NCBI GenBank assembly: GCA_944382845.1
Contig: CALWNN010000089.1
Coordinates: 1 to 47,520, forward strand
Length of the DNA: 47,520 nt
From: an uncultured Clostridia bacterium
GTDB taxonomy: Bacteria; Bacillota; Clostridia; Oscillospirales; Ruminococcaceae
Direction: 5' to 3'
The notes beneath the pieces are model-generated. The model saw only the letters and a list, made by a program, of their open reading frames with translations. It searched no databases and was not told where the DNA came from. The translations under genes and the position numbers were made by a program. Positions 1 through 47,520 of this stretch are shown in pieces (the stretch's first letter is position 1; each line of letters begins with the position of its first letter).

Positions 1-412
1 CACTATAAGTTTTTGAACTGTGTCTTGATGGGTGCATTATATCATTTGCCAATTTACCGTCATTTGTAAACAGCAATAGTTTTTTCGAGAATCAGTCAGC
101 ACCCCCCAAGAGCTACACTCTTTCAGGAAAATCCGACAAAAGATCTGTAACGCATTTTCTGTCAAGCTCATCGCTTGTGGTTGTAACATATCCCCTTGGT
201 TTATTGAGCATAAGATAGTAAAGACTCTTTTTCTTTGGAACGTTCAAATTCTGTCCGTCTATACTTATAATATCTTTTGTACCTGCCTTGTCACCAAGTT
301 TACATGGTCTGCCGTTCACCTTTACCCTGCCCTCTGAAATAAGTTCTTCCGCTTTTCTACGAGAGCAGTAGCCACTGTCGGCAATAATTTTTTGAATTCT
401 TATTTTTTCCAT
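1..412 (-). pseudogene. RluB/RsuA-type pseudouridine synthase, N-terminal part, frame broken at the window edge
   Basis: The intact frame (412 down to 113) encodes 99 residues: an S4 RNA-binding domain (about residues 3-60, with RIQKIIADSGYCSRRKAEEL) followed by the start of the pseudouridine synthase domain (LMLNKPRGYVTT). It stops at a TAG just after FPERV, where the family continues with YPVGRLD, so the catalytic Asp segment is lost. The continuation is recognisable in another frame between about 70 and 1 (FTNDGKLANDIMHPS), with several small indels near runs of C, A and T. It is either a decayed gene or low-quality sequence at a contig end. An intact enzyme would modify rRNA uridine. It ends 39 bp downstream of the dacF-type gene on the same strand. 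Confidence 0.75.
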
Positions 413-451
413 TATCTTATCTATCCTTTATGTAACGCAGGCGTTGCCTGC

Positions 452-1609
452 TTAAATTTTCAAAAAATTCTTTATTCTTTCGATCATTCTTTTGACTGTG
501 CTTTGCTGTTCATATCTTACAGCTGGAACTTCCTTTTCAGCGATTATATTAACCGACTCTATAAGCTTACCGTCAAGGTAATATTCAACTCTTCCAAGGA
601 CTTCCTCTTCTATGACAGGAGCGTAATAAAAGCTGTTCACAATTATTTTTCTTGTAACCGTTTCTATATCACCCTCAAAAAGGGAAGCAACCGGTTCTCT
701 CTCAAGCTTAGCATAAATCGTATCGTCATTTGAACCCACTACATTGAATTTAACATCTGAAATATTACTGTCAAGAGAACACTCCTTCACTTTGGAATAG
801 CCGTAGTCGTAAAGCTTTGAATGATCCTGCCAATCGTCAGGAGCGTTTAAGGTAACACAAATAAGCTCTACCCCGTCACGCTCGCAAGCGGAAACAAGGC
901 ATCTTCTTGCCTTATCGGTAAAACCTGTTTTAACGCCATAAACTCCATCGCAGTATCGCAGCAGCTTATTATTATTTGCAAGCCAGCGCTTATAAGGAGG
1001 GTTTCCGTATTCAAGCTCAACATTCTTTGAAGAGCATATCTCGCGAAACAATGGATTTTTCACAGCATATGAAGTAAGGACTGCCATATCGTAAGCAGTT
1101 GAATAGTGGTCGTCGGTATAGTCGTCAAGCCCTGAAGGCGTTACAAAGCTCGTATTTTCTAGTCCAAGCTCCTTGGCCTTGTCGTTCATCATGTCAACAA
1201 AGGCTTCGACACTTCCCGCCACTCTTACAGCAGTTGCATTTGCTGCGTCATTTCCGCTTGGAAGCATCATTCCGTAGCATAAAGTACGCAAGGTTACCCT
1301 ATCGCCTTCCTGAAGGCCCATCGACGAGCCTTCCACTCTGATAGCGTCACTGTCAACTGTAAAGTATTCATCAAGGTCAATATCGCTTTCCAGTGCGATA
1401 ACAGTTGACATTATTTTAGTTGTTGAAGCCATTGGAAGAACATCATAGCCATTTTTTTCATAAACTACTCTGCCGCTTTTTGCCTCTAATACTATTGCGG
1501 ATTTAGCGGAAACTTCAAGCTCAGCGTTGGCATTTTCCGCAGCAGTAAAGATATTTGAAACAAAAGAGACGGCTAAAGCCACACAGAGCATTTTCCGTAT
1601 TATTTTCAT
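452..1609 (-). CDS. dacF: D-alanyl-D-alanine carboxypeptidase (DacF-type, penicillin-binding protein family S11)
   Basis: 385-residue exported serine peptidase that trims the terminal D-Ala from peptidoglycan stem peptides. A signal peptide covers about residues 1-28. All three penicillin-binding motifs are present: S62-T-T-K65 (nucleophile Ser and Lys), S118-G-N120 and K227-T-G229. The region after about residue 265 matches the small beta-rich C-terminal domain of S11 enzymes, and the extreme C-terminus (VKRMIERIKNFLKI) can form the amphipathic membrane-binding helix. It follows ytfJ on the same strand, which fits the forespore-expressed DacF, but DacA/DacB-type roles cannot be excluded. The ATG start at 1609 has GAGGTGTGAT upstream. 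Confidence 0.88.
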   Translation of the reverse strand: MKIIRKMLCVALAVSFVSNIFTAAENANAELEVSAKSAIVLEAKSGRVVYEKNGYDVLPMASTTKIMSTVIALESDIDLDEYFTVDSDAIRVEGSSMGLQEGDRVTLRTLCYGMMLPSGNDAANATAVRVAGSVEAFVDMMNDKAKELGLENTSFVTPSGLDDYTDDHYSTAYDMAVLTSYAVKNPLFREICSSKNVELEYGNPPYKRWLANNNKLLRYCDGVYGVKTGFTDKARRCLVSACERDGVELICVTLNAPDDWQDHSKLYDYGYSKVKECSLDSNISDVKFNVVGSNDDTIYAKLEREPVASLFEGDIETVTRKIIVNSFYYAPVIEEEVLGRVEYYLDGKLIESVNIIAEKEVPAVRYEQQSTVKRMIERIKNFLKI

Positions 1610-1697
1610 AACAAATGATCACACCTCGGTTTTATAGAATACAAAACCATTATGCACCTAAAATTACTTTATAATACGAAAATAAAGCTGTATATTT

Positions 1698-2081
1698 TTA
1701 GTTGTCTGAGTCTTCCTTTTTCTTATTTAAAAAATCGGTTATCTTGTCAATAACTTCAGGAACAAGGTTTACGATTGCATTTTCCTTGCTGGCATTCATT
1801 GAAAGCTGAAGAAGTTTTACCTCACCGTTTGAAATTGCAATAAATGCGATGGGTGAGATAGTGATTCCCGCACCGGAGCCGCCGCCGAAAAGATCCTTTA
1901 CATTTTTTGTTGGAAGGTCGCTGCCTCCCGAAGCAAAACCGAAGGACACTTTTGAAACAGGGATAATTGTTGTTCCGTCGGCAACAGTAATGGGATTTCC
2001 GATAATAGTCTGGCAATCCACCATTTCCTTGATTTTTTCCATAGCACTTGTTACAAGACCTTCAAGATGGTTTTCACTCAT
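1698..2081 (-). CDS. ytfJ: GerW/YtfJ-family sporulation protein
   Basis: 127-residue member of the GerW (YtfJ) family. The diagnostic stretch IIGNPITVADGTTIIPVSKV is followed by SFGFASGGSD and a glycine-rich GGGSGAGITISPIAFI segment, then a C-terminal helix with a lysine/glutamate-rich tail. In Bacillus, YtfJ/GerW is made in the forespore and is needed for germination in some media; its biochemical role is unclear. The start at 2081 lies inside the 3' end of the DUF2953 gene (8-bp overlap), so the two are almost certainly translationally coupled. Its presence with scpAB and dacF is a common clostridial arrangement. Confidence 0.9.
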   Translation of the reverse strand: MSENHLEGLVTSAMEKIKEMVDCQTIIGNPITVADGTTIIPVSKVSFGFASGGSDLPTKNVKDLFGGGSGAGITISPIAFIAISNGEVKLLQLSMNASKENAIVNLVPEVIDKITDFLNKKKEDSDN

Positions 2082-2940
2082 TTACAAGCATCTCCTTTTT
2101 AGTAGTTTCAGAATTTATTTTCCTTGCCTTTTTCAAGGCTTTTTTTGCTTTTGATTTTTCCTTAAAATAAATTATAAGGAAATTTACAAGAGTACAGACA
2201 GCAATTGCAATCACCGCCGAAGGACGGATATAAACAGTCGCATTTGCCTTATAATTAAAAGTATTCTCATTAAAGAGGCATTTTATGTTGCAGCTTTTTA
2301 TTCTGACTGTAAAAATCAAGCTCAATGCCGCAATACCATTATAAACCGCGGCGTTTGTTTTTCCGTAATTCAAAGCAGACTCATAAGCGTCATCTTTTCC
2401 GGCTTCTATGTCAATTTCAAGCTTGCTTATTCTTATAGTTTTTAAAAGCTTTTTTACACCCTTCCACGCTGTAGGAATAAAGGGCTTGATTTTATTCCAT
2501 TTTGCTTTTAGATGTTTAAATTTGCCTTTCGATTCAGGTTTAGTCTTGTCCCTTTTTTTCTTGCTTTTTTTGATTGGTTTTTTGTTTTCTTCGGTCTGCT
2601 TTTTCTCAAAAGAACGTTTCAGCGGTTCATGTATCGCCTCAGAATCATTTTCTGTTTCATTCTGCTTTTCCATTTTCGTGGTTTTGCCATTGAATTTTTC
2701 TATACCTTCCTGTGACAATGAAACATCTGAATTATTTTCAGCAGGCTCATAACTTTCGGTTTTGGCTTTACTGTTTATATCATCTTCGGGAATCTTAAAC
2801 TCAAAAATTTTAAACCAAAAGTATTTAATCACTACAAGAACATTTTTATTTTCAGCTGAAAATTCAGCTCTCACAGAAAAATGGAGCAATATGACAACAA
2901 GAGCAATTATACTAACCAGCACATAAAGCACTATCATCAC
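2074..2940 (-). CDS. DUF2953 family membrane protein
   Basis: 288 residues. It has an N-terminal membrane segment (residues about 3-22, VLYVLVSIIALVVILLHF), a charged central linker with many Lys/Glu residues (about 60-145, including KKSKKKRDKTKPE), a conserved C-terminal part (KWNKIKPFIPTAWKGVKKLLKTI, then YESALNYGKTNAAVYNGIAALSLIF), a second hydrophobic segment near residue 245 and a Lys-rich tail. This is the DUF2953 layout, often found next to ytfJ in spore formers; function unknown, presumably sporulation-linked by context. It overlaps ytfJ by 8 bp and follows scpB after 17 bp. Confidence 0.82.
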   Translation of the reverse strand: MMIVLYVLVSIIALVVILLHFSVRAEFSAENKNVLVVIKYFWFKIFEFKIPEDDINSKAKTESYEPAENNSDVSLSQEGIEKFNGKTTKMEKQNETENDSEAIHEPLKRSFEKKQTEENKKPIKKSKKKRDKTKPESKGKFKHLKAKWNKIKPFIPTAWKGVKKLLKTIRISKLEIDIEAGKDDAYESALNYGKTNAAVYNGIAALSLIFTVRIKSCNIKCLFNENTFNYKANATVYIRPSAVIAIAVCTLVNFLIIYFKEKSKAKKALKKARKINSETTKKEMLVNE

Positions 2941-2957
2941 ATTTCATCTCCCTGTGT

Positions 2958-3539
2958 TTAGTTTCCTTGAGTATCTTCTTTTTGTTCCTGTTTGACATCA
3001 TCAACCTCGTCAAAAGTGATCTGTTCACTGTGATTTGGCAGCGGAGGAAGTTCGCCAAGGCTTTCAATCTGAAAGCAACGTAAAAACCCCGGAGTTGTTT
3101 TATACGCAACAGGCCTGCCGGGAATATCAAGCCGTCCGGCTTCTTCTAAAAGCTCCTTCTCAACAAGAGAGTTTACAACACTTGAACTGTCAACTCCCCT
3201 GACCTGTTCTACAAAGCTTTTTGTAACAGGCTGATTATATGCCACAATTGTCAGCACCTCGAGAGCAGCTTGACTTAACGCTGCGTTTTTCTTTGTTTCC
3301 AGTGCGATTCTTATATAAGGTGCGTACTTCTTTCTGGTCGTTAATTGATAGAAGTTATCAAGCTTCAACACGATTAAAGCAGATCCTACGCTTTCATATC
3401 TATCATTTAATAATTTTACAAATTTATCTATATTCTCTTCTTCCACCCCTGCGGCTTCGGCAATTCTTTCAGTTGAAACAGGATCGCCGCTTGCAAAAAT
3501 AACAGATTCGATTATTGATATTTTTTCTTCAAGCTGCAT
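2958..3539 (-). CDS. scpB: Segregation and condensation protein B
   Basis: 193 residues, the normal length for ScpB. It shows the two winged-helix repeats: the N-terminal one begins IIESVIFASGDPVSTERIAEA, and the second includes ALEVLTIVAYNQPVTKSFVEQVRGV and GRLDIPGRPVAYKTTPGFLRCF, both typical of the family. ScpB dimers bind ScpA and regulate the SMC complex that compacts and segregates sister chromosomes. It lies 14 bp after scpA on the same strand. The acidic C-terminal tail (EQITFDEVDDVKQEQKED) is variable in the family. The ATG at 3539 follows a GAAAGGAT ribosome-binding site. Confidence 0.95.
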   Translation of the reverse strand: MQLEEKISIIESVIFASGDPVSTERIAEAAGVEEENIDKFVKLLNDRYESVGSALIVLKLDNFYQLTTRKKYAPYIRIALETKKNAALSQAALEVLTIVAYNQPVTKSFVEQVRGVDSSSVVNSLVEKELLEEAGRLDIPGRPVAYKTTPGFLRCFQIESLGELPPLPNHSEQITFDEVDDVKQEQKEDTQGN

Positions 3540-3553
3540 TATATTTTATCCTT

Positions 3554-4279
3554 TCAGATTGATGCATTTTTATGCATTTTAGATTTTTTCTGAAGCTTTA
3601 CAATTGAATTATCGTCGTTTAAAACTATTCTGCCGCTTTTGGTAAGTTCTAAAACAGCAAGAAAAAGCGCTATTCTTTCCGATTTATCATTATGTCCTTT
3701 ATAAAGATTATCCATTTCACAGGTTTCATTATTGTAAAGCCTTCTCAAAATATAAATTACCTTCGAGGTAACGGACACGAATTTTTTTGAAACAATAGGC
3801 TTAAATATATCAGCTTTAAGAGGAGTCTGATTTCTACGTTTGGCTGAGATCCCAAGATAAGCTTCAAGGAGCATCTCCTTATCGTGAAGTCGTCTATAGG
3901 ACTTATCAGCTTCAATTGTCATTTGCTTTCTTACAAATATATCAGCCCCAACATAAACATCTTTAAGCAGTTGAGCCGCTTGTTTACAAAGAGAATACTC
4001 AATAAGGTTTCCTTGTAATTCTTTCTTTAATTCTTCAGCTTCATTTGGTTTCGGAAGCAGAGAAAGTGTCTTGATATATATAAGTCTTGCAGCCATTTCA
4101 AGAAATTCTCCTGCAAGTTCAAAATCCTGTTCGGAAAGTCCGTCAATGAAAGCAAGGTATTGTTCCAGAAGCTCGGAAATTTCAATATCGTATATATTAA
4201 GCTTATGCTTTGAAATAAGGTGAAGAAGCAGATCAAGAGGTCCTTCAAATTTTTCAAGTCGGAATGTTAAACTGTTCAT
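3554..4279 (-). CDS. scpA: Segregation and condensation protein A
   Basis: 241 residues, the usual ScpA (kleisin) size. The N-terminus (FRLEKFEGPLDLLLHLISKH) is the family signature for binding the SMC head and neck; the middle holds LLEQYLAFIDGLSEQDFELAGEFLEMAARLIYIKT. The C-terminal winged-helix part (after about 165) includes RIALFLAVLELTKSGRIVL. It bridges the SMC heads and binds ScpB. It is preceded by the protease gene at 4297 (17-bp gap) and followed by scpB, so the two are co-transcribed. Confidence 0.95.
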   Translation of the reverse strand: MNSLTFRLEKFEGPLDLLLHLISKHKLNIYDIEISELLEQYLAFIDGLSEQDFELAGEFLEMAARLIYIKTLSLLPKPNEAEELKKELQGNLIEYSLCKQAAQLLKDVYVGADIFVRKQMTIEADKSYRRLHDKEMLLEAYLGISAKRRNQTPLKADIFKPIVSKKFVSVTSKVIYILRRLYNNETCEMDNLYKGHNDKSERIALFLAVLELTKSGRIVLNDDNSIVKLQKKSKMHKNASI

Positions 4280-4296
4280 GATTTATCCTGCACGCT

Positions 4297-4986
4297 TTAT
4301 TTTACAAAAACATTGACAAGCAAAGGAATCCAGTCGGTAAGGAAGACAAAAAGGTCATAGATAAGCCCGGAAATAAAGTTAAGAGGAGTATTAAGAACAC
4401 CCGTAAACATTACAACAAGGAATACTACATAAATGTACATCTGGTATTGTTGAACCTTTCTGTCAAACTCAGCGGAGGTAAAATAGCTAAGCACCTTTGA
4501 ACCGTCAAGAGGTGGAATTGGTATAAGATTAAAGATTGCAAGACCGATATTGATAGAAATAAAATAAGAAAGTATCAGATAAGCAAAATATAGGGGGCCT
4601 GTTTGATTTAAAAAATCAATAAGAGTTTCCCCACCATAAGGAATAGCCATAACAAAGCGAAAAGCAATCATTCCAATAAATGCGGCAATAAGATTTGATA
4701 TCGGACCTGCGGCAGCAGTAAGAGCAATACCGGCTCTGTACTTTCTGAAGTTAAGAGGATTAATAGGAACAGGCTTAGCCCACCCGAAGCCGGTAAGAAT
4801 AAGGCAGAGCGAACCAATGGGGTCGATATGGGCAATAGGATTTAGCGTTAGTCTGCCCTGATACTCGGCAGTATGATCCCCAAGCTTCTTGGCGCTCCAC
4901 GCATGAGCGCACTCATGGAGAGGAAGTATCATAAATATAATAAGTATCCTTACTCCATATTCGATTATTCTTGATTCGTCAAACAT
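4297..4986 (-). CDS. Site-2-type intramembrane zinc metalloprotease (peptidase M50, YwhC-like)
   Basis: 229-residue polytopic membrane protein. The first membrane segment carries the zinc-binding HExxH motif (LPLHECAHAW), and the later NLIPIPPLDGSKVL segment supplies the third metal ligand region of the S2P family. The GRLTLNPIAHIDPIG segment is typical of the short YwhC-like clade, which lacks the PDZ domain of RseP. Its substrate is unknown. It heads the scpA-scpB cluster. The start at 4986 follows an AAAGGT-type site. It is unlikely to be SpoIVFB, because the CBS domain is absent. Confidence 0.85.
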   Translation of the reverse strand: MFDESRIIEYGVRILIIFMILPLHECAHAWSAKKLGDHTAEYQGRLTLNPIAHIDPIGSLCLILTGFGWAKPVPINPLNFRKYRAGIALTAAAGPISNLIAAFIGMIAFRFVMAIPYGGETLIDFLNQTGPLYFAYLILSYFISINIGLAIFNLIPIPPLDGSKVLSYFTSAEFDRKVQQYQMYIYVVFLVVMFTGVLNTPLNFISGLIYDLFVFLTDWIPLLVNVFVK

Positions 4987-5131
4987 CAGATCAAACCTTT
5001 CTTTAAATTACATACACAAAAATATTCTTTTTAATTTTAGCACATTTTTTTATACAAAACAAGAGGGTAAGAAAATAATTTTTATTTTTTATTGCAATTA
5101 TGAACTTTTTAATAACAATAAGCAAAAGCTC

Positions 5132-5160
5132 TTGCATTTATCTAAGAAATCTGCTAAAAT
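5132..5160 (+). promoter_or_regulatory. Predicted vegetative promoter of rpmB
   Basis: A TTGCAT box (5132-5137) and a TAAAAT box (5155-5160) are separated by exactly 17 bp, matching a sigma-A promoter about 65 bp upstream of rpmB. A strong GAAGGAGGTG ribosome-binding site follows at about 5209-5218. Confidence 0.6.
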
Positions 5161-5227
5161 AACAATGTTATGTTTATAGATTATTCTATAAGTTTATGCT
5201 ATTAACTAAGAAGGAGGTGCTATCCTC

Positions 5228-5416
5228 ATGGCAAAATGTGATTTTTGCGGAAAGGGTGTAACTTTCGGAATCAAGGTATCTCACTCACACAGAAGAACCA
5301 ACAGAACTTGGAAGCCAAACGTTAAGAGAGTTAAGGCTGTTGTAAACGGCACTCCTTGTCACGTTTACGCTTGTTCAAGATGTCTTCGTTCCGGTAAGGT
5401 AACAAGAGCCGTATAA
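5228..5416 (+). CDS. rpmB: Large ribosomal subunit protein bL28
   Basis: 62 residues, standard bL28 length (MAKCDFCGKGVTFGIKVSHS...). It has the four cysteines of the zinc-binding form (CDFC near the N-terminus and CSRC near the C-terminus), as opposed to the Cys-less paralogue made under zinc limitation. HSHRRTNRTWKPNVKRV is the conserved rRNA-binding stretch. It is monocistronic with its own promoter and a Rho-independent terminator 12 bp after the stop. Confidence 0.97.
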   Translation: MAKCDFCGKGVTFGIKVSHSHRRTNRTWKPNVKRVKAVVNGTPCHVYACSRCLRSGKVTRAV

Positions 5417-5428
5417 TTTTAAAAACTT

Positions 5429-5465
5429 CCGTCCTTTTTAATAATAAAGGGGCGGTCTTTTTTTG
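5429..5465 (+). terminator. Rho-independent terminator after rpmB
   Basis: The stem CCGTCCTTT / AAAGGGGCGG (one bulge) is followed by a T-run (tctttttttg). Confidence 0.8.
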
Positions 5466-5508
5466 TGGTCAAACTTTCAGATCACTGTGCAAGATTTTTA
5501 AAAATAAC

Positions 5509-5539
5509 AAACCGCCTCTCGTTTTTAGAGAAGCGGTTT
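5509..5539 (-). terminator. Terminator of the LtaS-like gene
   Basis: The inverted repeat AAACCGCCTCTC / GAGAAGCGGTTT lies just beyond the stop of the minus-strand sulfatase gene. A T-rich run on the minus side supports termination of that transcript. Confidence 0.75.
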
Positions 5540-5543
5540 AATT

Positions 5544-7823
5544 TTATTCAGTTGTCTGAGGCGAACCGTCAGTTACTGATGAGTCAGTATTAACATCGTT
5601 ATTTTTAGCGTCAGGCTGTTTGTCATCCGAAGTAACGGTAAGAGAAGCGATTCCGCTTTGTATTGCGTCAAGACCCTCTTCCTCGGAAACCCTCTTTATC
5701 ATATCATAATAAATAATTGCATTGGAGATAGTTATCTCAAGTTCTGCTTCTTCGTTTCGTGAATTCAGATACTCTTCATCAACTACTCCGTTATCCTCTC
5801 TCGCCTGAAAAGCGTCATAGGAATAATCAGGATCTGCCGTAGTCTTATAATCCGGATAATCCTCTGCGTAGATTTCTTCAGGCTTCATATTCTTGAAATA
5901 CTGATTACACGGAGCATTAAGAACAACATTTGAGTAGTCGGTAAGATCAAAATATGAATCATTCTGACTATTATAATAAACAGTATCGGTTACAAAGTTT
6001 CCGGTAGGAAATATTACAAGATTTTCCTCGCTATCGTTCAGACTGAAAATATCTCTTCCTAGGGCAAATTTATTCTCAAAGCCAAACATATTGCCAAGAG
6101 TAGGCAGGCAATCATACATTCCCATTACCTCGTCAATTACTTTATGTCCTGCTTCTCCACCCTTGCTCCAGATTATAAAAGGAACGCTTCTGTTTACATT
6201 ATATGCAAATTCATTTACAGGAATATATCCTTCATCATCTTCGTCAAGAACTTCCTCGGTAAAAGGATTATAGTTAAAGTAAGTTTCGTAATATTCTTCC
6301 TTGATTTTCGAGTCATGATCACCATAAACAACAATAACGGTATCGTCAAGTATTCCCTCAGAGTCAAGATCTTCTATAAGCTGTCCGATGGCTTCATCAG
6401 CATAGTGAACGCTCTTTAAATAACTTCCGAGCTTAGTTCCCTCAAGGAAAGGAGCGGAATAAAGTTCATATTCCCCGGTTTCCTCATTTAGCTTCATATA
6501 ATCAAAAGTAACGCTGAAATCACTGTGATTTTCAATATCAGTAAAAGGAGTATGGTTTGTAAGCATAATTAAAGTTCCGTAAAATTTATCATGCTCAGCA
6601 TTTATATCCGCGATCTTTTCAGCAGCCTGTCTGAAGAATGACTTATCGCTCAGACCAAGTCCGATGGTTTCATCAATAACAAAATCTGTTTCATAATTAA
6701 AGAAATCATCATATCCGAAAGAAGAATGAAGATTGAGTCTATTCCAATATGAGCCGTTATTGCCATGCATACTGAAAGTGTAATATCCAAGGCTTCCAAG
6801 CAGCTTCTGAATGGTAACATATTCTCTGTCCCAATAGTTTATGGCAACGGTTCCGCTTGACGCAGGCATTAGAGAAGTTGAAAAAGTAAATTCAGAGTCA
6901 GAACTTGTTCCAACACTTTCCTGAGAATAAAAGTTCTTAAAATAAAGTCCCTCAGACGCAAGTTTATTAAGATTCGGAGTAAGTTCTTCACCGTTTATAA
7001 AAGTGCCAAGGCAGAAATTCTGAATACTTTCTGCATGGATAACAATAACATTCTTGCCTTCAAAAACATCAGTATAGTCGTTATCCTTATTTTCAATCTC
7101 CTCTTCCTTCTTTTCCTTATCCTCATAGAAATCATCAAAGACTTCCCTGTTTTCCTCATAGCCGAAGAGAACATTTATTTTTGCCTTAATACTTGATACA
7201 GTATCGCTTATCTGATAGGTATAAAGACCAAATCTCGAAAGGACATATTCTCTGTTCCACTGTTTAACAAGCCGCGAAAGGTCTGTCGAAGTAAGAGACG
7301 TACAGAAAATAACAGCGCATACGCCTGCGGTGGCAAGAGTATAAATAACAGATTTTTTACGATTCTGATTTTCAGTAACATTTTCAAAATATCCTTTCTT
7401 TTTTCTTAGAAGGATATAAACTGCAACAAAAACAGGAATCGCCCAAAGGAATACAAGATCCTTTACTTCAAGAATACTCTCGGTAACAGCATCCATAACT
7501 CCACCCAGCTGAGAGGCAGTTGAAAGATACGAGAGTGAAATAAACGAACGATAGTTTGTGAAGTAAATGGAATTTGCAATACAAAGTATAGTAAAAAGAC
7601 AAAGCCAGACCATATAGTATATAAATCTACGCTTTGGATTTTTTACAGCATAACCGATAGCAGCTACAACCAGAATTATAACTATATCTGCAAGAATAGG
7701 CTTAAAGCTTAAGTAATTTTTAACTGTAAATGCTCTTAATAAAAATGAATTGATTAGTGATGAAATAATAAAAGTAAGAAAAAGTACATTTGATTTAAGG
7801 CACTTAACTAACTTTTCTTTCAT
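5544..7823 (-). CDS. LtaS-like membrane sulfatase / phosphoglycerol transferase
   Basis: 759 residues. Five hydrophobic segments in the first ~180 residues are followed by a large extracellular alkaline-phosphatase-fold domain, the architecture of lipoteichoic acid synthases. Visible motifs: VIHAESIQNF (metal-binding Glu), VGTSSDSEF at the nucleophile site, the substrate-pocket stretch FSMHGNNGSYWNR, VVYGDHDSKI, and late Asn/His residues. In Staphylococcus LtaS the nucleophile is Thr in GKTSDSEF; here that position reads Ser, which is still compatible with the superfamily chemistry. The family moves glycerol-phosphate from phosphatidylglycerol onto a glycolipid or growing polymer. The C-terminal ~100 residues are acidic and low-complexity. 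A sigma-A promoter sits upstream. Confidence 0.85.
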   Translation of the reverse strand: MKEKLVKCLKSNVLFLTFIISSLINSFLLRAFTVKNYLSFKPILADIVIILVVAAIGYAVKNPKRRFIYYMVWLCLFTILCIANSIYFTNYRSFISLSYLSTASQLGGVMDAVTESILEVKDLVFLWAIPVFVAVYILLRKKKGYFENVTENQNRKKSVIYTLATAGVCAVIFCTSLTSTDLSRLVKQWNREYVLSRFGLYTYQISDTVSSIKAKINVLFGYEENREVFDDFYEDKEKKEEEIENKDNDYTDVFEGKNVIVIHAESIQNFCLGTFINGEELTPNLNKLASEGLYFKNFYSQESVGTSSDSEFTFSTSLMPASSGTVAINYWDREYVTIQKLLGSLGYYTFSMHGNNGSYWNRLNLHSSFGYDDFFNYETDFVIDETIGLGLSDKSFFRQAAEKIADINAEHDKFYGTLIMLTNHTPFTDIENHSDFSVTFDYMKLNEETGEYELYSAPFLEGTKLGSYLKSVHYADEAIGQLIEDLDSEGILDDTVIVVYGDHDSKIKEEYYETYFNYNPFTEEVLDEDDEGYIPVNEFAYNVNRSVPFIIWSKGGEAGHKVIDEVMGMYDCLPTLGNMFGFENKFALGRDIFSLNDSEENLVIFPTGNFVTDTVYYNSQNDSYFDLTDYSNVVLNAPCNQYFKNMKPEEIYAEDYPDYKTTADPDYSYDAFQAREDNGVVDEEYLNSRNEEAELEITISNAIIYYDMIKRVSEEEGLDAIQSGIASLTVTSDDKQPDAKNNDVNTDSSVTDGSPQTTE

Positions 7824-7914
7824 AGATACCTCCCATTCACAAGTTGAAATCTTCTTTTGTTTTACTTTGATAACATTTAATTATATGGGCATAATCTTTA
7901 TTTAACCCTTACAT

Positions 7915-7943
7915 ATTTTACGACTATTTTACGTTGATGTCAA
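7915..7943 (-). promoter_or_regulatory. Predicted promoter of the LtaS-like gene
   Basis: On the minus strand, TTGACA (7943-7938) and TAAAAT (7920-7915) have a 17-bp spacer, about 95 bp upstream of the start codon. Confidence 0.65.
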
Positions 7944-8027
7944 TAGATTAGGCAAGTTTTCGCTTAAAATATCTACTTAATAAACCATAATGACAAAAAG
8001 TTATATTATTTTCTGTGCAAAACAAAC

Positions 8028-8056
8028 AAAAAGCAGGGATAAGATATACCCCTGCC
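8028..8056 (-). terminator. Terminator after tsf
   Basis: The stem GCAGGG / CCCTGC with a short AT-rich loop is followed on the minus strand by CTTTTTGTTTG. It ends the rpsB-tsf operon. Confidence 0.75.
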
Positions 8057-8084
8057 TGATTTTACATTTTAATGTTAAAATAAT

Positions 8085-9005
8085 TTACTTATTACCAGTC
8101 ATTGCGGCAACTTCATCAGCAAAGTTGTCTTCCTTCTTTTCTATGCCTTCTCCTCTTTCAAAGCGAGCATATTCAACAACCTTGATAGATCCGCCCAATT
8201 CTTTAGCGGCATTTTCAACGTACTTACCAACAGAAACCTTATCATCCTTAACAAAAGCCTGTTCAAGGAGGCAATTTTCAGTATAGTACTTTCCAAGCTT
8301 TCCTTCAGCAATCTTATGCTTTACCTGATCAGGCTTGCTTGCCATCTTAGGATCTTCAGCCATCTGAGCAAGGATTACCTTCTTTTCCTCTTCAAGAGCG
8401 CTTTCGGGAACAGATGCTCTGTCGAGGTATGCAGGGTTCATTGCAGCAACCTGGAGCGCACAGTTCTTACCAACTTCATAAACCTTATCTGCGTCAAGAT
8501 CTGTATCAAGCTTTACCATAACTCCAATGCTTCCGTTTCCGTGAACATAAGGAACGAGAACACCCTCAAATCTCTGGAAGCGACGAATAACCATATTTTC
8601 TCTGATCTTGATGAAAAGATCCTGAAGAGTTTCCTCAACAGTCTTGTCGCCACCGCTTATAACAGTTGCCTTGAGTGCGTCAACATCGGCAGGATTCTTT
8701 TCAATAACAGTTTTTGCAACTGCAGCAACGAAAGCCTTGAATTCTTCATTATTTGCAGCAAAGTCGGTTTCGATATTCACCTCAACAACAGCGCCTACGT
8801 TACCTTCAACAACAGATGTAACGATACCCTCAGCAGCGATTCTTCCGCTCTTTTTAGCCTGTGTTGCAAGTCCCTTTTCACGAAGGATAAGGATAGCTTT
8901 TTCTGTATCGCCGTCGGCTTCAACAAGAGCCTTCTTGCAATCCATCATTCCTACGCCTGTAAGAGTCATAAGCTCTTTTATTTCTTTTACAGTTACGTTT
9001 GCCAT
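8085..9005 (-). CDS. tsf: Elongation factor Ts
   Basis: 306 residues from the ATG at 9005 (MANVTVKEIKELM). This start is preferred over the longer in-frame start at 9074 because a strong CAGGAGG site lies just upstream and EF-Ts normally begins here. The N-terminal UBA-like domain includes LTGVGMMDCKKALVEADGD, and the core has the EF-Tu-contact motif TDFAANNEEF. EF-Ts promotes GDP release from EF-Tu during translation. It follows rpsB after 77 bp in the usual rpsB-tsf order. Confidence 0.96.
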   Translation of the reverse strand: MANVTVKEIKELMTLTGVGMMDCKKALVEADGDTEKAILILREKGLATQAKKSGRIAAEGIVTSVVEGNVGAVVEVNIETDFAANNEEFKAFVAAVAKTVIEKNPADVDALKATVISGGDKTVEETLQDLFIKIRENMVIRRFQRFEGVLVPYVHGNGSIGVMVKLDTDLDADKVYEVGKNCALQVAAMNPAYLDRASVPESALEEEKKVILAQMAEDPKMASKPDQVKHKIAEGKLGKYYTENCLLEQAFVKDDKVSVGKYVENAAKELGGSIKVVEYARFERGEGIEKKEDNFADEVAAMTGNK

Positions 9006-9082
9006 AATTTTTCCTCCTGTATTATTACCGAAAACACAGGCGAAATTTTCCGCCTGTATTTTCCTATGAATCAATCTTTAAA

Positions 9083-9823
9083 TTATTCAGCCGCTTCCTC
9101 AGAAACCTCTTCTACTGCAGCTTCTTCTTCAGCAGCCTGTTCACCCTGTCTGCCTTCAATAATAGCGTTAGCCATGCATCCTGCAATAAGCTTTACAGCA
9201 CGGATAGCGTCATCGTTACCGGGAATAACATAGTCGATATCGTCAGGATCACAGTTTGTGTCAACGATAGCAACAACAGGTATGCCAAGCTTCTTAGCTT
9301 CGCTTACGGCAATCTTTTCTTTCCTCGGGTCAACAACAAAAAGTGCGCCCGGAAGCTTATTCATATTCTTGATACCGCCCATAAACTTTTCAAGCTTTTC
9401 GATTTCGAGGTTGAGCTTTACAACTTCCTTCTTGGGGAGAAGCTCAAAAGTTCCATCAGTTTCCATTGTGTGGAGCTGTTCAAGTCTCTTGATTCTTCTC
9501 TGTATTGTCTTAAAATTAGTCATCATTCCGCCGAGCCATCTTGCGTTTACATAGTGCGCACCGGCTCTAACAGCTTCTTCCTTAACAGAATCAGCAGCCT
9601 GCTTCTTTGTGCCTACAAAAAGTACTTCTCCGCCCTCAGCAGAAATATCACGAATAAACATATAAGCTTCTTCAAGCTTCTTTACCGTTTTCTGAAGGTC
9701 GATGATGTAAATTCCGTTTCTTTCAGTGAAAATGTAAGGCGCCATTTTCGGGTTCCATCTTCTTGTCTGGTGACCAAAGTGCACACCAGCTTCAAGAAGT
9801 TGCTTCATTGATACTACTCCCAT
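9083..9823 (-). CDS. rpsB: Small ribosomal subunit protein uS2
   Basis: 246 residues with the canonical start [20 protein letters not shown] and [12 protein letters not shown], followed by [25 protein letters not shown] and [20 protein letters not shown]. The acidic Glu/Ala tail is variable in the family. It binds at the head-body junction of the 30S subunit. A strong AGGAGG site precedes the ATG. The ~125-nt leader contains a stable hairpin that may serve autoregulation. Confidence 0.97.
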
Positions 9824-9947
9824 TGTAGTTTCCTCCTGTTTTTTGGTTTTTAAATTTTTACAAATTTCCTCCCTGAATCTTTTAATGCTGCATACACCCG
9901 TTTGTGAAGCCTAAACGGGACCTTTGCAAAGACGCAGGTGCGAATTG
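9824..9947 (-). promoter_or_regulatory. Structured 5' leader of rpsB (possible autoregulatory site)
   Basis: The region between promoter and rpsB holds a perfect 7-bp hairpin, CCCGTTT (9897-9903) with AAACGGG (9913-9919), and flanking short complementary segments (TTTGCAAAGG). Ribosomal protein operons often carry autoregulatory leaders; this one was not matched to a named family, so the role is inferred from position only. Confidence 0.4.
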
Positions 9948-9954
9948 CCTATAT

Positions 9955-9983
9955 ATTATACCATTTTAATTTACATTTTTCAA
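9955..9983 (-). promoter_or_regulatory. Predicted rpsB-tsf promoter
   Basis: On the minus strand, TTGAAA (9983-9978) and a perfect TATAAT (9960-9955) are separated by 17 bp. Confidence 0.75.
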
Positions 9984-9998
9984 GGGATTTCTATTTGA

Positions 9999-10289
9999 CT
10001 ATTTTAACAAATTTTCAACTGAGAAAGTCTTTACTTTTGTTGAAATTGTGTCACCGTTAAAATCAACAAGAATCGTGTCCTCTCCTATAAGTTTTATTTC
10101 GGTACAACTTATCTTTATATCTTCGTCCTTCCCGAAGAGTCCCATACAACGTGGTCTGCCGTAGATTATAAGTGATCTTACAGCAGAATTTTCAGTATCT
10201 ATTTCAACGTCGTCAACGTAACCTATTTTTATTCCGGTCTTAAGGTTTACCACTTCTTTATTTCTCAGTTCCGAGAGACTGCAAAGCAT
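9999..10289 (-). CDS. YlmC/YmxH-family PRC-barrel protein
   Basis: 96 residues, one PRC-barrel domain: LSELRNKEVVNLKTGIKIGYVDDVEID, then RSLIIYGRPR and an IKISCTEIKLIGEDTILV strand pair. The YlmC/YmxH family is widespread in spore-forming Firmicutes and annotated as sporulation-linked; its molecular role is not established. It is followed by the rpsB promoter and preceded by the Cys-rich gene, from which a terminator-like hairpin separates it. The ATG start has a GGGGGA site. Confidence 0.8.
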   Translation of the reverse strand: MLCSLSELRNKEVVNLKTGIKIGYVDDVEIDTENSAVRSLIIYGRPRCMGLFGKDEDIKISCTEIKLIGEDTILVDFNGDTISTKVKTFSVENLLK

Positions 10290-10350
10290 AAAATAAATCC
10301 CCCTTTATTCTAATTAAATAGTATATCTTATGCAGTCATTTCCGTATATA

Positions 10351-10388
10351 TGCAAAACGCCCCGACAAAAAGTCGGAGCATTTTGCAA
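10351..10388 (-). terminator. Hairpin after the Cys-rich gene
   Basis: A long stem, GCAAAACGCCCCGAC paired with GTCGGAGCATTTTGC (two mismatches), lies 10 bp after the stop of the 268-residue gene. The T-run is short, so termination is likely but not certain. Confidence 0.6.
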
Positions 10389-10397
10389 AATTTCTTT

Positions 10398-11204
10398 TTA
10401 ATTCTCATCATTGTCCTGCTTTTCCGAGCAGCAACAATCCTTATTTTCAATACCTCTTGGGAAAAATTCATCAACAGGAAAATCGATTTTTTCAAAAAGT
10501 TCGCAGGGACTGTCAGTATTAGACGTACATTCCTTATCAGGAACACAATAATCATACACAGGCACTACCATTGATACAGGTCTTGAAAGTGAAACTATGG
10601 AAAAAAGTCCGATGGTCACATATGCGTTTTTACATTTACCTTGAGGCCTGTCATGAGTTTTTTCCGTCGCGAAGTCACATGGATTTGTTTTACAGTTTAT
10701 AACGGGTTTACAAAGAAGCTTTGCATCTAAGATTATTGGGTCAACCACGCTTACAGACGCCTTAGGGAGGCTTGTGCATTTGCAGCAGCAAGGATCCATA
10801 GATTCAGGCTCTGTAATCGTATCTACAGATGTAAAGGTTTTTGAACAGCCCTCGCTTCCGTAGAGAATCACCTTTTTAGGAAAAGAAGCGGTTCCCGTAA
10901 CAGTTGTTGGAATCTGAGACGCATTGCAGTAAGCGTCTAACTGTACTCCGAAAGTGTAAGTGATATCCACCGCATAAAATCCCTTATTGAAAGGAACAGG
11001 GTCGATACTGAAGGTCACGTTAGTAACTTCTACACATTTAGCCTTGATAAATGCCGAATGTTCAATTGTTTTCCTGTCATCCTCATCGGTAAAAACCACC
11101 TCGAGATCTTCAAGACAGTCTTTGTCCTGACAGCTGTCAAAAATTCTCTGAGTTTCAATGCAAACAGCATCCTTAAAACAGCCTTTATTAATCATGTCGC
11201 TCAT
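10398..11204 (-). CDS. Cysteine-rich protein of unknown function
   Basis: 268 residues, not confidently assigned. It has many cysteines spread through the chain, including the dense run DPCCCKCTSL near residue 150 and CCCSEK close to the C-terminus. There is no signal peptide or membrane segment. A beta-rich middle (NVTFSIDPVPFNKGFYAVDI, then TYTFGVQLDAYCNA) looks like a structural fold. High Cys content, no export signal and clostridial context would suit a spore-coat or metal-binding protein, but that is inference. It has a strong AAGGAGGA site and appears monocistronic between two hairpins. Nearby ylmC-type and sporulation genes agree with, but do not prove, a spore role. Confidence 0.6.
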   Translation of the reverse strand: MSDMINKGCFKDAVCIETQRIFDSCQDKDCLEDLEVVFTDEDDRKTIEHSAFIKAKCVEVTNVTFSIDPVPFNKGFYAVDITYTFGVQLDAYCNASQIPTTVTGTASFPKKVILYGSEGCSKTFTSVDTITEPESMDPCCCKCTSLPKASVSVVDPIILDAKLLCKPVINCKTNPCDFATEKTHDRPQGKCKNAYVTIGLFSIVSLSRPVSMVVPVYDYCVPDKECTSNTDSPCELFEKIDFPVDEFFPRGIENKDCCCSEKQDNDEN

Positions 11205-11297
11205 AAGAGTTCCTCCTTTTTAGAATTTGAAGATAAAACTTCCATACATATTATTCAGAAAAGGAGTATTTAGTTACAATAAGAAGAGATTTATTTT

Positions 11298-13349
11298 TTA
11301 AATACCGTCAGCCTCGGAAAGACTTATTCCGTTTTCTCCAAGTGGAATTTCATGGTCAAGACCCACGAATTTTCCGTTCTCCTGCCAGAGGACCTCCTTT
11401 ACAAAATTATATTTTTCCTCGTCCCATGTTTTGAAGTCATCCAGGACAAGCCCGCCCGTGTCACCTGAATTTGCATTGAAGCACCAGAAAGTATGGTGCA
11501 GATTATAGTTTTTGATAAGAGTCCTCAAATGAGTCATCCATGTAAGATTAGGTTCAGTCATAAATCCGCCCCATTCACCGATAAGAAGAGGAGCAATTTT
11601 TTCATCGTAGATATAAAACCAGTTATCCTTCCAGCAGTCAGCCATAAGGCTATCATAGTCATAATCTCCGTCAAACCACGGCTGTTTGTATACAGCAGGG
11701 CCATAGTCATGAGGAGAATAAACCAGTTTATTCTGATATTCTCCAAGATCTATCGGAAAATCCGCAACTCCTCTCAAATTGCCGCCCCACCAGTTAAAAT
11801 AATAATCGTCATCATCTGTTGATAAGAAATCACCGTTTTCCTTGATATTTTTGGGATAAATCTCAATTCCTTCAACCACTATAAGAACATTCGGATTTTT
11901 TGCAAGTATTTTAGCAGCGGCAGTTTCAGCAGCATACTTCCAATTATTATCATCAGTTGAATCATTCCAAATAGCTGCCCCATCGCCCTCGTATGGTTTT
12001 CCGTGTGGTTCATTTTTAAGGTCGTATGCTATTATAGTATCGTTATCCTTATATCTCTCCGCCATCCATTCAAGAGCGGAATAATATTCATCTACCGTTA
12101 CTCCGGCTGTATACCAAAGGTTAGTCATATGTCCCATTGAATCAGTTTCAACAGAATGGATATCTATCATAACCTTCATTCCATTCTGTTCAGCAAGCTT
12201 TAAGAAGTAGTCAAATATCTCAAGACTGTTCATACTGTTAAGGTCGGCGTTATAAGCATTGTTATAATTGGCCTGTGGGTATTCCCCATCCGTCCACTGA
12301 TTCAATAACTGAGCGGACATAGGAACTCTGATAAGGTTAAAACCATGATCTGCAATAGCTTTTACAGTAGGAACAAGCTCGCTGTTCCACAGTCCGTCAA
12401 AAGTATTTGTCCCTGTGTTATAACCAAACCAATTTACACCTGTTATCCACACCTCTTTGCCATCACCGTCCACGATTTTATTATCTTTGACATAAAGCCA
12501 GTCATCTCCCTGAACGGCATTTTCGTCACGGCTCAGAAGCTCATCAATTTCTTCTTCTGAAAGCGAAGATCCTCTATTGTCTGAGTTATTATTCTGACCG
12601 CTATTGTTCTGGTTGTTGTTACCATTCTGAACAATCTCGCCCAAAACAACTTTACAGTCTTCTCCGTTCAATGTTACGGAAGAAATCTTCATATTTTCCC
12701 CTGCCCCAAGATTACATCCAATCACAGTTGAGCCTTTTGAGGAAATATCACCGTTATATCCGGCATCGGTTATCTCAAGCTTATTTCCGTCAATTTTATA
12801 TGTACCGTTCCATCCGTCAACACTTTTAAGTTCTTCTATCTCAAGGACCAGCGTCCAACCACTTACAGCTGAAGATTTTCCGTTATATATTTGTATTTCC
12901 ATGCCGTACATAGTGGCATCGCCGTTTAGCCAGCTATTATTTACACTGTATGTCACAACATACCCGGTTTCCTTATTAATGTCCTCCTTTTTGTTTTCTG
13001 TATTTACTTCGGTTTTACTATTTTCGTCCTTGATTCTATCATCATCAGCAGAAGACGAACTATTGTCGGTATGGCTTTCATTATTATTACTTTCACTTGA
13101 ATTATTATCACTCTGAGAGATATTTTTTTCCTCTGCTAAAGTATTGTTTTGAGTCTTATTATCCTTTAAAAAAAGACTTGCAACAGCAATAACAAGAATT
13201 ACAATTATAACTGCGAGAAAGATAATTATTGCTATTTGTCTTAATCTGCTTTCCTTTTTATTTTCAGCAAATTTGATTTCTTCGACCGATTCATTTGCAC
13301 CTGAAATTTCAGTTGTATCGGATTCTCCTGTTATGTTTTTATCTTCCAA
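11298..13349 (-). CDS. Membrane-anchored GH5 endoglucanase with CBM2-like module
   Basis: 683 residues. Order: a short cytoplasmic acidic tail (1-36), one membrane segment (about 38-61), a Ser/Asn/Glu-rich linker (62-128), a beta-sandwich carbohydrate-binding-type domain (about 129-238, GWTLVLEIEEL and IGCNLGAGENMKISSVTLNG), an Asn-rich linker (241-260), then a GH5 catalytic domain (about 283-665). The catalytic acid is E447 in LKNEPHG and the nucleophile E592 in LIGEWGG. WITGVNWFGYNTG and WWGGNLRGVADFP resemble the GH5_1 subfamily (Acidothermus E1-type cellulases). The enzyme should cut internal beta-1,4-glucan bonds at the cell surface. It is unusual that it is anchored by an uncleaved N-terminal helix rather than secreted or carried by a dockerin. 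Monocistronic. Confidence 0.88.
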   Translation of the reverse strand: MEDKNITGESDTTEISGANESVEEIKFAENKKESRLRQIAIIIFLAVIIVILVIAVASLFLKDNKTQNNTLAEEKNISQSDNNSSESNNNESHTDNSSSSADDDRIKDENSKTEVNTENKKEDINKETGYVVTYSVNNSWLNGDATMYGMEIQIYNGKSSAVSGWTLVLEIEELKSVDGWNGTYKIDGNKLEITDAGYNGDISSKGSTVIGCNLGAGENMKISSVTLNGEDCKVVLGEIVQNGNNNQNNSGQNNNSDNRGSSLSEEEIDELLSRDENAVQGDDWLYVKDNKIVDGDGKEVWITGVNWFGYNTGTNTFDGLWNSELVPTVKAIADHGFNLIRVPMSAQLLNQWTDGEYPQANYNNAYNADLNSMNSLEIFDYFLKLAEQNGMKVMIDIHSVETDSMGHMTNLWYTAGVTVDEYYSALEWMAERYKDNDTIIAYDLKNEPHGKPYEGDGAAIWNDSTDDNNWKYAAETAAAKILAKNPNVLIVVEGIEIYPKNIKENGDFLSTDDDDYYFNWWGGNLRGVADFPIDLGEYQNKLVYSPHDYGPAVYKQPWFDGDYDYDSLMADCWKDNWFYIYDEKIAPLLIGEWGGFMTEPNLTWMTHLRTLIKNYNLHHTFWCFNANSGDTGGLVLDDFKTWDEEKYNFVKEVLWQENGKFVGLDHEIPLGENGISLSEADGI

Positions 13350-13472
13350 ATTTTACGCCCCCATAATTTAATATACTATTATAAATTATAAACTGAATTA
13401 ATAAAAAAATCAACATATTTTTTCACATAATCACAAATTACTAAAACAACGACCGGTAATTTTGAAATTTAG

Positions 13473-13501
13473 TTGACTTAGCAGTAAAAATGTATTATAA
13501 T
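13473..13501 (+). promoter_or_regulatory. Predicted promoter of rsmD-coaD operon
   Basis: TTGACT (13473-13478) and TATAAT (13496-13501) have a 17-bp spacer, 32 bp before the rsmD ATG. An AAAGGAAAAGG site follows. Confidence 0.75.
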
Positions 13502-13533
13502 GATGTATATATATGTAAAGGAAAAGGTTTATC

Positions 13534-14091
13534 ATGCGTGTTATTACAGGTTCGGCAAGAGGAAGAAAATTAAAGACTCTCGAGGGAATGGATGTTCGTC
13601 CTACTTCTGACAAAGTAAAAGAGTCTATGTTTTCAATAATTCAATTTGACATTCCCGGAGCGTCTGTACTTGATCTTTTTGCGGGTTCTGGACAGCTTGG
13701 GATAGAAGCTTTGAGCCGTGGCGCTTCACATTGTGTTTTTGTTGACAAAAGCGCGGCTTCCACTGCAGTTATCAGAGAAAATATTTCATCGACAGGCTTT
13801 GTTAAGTCCTCACGAATTCTTACTATGGATAGTATAGATTATCTTAAAACCGCAAAAAACGGACTTGATATTGCACTGCTGGATCCTCCGTACAGAATGG
13901 GACTTATCGAAAAAGCCATGCCTCTCCTTTATTCTAAAATGAATGATGGCGGCATAGTTATTTGCGAACATGAAAGCGAGCTTATTCTGCCTGATGAAAT
14001 CGGAGGTTTTAAAGTGCTTAAAAGGTACAAATACGGAAACGTTTCGCTTACATCATATATTGTAGACAAACTTGATGGTGAATTAATTTAA
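13534..14091 (+). CDS. rsmD: 16S rRNA (guanine(966)-N(2))-methyltransferase
   Basis: 185 residues, normal RsmD length. It has the N-terminal MRVITGSARGRKLKTLEGMD and RPTSDKVKESMFSI, the SAM-binding loop DLFAGSGQLGIEALSRGA and the catalytic LLDPPYRMG (DPPY motif). It methylates G966 in the 30S head. It is the first gene of an operon with coaD, which starts 12 bp after it, a very common pairing in Firmicutes. Confidence 0.95.
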   Translation: MRVITGSARGRKLKTLEGMDVRPTSDKVKESMFSIIQFDIPGASVLDLFAGSGQLGIEALSRGASHCVFVDKSAASTAVIRENISSTGFVKSSRILTMDSIDYLKTAKNGLDIALLDPPYRMGLIEKAMPLLYSKMNDGGIVICEHESELILPDEIGGFKVLKRYKYGNVSLTSYIVDKLDGELI

Positions 14092-14103
14092 GGGAATGAT
14101 TAA

Positions 14104-14589
14104 ATGAGAATTGCTGTTTGTCCGGGAAGCTTCGACCCGGTCACATTAGGTCACACCGATATTATTACGAGAGCTGCAAAACTGTTTGACAGGGTAATTG
14201 TATTGGTATCTGTAAATTCACAAAAAAATACTTCTTTTACTCCGGACGAAAGGGTAGAGCTTATTAAAGAAGTCACAAAGGATCTTGACAACGTTGTTGT
14301 TGACAGCCATAATGGGCTTTTAGCCGATTATCTTAAAAAGACCGGGGCTTGCGCCATTGTAAAAGGACTGAGAGCTGTTTCGGACTTTGAATATGAATTC
14401 CAGCAGGCTCTTGCAAACAAGAAGCTTTATACACAAGCCGAAACTGTTTTTCTTGTAACAAGCTCAGAAAATATGTATCTTTCCTCAAGCGTTGTAAAGG
14501 AAATTGCCAGCTACGGCGGAGATATAAGGGATTTTGTTCCTGAAGCGATCCTTGGTAAAATCAAAAACCGCCTTATAAAAGGCATTTAA
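14104..14589 (+). CDS. coaD: Pantetheine-phosphate adenylyltransferase
   Basis: 161 residues, full length. The nucleotidyltransferase HxGH-type motif lies in CPGSFDPVTLGHTDII, and the C-terminal signature is SSSVVKEIASYGGD. It transfers AMP from ATP to 4'-phosphopantetheine, the fourth step of coenzyme A synthesis. It is second in the operon after rsmD. Confidence 0.96.
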   Translation: MRIAVCPGSFDPVTLGHTDIITRAAKLFDRVIVLVSVNSQKNTSFTPDERVELIKEVTKDLDNVVVDSHNGLLADYLKKTGACAIVKGLRAVSDFEYEFQQALANKKLYTQAETVFLVTSSENMYLSSSVVKEIASYGGDIRDFVPEAILGKIKNRLIKGI

Positions 14590-14610
14590 AAGTGAAAGGA
14601 AGTTTTAAAT

Positions 14611-15078
14611 ATGAACATTGACGAATCAATTGATATGCTTGAAGACCTTATTGAATCCGCAAAGCAGGTCCCTTTTGCAAACAAGAAAGTACTTGTTGAT
14701 CCTGACAGGATAAGAGCAATTATTGACGATATGAGATTTAATATGCCCAATGAGATCAAACGCGCTAAAGCTCTTAACGACGAAAAGGAAAGAATTATTT
14801 CCGATGCAAACAAAAAAGCAGAACAAATAATAAAGACTGCTGAGGAAAGAGCAAAGATACTTATTGCAAACGAAGCTATTGTAAAACAAGCAAGAGAAGT
14901 TGCAAACGAGATCCTTTCAAAGGCAAATACCATGGAAAAGGAAATAAGAGAAGCAATGACCGCAAAACTTGACAAGCTTTTTGAACAGACTGAAAAAAGC
15001 TTTACAAACGGGCTTACGGAAATACGCCAGTCAAGGGCTGCTATCAAGGCTGCCGGAAGAAAAACCGTTGATAAATAA
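14611..15078 (+). CDS. Coiled-coil protein of unknown function
   Basis: 155 residues. A short conserved N-terminal part (MNIDESIDMLEDLIESAKQV followed by KKVLVDPDRIRAIIDDMR) precedes a long, Ala/Lys/Glu-rich helix predicted as a coiled coil (about 45-140). The family commonly follows coaD in clostridia and is often labelled ATPase or V-type ATPase subunit H-like, but no nucleotide-binding motif is visible. It is reminiscent of DivIVA/SepF-adjacent scaffold proteins by shape only. There are 21 bp between coaD and this gene, and a terminator follows. Confidence 0.75.
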   Translation: MNIDESIDMLEDLIESAKQVPFANKKVLVDPDRIRAIIDDMRFNMPNEIKRAKALNDEKERIISDANKKAEQIIKTAEERAKILIANEAIVKQAREVANEILSKANTMEKEIREAMTAKLDKLFEQTEKSFTNGLTEIRQSRAAIKAAGRKTVDK

Positions 15079-15146
15079 CTTAGGAATCCGATTCAATTAT
15101 TTGAGAGAAGGAATTCTAATCATCAATTTTAAACCATAAAACAAAG

Positions 15147-15186
15147 AAAAACTCCTCACTGCCTGTGGTAGCGAGGAGTTTCTGTT
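15147..15186 (+). terminator. Terminator of rsmD-coaD operon
   Basis: A perfect 9-bp stem, AAACTCCTC / GAGGAGTTT, is followed by ctgtttt. It may work in both directions, facing the ABC operon end. Confidence 0.75.
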
Positions 15187-15275
15187 TTGCCGACAATGGA
15201 TTTTATGAAAAGTTATGACAAATAAGATGGCGATTGTAACGTATTTTACCCCTTACTATCTGAACACACTGCAGT

Positions 15276-15917
15276 TCACTCTTTAATGGTTGACATAACG
15301 CCATTATCCATTTCATGGACTGTATCGCACAGAATGGAAATATCCTCTGCTGAATGTGAACAGATAAGTATAGTTTTGCCCTGCTCTTTATATTCTAACA
15401 GATATTCTCTCATGTCTTTTACCCCGTCCTTGTCAAGACCGTTAAAAGGCTCGTCGAGAACAAGTATCTTCGGGTTTTCCATAATAGCCTGAGCAAGCCC
15501 CAGACGCTGACGCATACCAAGTGAATACTTCCTTACATGGCGTTTAAGGTTCGGATCAAGTCCGACCTTTACCATAGTTGCCTTTATTTCATCTTTTTTA
15601 ATCTTATTGTTAAGTCCTGCAATTAGCTTTAGATTTTTATAACCGCTATAATATGGAATAAAACCTGGGGTTTCAATGATAATTCCCATATCCTTCGGAA
15701 AATCCACATCATCTCCGACAACTTTTCCGTCAACAGTTATTTTTCCTTCAGTAGGCTTTATAAATCCGCAGATGCATTTCATAAGCATTGTTTTGCCGGA
15801 ACCATTTCTGCCGATAAGACCATGTATAAGCCCTTGCTCAAAGGAAACGTTTATATTCTTTAATATCTGATTTTTGCTTAGAACAAGCCCTACGTTTTCA
15901 ACATTTATAATACTCAT
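15276..15917 (-). CDS. ABC transporter ATP-binding protein (ABC-2/BcrA-type exporter)
   Basis: 213 residues from the ATG at 15917 (MSIINVENVG). Walker A is GRNGSGKT (36-43), the Q-loop region lies in IIETPGFIPYYSGYKNLKLI, the signature SLGMRQRLGLAQA, and Walker B ILVLDEPFNGLD is followed by the H-loop ILICSHSAED. It powers the two membrane subunits encoded upstream. The best Shine-Dalgarno (GGAGGGG, 15960-15954) is ~36 nt from this ATG; an in-frame ATG at 15971 overlaps the preceding gene's stop and would give 231 residues, so the start is uncertain. Similar small ATPases serve bacteriocin immunity and peptide export; the substrate here is unknown. Confidence 0.85.
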   Translation of the reverse strand: MSIINVENVGLVLSKNQILKNINVSFEQGLIHGLIGRNGSGKTMLMKCICGFIKPTEGKITVDGKVVGDDVDFPKDMGIIIETPGFIPYYSGYKNLKLIAGLNNKIKKDEIKATMVKVGLDPNLKRHVRKYSLGMRQRLGLAQAIMENPKILVLDEPFNGLDKDGVKDMREYLLEYKEQGKTILICSHSAEDISILCDTVHEMDNGVMSTIKE

Positions 15918-15960
15918 AAGAATCTTGTATGATATAGTAAAACCTAAATCATACCCCTCC

Positions 15961-16194
15961 TTAAAATTCATAATCGTCGGGGTCAAGTCCGACATCTTCA
16001 AGCGCTTCGCGGCGTTCAAAATAATCCATCTCCTCAAGTTCTTGAAGGTCTAAACCCGCTGCAATAAGTTCATCTTTTTTCTCAGAATCTATCATTTCCA
16101 TAAACATACCAAACTCTGCCTCTTTTTCAAAAGAGTCTAATTCATCATCATTATTGAAATCAAACAATCCGCCAAATAATCCTTTGTCACTCAT
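15961..16194 (-). CDS. Small acidic protein in the ABC-exporter cluster
   Basis: 77 residues (MSDKGLFGGLFDFNNDDELD at the N-terminus, LDPDDYEF at the C-terminus), strongly acidic, no cysteines, no signal or membrane segment, probably helical. It lies between the permease and ATPase genes. The start at 16194 is chosen because it begins a well-formed protein after an AAAGG-type site; a longer in-frame start at 16269 would run over the 34-residue ORF. Function unknown; it could be a regulator or adaptor of the transporter. The family was not recognised. Confidence 0.6.
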   Translation of the reverse strand: MSDKGLFGGLFDFNNDDELDSFEKEAEFGMFMEMIDSEKKDELIAAGLDLQELEEMDYFERREALEDVGLDPDDYEF

Positions 16195-16213
16195 AATCTC
16201 AACCTTTCTTTCA

Positions 16214-16318
16214 CTAATTAATCTCTTCATACGGCGTTGCTTCAACAGCACCTGCCTGCAGGATTTCAACCATACGGTTGAGTTTTGATTCCCACAGACT
16301 TTTCATAGCTGGTCTCAT
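16214..16318 (-). CDS. Candidate 34-residue small protein coupled to the permease gene
   Basis: The ATG at 16318 immediately follows the permease stop (TAAATG), a typical coupling arrangement. The product (MRPAMKSLWESKLNRMVEIL then QAGAVEATPYEEIN) has an amphipathic helix with an acidic end. The stop at 16216-16214 precedes the next gene by 19 bp. No recognisable family; it may be a real microprotein or a degraded piece of a longer one. Confidence 0.4.
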   Translation of the reverse strand: MRPAMKSLWESKLNRMVEILQAGAVEATPYEEIN

Positions 16319-17191
16319 TTAAGACGCAATTTCCGAAACATTATCGTAATTGAATCTGTCAATTGAAATAAGACACAGCACAAGAAGCACAAGTATAAAA
16401 ACGCATAAATAGGTTATTGAATATCCTATTGTTTTAACAGGCTCTCTGAAATATTTTGTAAAGTGAATCCATACTATTGAGTTTGCCATTGGCATTATCC
16501 ACATAAGCTGAGAATTCAAAGAGCAAAGCCCTGTTCCTAATATTATCATAGCGCCGGTCAACACGAATCCTACTGTCTTTTTCTTTATAAGAGAAAAAAA
16601 CAATAGCAAAAGCCCTATTATCATAAGATATGCAAAGACAAGCAAATAGCTCTGGACTGCCGCATCTGCAATTGAAAGCTGATTGTAAAGATTTTCGGGA
16701 ATAAGCTGTGTTCCGAAGTTTCCCGACTGTTCGGGAAAAGTATTTTTAAAATAAAGCGTAACGTTGCTCCAGTTGTTTCCTATAAACCCTTTTCCAATCA
16801 TAGGAATTACAGTTCCTATGAAAACAACTCCAAGGAAGGAAAACGCCATCATAACAAGCTTGATTATCTGCCCTAAAAGCCAGTTGATTCGACCTGTGCG
16901 ACATATATAAAAAACCGTATTAGTATCTATTTTCGGAAAATCTGAAATAAGCGTCATAAATGTAAGAGGAATTATCATAAGGATAACACCCGAATTTGCA
17001 ACTGCTATAAAAGGCTCAAAAAGATTGAGAGGCTTTTCCATCATCTGAGCATTTACAAGAAGAGGTTCGATTGCAAATGTATAAAGAAAAATAATAAGTA
17101 TCGGAATAATTATCATTCTTGCATCATATATCCATTTAAGATACTCAGTTTTTGCAGTAGACATGATCTTTTTCATACTGATTACATCCAT
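16319..17191 (-). CDS. ABC-2 type transporter permease (second subunit)
   Basis: 290 residues with about six membrane segments in the ABC-2 arrangement: one near residues 25-45, a large extracellular loop, then paired segments. It begins MDVISMKKIMSTAKTEYLKW, and the start may instead be the internal Met6. It is separated from the first permease by 2 bp and followed at once by the 34-residue ORF. It presumably forms a heterodimeric channel with the upstream permease, driven by the ATPase at 15276. Substrate not evident. Confidence 0.8.
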   Translation of the reverse strand: MDVISMKKIMSTAKTEYLKWIYDARMIIIPILIIFLYTFAIEPLLVNAQMMEKPLNLFEPFIAVANSGVILMIIPLTFMTLISDFPKIDTNTVFYICRTGRINWLLGQIIKLVMMAFSFLGVVFIGTVIPMIGKGFIGNNWSNVTLYFKNTFPEQSGNFGTQLIPENLYNQLSIADAAVQSYLLVFAYLMIIGLLLLFFSLIKKKTVGFVLTGAMIILGTGLCSLNSQLMWIMPMANSIVWIHFTKYFREPVKTIGYSITYLCVFILVLLVLCLISIDRFNYDNVSEIAS

Positions 17192-17193
17192 AT

Positions 17194-18057
17194 CTATACC
17201 CCCTTGTCAACTCGTCTGTTCATTATAATTATATATCCAAGCAAACAGAAAAGAATAAGACCGATGTTAAAAGCAAGGGTTATTTTTACGTTTGTGTTAA
17301 ACTCTTCGCTGAAAAGAATCATTGTAAGAGAATTAGGGTAAAAGCACTGGATTCTTTCCATCGCTTCAAAGTCAAGTTCAAGATAATATCGAGTTTCAAG
17401 CTTATTAAGCGCAACGTTCCAAATATAAACAAGCAAAAACGGAACGCAGGTTATAAGATAAGGATTTTTGCAGAAAGAGCTTATAAAGAATCCGGGAAGA
17501 GTTGAAATCGCACCGAAAATAAAGGCGTTAATAAGAATCTTGACTATTCTCATCTCCACTTCGTTATAGCCCATTATCTCTATAAGTTCAGAATCAATTT
17601 CATAGGTTGAGATAGGCGGAAACAGAAAGAATGAGACTATTCCGAAAAGCATAAGCCCTATCATTACGGCAAGTCCACCGCTTGTGATCGCTGTAAAAAA
17701 TTTCGAAAAATAGTATCGGGTCTTCCCTGTTCTTGTAATTGTAAATCGCATAAGACCGTTATTTCTTTCTGAACAATATGAAATCATAAATGGGAATGCA
17801 ACGATAATAGGAAGAAACATTTTTGCATAACCCGAAAGGCCTCCTGAAAAAACATTATAGGAGGAAAGATTTTCATTTGTTTGGATTATCGACTTATCAA
17901 GAGAGGTCAGCGCTTCAATAACTGTATACGCTTTACCTGTCAGATTGTCTGTATAAACAGTTGAAGTAAAGCATAATAAGAGTACGGTAAACACAGCCCC
18001 CACAAAGCCGATATTTACGATTGTTTTATTAATGTCACATTTTATCGCTCTGAACAA
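17194..18057 (-). CDS. ABC-2 type transporter permease (first subunit)
   Basis: 287 residues, about six membrane segments. It uses a TTG start at 18057 after a GTGGTGA site. The first helix (IGFVGAVFTVLLLCFTSTVY) is followed by an extracellular loop and the typical FMISYCSERNNGLMRFTITR cytoplasmic segment of ABC-2 permeases. The first ~50 codons are duplicated as a decayed fragment at 19284-19420, with an exact 82-bp match. It follows the 390-residue anchored-protein gene by 31 bp, so the set is likely co-transcribed. Confidence 0.8.
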   Translation of the reverse strand: MFRAIKCDINKTIVNIGFVGAVFTVLLLCFTSTVYTDNLTGKAYTVIEALTSLDKSIIQTNENLSSYNVFSGGLSGYAKMFLPIIVAFPFMISYCSERNNGLMRFTITRTGKTRYYFSKFFTAITSGGLAVMIGLMLFGIVSFFLFPPISTYEIDSELIEIMGYNEVEMRIVKILINAFIFGAISTLPGFFISSFCKNPYLITCVPFLLVYIWNVALNKLETRYYLELDFEAMERIQCFYPNSLTMILFSEEFNTNVKITLAFNIGLILFCLLGYIIIMNRRVDKGV

Positions 18058-18088
18058 ATAAATTCACCACTTTCCCCTTAAGATATTT

Positions 18089-19258
18089 TTAATGTGATTC
18101 AAGCTCTTTAAGTGACATATACTGGCTTGTGTCATAGGCATAAAAATCGCCTGTTTTTAGATCGACAAAAGCAACAACCGCCTGCCGTTCGTTATAAAAT
18201 TTCACTCCTTTGTCCTCAAGCACAAAAACCCACATGGGACGGTAGATATTTTCGGTTGATCCGGTTGGTGAAATACATACATTTCTCAGTGAAACTTCTG
18301 TTACGGTGTATTTTTTTAACGGTGCAAGCTTATCTGATACCATCTGCTCAGCAGAAGATAGAGGATAAACCAATCCTCTGATTTTTTCGGAATCAATAAT
18401 GCTGTTTCCATCATACATACTGTTTGTGATAGAAAAATAGTCTGTTTCATTTGAATATGCAATTGTAAACACCGGGCATCTGATTGATTCAACATCGGAA
18501 ATATATCCATAGCTGTTTAAAAGCAAACCATCATATTGATATGTATAATTAAGAACGCAGAATGTGTTTCCCACTGCGCTTTCCATTAATACAATGTTTT
18601 CAAGCACAAGTTCCTCATTCCTTACTCCGCTTAAATATTCCATCATATTTTCATTAATGAATTTATCTGCATTTTCGACAACCTTTTTTATGCTTGCCTG
18701 TTTTCCATCATACGTTGTAAAATATTCGTCCGGAATACCTGTCTGAAAAACATTATAGTGCTTGACTTCTTCACCCTGATCATATTTATTTTCTTCATCC
18801 CACTGAAAGATTTGTAATTCAATATCACGTATGTCAAATGAAAAGGTTCCGCCGGTATACAACGTGGCGGTAAAATTCCCGGTGTAATCATAGATAGCGG
18901 CACAATTAGGTGATGTGTGTATTATTGCGTCTGAAGAAAATTCGGTAACACCAAGCAATTTATTTGCCATTTCAAGTATTTTATCATATTCTTTGGTTCC
19001 GGCATGATGAGAATTATTAAAATCAGCAGTAATACTATAAAATTCATCAGTTGAGGGAATAAGTGGTGTGCAGTCATATTTAATATTATCATATTCACCA
19101 AATTGATAGTTTTCAAGCTCTGCCAAAGCGCTTTTTATACTGCATCTTCTGTACTCTGATTTATTAAGCAATGCAACCAATATAACAGAAACTATGGCGG
19201 CAATAGCTATTATCAAAGCCACAAGAATTATTTTTTTATTCTTTGTCAGTTTTTTCAT
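18089..19258 (-). CDS. Membrane-anchored extracellular protein, paralogue A
   Basis: 389 residues from the ATG at 19258 (MKKLTKNKKIILVAL), chosen because GGGAG lies 8 bp upstream; an ATG 9 bp earlier overlaps that site. One N-terminal membrane anchor (about 8-32) precedes an extracellular region. The conserved C-terminal section is SSAEQMVSDKLAPLKKYTVT, VSLRNV, YRPMWVFVLED and SLKELESH. Repeated in the paralogue at 19445 are YRRCSIKSALAELENYQFGE and the C-terminal section. The family was not recognised; the placement suggests a sensing, substrate-binding or immunity partner of the ABC exporter. Confidence 0.7.
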   Translation of the reverse strand: MKKLTKNKKIILVALIIAIAAIVSVILVALLNKSEYRRCSIKSALAELENYQFGEYDNIKYDCTPLIPSTDEFYSITADFNNSHHAGTKEYDKILEMANKLLGVTEFSSDAIIHTSPNCAAIYDYTGNFTATLYTGGTFSFDIRDIELQIFQWDEENKYDQGEEVKHYNVFQTGIPDEYFTTYDGKQASIKKVVENADKFINENMMEYLSGVRNEELVLENIVLMESAVGNTFCVLNYTYQYDGLLLNSYGYISDVESIRCPVFTIAYSNETDYFSITNSMYDGNSIIDSEKIRGLVYPLSSAEQMVSDKLAPLKKYTVTEVSLRNVCISPTGSTENIYRPMWVFVLEDKGVKFYNERQAVVAFVDLKTGDFYAYDTSQYMSLKELESH

Positions 19259-19283
19259 TTTGAACATCTCCCTTCAATAACTG

Positions 19284-19420
19284 CATATGCTTTATCCGTC
19301 AGATTGTTTGTATAAACAGTTGAAGTAAAGCATAATAAGAGTACGGTAAACACAGCCCCCACAAAGCCGATATTTACGATTGTTTTATTAAGGTGAATTT
19401 TAACACTCTAAATAAGAAAT
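19284..19420 (-). pseudogene. Duplicated, decayed 5' fragment of the ABC permease gene
   Basis: Bases 19310-19391 are identical to 17951-18032 inside the permease at 17194. On the minus strand the fragment still reads NKTIVNIGFVGAVFTVLLLC and more. Its start is lost: the permease TTG reads TTA here, and one base is missing just downstream, breaking the frame with the original initiation region. It runs into the ribosome-binding site of paralogue A. It marks a tandem duplication of an anchored-protein gene plus the beginning of the permease gene. Confidence 0.85.
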
Positions 19421-19444
19421 TTCCTAATTTCTACTTAAGATTTT

Positions 19445-20608
19445 TTAATGTGATTCAAGCTCTTCAAGCGACATAGATTGTCCTGTATCATACACATGAA
19501 CCTCTCCTGATTTCATATCAACAAATCCAACAACCACATTCCGAGTCCCGGAATCCAATCCGTTATCCTCAAGAAGAAAGCACCACATCGGTTTATATGT
19601 ATGATACTTTTCTCCGTAATCACAAATAGATACATTTCTAAGAGACACTTCTGTTACAGTGTATTTTTTTAACGGTGCAAGTTTATCTGAAATCATCTGC
19701 TCAGCTGAGGAAAGTGGATATACTTTTCCAGACAATTTGTTTACATCTTTTATATTATTGCCCTCGTACAAATTATTAGCAAAGCTGAAAACATTATTTT
19801 CATTGGAAAAATCAACAGAAAGACAGGGCGTTCTCACAGATGTTTCATCAGAAACATAACCGTATGAGTTAAGAAGCATTCCGCTGTATTCATACGAATA
19901 CATAAGATGGCAATAACGTTTATTCATATTTGTTTCCATTATGTATATATCAGTCAGAATAAGTTTTTCATTAGATTTACCGCTGAGAAATTCCAACAAA
20001 TTCTCATTGATAAATTTTTCGGAATTAGAAGCAACTGACGCTATACCAGCTTCATTTCCATCACTTGTTTTGAAAGTCTCGTTTGGTATTCCGTTTTTTA
20101 ACACATTATAATGCTTTATAGGTTTATCAGGGTTTTCAATTGCATTATCAACATCTCTGATCGAGTTATAAAAATTTACATCAACATATCCGAAGCAGTT
20201 TGTAACGTAAAAATCACAATTATATCCATTGTTATAATCATAGATGTTTACGCTTCCATGTTCTATATCTTCATAGATATCTACATTAGAAAAATCATTT
20301 ACACCTTTCATTTTATATGCAATTTTTTTGGCTTGCTCAATTGTTTCGTTGCCCTCTAAAGGTTTGATCTCAAATATGGTTGTTATATCATATAAACTAT
20401 CATTGTTAAACAAATTAACGCCACACTCAAACTCAAGATTATCATATTCACCAAATTGATAGTTATCAAGCTCAGCAAGAGCGTCTTTAATGCTGCACCG
20501 TCTGTATTCACTTCGTGTAAGAATAACTATCACTATAACAGATATTATAACAACAATTATGATTAACGCTGCAAGAATAATTTTTTTATTCTTTGTCAGG
20601 TTTTTCAT
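19445..20608 (-). CDS. Membrane-anchored extracellular protein, paralogue B
   Basis: 387 residues, same architecture as paralogue A: a basic N-terminus (MKNLTKNKKIILAALIIIVV), one membrane anchor (about 8-30), the shared YRRCSIKDALAELDNYQFGE block, and a shared C-terminal block (SSAEQMISDKLAPLKKYTVT, VSLRNV, YKPMWCFLLEDNG and SLEELESH). The middle third differs considerably between the copies. AGGGAGCTG precedes the ATG. It lies upstream of paralogue A with the permease fragment between them. Function unknown. Confidence 0.7.
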   Translation of the reverse strand: MKNLTKNKKIILAALIIIVVIISVIVIVILTRSEYRRCSIKDALAELDNYQFGEYDNLEFECGVNLFNNDSLYDITTIFEIKPLEGNETIEQAKKIAYKMKGVNDFSNVDIYEDIEHGSVNIYDYNNGYNCDFYVTNCFGYVDVNFYNSIRDVDNAIENPDKPIKHYNVLKNGIPNETFKTSDGNEAGIASVASNSEKFINENLLEFLSGKSNEKLILTDIYIMETNMNKRYCHLMYSYEYSGMLLNSYGYVSDETSVRTPCLSVDFSNENNVFSFANNLYEGNNIKDVNKLSGKVYPLSSAEQMISDKLAPLKKYTVTEVSLRNVSICDYGEKYHTYKPMWCFLLEDNGLDSGTRNVVVGFVDMKSGEVHVYDTGQSMSLEELESH

Positions 20609-20641
20609 TTTGAGCAGCTCCCTTCACTATAGATTTTTAAG

Positions 20642-20670
20642 AAGCGCCGATTAAATATCGGTGCTTTTCA
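20642..20670 (-). terminator. Hairpin between exported-protein pseudogene and paralogue B
   Basis: AAGCGCCGAT / ATCGGTGCTT form a 9-bp stem with one mismatch. The T-run is short (CTTAAAAATCT on the minus strand), so it is a partial terminator or attenuator at best. Confidence 0.45.
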
Positions 20671-20682
20671 AAAGAAGATTAA

Positions 20683-21129
20683 TTATCTTTCATAATAATA
20701 ATTACCGTAAATGGATGCATACGCAGTGCCGTTTTCCAACTCATACCTTACATGCAATGTTTGACCATCGTGTACGATTCCATTAATATTAATATAATGC
20801 AACGACTGCTTATTATAATGATAATAAGAACCGGAACCGGCTATAGTTTCTCCGGATCTGTTTGTTGTATAAGTCCAGTAGCGGGCATACGGGACGCTTC
20901 CGTTTGAGAGACTTCTGACAGAATATGTTGTACAATTTTCCTTAAAGGCAGATATACAAAATCCATTTGCTTTGAATTTTGTATGAATAGAATAGCAGTT
21001 ATCCGACGAGGGCGCCATAGGCGTATACCTTAGCTACCAAGACGTAGCGTTTACAGATACCGCCATTACAGATGTGGTCATTATAACAGAAACACCCAAA
21101 GCAATAAGTTTTATTATATTTTTTTTCAA
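20683..21129 (-). pseudogene. Small exported protein interrupted by an in-frame TAG
   Basis: From a TTG at 21129, preceded by AAAGGAGATG, one frame encodes a classic signal peptide (KKNIIKLIALGVSVIMTTSV, then MAVSVNA) and continues in the same frame through 20683. It is broken only by a TAG at codon 32 (21036-21034), right after ATSW. The remaining part (from MAPSSDN, 111 residues) has two cysteines, is rich in Tyr/Ser/Asn and would be the secreted mature domain. A CAG-to-TAG change would explain it. Alternatives are a sequencing error or translation restarting at the ATG at 21018, which would give a protein without a signal. Family not recognised. Confidence 0.65.
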
Positions 21130-21502
21130 TTTCTACATCTCCTTTATTTTTAATATATTATGTCAAAACGATTGCGTGGCATATAATACAAGTCTATCAT
21201 TGGAATCGCCCCCTTATAATTCTACATACATAGTACCATATCTTGAAACTATTTGCAATGGGTTTTAACAAAGTTTGTGAAATTTATCAAATTCAATTAC
21301 AAATAATTGTATGTTTTATACAATTCCAATTTAAGTATGTTAACCAAATCGTCGAGGAGTTTTGCTCAGATTTAAAATAAAATTATAGCACACAAAAAAC
21401 TAATATTTAAATTTACGCAAAAAAATCCTCTTTTTAGATGGTTGGACTTATGGATTAGCGGAAACAAACAAATTCAGACCAACATTCTTCAAGCGGAACA
21501 AC

Positions 21503-21547
21503 AAAATACCACACAACAGACTTTTTAAATCCGCTGTGTGGTATTTT
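21503..21547. terminator. Strong bidirectional hairpin in the 21.1-21.7 kb intergenic region
   Basis: AAAATACCACACA and TGTGTGGTATTTT (with an extra ACAG/CTGT) form a long stem around a ~15-base loop, flanked by T-runs on the plus side. No gene ends immediately before it on the plus strand. The rest of 21130-21745 shows no convincing ORF; a signal-peptide start lies at its left edge. Confidence 0.6.
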
Positions 21548-21745
21548 TATAACATTATCGGTTAATATGATTATCAGAATAGCCAACAGTTGTTAGTAAC
21601 AATAAGTATCGATGCATCTTACCATTAAAAGTTCCATGTTTTCTGCCGCTGTACAGGATAACTCAATTTAGCGTTCAAAAATGGTGAATCACGATGGCAT
21701 ATCATGTGTATCGAATAATTAGGCGAGTTGACGCCATAACTTCTT

Positions 21746-22675
21746 TTATTCAACCTCAACGCTGCTGTTGAACTTGTCAAGAAACAAAGCTATAATAATA
21801 CCCACAACAAGGCAGATTAGGTTGACTATACACTGTTGTGCTGATGCTATAAAGCTTTGAAATGGAATAATCATCACTGTAGCAGCAATCACGATTCCAA
21901 CTATTCCATGGAATGCGATAGAGTAATGACGATCAAACAAAGCGTTTATTCCTTTAGCAAGGCATATAACAGTTGCTATAGCGCCAATACCGGCGGGAAT
22001 TAAAACTGAAAAATCCAAGCTGCCTATTCCATCGACAAAAGGAGTATAAAGTCCTAAAGGCATCAAAAGGGTAGAAAAACTCATGCCGGGAGCAATTATA
22101 CTGAGCGCAAGACAGAATCCACAGAAGATATACCAAAAGAAATTGGCATTAATTTTAACAATCTCATAGCCCTCCATAAGATTCAATCCAATCAGCACAG
22201 CGAATATAACCGCCATACACACGAACAGAGATATGTACGAGTCTTTACCACGACCTTCCTTGCCTGCTTCCTTAAAAAGCGATGGAATCATTCCGGCAAT
22301 AAGTCCAATAAAAAGGCAGACTGAGGGGTCAGGGTAGGTTTCGAGGAAAAATGCGAGTACCTTTGCAACTCCAAGAAAACCGATAACGCCTCCGATAAAT
22401 ACCGGTAGAAGTCTTGGAAACAGCTCTTTAAACTTTGAAAACGGATGTGAGATGAACTCCATCAAAGGCTTATAAATTCCGAATATTACTCCCAGAACTC
22501 CACCGGAGATTCCCGGCAGAACCGCGCCGAGTCCGATTAAAGCGCCTTGAAAAATTCTGAATATAAATTGAAGTGGTGTGGTCTTTTTTAATTCTGCTTG
22601 TTTTTTTCCCTCAGCAATGCAAGTAACTTCATCATATTCAGTATGGTTAAAGTTCTCACTCTTATCTTTTCTCAC
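21746..22675 (-). CDS. DUF368 membrane protein (undecaprenyl-phosphate transporter family)
   Basis: 309 residues, about eight to ten membrane segments. It shows the DUF368 glycine/proline signature near the N-terminus (GALIGLGAVLPGISGGVLGV) and its inverted-repeat partner in the second half (SIIAPGMSFSTLLMPLGLYT). Members of DUF368 (PopT) have been shown to recycle undecaprenyl phosphate across the membrane, the lipid carrier for cell-wall precursors. The ~40-residue charged N-terminal extension is atypical. A piece of the structured repeat lies 50 bp upstream. Confidence 0.85.
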   Translation of the reverse strand: MRKDKSENFNHTEYDEVTCIAEGKKQAELKKTTPLQFIFRIFQGALIGLGAVLPGISGGVLGVIFGIYKPLMEFISHPFSKFKELFPRLLPVFIGGVIGFLGVAKVLAFFLETYPDPSVCLFIGLIAGMIPSLFKEAGKEGRGKDSYISLFVCMAVIFAVLIGLNLMEGYEIVKINANFFWYIFCGFCLALSIIAPGMSFSTLLMPLGLYTPFVDGIGSLDFSVLIPAGIGAIATVICLAKGINALFDRHYSIAFHGIVGIVIAATVMIIPFQSFIASAQQCIVNLICLVVGIIIALFLDKFNSSVEVE

Positions 22676-22722
22676 GTTATCATCTCTCTTGTTTGAATTT
22701 TTGGGATTTGCCCAATTAATTT

Positions 22723-22850
22723 AAGTCGGAGCAAAGCGTGATAATGATATCTGCTTGTCATCTTTTTTGAATTGTATGAAAATCCGAGTAAAAAATATTG
22801 ACTCAGAATTTTTCGTCACAAAGCATTTTTATCTAAGTTTGCTCATTATC
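22723..22850. repeat. Partial copy of the dispersed structured repeat
   Basis: The left end TCGGAGCAAAGCGTGATAAT is the same as in the long copies at 38.5 kb and nearly so at 33.2 kb. TTTGCTC at 22838-22844 could close the stem with GGAGCAAA at 22728-22735. The right half of the element is missing. It lies directly before the DUF368 gene. Confidence 0.6.
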
Positions 22851-23130
22851 ATCAATAGTAGTAAAGATAGTACCTTCATCAAAAAGTAACGAATCAGCTA
22901 TGTGAAGTAATTCTAACATCGACGTTCTGTTCCGAATATTTTGCTACAGTCTGTGTTTTCTTGCATTTCGTTTTAACTGTACTAATGAAATGCGATTACA
23001 AATCATCTGTATTTTCGTTTAAACTGAGCTAAACTAATTATAACAAGTGATGCGAAACTTGTCAATAGCGTAATAGTTACCCGTATCCAGAAAATCGTTT
23101 TATCTTTTTGTATGTTCACATTTGTATTTT

Positions 23131-23165
23131 AATCAGAGCATAACGTAATAATGACGAAAAACGGC
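23131..23165. repeat. Degenerate end of the dispersed repeat
   Basis: AATCAGAGCATAACGTAATA resembles the repeat's left end (AATCGGAGCAAAGCGTGATA), followed by a small GC-rich hairpin (CGGCATAGCCG). The remaining 22851-23269 interval shows no supported gene. Confidence 0.35.
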
Positions 23166-23269
23166 ATAGCCGCTTTGCACGACTATACCGATATTTCCGG
23201 AATAACAAAATCCCTAAGTTACACCGTCCTTTATAAGAACAGCTTTTTCAATTATTCACATAAGCAATT

Positions 23270-24268
23270 TTATTTCATCGATTCTTCAACAGCAACAGCG
23301 CAAGCAACTGTAGCGCCAACCATCGGGTTGTTACCCATACCGATAAGTCCCATCATTTCAACATGGGCAGGAACTGAAGAGGAACCGGCAAACTGAGCAT
23401 CACTGTGCATTCTTCCCATAGTATCGGTCATACCATACGAAGCAGGTCCTGCAGCCATATTGTCAGGGTGAAGTGTTCTTCCTGTTCCTCCGCCTGAAGC
23501 AACTGAGAAGTACTTCTTGCCCTTTTCAACACATTCCTTCTTGTATGTGCCTGCAACAGGGTGCTGGAATCTTGTCGGATTTGTTGAGTTACCTGTAATA
23601 GAAACGTCAACGCCTTCCTTCCACATGATAGCAACGCCTTCTGTTACATCGTTAGCACCGTAGCAGTTTACCTTGGCTCTGAGCCCATCGGAGTAAGCCT
23701 TGCGGAATACTTCCTTTACTTCTCCTGTATAATAGTCCATTTCGGTTTCAACATATGTAAATCCGTTGATTCTTGCAATGATCTGAGCAGCGTCTTTTCC
23801 AAGTCCGTTAAGAATAACTCTGAGAGGCTTTTTACGAACCTTGTTAGCCTTTTCAGCAATACCGATAGCGCCTTCAGCAGCAGCGAAAGATTCATGACCT
23901 GCAAGAAAAGCAAAACATTCTGTCTCATCTTCAAGAAGCATTTTTCCGAGGTTTCCGTGTCCAAGACCAACCTTTCTCTGATCAGCAACAGAACCGGGAA
24001 TACAGAATGCCTGAAGTCCCTCGCCGATAGCGGCAGCAGCGTCAGCAGCTCTTGTGCAGCCCTTCTTTATTGCGATAGCGCATCCTACAGTATATGCCCA
24101 CTTTGCATTTTCAAAGCAAATAGGCTGAATTCCTTCAACGATTTTATAAGGGTCAAATCCCTTTTCTTTGCAGATCTCCGCACACTCTTCAATTGAACCG
24201 ATTCCGTACTGTTCAAGAACTGCAAGGATCTGCTTTTCTCTTCTTTCATATGATTCAAATAAAGCCAT
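23270..24268 (-). CDS. GGGtGRT-family protein
   Basis: 332 residues. It contains the name-giving motif GGGTGRT at residues 259-265 (FSVASGGGTGRTLHPDN), conserved blocks GSVADQRKVGLGHGNLGKML, CFAFLAGHESFAAAEGAIGI, and a C-terminal NNPMVGATVACAVAVEE. There is no membrane segment. The family is uncharacterised and typically encoded next to a NifU-like protein in anaerobic gut Firmicutes, as here (14-bp gap). The TGNSTNPTRFQHPVAGTYKK region suggests phosphate or cofactor binding, but no reaction can be assigned. A GGAGGA site precedes the ATG. Confidence 0.88.
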   Translation of the reverse strand: MALFESYERREKQILAVLEQYGIGSIEECAEICKEKGFDPYKIVEGIQPICFENAKWAYTVGCAIAIKKGCTRAADAAAAIGEGLQAFCIPGSVADQRKVGLGHGNLGKMLLEDETECFAFLAGHESFAAAEGAIGIAEKANKVRKKPLRVILNGLGKDAAQIIARINGFTYVETEMDYYTGEVKEVFRKAYSDGLRAKVNCYGANDVTEGVAIMWKEGVDVSITGNSTNPTRFQHPVAGTYKKECVEKGKKYFSVASGGGTGRTLHPDNMAAGPASYGMTDTMGRMHSDAQFAGSSSVPAHVEMMGLIGMGNNPMVGATVACAVAVEESMK

Positions 24269-24282
24269 TGCTTAAGTCCTCC

Positions 24283-24975
24283 TTATTCTTTTCTTGGGTC
24301 AACTATCTTAACAGCATCTGCAACTCTTCCGTACTGACCCTTAGCCTTTTCAAAAGCTGTATTAGCGTCGTCGCCAGCCTTGATGAAGTCCATCATCTTA
24401 CCGAAGTTTACAAACTGATAGCCGATGATCTCATCATCTTCATTAAGAGCAAGACCGGTAACATATCCGTCAGTCATTTCAAGGTAACGAGGACCCTTGG
24501 CAAGTGTTCCGTACATTGTGCCAACCTGTGAACGAAGTCCCTTTCCAAGGTCTTCAAGTCCTGCGCCGACAACAAGTCCGCCTTCTGAGAAGGCACTCTG
24601 TGAACGTCCGTAAACGATCTGGAGAAAAAGTTCTCTCATAGCAGTGTTGATAGCGTCGCAGACAAGGTCTGTGTTAAGAGCCTCAAGAATAGTTCTTCCA
24701 GGAAGAATTTCAGAAGCCATAGCCGCAGAGTGTGTCATACCTGAGCATCCGATAGTTTCAACAAGACATTCCTGAATTACGCCTTCCTTAACATTAAGAG
24801 TAAGCTTACAGGTACCCTGCTGAGGAGCGCACCAACCCACGCCGTGTGTAAATCCGGAAATATCCTTTATTTCCTTTGCCTTCACCCATTTTGCTTCTTC
24901 AGGGATAGGAGCCGCACCGTGTGCTACGCCCTGAGCGATCGGGCACATTGTTTCAACTTCATGTGAATAGATCAT
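24283..24975 (-). CDS. NifU-like iron-sulfur scaffold-type protein
   Basis: 230 residues. The segment IGCSGMTHSAAMASEILPGR resembles the core of IscU/NifU scaffolds (a cysteine followed by the helix that carries cluster ligands); further cysteines are at 11, 49, 56, 70 and 106. The C-terminal half is specific to this subfamily. It is annotated in relatives as an iron-sulfur cluster assembly scaffold, but the full three-Cys IscU pattern cannot be confirmed by eye. It is encoded first in an operon with the GGGtGRT gene; a structured leader lies upstream. Confidence 0.82.
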   Translation of the reverse strand: MIYSHEVETMCPIAQGVAHGAAPIPEEAKWVKAKEIKDISGFTHGVGWCAPQQGTCKLTLNVKEGVIQECLVETIGCSGMTHSAAMASEILPGRTILEALNTDLVCDAINTAMRELFLQIVYGRSQSAFSEGGLVVGAGLEDLGKGLRSQVGTMYGTLAKGPRYLEMTDGYVTGLALNEDDEIIGYQFVNFGKMMDFIKAGDDANTAFEKAKGQYGRVADAVKIVDPRKE

Positions 24976-25011
24976 TCAAAATACTCCTCTCAAAGTAATT
25001 TTTAAAATTTA

Positions 25012-25058
25012 CCTCGTTTCTTTACGAGGGGATCAAAGCCAGATGCCGGCTAAGACCC
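25012..25058 (-). promoter_or_regulatory. Compact structured 5' leader of the NifU-like/GGGtGRT operon
   Basis: On the minus strand: GGGTC-TT-AGCC, a 7-base loop, GGCT-TT-GATCCC form a stem with a symmetric TT/TT internal loop and one bulged T. A second hairpin, CCTCGT...ACGAGG, follows directly, then an AT-rich spacer and GAGAGGAG before the ATG at 24975. The arrangement is like a small riboswitch or protein-binding leader. It matches no class I can name. Confidence 0.5.
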
Positions 25059-25196
25059 TTACAAAATTAATTATATAACATTTTTCATCATATTGCAAGT
25101 GATTTTTTTAACAATGTGGAATTTGTTCTTGAATTTTTAACAGAATTGAATTTCATTATGGCAATCAATATACAAGCAGATTACCTGTTCAAACAG

Positions 25197-25232
25197 AAAA
25201 AAGCTCGTAGACACTGTGTTTACGAGCTTTTT
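25197..25232 (-). terminator. Terminator of the tRNA operon
   Basis: AAAAAGCTCGTA / TACGAGCTTTTT form a perfect stem with a T-run on both strands, immediately downstream of tRNA-His. Confidence 0.85.
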
Positions 25233-25233
25233 G

Positions 25234-25311
25234 TGGGGTGGATAGTCGGATTCGAACCGACGGTCTTCAGTGCCACAAACTGACGCGTTAACCAACTACG
25301 CTATACCCACC
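25234..25311 (-). tRNA. tRNA-His (GTG)
   Basis: Cloverleaf on the minus strand beginning GGTGGGTATAGCG. Anticodon GTG sits in the loop TTGTGGC, with T-loop TTCGAAT. The extra 5' G (G-1) pairs with the discriminator C, a hallmark of tRNA-His. The 3' CCA is encoded. Confidence 0.96.
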
Positions 25312-25371
25312 ATATAAAATTAGTTATATAAAAATTATGCGCTGAAACCTATATGGCTCCAGCACATAGTC

Positions 25372-25448
25372 TGGCGCGCTTTACAGGACTCGAACCTGTG
25401 GCCTACTGCTTAGAAGGCAGTTGCTCTATCCAGCTGAGCTAAAAGCGC
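25372..25448 (-). tRNA. tRNA-Arg (TCT)
   Basis: GCGCTTTTAGCTCAGCTGG start, anticodon stem ACTGC/GCAGT with TCT in the loop, T-arm ACAGG TTCGAGT CCTGT and an encoded CCA. Confidence 0.96.
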
Positions 25449-25526
25449 ATACATAAACTTCACCGGAATAATCAAACTACACCATACATAAAAATTGCAC
25501 CATCCGGTGCTATTTTCATTTAAATG

Positions 25527-25600
25527 TGGAGCGGGTGATGGGAATCGAACCCACACAACCAGCTTGGAAGGCTGGGATTCTACCATTGAACTACACCCGC
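25527..25600 (-). tRNA. tRNA-Gly (TCC)
   Basis: GCGGGTGTAGTTCAATGGTA start, anticodon stem CCAGC/GCTGG with TCC in the loop, T-arm TGGG TTCGATT CCCA and an encoded CCA. First tRNA of the three-gene transcript. Confidence 0.96.
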
Positions 25601-25643
25601 ATTTTCAGGTTTTTTATTTTGTTTCCTCAATGGAACGATATTT

Positions 25644-25672
25644 ATTATATCACGTCACAATACTTTTGTCAA
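25644..25672 (-). promoter_or_regulatory. Consensus promoter of the tRNA operon
   Basis: Perfect TTGACA (25672-25667) and TATAAT (25649-25644) with a 17-bp spacer, 44 bp upstream of tRNA-Gly. Confidence 0.88.
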
Positions 25673-25756
25673 CCCTTTTTTCAAAAAAACCTGAATTTTT
25701 TTCATCAAAAACTTTCCACAAAAAAGCTTATGTTTTGTGCAAATTAAACTATTGCT

Positions 25757-26485
25757 TTATTTGTCTCTTGATTTAAACTTATCTTTGTAATTCTTAAGCT
25801 TGTCCACAATCTTATCTTTAAAAAGTATGCCGAAAACTGCAAGTACAACGAATACCCCAAGAAGAATGCCTGAAGCTATCATATTTCCGCCTCTCAAGTT
25901 ACTTCCGAGAAATGTCGAGATCATAATTGCCGGTATTCTTGCCGGCATAACATATAATACGAACTTTCTGAAGCTTATTTTCGTAAGCGGAACAAGATAA
26001 GTCAGTGCGTCTTTGGGAACGCCAGGAATAAGATAAAGTATAAACAGAATATGTTCAAGCCGTTCTTCATTTTCAAAGAAGCTGAATTTCTTAATATTTT
26101 TTTTGTTTACAAGGGCTTCAACGAGAGGCTTTCCGAAAATTTTAACAAGCCAAAAAACTGCGCTTGCCCCAATAAAAACTCCTGCGCAGGATAATATGCC
26201 GCCAAAAAAACCTCCAAAGAGCATTCCGCCGACTATCTGAATAGGAGGAATTACAGCAACTACAACTTGAAGCGCTTGAAGAAACAGAAAAATAAAAATT
26301 CCGAATATCTTGTACGAGGCAATAAAAACTTCAAGCTGTTCTCTTCCATCTTCCGTGCGTACTAATTTTATAAATGGTATAAAAGCAATGGTTATTCCAA
26401 CCATAAAGACAGCAAAAATAACAAATGAAATTATTTTGAATTTAAGACTGCCCTTACTGATTTTATCCTCAAGGCTCTTTCTCAT
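25757..26485 (-). CDS. TVP38/TMEM64 (DedA-like) membrane protein
   Basis: 242 residues, about six hydrophobic segments. The family core includes VVAVIPPIQIVGGMLFGGFF, then AVFWLVKIFGKPLVEAL, and the later LYLIPGVPKDALTYLVPLTK with a re-entrant-type Gly/Pro stretch. DedA/TVP38 proteins are lipid transporters or scramblases; some carry undecaprenyl phosphate. The tail is Lys-rich. It precedes the tRNA operon and follows a membrane-protein gene by 30 bp. Confidence 0.85.
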   Translation of the reverse strand: MRKSLEDKISKGSLKFKIISFVIFAVFMVGITIAFIPFIKLVRTEDGREQLEVFIASYKIFGIFIFLFLQALQVVVAVIPPIQIVGGMLFGGFFGGILSCAGVFIGASAVFWLVKIFGKPLVEALVNKKNIKKFSFFENEERLEHILFILYLIPGVPKDALTYLVPLTKISFRKFVLYVMPARIPAIMISTFLGSNLRGGNMIASGILLGVFVVLAVFGILFKDKIVDKLKNYKDKFKSRDK

Positions 26486-26515
26486 TTTTATCCTTCCTCT
26501 TGTCTCTCTGATTAA

Positions 26516-27073
26516 TTACCTTTTAAAAATTTTCTTTCTGAGCCAGTTATAATACATACTTATAAGTCTGGTAAGTGCAATATCATAAATAACAAATACG
26601 ATATTTGCAAATCCCCAAAATATATATATACCATATTTCCCTAAATCGCCTGCTTCATTGATCAACTCTGCATCAGTTACAAAATTAAGCACAAGAAAGT
26701 AATATATAACCATGCAGAAATTAAATACAGCTATTTTCAATATCCAGCTAAGCGTCTTGTTTTTTAATTTTTCAAAAGCCGATTTAAGTATCGGGTAAAA
26801 ACCCATAAAAGCCACAAAAAGCATGCTGGCCTCTTTTGACGGGACAACAAGCAGGCTTAAGATAGAAACGACCGCATAAGCAGCCACTGCCCATTTTTTA
26901 TTTATTTCTATAACTATAACAGCAAGCAAAGCTCCCGCAACAGCAGGAACAGCATAAGTAAGAGTCGGAATGATGGAAGCGAAAATCATTATAACAAGCG
27001 ACATCGCACTTATAACTCCGCCGAGAGCCACTGAATAGCTTGGTTTTCTTGAATTATTCACTTGAAATCTCAC
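26516..27073 (-). CDS. Polytopic membrane protein of unknown function
   Basis: 185 residues with about five membrane segments (first near 15-35, SVALGGVISAMSLVIMIFAS; last near 147-170) and a basic C-terminus (NWLRKKIFKR). The N-terminal ALGGVISAMSLVIM stretch resembles the start of ECF-transporter substrate-binding (S) subunits, but a firm match was not possible. It lies 9 bp after the DnaJ-domain gene, so co-transcription is likely. Confidence 0.6.
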   Translation of the reverse strand: MRFQVNNSRKPSYSVALGGVISAMSLVIMIFASIIPTLTYAVPAVAGALLAVIVIEINKKWAVAAYAVVSILSLLVVPSKEASMLFVAFMGFYPILKSAFEKLKNKTLSWILKIAVFNFCMVIYYFLVLNFVTDAELINEAGDLGKYGIYIFWGFANIVFVIYDIALTRLISMYYNWLRKKIFKR

Positions 27074-27082
27074 CCACTTTAA

Positions 27083-27703
27083 TTAACAGCAGGAAATAAG
27101 ATCTCCGCCCATACATTCACAGCAACAGTCTGCACAGATAAGACCCTGACAGACATCGCAGCCAGTGCAGCCAGCAGCGTTTGGGTTAGTATTATACTGA
27201 GGGTTAGGATTTCCGTTCATATAGCCGCCTCTGTTCCTGTTCATCTGATTTAATGCAGCGGCATACTCCTGATTTGACGGATCCATATTTGAAGCAGTCT
27301 GAAAATTTTCAAAAGCTTCATTAAGCCAACCCCTTGTATAGCAGACGCTTCCTTTAAGAAAGTACCATTCAGCATTTTTATACTCGTTTGAAACACCGCT
27401 TAAAATGCTGTCAGCTCTTGTTATGTCGCCGCTCTGGATATACTTTCTCACCTGAACATAATCAGGCGCACCGTAATATGAGGAGCCGGTAGTCTCACTT
27501 GCGTGTGCCCCTCCCCTTCTTATATTCATTATCTCGTCAAATGCAGCATTTATTTCCTGCATTTTTTCGTCAGCAATATCTCCAAGGGGACTTGCAGCAT
27601 AATTATCCGGGTGATATTTTTTTACAAGATCTTTATATGCTGCTTTAATCTTTTCGTCGCTGTCGTTCGGTGAAACTCCAAGAACCTTATAAGGGTCTTT
27701 CAT
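27083..27703 (-). CDS. DnaJ-domain protein with TPR-like middle and Cys-rich tail
   Basis: 206 residues. The J domain (residues 2-62) has the Hsp70-stimulating HPD motif in KKYHPDNYAAS. The middle is a TPR-like helical repeat (YKNAEWYFLKGSVCYTRGWL). An Asn/Gly/Pro linker leads to a cysteine-dense C-terminus (CTGCDVCQGLICADCCCEC) that may bind zinc or a metal. It lacks the zinc-finger and beta domains of true DnaJ, so it is a J-domain co-chaperone with a specialised client. It lies between DUF5685 and the membrane protein in an apparent operon. Confidence 0.82.
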   Translation of the reverse strand: MKDPYKVLGVSPNDSDEKIKAAYKDLVKKYHPDNYAASPLGDIADEKMQEINAAFDEIMNIRRGGAHASETTGSSYYGAPDYVQVRKYIQSGDITRADSILSGVSNEYKNAEWYFLKGSVCYTRGWLNEAFENFQTASNMDPSNQEYAAALNQMNRNRGGYMNGNPNPQYNTNPNAAGCTGCDVCQGLICADCCCECMGGDLISCC

Positions 27704-27726
27704 TATTATTTCAATCCTTTCAGTTA

Positions 27727-28629
27727 TTATTTATTATTATGCTTATTCTTTTCCTTTTTATTGTATCTTTCATTGTATATAAGATTAAATGTATTTTTCA
27801 TTCCAAGATACACGATGTTATCATTTATCGGCTTGAAATGCTTCTGATCAAGCTTGACATAGTTTTCGGCAAGTTCCGCCATGGTTAGATTTATACTTTC
27901 GAGGCAGTAATCTCTTGCTTTTTGAAATTCTTCATCCGCAAGTTCTTTTTTTTCAAATTTAAACTTGATTTTCAAAGGGTTAAAATTACCCTTTTTGCAG
28001 TCATTTCTAAGGTCATCGAGAGCGTCGCAGATATAAATGTATCTTCCTATATAATACCCGAATTTTCCGAGAATTTTCTTTTGATCTATGTCGTCAGACA
28101 AATAAGAAGCAATCTCCTCCATCATTTTTGATGAAGGTTCGCAATACATATCAAAGCTTGAATCCGTTTCCTTTTCCACGAGCTTTTGCTCTTTCATAAG
28201 GCTTTCTATATCATTGGCGAGTGCGTTATATCTTCCCTTTGCTTTTTTATATCCCTTTTTCAGAAAAGGGAGGATACAAAATGCAGCGATTTTCCCTTTA
28301 GCTCCTTTATCAGCAAGGTCGTCATGGAGCTTATGCCAGATAAGTATTATCGCAGCGTCGGCGGAATAATCGAGAGCGTGGTCAGCTTTCAGGCACATGG
28401 ATTTTTTCTGTGGGTGAGCTATACATCTTTCCTCATTATAAGAAATCATAAAAGAGTTAAGCGCCATATTCATTAGAGCAAGAAATGTAAAATCATAGCT
28501 TAAAGTCATTCTTGAAAAAAAGCCGAATTCCTTACCCATTTTCTTACAAAGCCCACAATATACAGCCTTGTAAATTTCGTACTCGCACACCTTCATCTGA
28601 GGCTTGAAAGCTCTCACATAGCCAAACAC
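27727..28629 (-). CDS. DUF5685 family protein
   Basis: 300 residues, soluble. The N-terminus MFGYVRAFKPQMKVCEYEIY and YCGLCKKMGKEFGFFSRMTL is typical of DUF5685, a clostridial family of unknown function with conserved cysteines (CGLC). The rest is mainly helical; the tail is Lys/Asn-rich. It is commonly encoded next to the J-domain Cys-rich protein, as here (23-bp gap), suggesting a shared complex or process. Confidence 0.82.
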   Translation of the reverse strand: MFGYVRAFKPQMKVCEYEIYKAVYCGLCKKMGKEFGFFSRMTLSYDFTFLALMNMALNSFMISYNEERCIAHPQKKSMCLKADHALDYSADAAIILIWHKLHDDLADKGAKGKIAAFCILPFLKKGYKKAKGRYNALANDIESLMKEQKLVEKETDSSFDMYCEPSSKMMEEIASYLSDDIDQKKILGKFGYYIGRYIYICDALDDLRNDCKKGNFNPLKIKFKFEKKELADEEFQKARDYCLESINLTMAELAENYVKLDQKHFKPINDNIVYLGMKNTFNLIYNERYNKKEKNKHNNK

Positions 28630-28782
28630 ATCTTCACCTCTAACCTTTTATACATACTATGATTATAATATCAAACGCAAAAATTGTCAACAGTAAAATA
28701 ATGATTTCATCCAACTGTCATAGACATACTTGCAATTATCATAAAATATAAAGCGTACAAATTTACAAAGGAGGGTCTTAAT

Positions 28783-29475
28783 TTGCTTACACGGCTTATA
28801 AACTTCTTACTGGATAATCTTTTATACTTTGCACTTCATCTTGAAAAGCAGGGTTCGTTTGCAAAGCCCCTTTCTCCCAAGGAGGAGCAGTTATATTTTG
28901 AACAAATGGAAATGGGTGACGAAAACGCAAAAAACAAACTTATAGAACACAACATGAGGCTTGTCACTCACATTATTAAAAAATACTACTCTCAAAATCA
29001 AGATCAGGACGATCTTATTTCTATCGGTTCTATGGGGCTTATCAAAGCGGTTATGACATACGATTATAAAAAGGGCAACAGATTTTCCACATATGCAAGC
29101 AAATGTATTGAAAATGAAATACTCATGTATTTTCGCAGCCTGAAGAAAACTGCTGGAGATCTTCATTTTGACAGCCCCATCGACACTGACAAGGACGGAA
29201 ATCAGCTTACCCTTATGGACATAATTTCTGATGAAGTATCAATTGTGGACAAAATCGAGCTTGTAATACGTTCAGAGCAGCTTTATGAGTACATTGAAAA
29301 TTCACTTGACGAAAGAGAGGCTGAAATATTAATTTTACGGTATGGGCTTTACAACCGTTACCCACTTACTCAACGTGAAGTTGCAAAAAAGCTTGGAATC
29401 TCACGTTCCTATGTTTCAAGAATTGAAAAAAAAGCAATCGAAAAATTAAAGAAATGTTACAGGTCTCATCAGTAA
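28783..29475 (+). CDS. sigK: RNA polymerase sporulation sigma factor sigma-K
   Basis: 230 residues from a TTG start with an AAAGGAGGG site. The hydrophobic pro-sequence (about 1-20, LLDNLLYFALHLE) is the feature that keeps sigma-K inactive until cleaved. Region 2 includes NKLIEHNMRLVTHIIKKYYS, DLISIGSMGLIKAV and [15 protein letters not shown]; region 4 ends TQREVAKKLGISRSYVSRIE. It drives late mother-cell genes such as coat genes. The gene is uninterrupted: there is no skin-type element. The CATAAAAT near 28740 could be a sigma-E-type -10. Confidence 0.92.
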   Translation: MLTRLINFLLDNLLYFALHLEKQGSFAKPLSPKEEQLYFEQMEMGDENAKNKLIEHNMRLVTHIIKKYYSQNQDQDDLISIGSMGLIKAVMTYDYKKGNRFSTYASKCIENEILMYFRSLKKTAGDLHFDSPIDTDKDGNQLTLMDIISDEVSIVDKIELVIRSEQLYEYIENSLDEREAEILILRYGLYNRYPLTQREVAKKLGISRSYVSRIEKKAIEKLKKCYRSHQ

Positions 29476-29535
29476 TTTAAAATTATCTCAATTTATTTTT
29501 AAAAGCTTGCAGTATTACTGCTTTGCAATTCCATC

Positions 29536-29564
29536 TTGACAAATGCTTAATATAGTAGTAAAAT
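29536..29564 (+). promoter_or_regulatory. Predicted promoter of the surface protein gene
   Basis: TTGACA (29536-29541), 17 bp, TAAAAT (29559-29564). It lies 55 bp upstream of the start at 29620. Confidence 0.7.
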
Positions 29565-29619
29565 TATAATAAATAAAAATATACATATGACATATGTATT
29601 TATGGAGGGATATTACTTA

Positions 29620-31068
29620 ATGAGACTTAAAAAACTATTATCGGTATTTGTTTCCGGGGTTATTGCAGTTACCGCATTTAACTCATTGAGCTTTACTTCT
29701 GTATCCGCAGAAGATGATTACATTCTTGTCAGCGAACCTGTACAAGCCGATAAAGACTGGGGGCAGGCGCTTACGCTTCAAGGCTCTCATCTTGACAAGG
29801 ATATGCTTAAAGAAGGCTGTACAGTTTATGTAGAATATGAAGGCGACGGCAACATTGAACTTGTCTGTCAGAGCTGGCCCGACGACAGCATTGAAGGCTG
29901 TGATAAAGAGATATGGGCAAAAATAAGTCCCACCACTGACGAAAACGGAATTGCAACATTTACATACGATGATATATACAACGCTTTTATTGTTGATTTT
30001 GATACAACCTGGGATTGTCTTATGGCTTTTCATATAAGCGTTACAAGTAAGGATACCATCGTAAATTATGCATATATTTCATACGAGGATTCTTCATCGT
30101 CAAATCCGGCGCCGGAAGATGAAAATTCAGAAAATGAAAGTTCGGAAATTGAAAGCTCAGAAAACGAAAGCTCGGAAAACGAGAGTTCAGAGGAGCAGAG
30201 CAATTCCGATGATGATTCATCAGACGCAAACTCTTCAAGCAGTGCTCCTACAATTTCTTTCGACATGGACAATTGGAGCAACTATCTTCATCTTACTGAA
30301 GGCGCAAGCACAGCAGGCATAAAATTATCCACTACAAGACAAGCTCAGTACCAGGGGGCAACACTTCAAGTTTCTGTTAATATGGCAAGCGACCTTCCTG
30401 CAGGAACATATCCCACATACGCTTCCACCGTTCGTGATGAAGACGGAAACCCCGCTTACCCCGATGCAGCAAACGAGGACTCTACTCTCGTGAATCCCGG
30501 ATTTGAACTTTACGCTTCAGATTTCGGCCTTGAAACATTTGACGGAGCAACAGTTACATTTAAATACGCTTTTAACGAGGATGTTGCAGATGTTCTTCTT
30601 GAAGGTTCTATGTTTATGTATGCAAGAAACGACGAAGGCGAGATACTTGTAAACTATCCTATGAAGGCAACCATCAACACCATTACCAAGGAAAACATTA
30701 ATTACTACAGCAACGGATTTGTTACTGTTCCCTCTGATGTAGACGCTACAAAGCTTGTATTTGAGATACCTCTTATCAAGGCATATAAAGGAACTGTGCT
30801 TATGATGGACAATCTTACAATTGAAATTAACGGTGAAAAAATCGCTAATGTCGACGGATTCAATGATACGGCTGAGCCTATGAACGAAAGTGATGGTGTT
30901 CTTAAAATCACCGGAGAAGGCGCAAGCAGTTCCGATTCATCTCAGGCTGAAAGCAAAGATGATGGTTCTTCCTTCAATCCTATAATTCTTGTTGTGCTTC
31001 TTTTTGTCATTGCAGCAGTTGTACTTGTTGTTGTTATCATTATAAAGAATAAGAACAGATATTACTGA
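29620..31068 (+). CDS. Cell-surface protein with two beta-rich modules and acidic Ser linker
   Basis: 482 residues from the ATG at 29620, chosen because GGAGGGATATT precedes it and a signal peptide starts there (MRLKKLLSVFVSGVIAVTAF). Module 1 (about 31-155) and module 2 (about 210-420) are beta-sandwich-like, separated by a Glu/Ser linker with SENESSE repeats. A C-terminal membrane segment (NPIILVVLLFVIAAVVLVVV) with a KNKNRYY tail anchors it. No catalytic motif is visible. The layout suits a carbohydrate-binding or adhesion protein of a fibrolytic bacterium, but the family was not identified. Confidence 0.7.
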   Translation: MRLKKLLSVFVSGVIAVTAFNSLSFTSVSAEDDYILVSEPVQADKDWGQALTLQGSHLDKDMLKEGCTVYVEYEGDGNIELVCQSWPDDSIEGCDKEIWAKISPTTDENGIATFTYDDIYNAFIVDFDTTWDCLMAFHISVTSKDTIVNYAYISYEDSSSSNPAPEDENSENESSEIESSENESSENESSEEQSNSDDDSSDANSSSSAPTISFDMDNWSNYLHLTEGASTAGIKLSTTRQAQYQGATLQVSVNMASDLPAGTYPTYASTVRDEDGNPAYPDAANEDSTLVNPGFELYASDFGLETFDGATVTFKYAFNEDVADVLLEGSMFMYARNDEGEILVNYPMKATINTITKENINYYSNGFVTVPSDVDATKLVFEIPLIKAYKGTVLMMDNLTIEINGEKIANVDGFNDTAEPMNESDGVLKITGEGASSSDSSQAESKDDGSSFNPIILVVLLFVIAAVVLVVVIIIKNKNRYY

Positions 31069-31088
31069 TCACAATTATTAAGATCATC

Positions 31089-31120
31089 AAACCTGCCTGA
31101 ACAAATCAGGCAGGTTTTTT
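31089..31120 (+). terminator. Terminator of the surface protein gene
   Basis: Perfect 11-bp stem AACCTGCCTGA / TCAGGCAGGTT followed by TTTT. Confidence 0.9.
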
Positions 31121-31224
31121 ATAAAATATAAATTAATTGAATAAATCATCCTGATAAGGTCAAAAATATCTGTAAAGCATTTGATAGTCAGATGTTTAAA
31201 TGCAGCTTATCAGGAGGAATTTTT

Positions 31225-31926
31225 ATGAAAAAAGCAGACATTGCGGCAAAGCTCAAAGGCAAAGGAACATACATTGCAATTGCAGCCTGTGTGGTAATAA
31301 TCGGTGGAGCAGGAATTTTAGCGTACAATAAGGCTGTAAAGGATATTGGGGAAAGCATAACGACCATCACTCCTCAAACCCCGCAGAACAATTATAGTAT
31401 CAACTCAAACGGCAACAGCGATACGGATAAGGATAACAGCGAAGATAAAACTATTCTTAACACATCACTGAATATAGGGGAACAGCTTCAGGCAGCTGTT
31501 GAAGTTCAGCCAAATTTTATGCCAATAGCTAACGGAACGGTTATAAATCCGTTCAGCAATGGTGATCTTGTAAGAAGTGAAACTCTGAATGTGTGGAAAA
31601 CTCACGATGGTGTTGACATTGCAGCGCCTCTTGGAACAGAAGTCAAGGCTATGACAAAAGGAGTCGTAACTGACATTTACGACGATGCGATGTGGGGAAA
31701 CTGCATAGTAATAGACCATGGAAACGGTATTACCGGATATTACTGCAACCTCTCAAAAGCTATGACTGTTAAGGAGGGTGACAATGTAGACGCAGGTGAT
31801 GTTATCTCCTCAGTTGGAGATTCCGCCGATGCTGAAATTGCCATGGAATCACATCTTCATTTTGCTCTGAAGCAGAATAATGAATGGATAGATCCAATAG
31901 AATATATTGAACCGTCAGCAAAATAA
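31225..31926 (+). CDS. spoIIQ: SpoIIQ-like membrane-anchored LytM (M23) peptidase
   Basis: 233 residues from the ATG at 31225, preceded by CAGGAGGA (a longer in-frame start at 31192 lacks a site). One N-terminal membrane segment (about 14-34) and a linker precede a LytM domain (about 105-228). The metal ligands H127 and D131 (THDGVDI) and the HLH motif at 210-212 are present, so unlike Bacillus SpoIIQ the zinc site looks intact, as in clostridial SpoIIQ. SpoIIQ joins the forespore membrane to SpoIIIAH across the engulfment space. No SpoIIIAH gene is in the window; a general M23 hydrolase is the alternative. Confidence 0.72.
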   Translation: MKKADIAAKLKGKGTYIAIAACVVIIGGAGILAYNKAVKDIGESITTITPQTPQNNYSINSNGNSDTDKDNSEDKTILNTSLNIGEQLQAAVEVQPNFMPIANGTVINPFSNGDLVRSETLNVWKTHDGVDIAAPLGTEVKAMTKGVVTDIYDDAMWGNCIVIDHGNGITGYYCNLSKAMTVKEGDNVDAGDVISSVGDSADAEIAMESHLHFALKQNNEWIDPIEYIEPSAK

Positions 31927-31948
31927 ACTTTTATAATAAAAGTCAGGC

Positions 31949-31985
31949 AAAAAACGCTGCTCCTCTTTTAAGGAACAGCGTTTTC
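31949..31985. terminator. Bidirectional terminator
   Basis: The stem AAAACGCTG / CAGCGTTTT has additional internal pairing and T-runs on both strands. It separates the converging SpoIIQ-like and small acidic genes. Confidence 0.85.
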
Positions 31986-31997
31986 TTGATTTGCTGA

Positions 31998-32291
31998 TTA
32001 TTTGTCGGTTTCTTCAACAGGTTCTTCAACCTTATCAAGGTCTTCTTCAATATCATCAGTAGCTTCTGCAGTTTCTTTGGAAGCTTCTGCTTCTTCAGTT
32101 ACTGCTTTATCAGCTTCTTCTGAAGCGTCATCTGCACATTCGTCACAGCAGCATTCGCAATCATCGATCTCTTCGTCAAGTTCTTCATAATTGTACTTTT
32201 CCATTTCCTTATGCTTCTTGACAGCAAATATCGCTCCTGCAGCAGCTGCAACAGCAGCAATCCCTGCGAAAATCTTCCAACCCTTAGCCAT
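31998..32291 (-). CDS. Small membrane protein with Cys cluster and acidic tail
   Basis: 97 residues. A short membrane helix (about 5-22, IFAGIAAVAAAAGAIFAV) is followed by KKHKE, a cysteine cluster (CECCCDEC), then a highly acidic Glu/Asp/Ala tail with no other structure. It could be a metal-binding surface or intramembrane scaffold. The family is not recognised. AAAGGAGATG precedes the ATG. Confidence 0.65.
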   Translation of the reverse strand: MAKGWKIFAGIAAVAAAAGAIFAVKKHKEMEKYNYEELDEEIDDCECCCDECADDASEEADKAVTEEAEASKETAEATDDIEEDLDKVEEPVEETDK

Positions 32292-32404
32292 GGTCTAAAC
32301 ATCTCCTTTATTTATTTAATTTTAATTAATTATAGCACAAGTTAAGATGAATTTCAAGCATTTTAGACAAAAATCATATGAGCATTTAAAAATTTTTTGT
32401 TTCT

Positions 32405-33124
32405 TCACATATTGCCTGTAATATTCATAATAATGCTCAGTGCAGCAAGAGGTGCAGTCTCGCATCTGAGTATTCTTTTCCCGAGAGAAACAGCCACTGC
32501 TCCGTTTTTAATACACTCTTCGACCTCTTCCTTTTCAAATCCCCCTTCGCTTCCTATAAAAACACCAATGGATTTTCCTTTTGAAAGTCCGGTATCTGCA
32601 AGGTTGATACCACCCTTTTCGTAACATATTATAGGAACGTCACACTTGCCCAGCTCAATCGCTGCCTGACTAACAGTTATTATTCCACTTACCTCTGGAA
32701 TAATTCCACGACCGCTTTGCTTTGCTGCACTTTCAGAAATTTTCTTTAATCTTGATATCTTTCTATCCGAAGTTTTGGGATCAGGTCGTGATATGCATCT
32801 TGCAGTAAGTACGGGAACTATCTTACTTACTCCAAGTTCAACCGCTTTTTGAGTTATAAATTCAAGTTTATCCATTTTAGGTAGTGCCTGATAAAGAATA
32901 ACATTTACATCAGGCTCGCTTTCACAGGGAGCAGAATATTTTATTTCTACAAATACTTGGGTGTCGGTAATTTTCAGAATAACTCCGAAATAGTCTGTTC
33001 CGTTATGGCAGAGAGTTATCTCATCTCCACTTTTCATTCTGAGAGACCGACCTATATGAAAAGCGTCGCTTCCTGTTATAATTGCAATGTCAATTGGTTT
33101 TTCGTCGACAAAAAATCTTGGCAT
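32405..33124 (-). CDS. rsmE: 16S rRNA (uracil(1498)-N(3))-methyltransferase
   Basis: 239 residues, full length. The N-terminal PUA-like domain (MPRFFVDEKPID, FHIGRSLRMKSGDEI) precedes a C-terminal SPOUT domain with knot motifs IGSEGGFEKEEVEE and LGKRILRCETAPLAALSI. It methylates U1498 in the decoding site. The start has AAAGGAGC. The long structured repeat lies directly upstream (its end is about 30 bp from the ATG). Confidence 0.94.
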   Translation of the reverse strand: MPRFFVDEKPIDIAIITGSDAFHIGRSLRMKSGDEITLCHNGTDYFGVILKITDTQVFVEIKYSAPCESEPDVNVILYQALPKMDKLEFITQKAVELGVSKIVPVLTARCISRPDPKTSDRKISRLKKISESAAKQSGRGIIPEVSGIITVSQAAIELGKCDVPIICYEKGGINLADTGLSKGKSIGVFIGSEGGFEKEEVEECIKNGAVAVSLGKRILRCETAPLAALSIIMNITGNM

Positions 33125-33154
33125 TTAAAAGCTCCTTTCTGAAAAAGCATGGTT

Positions 33155-33361
33155 TAAATCGGAGCAAAGCGTTGATAATTACATCTCTTTCAGAAATATT
33201 GCTTAATCACGCTGCGACGAAAAGTAACTCGTCGCAGTTTGCTCCTCAGGGAATTCAGTATGGGATTTCCTAATAACCCCCCACTGACAGACCAAATTAA
33301 ACCCGCCTCCTATAAGTAGGCAGGTCTGCCGAAAACTCGTCAGGGGGACATCGGCGACTTG
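33155..33361. repeat. Structured dispersed repeat, copy 1
   Basis: Plus-strand order: GGAGCAAA (33161-33168) pairs with TTTGCTCC (33238-33245). Inside are CGTTGATAA with TTAATCACG, and CTGCGACGA (33212-33220) with TCGTCGCAG (33229-33237), making a closed three-way junction. It is followed by a TTCAGT...ACTGA arm, a CCTCCTATAAGTAGGCAGG arm and the conserved end GGGGGACATCGGCGACTTGG. It lies just upstream of rsmE. Copies 2 and 3 share the right half and ends. No protein frame is visible. Confidence 0.75.
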
Positions 33362-33654
33362 GTTATATATTATCATATTTATCTTAATATTTCAATATAT
33401 TTGGTGTTTTTTTTGATTTATTTTCATATTATTATTTTTAATTTTCAATTAGATATCACACAACAAACACAATAATACGGTATCATTATAAATGTCAAAG
33501 GAAAGAAATTGAAACATCAAAATGTTTCAAATGTTTTTTCCGGGAATCTTTTTAAGTTTCATTTCTTTACATTGATATGATGGCTTTTACCCCAAGCCTC
33601 ATATATATCTGATAGAAATATCTATCAGCTTCTCCCCTATAATTTATGCTTGAT

Positions 33655-33688
33655 GGCTGTTTCCTCACGGAAGCAGCCGCTTTTTTTG
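33655..33688 (+). terminator. Orphan plus-strand terminator
   Basis: GGCTGTTTCC / GGAAGCAGCC stem followed by gcttttttt. There is no plus-strand gene before it, so it may end a small RNA in 33370-33650. That interval is AT-rich, with a perfect 8-bp hairpin (CTGATAGA...TCTATCAG) and a TATAAT at 33638-33643, but no supported gene. Confidence 0.5.
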
Positions 33689-33703
33689 TCATAATCTCGG
33701 AAC

Positions 33704-33730
33704 AAAAAGCGCCGGATATCCGACGCTATT
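33704..33730 (-). terminator. Terminator of the 165-residue membrane protein gene
   Basis: AGCG-CCGGATATCCG-ACGCT forms a stem followed on the minus strand by TTTTTGTTCC. Confidence 0.75.
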
Positions 33731-33732
33731 TG

Positions 33733-34230
33733 TTATACATATATCTTATAGTTGGATTCGTTTTTAAATTTATACATTGAGCAAAAGCCAAGTATTGCAG
33801 ATGAGATACACATAAGAAAATTAACTGCGTTTGCCCATATCTCTTTTACGGCGAACATATCAATCCTAACCATGATCACTGTGAAATTGTCGAAAAAGAG
33901 GTAACAGCAAGCCAAAAGATAGACCAACGCAAAAACAGAAACTGAAACAATCTTTGCAGCACAAGACAGGTTTAACTTGCAGAATTTTATAAGTATACCC
34001 ATGCTTGTACAGTACAAAAACAATCCTGCACACTCGATAGCAACTCCAATAACGCTGTATACAGGGTCAACATAAATAAACGGCGTAAGTGAAGTCGCAC
34101 CGTTAAACGTATCAAAAACCTCGCCTGTAGGTTTAAGCTCAAATATGTAGCTTCCCACAAGGAAATATCCCGAAAGCGCAACAGCTGATAAAATAACAGC
34201 CGGCCAATAAAAAATTTTTTTCACGGTCAT
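33733..34230 (-). CDS. Four-helix membrane protein of unknown function
   Basis: 165 residues with four membrane segments (about 8-28, 55-80, 92-113, 130-152). Two loops are extracytoplasmic or cytoplasmic; the second membrane segment has two cysteines. No motif was recognised. Transcribed alone between a terminator downstream and gpmI's terminator upstream. Confidence 0.6.
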   Translation of the reverse strand: MTVKKIFYWPAVILSAVALSGYFLVGSYIFELKPTGEVFDTFNGATSLTPFIYVDPVYSVIGVAIECAGLFLYCTSMGILIKFCKLNLSCAAKIVSVSVFALVYLLACCYLFFDNFTVIMVRIDMFAVKEIWANAVNFLMCISSAILGFCSMYKFKNESNYKIYV

Positions 34231-34270
34231 TACCTTTCCAATACAATAGCTTTACACTATAAGAATATAA

Positions 34271-34304
34271 AAAACGGACAGGCTCTCAAGACAAAGCCTG
34301 TCCG
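34271..34304 (-). terminator. Terminator after gpmI
   Basis: Perfect 9-bp stem GGACAGGCT / AGCCTGTCC followed on the minus strand by GTTTTTT. Confidence 0.9.
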
Positions 34305-34315
34305 GAGAAATTCAA

Positions 34316-35902
34316 TCAGATCATTGAGGCTTCCCAGCAATCGGGCGCTTCAAGTCCAAGAAGCTTTACAACCGTAGGAGCAACGTTTGCAAGACCATAT
34401 TTTGTGCTGTCAGCATCAATAATTTCATGTCTTGTTTCTTTGTCCCAGATAATAAACGGAACTCTGTTTAAAGAATGTGCTGTTCTAACCTGTATGTTAC
34501 CCTTCTTGTTCTTTTCGAGCATTTCATCTGCATTTCCATGGTCAGCAGTTATAAGAACAGTACAGTTAAATTCCTCTGCAACCTTAAGAAGTCTTGCAAG
34601 TGCAAGGTCAACAGCCTCAACTCCTATAATCGTTGCGTCCATATTTCCTGTATGGCCAACCATATCGCCGTTAGGATAGTTACATCTTAAAAAGTCATAC
34701 TTTTCGCTCTTTATAGCTTCAATAAGGTCATCTGTTACCTCAGCAGACTTCATCCAAGGACGCTGATCGAAAGATACCTTATCAGAAGGAATCTCCTTCC
34801 ATGTTTCCAATTCTTCGGAAAATTTTTCAGACTTGTTTCCATTCCAGAAATAAGTTACATGACCAAACTTCTGTGTTTCAGAAACAGCGTATGAGTTAAG
34901 TCCCGCCTTAACAAGTACCTCGGAAAGGGTGTTTGTAATTTCCGGAGGATTAACAAGGTAGTTCTTAGGAAGGTTAAGATCTCCATCGTACTGGAGCATA
35001 CCCGCATACATAACCTTTGGGTTGTAGCCCGACTTATCAAATGCGTTAAAATCAGGATCGTCAAAAGCCATCGAAAGTTCGATTGCACGGTCTCCTCTGA
35101 AGTTAAAGAGAATAACGCTGTCATTATCGCAGATCCTTCCTACAGGTTCGCCATTTTCAGCAATAACGAACGGAGGAAGGTCCTGATCTATTGCGCCGGT
35201 TTCTTCACGGAGAGTTGTGTAAGCTTCGGCAGCGCTGGCAAACTGTCTGCCTTCCCCTCTTACATGAGTATCCCAACCCATTTTTACCATGTTCCAGTCA
35301 GCCTGATATCTGTCCATGGTTATCTTCATTCTTCCTCCGCCGGAAGCGATCTTTCCGTCAAAGCTTTCATCGTTAAGTGAAGCAAGGCAGTTTTCAAGAT
35401 CCTCGATATAAGTCATACCGGAGGTGGCCGGAACATCTCTTCCATCAAGAAGGATGTGACACCTTACCTTTGCAATTCCCTCTTCCTTTGCCCTTTTTAT
35501 CATTATTTTAAGATGTGCGATATTAGAATGAACGTTACCGTCTGAAAGAAGTCCGATAAAGTGCATTGTGGACTTATTTTCAAGGCAGTTGGCAACAAGC
35601 TGCTTCCAAGTTTGCGAACCGAACATTTTTCCGCTTTCAATAGATTCGTTTACAAGCTTTGCACCCTGAGAATATATCTGTCCGCAGCCCAAAGCATTGT
35701 GACCTACTTCTGAATTACCCATATCATCGTCGCTTGGAAGTCCCACAGCATCGCCGTGAGCCTTAAGAGAAGTATGAGGGTATTCTTTAATAAGCATATC
35801 AAGAGTAGGCGTATTTGCTTCTGTTACAGCATCTCCGATTCCCGATTTAGAAATTCCAACGCCGTCCATTACAACAAGAACAACAGGTTTTTTAGTTGAC
35901 AT
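34316..35902 (-). CDS. gpmI: 2,3-bisphosphoglycerate-independent phosphoglycerate mutase
   Basis: 528 residues, slightly longer than the usual ~510. The alkaline-phosphatase-fold metal sites are visible: VVMDGVGISKSG (first Asp), GNSEVGHN with the catalytic Ser, and the late VLITADHGNADEML and HSLNRVPFIIWD. A flexible phosphatase/transferase domain arrangement is implied by the length. It converts 3-phosphoglycerate to 2-phosphoglycerate using Mn. It follows tpiA with a 45-bp gap and AAAGGAAA before the ATG, giving the order pgk, tpiA, gpmI in transcription direction. Confidence 0.95.
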   Translation of the reverse strand: MSTKKPVVLVVMDGVGISKSGIGDAVTEANTPTLDMLIKEYPHTSLKAHGDAVGLPSDDDMGNSEVGHNALGCGQIYSQGAKLVNESIESGKMFGSQTWKQLVANCLENKSTMHFIGLLSDGNVHSNIAHLKIMIKRAKEEGIAKVRCHILLDGRDVPATSGMTYIEDLENCLASLNDESFDGKIASGGGRMKITMDRYQADWNMVKMGWDTHVRGEGRQFASAAEAYTTLREETGAIDQDLPPFVIAENGEPVGRICDNDSVILFNFRGDRAIELSMAFDDPDFNAFDKSGYNPKVMYAGMLQYDGDLNLPKNYLVNPPEITNTLSEVLVKAGLNSYAVSETQKFGHVTYFWNGNKSEKFSEELETWKEIPSDKVSFDQRPWMKSAEVTDDLIEAIKSEKYDFLRCNYPNGDMVGHTGNMDATIIGVEAVDLALARLLKVAEEFNCTVLITADHGNADEMLEKNKKGNIQVRTAHSLNRVPFIIWDKETRHEIIDADSTKYGLANVAPTVVKLLGLEAPDCWEASMI

Positions 35903-35947
35903 AAATTGATTTTCCTTTCCTATTGCAGTAAAATTAAGTTTTAATAA

Positions 35948-36724
35948 TTAACCGTTTACGGCAGCCTGAACGATAGTATTGAAGTCCTCAGCTTTAAGTG
36001 AAGCTCCGCCGATAAGTCCTCCGTCAACATTTTCCTTTGCAAGGAGTTCTGCGCAGTTTTTAGCGTTCATTGAGCCTCCGTACTGGATAGTAACTGCCTG
36101 AGCGGTCTCTTCGTCATAGATCTTAGCAAGTGTAGCTCTGATAAATGCGCAAACTTCTTCAGCCTGATCTGCCGTTGCGGTCTTACCTGTTCCGATCGCC
36201 CACACAGGCTCGTAAGCGATAACTGTCTTCTTAACGTCCTCAGCGGAAACGTCAAAAAGATCAAGCTTTATCTGTCTTGCAATAACTTCCTCAGTGATAT
36301 TACACTCTCTTTCCCAGAGAAGCTCACCAACGCAAACTATAGGCTTGAGTCCGGCAGCAAGAGCAGCCTTTGTTCTCTTATTTACAGTTTCATCAGTTTC
36401 ACCGAAGTACTGTCTTCTTTCACTATGTCCGATAACGACGTATTCAACACCAAGTTCAATCAGCATATCAGCGGAAATTTCTCCGGTAAATGCGCCGCTT
36501 TTTTCAAAATGAACGTTTTCAGCTCCAACCTTAACGTTTGAGCCGGCGGTTGTATTTACAGCAGTTTCAAGGTTCGTAAAAGGCACGCAAGCGATAACTT
36601 CAACATTACCTTCAGCATTTGCAACAAGCGGCTTGATTGCTTCAAGAAGCTCACGAGCCTCAGGTCTTGTCTTGTTCATTTTCCAGTTTCCGGCGATAAT
36701 AGCCTTTCTGACGTCTTTTTTCAT
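35948..36724 (-). CDS. tpiA: Triosephosphate isomerase
   Basis: 258 residues with the TIM-barrel catalytic residues: Lys in AGNWKMNK, His in VVIGHSERRQYFGE, Glu in VIAYEPVWAIGTGK. The phosphate-binding loop is in VTIQYGGSMNA and VDGGLIGGASL. It interconverts dihydroxyacetone phosphate and glyceraldehyde 3-phosphate. It is the middle of the pgk-tpiA-gpmI set, although a 395-bp gap separates it from pgk. Confidence 0.97.
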   Translation of the reverse strand: MKKDVRKAIIAGNWKMNKTRPEARELLEAIKPLVANAEGNVEVIACVPFTNLETAVNTTAGSNVKVGAENVHFEKSGAFTGEISADMLIELGVEYVVIGHSERRQYFGETDETVNKRTKAALAAGLKPIVCVGELLWERECNITEEVIARQIKLDLFDVSAEDVKKTVIAYEPVWAIGTGKTATADQAEEVCAFIRATLAKIYDEETAQAVTIQYGGSMNAKNCAELLAKENVDGGLIGGASLKAEDFNTIVQAAVNG

Positions 36725-36792
36725 AGTTTAAAACTCCTTTAAAATTTAAATTATATCAAACACGATAATTATACTACAGATAAAGTGTTTTG

Positions 36793-37027
36793 TCAAATAT
36801 TAACCAAAATCAAGGGATAAAACACTGCCGCCGTTGCAAATCCGAAAAGAATCAAATCTGTGGCTGTGACAAGCACCTCTAAAGTGTCGGCGTCATCTCC
36901 ATCATTAAAATAAGGCTTTTGTTCTCGAGGAAAACCTCATATTGGTTATCAGCATAATAGCACACTTTTACAGTTCTGTAGCTATCAATGCTTGTTGTTA
37001 TACACACTACCCACAAAGCAGACGGCT
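36793..37027 (-). pseudogene. Possible decayed short gene between pgk and tpiA
   Basis: On the minus strand one frame (37027-36879) reads SIDSYRTVKVCYYADNQYEV and FLENKSLILMMEMTPTL before a stop. A second frame overlapping its end (to 36793) reads NDGDDADTLEVLVTATDLIL then FGFATAAVFYPLILVNI. Together they look like one frame broken by a shift, ending in a membrane-type helix, with no start codon or ribosome-binding site. This could also be conserved non-coding DNA. The rest of 36725-37119 holds the pgk terminator and nothing else supportable. Confidence 0.35.
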
Positions 37028-37082
37028 AAACGCAGTATAGCATTTATCATATCCTTAATCCACGGCTCCGTTAATCAAACAA

Positions 37083-37115
37083 AGAGCAGACATTTCTGTC
37101 TGCCCTTTTTTGCAA
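37083..37115. terminator. Terminator after pgk
   Basis: GCAGACA TTTC TGTCTGC hairpin with T-runs on both sides. Confidence 0.75.
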
Positions 37116-37119
37116 AAAA

Positions 37120-38334
37120 TTACTTATCAGCAATAACGTCGATTCCGGGAAGAACCTTACCTTCAAGGTATTCAAGAGAAGCTCCTCCGCCTGTTGAGAT
37201 ATGGCTCATCTTATCAGCAAATCCAAGGCTTATTACAGCGGCAGCCGAATCTCCTCCGCCGATGATAGTTGTAGCGTCTGTTTCTGCAAGGCTCTTAGCA
37301 ACAGCGATAGTTCCCTTTGCAAGTACAGGATTTTCAAAAACGCCCATAGGTCCGTTCCATACAACTGTCTTAGCGCTCTTTACAGCCTCTGCATACATTT
37401 CAGCAGTTTTGGTTCCGATATCGAGTCCCATCTTATCGGCAGGAATTGAATCCATAACTTCTACTTCGATAGGAGCATCAATAGGGTCAGGGAATGAAGC
37501 TGCAACAGTTGTATCAACAGGAAGAAGAAGAGTCTTTCCTTCTTTAGCAGCCTTTTCAATCATTTCCTTACAGTAGTCTATCTTTGTATCGTCTACAAGT
37601 GAAGTACCAACTTCCTTGCCCTGAGCCTTGAGGAATGTGTATGCCATTCCGCCGCCAATAATAAGTGTATCACACTTTTCAATAAGATTATTTATAACAT
37701 TGAGCTTGTCTGCGACCTTAGCGCCTCCGAGAATAGCAACAAATGGTCTTACAGGGTCTTCAACTGCATTTCCGAGGAAGTTTATTTCCTTCTGCATAAG
37801 ATATCCTACAGCAGTTTCCTTGACAAACTTTGCAACGCCTGCAGTTGAAGCATGAGCTCTATGAGCGCTTCCGAAAGCGTCCATAACAAATACCTCATCA
37901 TCTACAAGATCAGCAAGTTCTTTAGCAAACTCTTCGCCGTTCTTTGTTTCCTCAGCGCCTCTGAATCTGGTGTTTTCAAGAACAACAATTTCTCCTTCGT
38001 TCATTTCAGCAACAGCTTTCTTAGCGTTTTCACCAACAACTGTATCATCCTTTGCAAATGTTACCTTTGCGGAAACAAGTTCAGCAAGTCTGTCAGCTGC
38101 GGGCTTGAGTGAAAACTTATCCTCAGGACCGTTCTTCGGTTTTCCAAGATGTGAGCAAAGAACAACCTTTCCCCCGTCTGCTACCAGCTTGTTGATTGTG
38201 GGAAGAGCAGCGGTAATTCTGTTGTCGTTAGTGATCTTTCCGTCCTTAAGCGGAACGTTAAAGTCAACTCTTACAAGAACCTTTTTGCCCTTTACATTAA
38301 TGTCGTCAACAGTAACTTTGTTTAAACCTGCCAT
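37120..38334 (-). CDS. pgk: Phosphoglycerate kinase
   Basis: 404 residues from the ATG at 38334 ([20 protein letters not shown]); the in-frame start 42 bp upstream lacks family similarity. Motifs: [20 protein letters not shown] (substrate Asp/Asn), [10 protein letters not shown] (SHLGRP-type), [15 protein letters not shown], and the nucleotide-binding [11 protein letters not shown] and GGGDSAAAV. It makes ATP from 1,3-bisphosphoglycerate. It is first of the glycolytic set. A copy of the structured repeat and a partial copy lie upstream. Confidence 0.97.
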
Positions 38335-38368
38335 AATATAGACATCCTCTCTTATTAATATTTGATTT

Positions 38369-38392
38369 CGGAGCAAAGTAAGCTTAGCTCCG
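38369..38392. repeat. Short hairpin derived from the repeat's left end
   Basis: CGGAGCAAAG...CTTAGCTCCG: a GGAGC / GCTCC palindrome with the same CGGAGCAAAG start as the long copies, 35 bp upstream of the pgk ATG. Confidence 0.45.
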
Positions 38393-38508
38393 TTATTTAC
38401 GTTATGAAGCTGTCAGAATCTTAACAACTCACATTATATATTTTATAACATACAGAGAAAAATTTCAAGTGCTTTTACAAAAAATTTTCATACTGCAAGT
38501 ATTTATTT

Positions 38509-38730
38509 AAATCGGAGCAAAGCGTGATAATGATGTCTGCTTATCAGCATAGTCGTCTGCTTATCAGCATAGTCGTCTGCTTATCAGCAGACAGGCTTAA
38601 TCACGATTGCGACAAAAAGAAACTCATCACAGATTGCTACTCAGGAATTTCGGTATAGGATTCCCAATAACCCCACCGAAAGACTGAATTGACCCTGCCG
38701 AACACTCGACAAGGGGACATCGGCGACTTG
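38509..38730. repeat. Structured dispersed repeat, copy 2 (with internal 20-bp expansion)
   Basis: It begins ATCGGAGCAAAGCGTGATAA and ends GGGGACATCGGCGACTTG, directly touching the stop of the DegV gene. The inner stem region holds nearly three direct repeats of a 20-bp unit (GTCTGCTTATCAGCATAGTC at 38535, 38555 and 38575); the last unit alone forms a GTCTGC/GCAGAC hairpin. The right arm of the closing stem has an extra base (TTGCTACTC). Confidence 0.75.
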
Positions 38731-38731
38731 C

Positions 38732-39604
38732 TTATCTCTTTTTTGATTTAAAAATAACGCCCGTTACTTTCGGACCTGCATTTATTGAAATCGCAGCGCC
38801 TATCTGAAAACAATCATCCGGGGGATACCCAAGTCTTTTTGTCATTGCCTTTACCATATCATCTTTAACTGACTCATCGCTGCCGTAAACAATACAGTAT
38901 GGGGTCTGAGGTATAATTTCCTCCATGGTAAGTTGTTCTATCTTAGGGACAACAGCCTTATCCCCTCTTACCTTGTCAGCAGTTTTAATTTCTCCTTCGC
39001 AAATCCGCATTATCGGTTTAAGTCCTAAAACTTCACCGACAAAAGCCGCAGCAGATGGTATTCTTCCTGATTTTTTGGCATATTTAAGGCTATACGGAGC
39101 AAAATAAATAACCACCTTAGAAATCCAGTCATTTATGAAATCCACAGCTTCCTTTGCAGTTGCACCTTTCTGGATCTTTACTGCCGCCTGACAAATCGGA
39201 TATCCATAAGCTCCCGTATAATTTGCGCTGTCAATATTATAAATGTGAAATTTGTCCTTAGCATCCGGGTGTTCCTCGTAAAATTGCTCGGCAGCTAAAA
39301 CTGCGTTTGAAAAAGTAGCGGAACCGTTTGCATTAATTGTAACGTTGATGATATCAGTATAGCCTTCGGAATAGTATTTTTCAAATTGTTCCGTATATTC
39401 AAAAATTGTTATCTGAGATGTAACGGGAATCCCATCAAAGTTATCAAGAATTTCATAGAATTTCTCATTGTCGAAATCCTCTCTTGAAACATAACTTTTG
39501 TCACCGACAGCAAGCTTGAAATTCATCACCTTGATATCATATTCCTTTTCCTGCTCATATGTTATATCACTTGCTGAGTCTGTCATTATTTTGATTTTCG
39601 GCAT
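38732..39604 (-). CDS. DegV family fatty acid-binding protein
   Basis: 290 residues with the DegV N-terminal MTDSASDIT and conserved GIPVTSQIT, YSLKYAKKSGRIPSAAAFVG and LGLKPIMRICEGEIK. The family binds fatty acids and can act as the FakB partner of a fatty acid kinase, or bind other lipids. No FakA is in the window. AAGGTAC precedes the ATG. It lies 48 bp after the trmL stop in transcription order. Confidence 0.88.
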   Translation of the reverse strand: MPKIKIMTDSASDITYEQEKEYDIKVMNFKLAVGDKSYVSREDFDNEKFYEILDNFDGIPVTSQITIFEYTEQFEKYYSEGYTDIINVTINANGSATFSNAVLAAEQFYEEHPDAKDKFHIYNIDSANYTGAYGYPICQAAVKIQKGATAKEAVDFINDWISKVVIYFAPYSLKYAKKSGRIPSAAAFVGEVLGLKPIMRICEGEIKTADKVRGDKAVVPKIEQLTMEEIIPQTPYCIVYGSDESVKDDMVKAMTKRLGYPPDDCFQIGAAISINAGPKVTGVIFKSKKR

Positions 39605-39652
39605 ATTTTGTACCTTCCTTATTTTTTATTTTGTGTATCCGCACAATGCAGA

Positions 39653-40150
39653 TTATTTCCATTCATACTGAGTAAGCTTTCCTTCACGGTCAAGGTCAGG
39701 AAACCCCCACTGTCTGAGGACCTCATAACAGCCTATGGCTACGGTATTTGAAAGATTAAGGCTTCTCAGGTTATTCCTCATAGGAACTCTCACGCAGCTT
39801 TTTCTGTTTTCAGACAAAAGCTTTTCGCTCAGTCCTTTGTCTTCCCTTCCGAAAACAAGATAACAGCCGTTTTCATAATTGACATCGCTGTAGGTATTTT
39901 CGCCTTTAGTTGTAAAGTAATAATACGGTCCGCTGTTTTTCTCAAAAAATTCATCAAGGCTTTCATATTCAAAAATTTTAAGTTTATTCCAATAGTCAAG
40001 TCCTGCCCTTTTTAAATGCTTGTCGGAAATTTCAAATCCATAAGGCTTTATAAGGTGAAGGACTGCGCCTGTCACAGCGCAGGTCCTTGAAATATTCCCG
40101 GTATTTTGTGGTATCTGAGGTTCAACAAGGACAATATTAAGTTTATACAT
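39653..40150 (-). CDS. trmL: tRNA (cytidine(34)-2'-O)-methyltransferase
   Basis: 165 residues, the minimal SPOUT length of TrmL. Motifs: VEPQIPQNTGNISRTCA near the N-terminus, LVFGREDKGLSEKLL, and RSLNLSNTVAIGCYEVLRQW at the trefoil knot. It 2'-O-methylates the wobble base of tRNA-Leu. It is 20 bp downstream of the amidase gene, on the same transcript. Confidence 0.93.
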   Translation of the reverse strand: MYKLNIVLVEPQIPQNTGNISRTCAVTGAVLHLIKPYGFEISDKHLKRAGLDYWNKLKIFEYESLDEFFEKNSGPYYYFTTKGENTYSDVNYENGCYLVFGREDKGLSEKLLSENRKSCVRVPMRNNLRSLNLSNTVAIGCYEVLRQWGFPDLDREGKLTQYEWK

Positions 40151-40170
40151 ATTTTTGACTTCCTTTTATT

Positions 40171-40899
40171 TTAAACTGCACCGCAGTAATTATTAATTCC
40201 CGCAAATATAGTAAACGCAACTTTTTTTTGATATTCATCAGTCTGCAAGCGTTGAGCCTCCTCAGGATTTGATAAAAATCCGCACTCGACCATAACAGAC
40301 GGGTTTTCACAATAATAAATTAAATAAAGCTCACTTCCAGAAAGCTTAATCTCCCTGTTATTTTCGGGCTGAAGATCATCGATGAATTCCTGCCTTAATG
40401 CAGCGGCAAGCGCTTCGCTTTCCGGGTTAGTTTCGGAATAAAACATCTGTGCGCCCCCGTACTGAGGATCGGTAAACTGGTTCTGATGAATCGAAAGACA
40501 GATTGCATTTTCTCTTGAATTGAACAAATCAAGGCGGTTTTTCATATCAGATTTTTTCTGGTTGCCAAGCCCGATAACTCCCTCATCGTGGATCGAGGTA
40601 TCTGTTTCTCTTGTTATTAATACTTCATAACCGTATGCCTCAAGCATTGACTTTAAATAAAGAGTTATATTAAGGTTTATTCCCTTTTCCGGAACACCAT
40701 TATATGAAACGCAACCTCCGTCCGCACCTCCGTGACCTGCGTCAAGAATTATACATGGAAGCTCTCTTTTCGCTGTTACAGAAGCAGAAGCAGGCAGACT
40801 ATCGTCAAACACCTGAAAACTCATATTATCGGCTACAAGAAATACAACAAGATAAACTGCCATAACTGCAAGAGTGGCAGCTATTTTTGCTTTGGACAT
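40171..40899 (-). CDS. cwlD: N-acetylmuramoyl-L-alanine amidase, CwlD-like
   Basis: 242 residues from the ATG at 40899, with AGGAGAGG upstream (an earlier in-frame ATG at 40923 lacks it). An N-terminal membrane anchor (about 5-22) precedes an Amidase_3 domain with its zinc ligands: IILDAGHGGADGG (His), the Glu in PEKGINL, SIHQNQF (His), and catalytic VMVECGFLSNPEEAQ. Size and single anchor match CwlD, which makes muramic-delta-lactam in spore cortex; a general cell-wall amidase is the alternative. Confidence 0.82.
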   Translation of the reverse strand: MSKAKIAATLAVMAVYLVVFLVADNMSFQVFDDSLPASASVTAKRELPCIILDAGHGGADGGCVSYNGVPEKGINLNITLYLKSMLEAYGYEVLITRETDTSIHDEGVIGLGNQKKSDMKNRLDLFNSRENAICLSIHQNQFTDPQYGGAQMFYSETNPESEALAAALRQEFIDDLQPENNREIKLSGSELYLIYYCENPSVMVECGFLSNPEEAQRLQTDEYQKKVAFTIFAGINNYCGAV

Positions 40900-41249
40900 A
40901 AATTCTCCTCTCCTTATGCACATTCTGCAAATTCTTTTTAGTAAAATCTATGCCAGACAGGAGAAATTTATGTTTTACATATAAAATCACAAAAGCTTTC
41001 AATAATTATTCTACCCAATGCAAAATGACATGATAATCCGTTATAGGGCAGTTACAACAGATTACATAGAACAGCATAAAGCATAATAATCATACAAATT
41101 ATTATATCATATACAAGTAAAAATTTCAACCGTTTGAAATATTATTTCAGGTAAACGATTTCCAACCGACTTGGTTTGTAAAAAATCCGTAAAAAGACAG
41201 AATTAATTACTTGATTTTTGTGAAAAAGATTAAAGTTTTAAGAAAGCTA

Positions 41250-41278
41250 TTGTAATAAGATTAAAATTAAGTTATAAT
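41250..41278 (+). promoter_or_regulatory. Predicted promoter of the prs-like gene
   Basis: TTGTAA (41250-41255), 17 bp, TATAAT (41273-41278). The region 40930-41240 is AT-rich with no supported gene. Confidence 0.7.
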
Positions 41279-41284
41279 GTAATT

Positions 41285-41370
41285 GTTGTATTGCGTCCGT
41301 TTATGCAGAACATAAACGGTGCGATCGGGAACGTTTATTAAATAGGTCCTACAAAATTTAATAAGTGAGG
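41285..41370 (+). promoter_or_regulatory. Structured leader of the prs-like gene
   Basis: Hairpin CCGTTTATG / CATAAACGG (41298-41324) within a ~95-nt leader, followed by GGTGCGATCGGGAACG. It could be a regulatory RNA; no known class was matched. Confidence 0.4.
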
Positions 41371-41378
41371 TTTTTTTT

Positions 41379-42545
41379 ATGGTTATGGAAAGCAAAAGCA
41401 AAATTCTGTTTAACCCTCAGACAAGAGTTGCCCCCCTTGGCTTTATCGCAATGAACGGCACTCAGGAACTTGCCGCTAAAATCGACAAGTATCTTGTTTC
41501 ATGGGGCACACAGGCAGGCACTGACAATGTTGACAGCTATCTTATAGACGTTGGCTGTCCGAGATTTGCTTCAGGCGATGGAAAAGGTATTATAAAATCC
41601 ACCGTGAGAGGAAAAGACCTCTTTATTATTGTTGACACAGGAAATTACAACTGCACATACACAATGTTCGGCAAAGAGAATGCTATGTCTCCAGACGACC
41701 ACTATCAGGATCTTAAAAGAATTATTCAGGCGGCAGGTGGAAAGGCAAACAGGATTAACGTTATCATGCCTATGCTTTACGGCGGTCGTCAGCACAGAAG
41801 AAGCTACCGTGAATCACTCGACTGTGCTGTTGCTCTTCAGGAACTTGAAGCAATGGGAGTTTCAAATATTGTTACTTTTGACGCTCACGATCCAAGAGTT
41901 CAGAACGCTGTTCCACTTATGGGCTTTGACAACATCATCCCTTCTTATCAGGTTTTGAAATCCATTTTCAAAAACGTTCCCGATATTATTATTGACAAGG
42001 ATCATTTCATGGTTATTTCTCCCGATGAAGGAGCTATAAATAGAAATATGTATTATGCTTCTGTTCTCGGGGTAAATCTTGGAATGTTTTACAAGAGAAG
42101 AGATTACTCTACTATTGTAAACGGAAGAAATCCTATTGTGGCTCATGAGTACCTTGGCAACTCAGTTGAAGGCAAGGACGTTTTCATAGCTGACGATATT
42201 ATTTCTTCAGGCGAATCAATGCTTGACATTGCCGTTGAGCTTAAAAAGAGAAATGCAAAGAGAATTTTTGCATATGCGACTTATGCTATCTTCACAAACG
42301 GACTTGATACATTTGACAAAGCATATAAAGAAGGCAAGATCGACGGAGTATTCGGCACAAACCTCACATACCGCACTCCGGAGCTGTTAAGCCGTCCATG
42401 GTTCAATGAGGTTGATGTATCAAAGTACATTGCATACTTTATTGCTTCATTAAACCATGACCTTTCAATTTCAGAAATTATAGACCCAAGCGTAAAGATA
42501 CATTCACTTCTTGAGGCTCACGGTCAGCTTCCAAAGAATCAGTAA
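41379..42545 (+). CDS. prs: Ribose-phosphate diphosphokinase, long form
   Basis: 388 residues, longer than the ~315-residue bacterial enzymes. Recognisable family features: IIVDTGNYNCTYTMFGKE, then MPMLYGGRQHRRSYRESLDC (ATP-binding flexible loop), VTFDAHDPRVQNA and the PRPP-binding ADDIISSGESMLD. It makes PRPP from ribose 5-phosphate and ATP for nucleotide, His and Trp synthesis. The extra length is in insertions and a C-terminal tail (SVKIHSLLEAHGQLPKNQ). It is monocistronic. Start: the upstream ATG at 41379 after AGTGAGG; a second ATG two codons later is also possible. Confidence 0.85.
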   Translation: MVMESKSKILFNPQTRVAPLGFIAMNGTQELAAKIDKYLVSWGTQAGTDNVDSYLIDVGCPRFASGDGKGIIKSTVRGKDLFIIVDTGNYNCTYTMFGKENAMSPDDHYQDLKRIIQAAGGKANRINVIMPMLYGGRQHRRSYRESLDCAVALQELEAMGVSNIVTFDAHDPRVQNAVPLMGFDNIIPSYQVLKSIFKNVPDIIIDKDHFMVISPDEGAINRNMYYASVLGVNLGMFYKRRDYSTIVNGRNPIVAHEYLGNSVEGKDVFIADDIISSGESMLDIAVELKKRNAKRIFAYATYAIFTNGLDTFDKAYKEGKIDGVFGTNLTYRTPELLSRPWFNEVDVSKYIAYFIASLNHDLSISEIIDPSVKIHSLLEAHGQLPKNQ

Positions 42546-42572
42546 ACAAAAACAAAGCGTATGCTTATGTGA

Positions 42573-42640
42573 CCCCCTTTTGTTAGTTTCAATTTTGGTA
42601 TATTTATATTTTATATACCGCATTGTCTAATAAAAGGGGG
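42573..42640. terminator. Long hairpin after the prs-like gene
   Basis: CCCCCTTTTgTTAG / CTAAtAAAAGGGGG closes a ~40-base region with a second inner hairpin (GGTATAT/ATATACC). It may terminate prs on the plus strand, though the following T-run is weak. 42641-42740 shows nothing else. Confidence 0.5.
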
Positions 42641-42741
42641 CATTTTCATATTCAAAAGAAAAGCATACAAGAGGTATGCAGATGGATTAAAGATCATGAT
42701 TACAGAAACAATAACCAGATTTAAGTAGATATCAGCATAAC

Positions 42742-42772
42742 AAAAGTGACCAAGATTCATCTTAGTCACTTT
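42742..42772 (-). terminator. Terminator of tyrS
   Basis: AAAGTGAC...GTCACTTT with AAGAT/ATCTT inner pairing; the minus strand continues TTTTGTTATG. Confidence 0.75.
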
Positions 42773-42842
42773 GCACAAGTTATTTTAAAATTTTGTCTAA
42801 CTATTTTTGAAGCAGAGCAAACAGATCTTCTTCAAAGTTTAA

Positions 42843-44060
42843 TCATTTCAAAATTACCTTATGGAAAACCTTCTTGCCTTTTTTTATCACAACAAAATCA
42901 GTAATTTCAATAAATGCGTTTGGATCGGTTATTTTAACATCATCAACTGAAACTCCGCCCTGAACGACAAGCCTTCTTCCCTCAGACTTTGACGGAATAA
43001 GAGAAGCTTTCATCATTAACTCGAGAATATTGATTTTTCCATCGTCAAGATCAGATGAAGTAATTTCTGTTGTAGGCATATCGTTGGAATTTCCCTTTCC
43101 ACCAAACACAGCCTTTGCAGTTTCATCAGCTTTTTTTGCCTCTTCCTCACCGTGAACAAGCTTGGTAAGTTCGTACGCAAGAAGCTCCTTAGCCTTATTG
43201 AACTGAGCCCCTTCCATTGTTTTTTCCATTTCTTCGATCTCTTCGATAGGAACAAAAGTAAGCATTTTAAGGCATTTTATAACATCGCTGTCCGAAACGT
43301 TTCTCCAGTACTGATAAAATTCGTATGGAGATGTTTTTTCAGCGTCAAGCCAAACCGCACCCTTTTCGGTTTTACCCATTTTCTTCCCTTCAGAGTTAAG
43401 AAGAAGGGTAATCGTCATTGCGTGCGCATCCTTACCAAGTTTTTTACGGATAAGTTCAGTACCTCCAAGCATATTTGCCCACTGATCATCGCCGCCGAAC
43501 TGCATATTGCAACCGTACTCCTGAAAAAGCTTATAAAAGTCATACGACTGCATTATCATGTAGTTAAATTCAAGAAAAGTAAGACCACGTTCCATTCTTT
43601 GCTTATAACATTCAAAAGTAAGCATTTTATTTACTGAGAAACAAGCGCCTACTTCCCTCAGAACATCAACATATTTCAGGTCAAGAAGCCAATCGGCATT
43701 GTTTACAACAAGAGCTTTTCCATCTGAAAAATCAATAAATCTGCTCATCTGCTTTTTGAAACATTCTACATTGTGCTGTATAGTTTCGGGAGTAAGCATT
43801 TTTCTCATATCAGACTTACCTGAAGGGTCGCCTATCATACCTGTTCCGCCGCCTAAAAGAGCGATAGGCTTATTCCCTGCCATTTGCAGACGCTTCATAA
43901 GGCAGAGTGCCATAAAATGACCTACATGAAGGCTGTCAGCTGTAGGATCAAATCCAATATAGAAAGTTGCCTTTCCTTCATTTATCATTTTACTTATTTC
44001 TTCTTCGTTAGTAAGCTGAGCCAAAAGTCCTCTTCTTTTAAGTTCTTCAAATACTGTCAC
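42843..44060 (-). CDS. tyrS: Tyrosyl-tRNA synthetase
   Basis: 405 residues, full length. Class I signatures: HIGH-like HVGHFMALCLMKRL after FYIGFDPTADS, and KMSKS-like KKMGKTEKGAVWL. Tyr-binding residues lie in ALLGGGTGMIGDPSG and FNYMIMQSYDFYKL with GGDDQWANMLGG; an S4 RNA-binding domain occupies the C-terminus (LVVQGGVSVDDVKI). It charges tRNA-Tyr. A GGAGGAAT site precedes the ATG. Expression is under a T-box leader ~470 bp upstream. Confidence 0.97.
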   Translation of the reverse strand: MTVFEELKRRGLLAQLTNEEEISKMINEGKATFYIGFDPTADSLHVGHFMALCLMKRLQMAGNKPIALLGGGTGMIGDPSGKSDMRKMLTPETIQHNVECFKKQMSRFIDFSDGKALVVNNADWLLDLKYVDVLREVGACFSVNKMLTFECYKQRMERGLTFLEFNYMIMQSYDFYKLFQEYGCNMQFGGDDQWANMLGGTELIRKKLGKDAHAMTITLLLNSEGKKMGKTEKGAVWLDAEKTSPYEFYQYWRNVSDSDVIKCLKMLTFVPIEEIEEMEKTMEGAQFNKAKELLAYELTKLVHGEEEAKKADETAKAVFGGKGNSNDMPTTEITSSDLDDGKINILELMMKASLIPSKSEGRRLVVQGGVSVDDVKITDPNAFIEITDFVVIKKGKKVFHKVILK

Positions 44061-44229
44061 TTTAAATTCCTCCGTTAATTCAATTTTACTTCCAAAATAT
44101 ATATTCTAAGCTTAATCTCAGCCGAAAATATTAATACTAATCATAAACGATGAAATCAAAAACTGATTTCACGGATATCACGTCCTTTCACGTTACTAAT
44201 ACTAAAAAATTATATTTCCTTCAAAGCTG

Positions 44230-44413
44230 TTGCTTAATGACCCTGCAACGATTGTAACTTGTCATTAACAATGACTTGTCATCGTTTAGAGTTTGCTCCT
44301 CAGGGGGTTCAGTATGGGATTCCTAATAGCCCTCACCGAAAGACTGAATTGAACCCGCCTCCTACTTATTAGAGGCAAACCTGCCGAATACTCGGCAGGG
44401 GGACATCGGCGAA
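44230..44413. repeat. Structured dispersed repeat, copy 3 (5'-truncated)
   Basis: The left GGAGCAAA arm is absent. The right half is well preserved: GTTTGCTCCTCAGGGGGTTC, then GGTTCAGT paired with ACTGAATTGAACC, a CCTGCCGAatacTCGGCAGG hairpin and the end GGGGGACATCGGCGA. The inner hairpin has a different, expanded sequence (AACGAT...ATCGTT). It lies between the T-box terminator and tyrS. Confidence 0.75.
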
Positions 44414-44532
44414 TCGGATATAGACTATCAACAAAATAAAGAGAGAAGCATAAATACTATCATCACCAAAGCAGTTTCACACTTCAAAAAAGACTGCGCT
44501 GAACTTAGCAAGTACCCCCTGTTTTAAAAAAC

Positions 44533-44790
44533 AAAAAACCTCCGGCAAGCAAAGCTTGTCAGAGGACGAATTAACCTTTGTTAAACCGTGGTACCACCTC
44601 AATTTACAGACAAAATGTCTGCCTCATTGGCACTGTAACGTGTGCAAACGGACTTCCCTACTCTTATTTTCAAAAAGTCGGCTCAAAAGATGTATTCACC
44701 GTGGTCTGTTTTCTTTCTCACACCAACCGAAAGCTCTCTTCAAAACAGATATTCACAGCTACTTGTTCCCGTCATAGCCATTTATGATTA
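44533..44790 (-). promoter_or_regulatory. T-box leader for tyrS (specifier UAC)
   Basis: On the minus strand the T-box core GAGGTGGTACCACGG (about 44587-44601) is followed by a terminator hairpin, CCTCTGACAAGC / GCTTGCCGGAGG with TTTTTT (44565-44533). Stem I upstream contains a specifier region with TAC (44694-44692) followed by A, matching tyrosine and the downstream tyrS gene. Uncharged tRNA-Tyr should stabilise the antiterminator. Confidence 0.88.
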
Positions 44791-44925
44791 ACTTTAATAA
44801 GTTTAACACATAACATTCCCATTGTCAAGACTTTTTTCTTGGCAAAATATACATTGAAATAATGCTGTATAATTTAATTTCCATTGTCCATAATTTCAAT
44901 AAGAAATTAAAATCCGGAGAGAATT

Positions 44926-45696
44926 ATGCAGTACAACAAAGTTGAAATAAGCGGAGTAAAAACCTCGGAATTAAAGGTTTTAAAAGAAAAAGAAAAAATG
45001 GAACTTCTCAGGCTTGCGCACAGCGGTGACAAAAAAGCAAGGGAAAAGCTTATAACGGGAAATCTCAGGCTTGTATTAAGCGTTATCCAGCGTTTTTCCA
45101 ACCGCTGCGACAGTTTCGATGATATTTTTCAAGTCGGCGTTATTGGACTTGTAAAAGCAGTAGACAATTTTGATACTAATCTTGACGTCAAATTCAGCAC
45201 ATATGCCGTTCCAATGATAATGGGAGAAGTAAGACGTTATCTGAGAGATAATTCAGCCATAAAAGTAAGTCGATCTGTAAAGGATGTTGCGTACAAAGCT
45301 ATGCAGGCAAAGGAAGCTTTGACTATCAGAAATCAGAAAGAGCCGACAGTTGAAGAAATAGCTGAAGAAATTGGAATCAAGCGCAGCGAGGTGGTAACCG
45401 CTCTTGAATCGATAAGCGATCCTATTTCCCTTTACGAGCCTGTATTTTCCGACAGCGGCGACACTCTTTACGTTCTTGATCAGGTTGGCGACAAAAACGA
45501 TGATATATCATGGCTGGAGGAACTGTCTATAAAGGAAGCTATTTCATCATTGCTTCCAAGGGAAAAGACTATATTAAATTTACGTTTTTTTCAGGGAAAA
45601 ACGCAAGTAGAAGTGGCTAAGGAGATAGGAATTTCTCAGGCACAGGTATCACGTCTCGAAAAAGGAGCGCTTGACAGGATAAAGGGAAGCATTTAA
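44926..45696 (+). CDS. sigG: RNA polymerase sporulation sigma factor sigma-G
   Basis: 256 residues, the exact size of sigma-G. The N-terminus MQYNKVEISGVKTSELKVL is the sigma-G signature. Region 2 has NLRLVLSVIQRFSNR, DIFQVGVIGLVKAVDNF and KFSTYAVPMIMGEVRRYLRD; region 4 is TQVEVAKEIGISQAQVSRLE. It directs late forespore genes. It is transcribed towards sigE with only 2 bp between the stop codons, which departs from the usual spoIIGA-sigE-sigG co-directional order. Confidence 0.95.
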   Translation: MQYNKVEISGVKTSELKVLKEKEKMELLRLAHSGDKKAREKLITGNLRLVLSVIQRFSNRCDSFDDIFQVGVIGLVKAVDNFDTNLDVKFSTYAVPMIMGEVRRYLRDNSAIKVSRSVKDVAYKAMQAKEALTIRNQKEPTVEEIAEEIGIKRSEVVTALESISDPISLYEPVFSDSGDTLYVLDQVGDKNDDISWLEELSIKEAISSLLPREKTILNLRFFQGKTQVEVAKEIGISQAQVSRLEKGALDRIKGSI

Positions 45697-45698
45697 AC

Positions 45699-46406
45699 TC
45701 AGCAGATTTTTTCAAGGTTTTCTCTTAGGTTTTTAATAATTCTTTTTTCAAGCCTTGAAATATATGACTGAGATATCCCTACGATATCTGCTACTTGCTT
45801 CTGCGTCATTTCCTTTTTGTATTTTCCAAGTCCGAATCGCATCTGCATTATCTGCTTTTCCCTTGGAGAAAGCTTATCTATCTGTTCTAACAGTAAGCTT
45901 TTTTCAACCTCGCTTTCGATTTTTCTATTGACCGTATCACTGTCGGTCCCAAGAATATCAGAAAGGAGAAGTTCATTTCCTTCAGAATCAAAATTAAGAG
46001 GCTCGTCAATTGAAATCTCATTTTTATGCTGGGAAGTTTTTCTCATATACATTAATATCTCGTTTTCTATACATCTTGAAGCATAAGTAGCCAGCTTGAT
46101 ATTTTTTTCAGGACAGAATGTTTTGACGGCTTTAATAAGTCCTATCGTTCCGATGGAAACAAGATCTTCAAGTCCTATTCCGGTCGATTCAAATTTTTTT
46201 GCAATATAAACCACAAGCCTTAAATTATGTATGATGAGTAGCTCTCTTCCCTTTTTATCACCTTTGGAAAGAAGTTCAAACGCCATTTTCTCTTCTTCTT
46301 TTGATAAAGGAGGCGGAAGAGTGTCTGATCCGTTTATATAGTCGATAGTGTTTGTTTTGCCAAGCAAAAAAAGCTTTATTCTTAAAATCAATTTTTTAAA
46401 TATCAT
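45699..46406 (-). CDS. sigE: RNA polymerase sporulation sigma factor sigma-E (pro-sigma-E)
   Basis: 235 residues. The N-terminal pro-sequence ([20 protein letters not shown], basic and hydrophobic, about 1-28) is followed by region 2 ([36 protein letters not shown]) and region 4 ([20 protein letters not shown]). SpoIIGA cleaves the pro-sequence to activate early mother-cell transcription. It is 15 bp after spoIIGA on the same strand, as in all spore formers. Confidence 0.95.
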
Positions 46407-46421
46407 ATTATTACTGTCTCC

Positions 46422-47252
46422 TTATAAAAGAATTTTTGGGTCAAATAAACATCTCTCCGCCTTATCCTTTGATGGAAGAAAGCCGATGCATACGTCGGCT
46501 TTTTTCATTTTATTTTCGTAACTTACAACAATTTCGGAAGGTCTTGTGGTATAAATAACAGTTGTACCGTTTACGGTTGAAAGAGTCAGAGGATGAAGCT
46601 TGTATTTTAAAATATTATCTTCATTTTCAAGAGAAAGCTCATTCCATATTTTATCACTATAGCAAACGCAGACCGGTTTTAAATAAAAAACGTCAATCAG
46701 TCTGTTTCCTGTATCGGAAATAGCATTAAGCTTAAATTTTTTTCCGCTTATTTCAAACTCAGCCTTATATGCGGTATTCTTATCGTTATATCTATTTTTT
46801 ATAAATTCAGAAACTGATAATATTATATATGCTGTAATGGTAAAAATCACAAGCTCAAATATGCTTACATCAAAATAAACCGCTCCGTTATTTACATAAA
46901 TAACATTTCCTTTAGTCAAATTCCAAAGAATAGTGCATATACCGGTAAAGAATGTATTTATCACTATGTAAAACAACAGATATTTTAGAATTCTTTTAGG
47001 ACTTTTTGTTTTGAAGCAGATTGAAAGTCCGAAGGCTGAGATAATCAGTTTTACGAGTAGCAGTAACAACTCGTCTGTAAAGCTATTATTATCAAAAAGA
47101 ATCAAAAATGAAGCTGAACTTAAAACGAAACCTGAAAATATCATTCTTAAATTTGAACTTGCACTGTGTGATATTTTTTTCACAACAAAAAGCAAAAACA
47201 AAGATACGATAAAATTAGTTATAACAAGAACATCTATGTAAATTATTCTCAA
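46422..47252 (-). CDS. spoIIGA: Sigma-E processing peptidase SpoIIGA
   Basis: 276 residues from a TTG start with GGAGG. Five membrane segments in the first ~150 residues precede a cytoplasmic retropepsin-like domain, with the catalytic Asp in AISDTGNRLID. It is an aspartic protease that cleaves pro-sigma-E after a signal from the forespore. Expression probably depends on Spo0A via the promoter upstream. Confidence 0.92.
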   Translation of the reverse strand: MRIIYIDVLVITNFIVSLFLLFVVKKISHSASSNLRMIFSGFVLSSASFLILFDNNSFTDELLLLLVKLIISAFGLSICFKTKSPKRILKYLLFYIVINTFFTGICTILWNLTKGNVIYVNNGAVYFDVSIFELVIFTITAYIILSVSEFIKNRYNDKNTAYKAEFEISGKKFKLNAISDTGNRLIDVFYLKPVCVCYSDKIWNELSLENEDNILKYKLHPLTLSTVNGTTVIYTTRPSEIVVSYENKMKKADVCIGFLPSKDKAERCLFDPKILL

Positions 47253-47286
47253 GAAATGACCTCCTTGTCTTTAGCTTGTATAATAA

Positions 47287-47320
47287 ATTATACAGCCTTT
47301 CAAACGATAAAGTTGTCGAA
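47287..47320 (-). promoter_or_regulatory. spoIIG promoter with Spo0A box
   Basis: On the minus strand, TTCGAC (47320-47315) and TATAAT (47292-47287) are separated by 22 bp, the same non-standard spacing known for the Bacillus spoIIG promoter. An exact TGTCGAA Spo0A box lies on the plus strand at 47314-47320, overlapping the -35. Confidence 0.75.
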
Positions 47321-47345
47321 TCCTTTACCTGTCAGAACAAACAAA

Positions 47346-47376
47346 AAGACGGACCTTATATAAAAGGTCCGTCGCA
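47346..47376 (-). terminator. Terminator of the gene upstream of spoIIGA (gene outside the window)
   Basis: The stem GACGGACCTT / AAGGTCCGTC is followed on the minus strand by TTTTTGTTTG. It would end a minus-strand gene to the right (ftsZ is the usual neighbour); the insertion element starts immediately beyond it. Confidence 0.75.
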
Positions 47377-47520
47377 GTCTGTCGAAAAAGTCGCCCGAAA
47401 GGGTGGCTTTTTTGAGTCAAATATGGTATAATGAAAAGGGTGATAAAAATGCTGCAAAAGGATAAAAAAGAAAGAAATCAACTTGAGTTTGTAAGTATAG
47501 AAGAACTAGTACCAAAGGAA
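47376..47520 (+). mobile_element. Left end of an IS1182-type insertion sequence
   Basis: From CAGTCTGTCGAAAAAGTCGC onward: a terminal region with an inner hairpin (AAAAAGTCGCCC / GGGTGGCTTTTT) and a TATAAT at 47427-47432, then the transposase start. The element continues past the window edge, so its right end and target duplication cannot be seen. Confidence 0.7.
47449..47520 (+). CDS. IS1182-family transposase, N-terminal 24 residues
   Basis: The ATG at 47449 opens MLQKDKKERNQLEFVSIEEL followed by VPKE, the conserved N-terminus of IS1182-type DDE transposases. Cut off by the window end. AAAAGGGTG precedes it. Confidence 0.75.
   Translation, partial: MLQKDKKERNQLEFVSIEELVPKE

Follow-up and report, generated by a model that had tools for sequence, protein, structure and literature searches.

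Elements of the IS200/IS605 type are not known to leave target duplications, and the bcr1 repeat of the Bacillus cereus group, a structured sequence of roughly 150 nt, is regarded as mobile and has no known transposase. In the part of the literature considered here, IS200/IS605 insertion is described as occurring in the lagging-strand template, with the target on the left flank of the element and hairpins as recognition structures (PMC6006769). The BOX repeats of Streptococcus pneumoniae are described as having a modular body in which the number of boxB units varies, stem-loops and a location on the leading strand in about 61% of cases, and their ends were compared to those of ISSpn2; the same source defines MITEs by their target duplications (PMC3049150). 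Bacteria commonly contain small gene-less repeats, many of them with no known mover, and for an abundant family with clean ends and recent activity in some genomes the enzyme should be findable.

Element copies in the analysed region

The window, which is the whole analysed stretch of 47,520 nt from an uncultured Clostridia bacterium, contains three copies of such a repeat as well as smaller pieces:

33153-33362, minus strand: copy 1, complete and located upstream of rsmE; its left end is at 33362 and its right end (TTTAAA) at 33153
33363-33366, minus strand: left flank of copy 1, ATAA, the putative target tetranucleotide judging from the left-end logo and the tandem junctions without ATAA
38506-38731, minus strand: copy 2, complete; between a degV-family gene and pgk
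38732-38735, minus strand: left flank of copy 2, ATAA; overlaps the end of the degV-family gene
about 44205-44417, minus strand: copy 3; within the leader of tyrS, after the T-box and before the start of the gene
44559-44784, minus strand: T-box leader upstream of tyrS (Rfam RF00230, 135.8 bits), context and not part of the element
22715-22760, minus strand: fragment of the element, right end and one hairpin arm; BLAST 91% to copy 2
21344-21376, plus strand: possible 33-nt remnant consisting of ends only, CCAAATCG ... GATTTAAA, with TTAA before it; weak BLAST match

A preliminary description had recognised three minus-strand copies with one end and a core common to all, preceding rsmE, pgk and tyrS. 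These copies are real, with the identity of the neighbouring genes taken from Pfam, but their extents had to be corrected to the coordinates given above. Model R1, trained among others on copies 1 and 3, matched the core at 33241-33366 (copy 1), 38636-38735 (copy 2) and 44295-44421 (copy 3). Copy 2 carries tandem TCTGCTGATAAGCAGAC hairpin modules and opens with GC, not the usual YC, and its flank holds the stop codon (TAA, 38732-38734) of the degV-family gene at 38732-39604 (ORF end; Pfam DegV). The AGATAAGC of the copy 2 site is also found in G001, there without the element, and the two bases (GC) past ATAA are common to this empty site and copy 2. The right end of copy 3 is decayed (no TTTAAA) and its left flank reads ATAT instead of ATAA, while the fragment at 22715-22760 has no recognisable left end.

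Ends, target site and mobility

A pattern search of the 2.14-Mb genome to which the window belongs, allowing up to three mismatches, returned 133 left ends and 157 right ends, compared to 0 and 2 matches, respectively, for the reversed-pattern control. The edges are sharp and read (T)ATAA/YC-AAGTCGCCGATG ... GCTTTGCTCCGATTTAAA/, where slashes mark the boundaries, and the hairpin modules between them are swappable and expandable. The length is 79-313 nt in 82 of 85 complete copies, and short copies show imperfect terminal inverted repeats (ATAACCAAGTCGCCGA / TTTAAATCGTCGCCGA). In the logo of left ends (n=123), ATAA is conserved at 95-98% and the preceding T at 84%, with background farther out, and no conservation is seen outside the TTTAAA of right ends (n=77). 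A conserved tetra- or pentanucleotide flank is thus present at the left end only (123 left and 77 right ends). We infer the exact cut points, as the comparison sites without the element all come from other species and none from the same one. Three tandem junctions of a right end with a left end read GATTTAAA/YC, the second copy being without ATAA. A target duplication was not found among 936 tested combinations of length (2-6 and 8) and offset, the best candidate occurring in 3/77 copies.

Related genomes contain corresponding sites without the element. The aligned place of copy 1 is empty in G004, the element is absent between both genes flanking copy 2 in G001, G002 and G003, and copy 3 is absent at the aligned place in G003, G001 and G004, with G001 having other DNA there. 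In G403, one copy lies between a gene and an apparent dnaE, and all eight parsed congener loci are without it (11 loci were returned, 3 of which were not tried). Among 18 copies of G403, the median identity is 96% over 134 nt. More than 100 copies, sharp ends, empty sites in congeners and the near-identical copies of G403 together identify a mobile element, and this half of the interpretation is well supported.

Distribution and genomic neighbourhood

The covariance model search of related genomes that the preliminary description had proposed detected sister subfamilies in another 18 genomes of the same bacterial family (E <= 1.4e-4) and in four other families of the same order. In all, the repeat occurs in at least five bacterial families, which belong to a single order. 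Matches numbered 24 in G256, 30 in G190 and 16 in G171. Some copies may escape the model, as in G329, where BLAST finds copies but no model match reaches E <= 1e-4. No family could be named for the repeat at the outset, and Rfam (15) likewise gave no covariance model match at the gathering threshold; at a relaxed threshold, copies 1 and 3 had only weak matches to unrelated families. The end pattern had two unrelated single matches in contigs of other genomes, a search from which the own or very near genomes were possibly left out, and both were judged to be chance.

Plasmid and phage records contained no match to the G000 element, plasmid records none to the G403 element and phage records none to the G190 element, and IMG/VR had 0 matches to the G000 end and 0 to the strict core hairpin. 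Among viral contigs, one full copy was found on the 94-kb L369 and one partial copy on L370; no relative spanning both sides of the viral-contig site was found. A search for a gene that copies in different genomes have as a common neighbour gave 80 clusters, each spanning at least two genomes, and the 22 examined among the clusters listed were ordinary household genes or spurious frames. Flanking genes are unrelated household genes.

Strand orientation and folding

The top strand of the element is the G-rich strand in 79/100 copies. Gaps between divergent or convergent genes are informative here because the flanking genes cannot explain a bias in them, and in such gaps the top strand is the G-rich one in 27/35 copies. 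Co-directional gene pairs are mostly on the leading side (40/47), so the bias there could follow the genes and the separate evidence for a connection to replication rests on the 35 copies; the seven pairs on the lagging side (4 to 3) are uninformative. Local skew in nine other genomes gave 47 to 24, a count that leaves out one antisense artefact, and the bias is not seen in every genome (5 to 7 in G256, 3 to 3 in G171). The lagging-strand-template orientation typical of IS200/IS605 is accordingly found overall and not in each genome. Among 112 copies examined with crude ORF calls, 91 are flanked by a called ORF at either end, and in 67 of these the downstream ORF lies on the element strand; orientation is sense in 45/55 co-directional gene pairs. 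The upstream location in the orientation of the gene, as noted early on, is true of the three copies in the window, but family-wide it is a tendency and not a rule.

Folded as single-stranded DNA, copies 1, 2 and 3 have z = -4.8, -2.9 and -4.0, and are more structured than chance. The preliminary description had pointed to arms that keep pairing with changed sequence and had suggested testing their covariation. This pairing is real: both-sided changes occur across genera in 13/29 pairs, as high a value being reached in 0/500 shuffles, with slid controls at 3-7. For A1, RNAalifold recovered just 8 pairs. Wobble cells in the cross-genus alignment (17 sequences) are divided into 17 G.T and 16 A.C; a count for the long hairpin across 145 related copies gave, less evenly, 62 and 44. 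The clear excess of G.U over A.C expected if wobble were tolerated on an RNA strand only was not seen, and such little strand preference is easier to reconcile with folded DNA than with an RNA product. In 72/151 copies (one antisense artefact left out), the top strand gives the better fold of the two, a proportion that DNA palindromes should show. In 9/16 hand-picked subfamilies, with strands chosen by eye, the AAY of the flank pairs with the closing stem on its 3' side. A window-based test of this pairing gave a genome-level p of about 0.003, with no excess in G000 and G369 and little in G403.

Copies at predicted promoters

One genus (G171 and G293) has 20 matches, of which 13 belong to a TATAAT class and 6 to an ATAAC class, one antisense artefact being dropped. 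All 13 copies start at TATAAT, preceded by a good -35 box in 11/13, while the ATAAC class is found at promoters in 1/6. This result rests on an explicit TATAAT rule; a naive junction rule, which took the wrong ATAA in TATAATAAATG, gave p = 0.34 for promoter association and was discarded. With its start at the -10 box in these two genomes, the element would form the beginning of the transcript, and the pattern points to insertion within host promoters in this genus.

Search for a helper enzyme

Y1 transposases (PF01797) are encoded in 8/19 element-bearing and 5/19 other genomes, with no match in G256, G190, G171 and G205, and a Y1 helper was rejected as it shows no association with element-bearing genomes. 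The "other" genomes in these tests are those without a model match, some of which may have missed copies. IS200/IS605 copies in G403, G369 and G160 have ends unrelated to those of the element, no Y1 (HUH) transposase with matching ends was found in the same genome, and no guide tetranucleotide 5' of the hairpin foot was seen by eye. Reverse transcriptases (RVT_1) were rejected on the same grounds, with 4/19 element-bearing compared to 4/19 other genomes and no match in G256, G190, G171, G293, G205, G152 and G403.

Possible modes of movement

We consider it moderately probable that the repeats represent new non-autonomous mobile DNA elements that are moved as single-stranded DNA and behave like IS200/IS605. 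Observed directly for the element are fixed ends, no duplication, ATAA on the left only, empty sites, recent amplification in some genomes, covarying hairpins and a strand bias with respect to replication. As single-stranded DNA, the element would be excised from the lagging-strand template and inserted into it 3' of ATAA, by an enzyme of the HUH type or one working similarly, as for IS200/IS605. Hairpins would serve as the recognition structure and internal modules could expand, swap and shrink, while the helper enzyme may come from another element or have been lost. Insertion 3' of ATAA often keeps the TAA stop codon of the host gene and, in one genus, the TATAAT of the -10 box, so that many insertions would be harmless. 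Points against this reading are the lack of an associated helper among Y1 transposases, the unrelated ends of the IS200/IS605 copies, the guide tetranucleotide not seen by eye, the genomes without a strand bias, the ATAT flank of copy 3 and the GC that copy 2 has in common with G001. A classical MITE, which would have arisen by deletion from a DDE insertion sequence, have short imperfect terminal inverted repeats, be moved by the transposase of that insertion sequence and carry hairpins as a by-product, would agree with the terminal repeats of short copies and with size, intergenic location and copy number. It is nevertheless unlikely, as a duplication is present in at most 3/77 copies at any tested offset and a left-only conserved flank is atypical of DDE elements. 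Target duplications with random orientation, which the preliminary description had named as the sign of a MITE without RNA function, were not seen; no duplication was found and the orientation is biased, not random.

The alternative of a functional RNA family, either leader RNA or sRNA, that was spread by duplication and acts on the downstream gene through a folded transcript could draw on the sense orientation in co-directional pairs, the copies at -10 boxes in G171 and G293 that would place the element at the transcript start, the covarying stems and the slight excess of G.T in the long hairpin. This is quite improbable given the balanced wobble counts across genera, the lack of preference for folding of the sense strand, the unrelated household genes next to the copies, the genus mates that have the same genes without the element and the missing Rfam match. 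Thus, from the initial proposal of a structured RNA or a mobile element, copies, ends and empty sites bear out the latter, whereas wobble pairs, fold strand and Rfam speak against the former, and the functional RNA reading is not supported. It is highly improbable that the element moves via RNA, its transcript being copied by a reverse transcriptase and the product integrated immediately behind other promoters. The location next to promoters in one genus would ensure that each new copy is transcribed in this case, and the fold (closing stem, short hairpins and one long hairpin) may resemble that of retron RNAs, but RVT_1 is equally frequent in genomes with and without the element, none occurs in the seven named bearers, and in G171 and G293 copies of the ATAAC type are rarely at promoters.

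A more specific form of single-stranded DNA movement can be offered only tentatively and is rather doubtful. The repeats could form a class of elements in several bacterial families that uses an unrecognised, non-Y1 enzyme and in which the left-junction AAY forms base pairs with an RTT in the 3' arm of the closing stem. One branch would have moved from TATAAC-type sites, often stop codons, to TATAAT in active -10 boxes, possibly since an open promoter exposes single-stranded DNA; the promoter would be kept and the element would become the transcript start. If true, such precise landing in -10 boxes would make this branch a natural promoter-seeking insertion system, and could explain how many unrelated genes gain structured leaders.

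Comparison with known systems

With IS200/IS605, PATEs and REP/REPIN with TnpA-REP (RAYT), as far as the cited part of the account describes them, the element shares a short conserved left flank, hairpin ends, lagging-template orientation and high intergenic copy number (PMC6006769). It differs from IS200/IS605 in that it is not itself a tnpA-bearing IS, and neither an associated Y1 transposase nor, by eye, a guide motif was seen. REP hairpins are 21-65 nt palindromes that flank a RAYT gene, an arrangement not found here, whereas the element has a multi-hairpin body of mostly 79-313 nt. MITEs such as RUP, ERIC and Correia are similarly small, gene-less, structured and intergenic, but they have target duplications, of which none were found here, and the inverted repeats of the element are weak. 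By description, in the portion of the source used, BOX resembles the element in its modular body, stem-loops and leading-strand excess, and the element is set apart by its ATAA left flank and core hairpins that covary across genera. Compared likewise by description only, bcr1 belongs to a different host group and is similar to the element in size, structure and supposed mobility.

Hairpin architecture of the repeats in the window

The window derives from contig C89 of a draft genome (G000; 2.14 Mb in 93 contigs), and it does hold the three repeats that the preliminary description had placed on the minus strand ahead of rsmE, pgk and tyrS (copies 1, 2 and 3). In that orientation the repeats extend from (T)ATAACCAAGTCGCCGATGTCCCCCTGCC to GCTTTGCTCCGATTTAAA, apart from minor deviations: copy 2 begins with GC instead of CC, and copy 3 has ATAT instead of ATAA as its left flank and a decayed right end. 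Copy 3 lies between a T-box and the tyrS start codon, so both T-box and element are expected in the tyrS transcript. The strong structure claimed for the repeats was also found, as the single-stranded DNA folds of copies 1, 2 and 3 beat shuffled sequence with z = -4.8, -2.9 and -4.0. The subfamilies read share a closing stem, hairpin 1, a long hairpin and hairpin 3.

Features of the element and of the window
Hairpin 1: ATGTCCCCCGCC..GGCGGGTTCCAT
Long hairpin: TCAGNNNTTTCAGTGGGGG..CCCCCACTGAAANNNCTGA
Hairpin 3: GGAGC..GCTCC
Window 44559-44784: T-box leader of tyrS
Window 21344-21376: 33-nt stretch with two element ends only, perhaps an extreme deletion remnant
Window 17913-20608: genes duplicated in tandem, blocks 71-93% identical and ~1355 nt apart
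Window 25237-25600, minus strand: three consecutive tRNA genes

Additional hairpins are nested or repeated in G000 copies; one of these, GGTTGTTTTTATCTTTGATAAAAACAAC, recurs with small variation inside the long hairpin of some copies (stretches L130, L154 and L118). In a cross-genus alignment of 17 sequences from nine genomes, with one G205 and two G000 sequences left out for their extra modules, 88% of the cells belonging to hairpin 1 or the long hairpin are paired. Arms that change in sequence and still pair, as originally described, are evident in 13 of the 29 pairs, which changed on both sides (12 of them in the long hairpin). Shuffled alignments gave a mean of 6.4 such pairs and none of 500 reached 13; related sequences can exceed shuffles, and slid versions of the pairing, which preserve relatedness, gave 3-7. 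The closing stem varies between subfamilies yet pairs in most of the sequences picked by eye, and a test on unselected windows gave p ~0.003 over ten genomes, with no excess in G000 or G369.

Copy number, edges and empty sites

BLAST with copy 3 returned 48 matches in G000, while the end motifs (up to three mismatches) located 133 left and 157 right ends, against 0 and 2 matches for the reversed patterns. The stretches analysed cover the first 100 places listed per pattern search; among these matches, 133 left ends were recognized at up to five mismatches, 85 of them have a right end within 420 nt, and 82 of these 85 copies are 79-313 nt long. One of 112 copies lies inside a called ORF. Many copies are no more than a few hundred bases away from a contig end (C7, C82, C2, C22, C10, C8, C13, C48, C50, C63, C80, C84 and C85), as though the assembly had been interrupted by the repeat, and these counts may fall short of the real copy number.

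At 123 left ends (up to four mismatches, among the matches listed) ATAA, which is outside the search motif, is 95-98% conserved and is preceded by T in 103 (84%), with no conservation further out; 77 right ends show no conservation past TTTAAA. A search for target duplications over 936 combinations of length (2-6 and 8) and offsets fitted at best 3 of 77 copies. Since the second copy in three tandem junctions (GATTTAAA followed by YC-A) lacks ATAA, this motif is more likely flank than element. Of 66 copies preceded by an ORF in sense orientation, 16 have the TAA of this motif as the exact stop codon of that gene.

Genus mates of G000 lack the element at aligned places: copy 1 in G004, copy 2 in G001, G002 and G003, and copy 3 in G003, G001 and G004, with other DNA there in G001. 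At the copy 2 locus G001 carries the identical AGATAAGC gene end without the element; the GC after ATAA in G001 also matches the start of copy 2, so the exact cut point is ambiguous by two bases. A copy in G403, which bears a sister subfamily, lies between an upstream gene and a dnaE-like gene (presumably dnaE, from its sequence) and is missing in all eight congener loci parsed of 11 returned.

Distribution among relatives

By BLAST the element was detectable in one of 61 genomes, the window's own. The covariance-model search of relatives suggested in the preliminary description extended this range: the model R1 matches 26 of 397 family genomes at E <= 0.01, own included, spread over 14 of 126 genera. 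With E-values calculated per genome, chance would account for ~4 of the 26, and 7 have values above 0.001. At E <= 1.4e-4, 19 family genomes remain, own included. Order-wide, E <= 1e-4 is reached by 12 of 394 genomes, including 7 in four other families. In a set of 150 scored candidates, a single genome had as many as 74 matches, some being antisense matches to the palindrome. Subfamilies are genome-specific, with more than one in G171, G293 and G152, and 18 copies of G403 have a median identity of 96%. One 94-kb IMG/VR viral contig holds a full copy between two genes (L369, 11235-11406, minus strand) and is a possible vehicle for the element. The literature searched, parts of open-licence PMC papers, names no such family for this bacterial group.

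Copies abutting promoters

G171 and G293 belong to one genus, and 13 of their 19 usable copies start at TATAAT, the feature by which this class is defined. A -35 box (>=4/6 matches to TTGACA at 16-18 bp) accompanies 11 of these 13, compared to 21 of the 78 remaining TATAAT sites found in those loci (p = 0.0001) and 1 of 6 ATAAC-type copies in the two genomes. The 60 nt upstream of these copies show no relationship in an ungapped comparison (median identity 0.35, maximum 0.53), a crude measure that gives only 0.47 for the first 60 nt of the element itself. All 13 are followed by a same-strand ORF of >=60 aa. Judging by these three features, each copy appears to occupy a promoter of its own, where it keeps TATAAT intact and would head the transcript. 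This position may reflect targeting or, alternatively, the survival of harmless insertions. One G171 copy lies between promoter-like sequence and a tRNA gene (L233, 1501-1840).

Folded form and mode of movement

The preliminary description proposed a structured RNA or a mobile RNA-like element. Its paired, covarying stems are confirmed, whereas RNA as the selected form is not favoured. Selection on RNA should leave a clear excess of G.U over A.C pairs, but the cross-genus alignment has 17 versus 16, and the top strand gives the better fold in 72 of 151 copies. In the long hairpin the G.U and A.C counts are 62 versus 44 over 145 copies of common descent, most of them from G000. Wobble-pair counts and strand folding thus favour DNA hairpins, or the correction of imperfect palindromes, over RNA, although some RNA effect is possible.

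Judged by contig skew, 79 of 100 G000 copies have their top strand on the G-rich strand. This bias alone could follow the genes, as coding bias is comparable (40 of 47 co-directional gene pairs); between divergent or convergent genes, however, the bias persists (27 to 8, p = 0.002). In nine other genomes, judged by local skew only, the ratio is 47 to 24 (71 of 86 copies with sufficient skew); the bias peaks in G403 (14 to 1) and is absent in G256 (5 to 7) and G171 (3 to 3). Pneumococcal repeats have a weaker bias of ~61% that follows coding bias (PMC3049150).

Neither Y1_Tnp (8 of 19 element-bearing versus 5 of 19 other genomes) nor RVT_1 (4 of 19 in both) tracks the element, and among the neighbour clusters listed no shared gene is telling. 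The sole PF01797 match found in G000 is a decayed IS200-type transposase fragment with stops (L198, 251-484). The ends of the IS200/IS605 copies read bear no relation to those of the element. As no helper emerged among these candidates, the ends, the flank and the strand preference are the basis for a proposed mechanism of movement like that of IS200/IS605 elements (PMC6006769).
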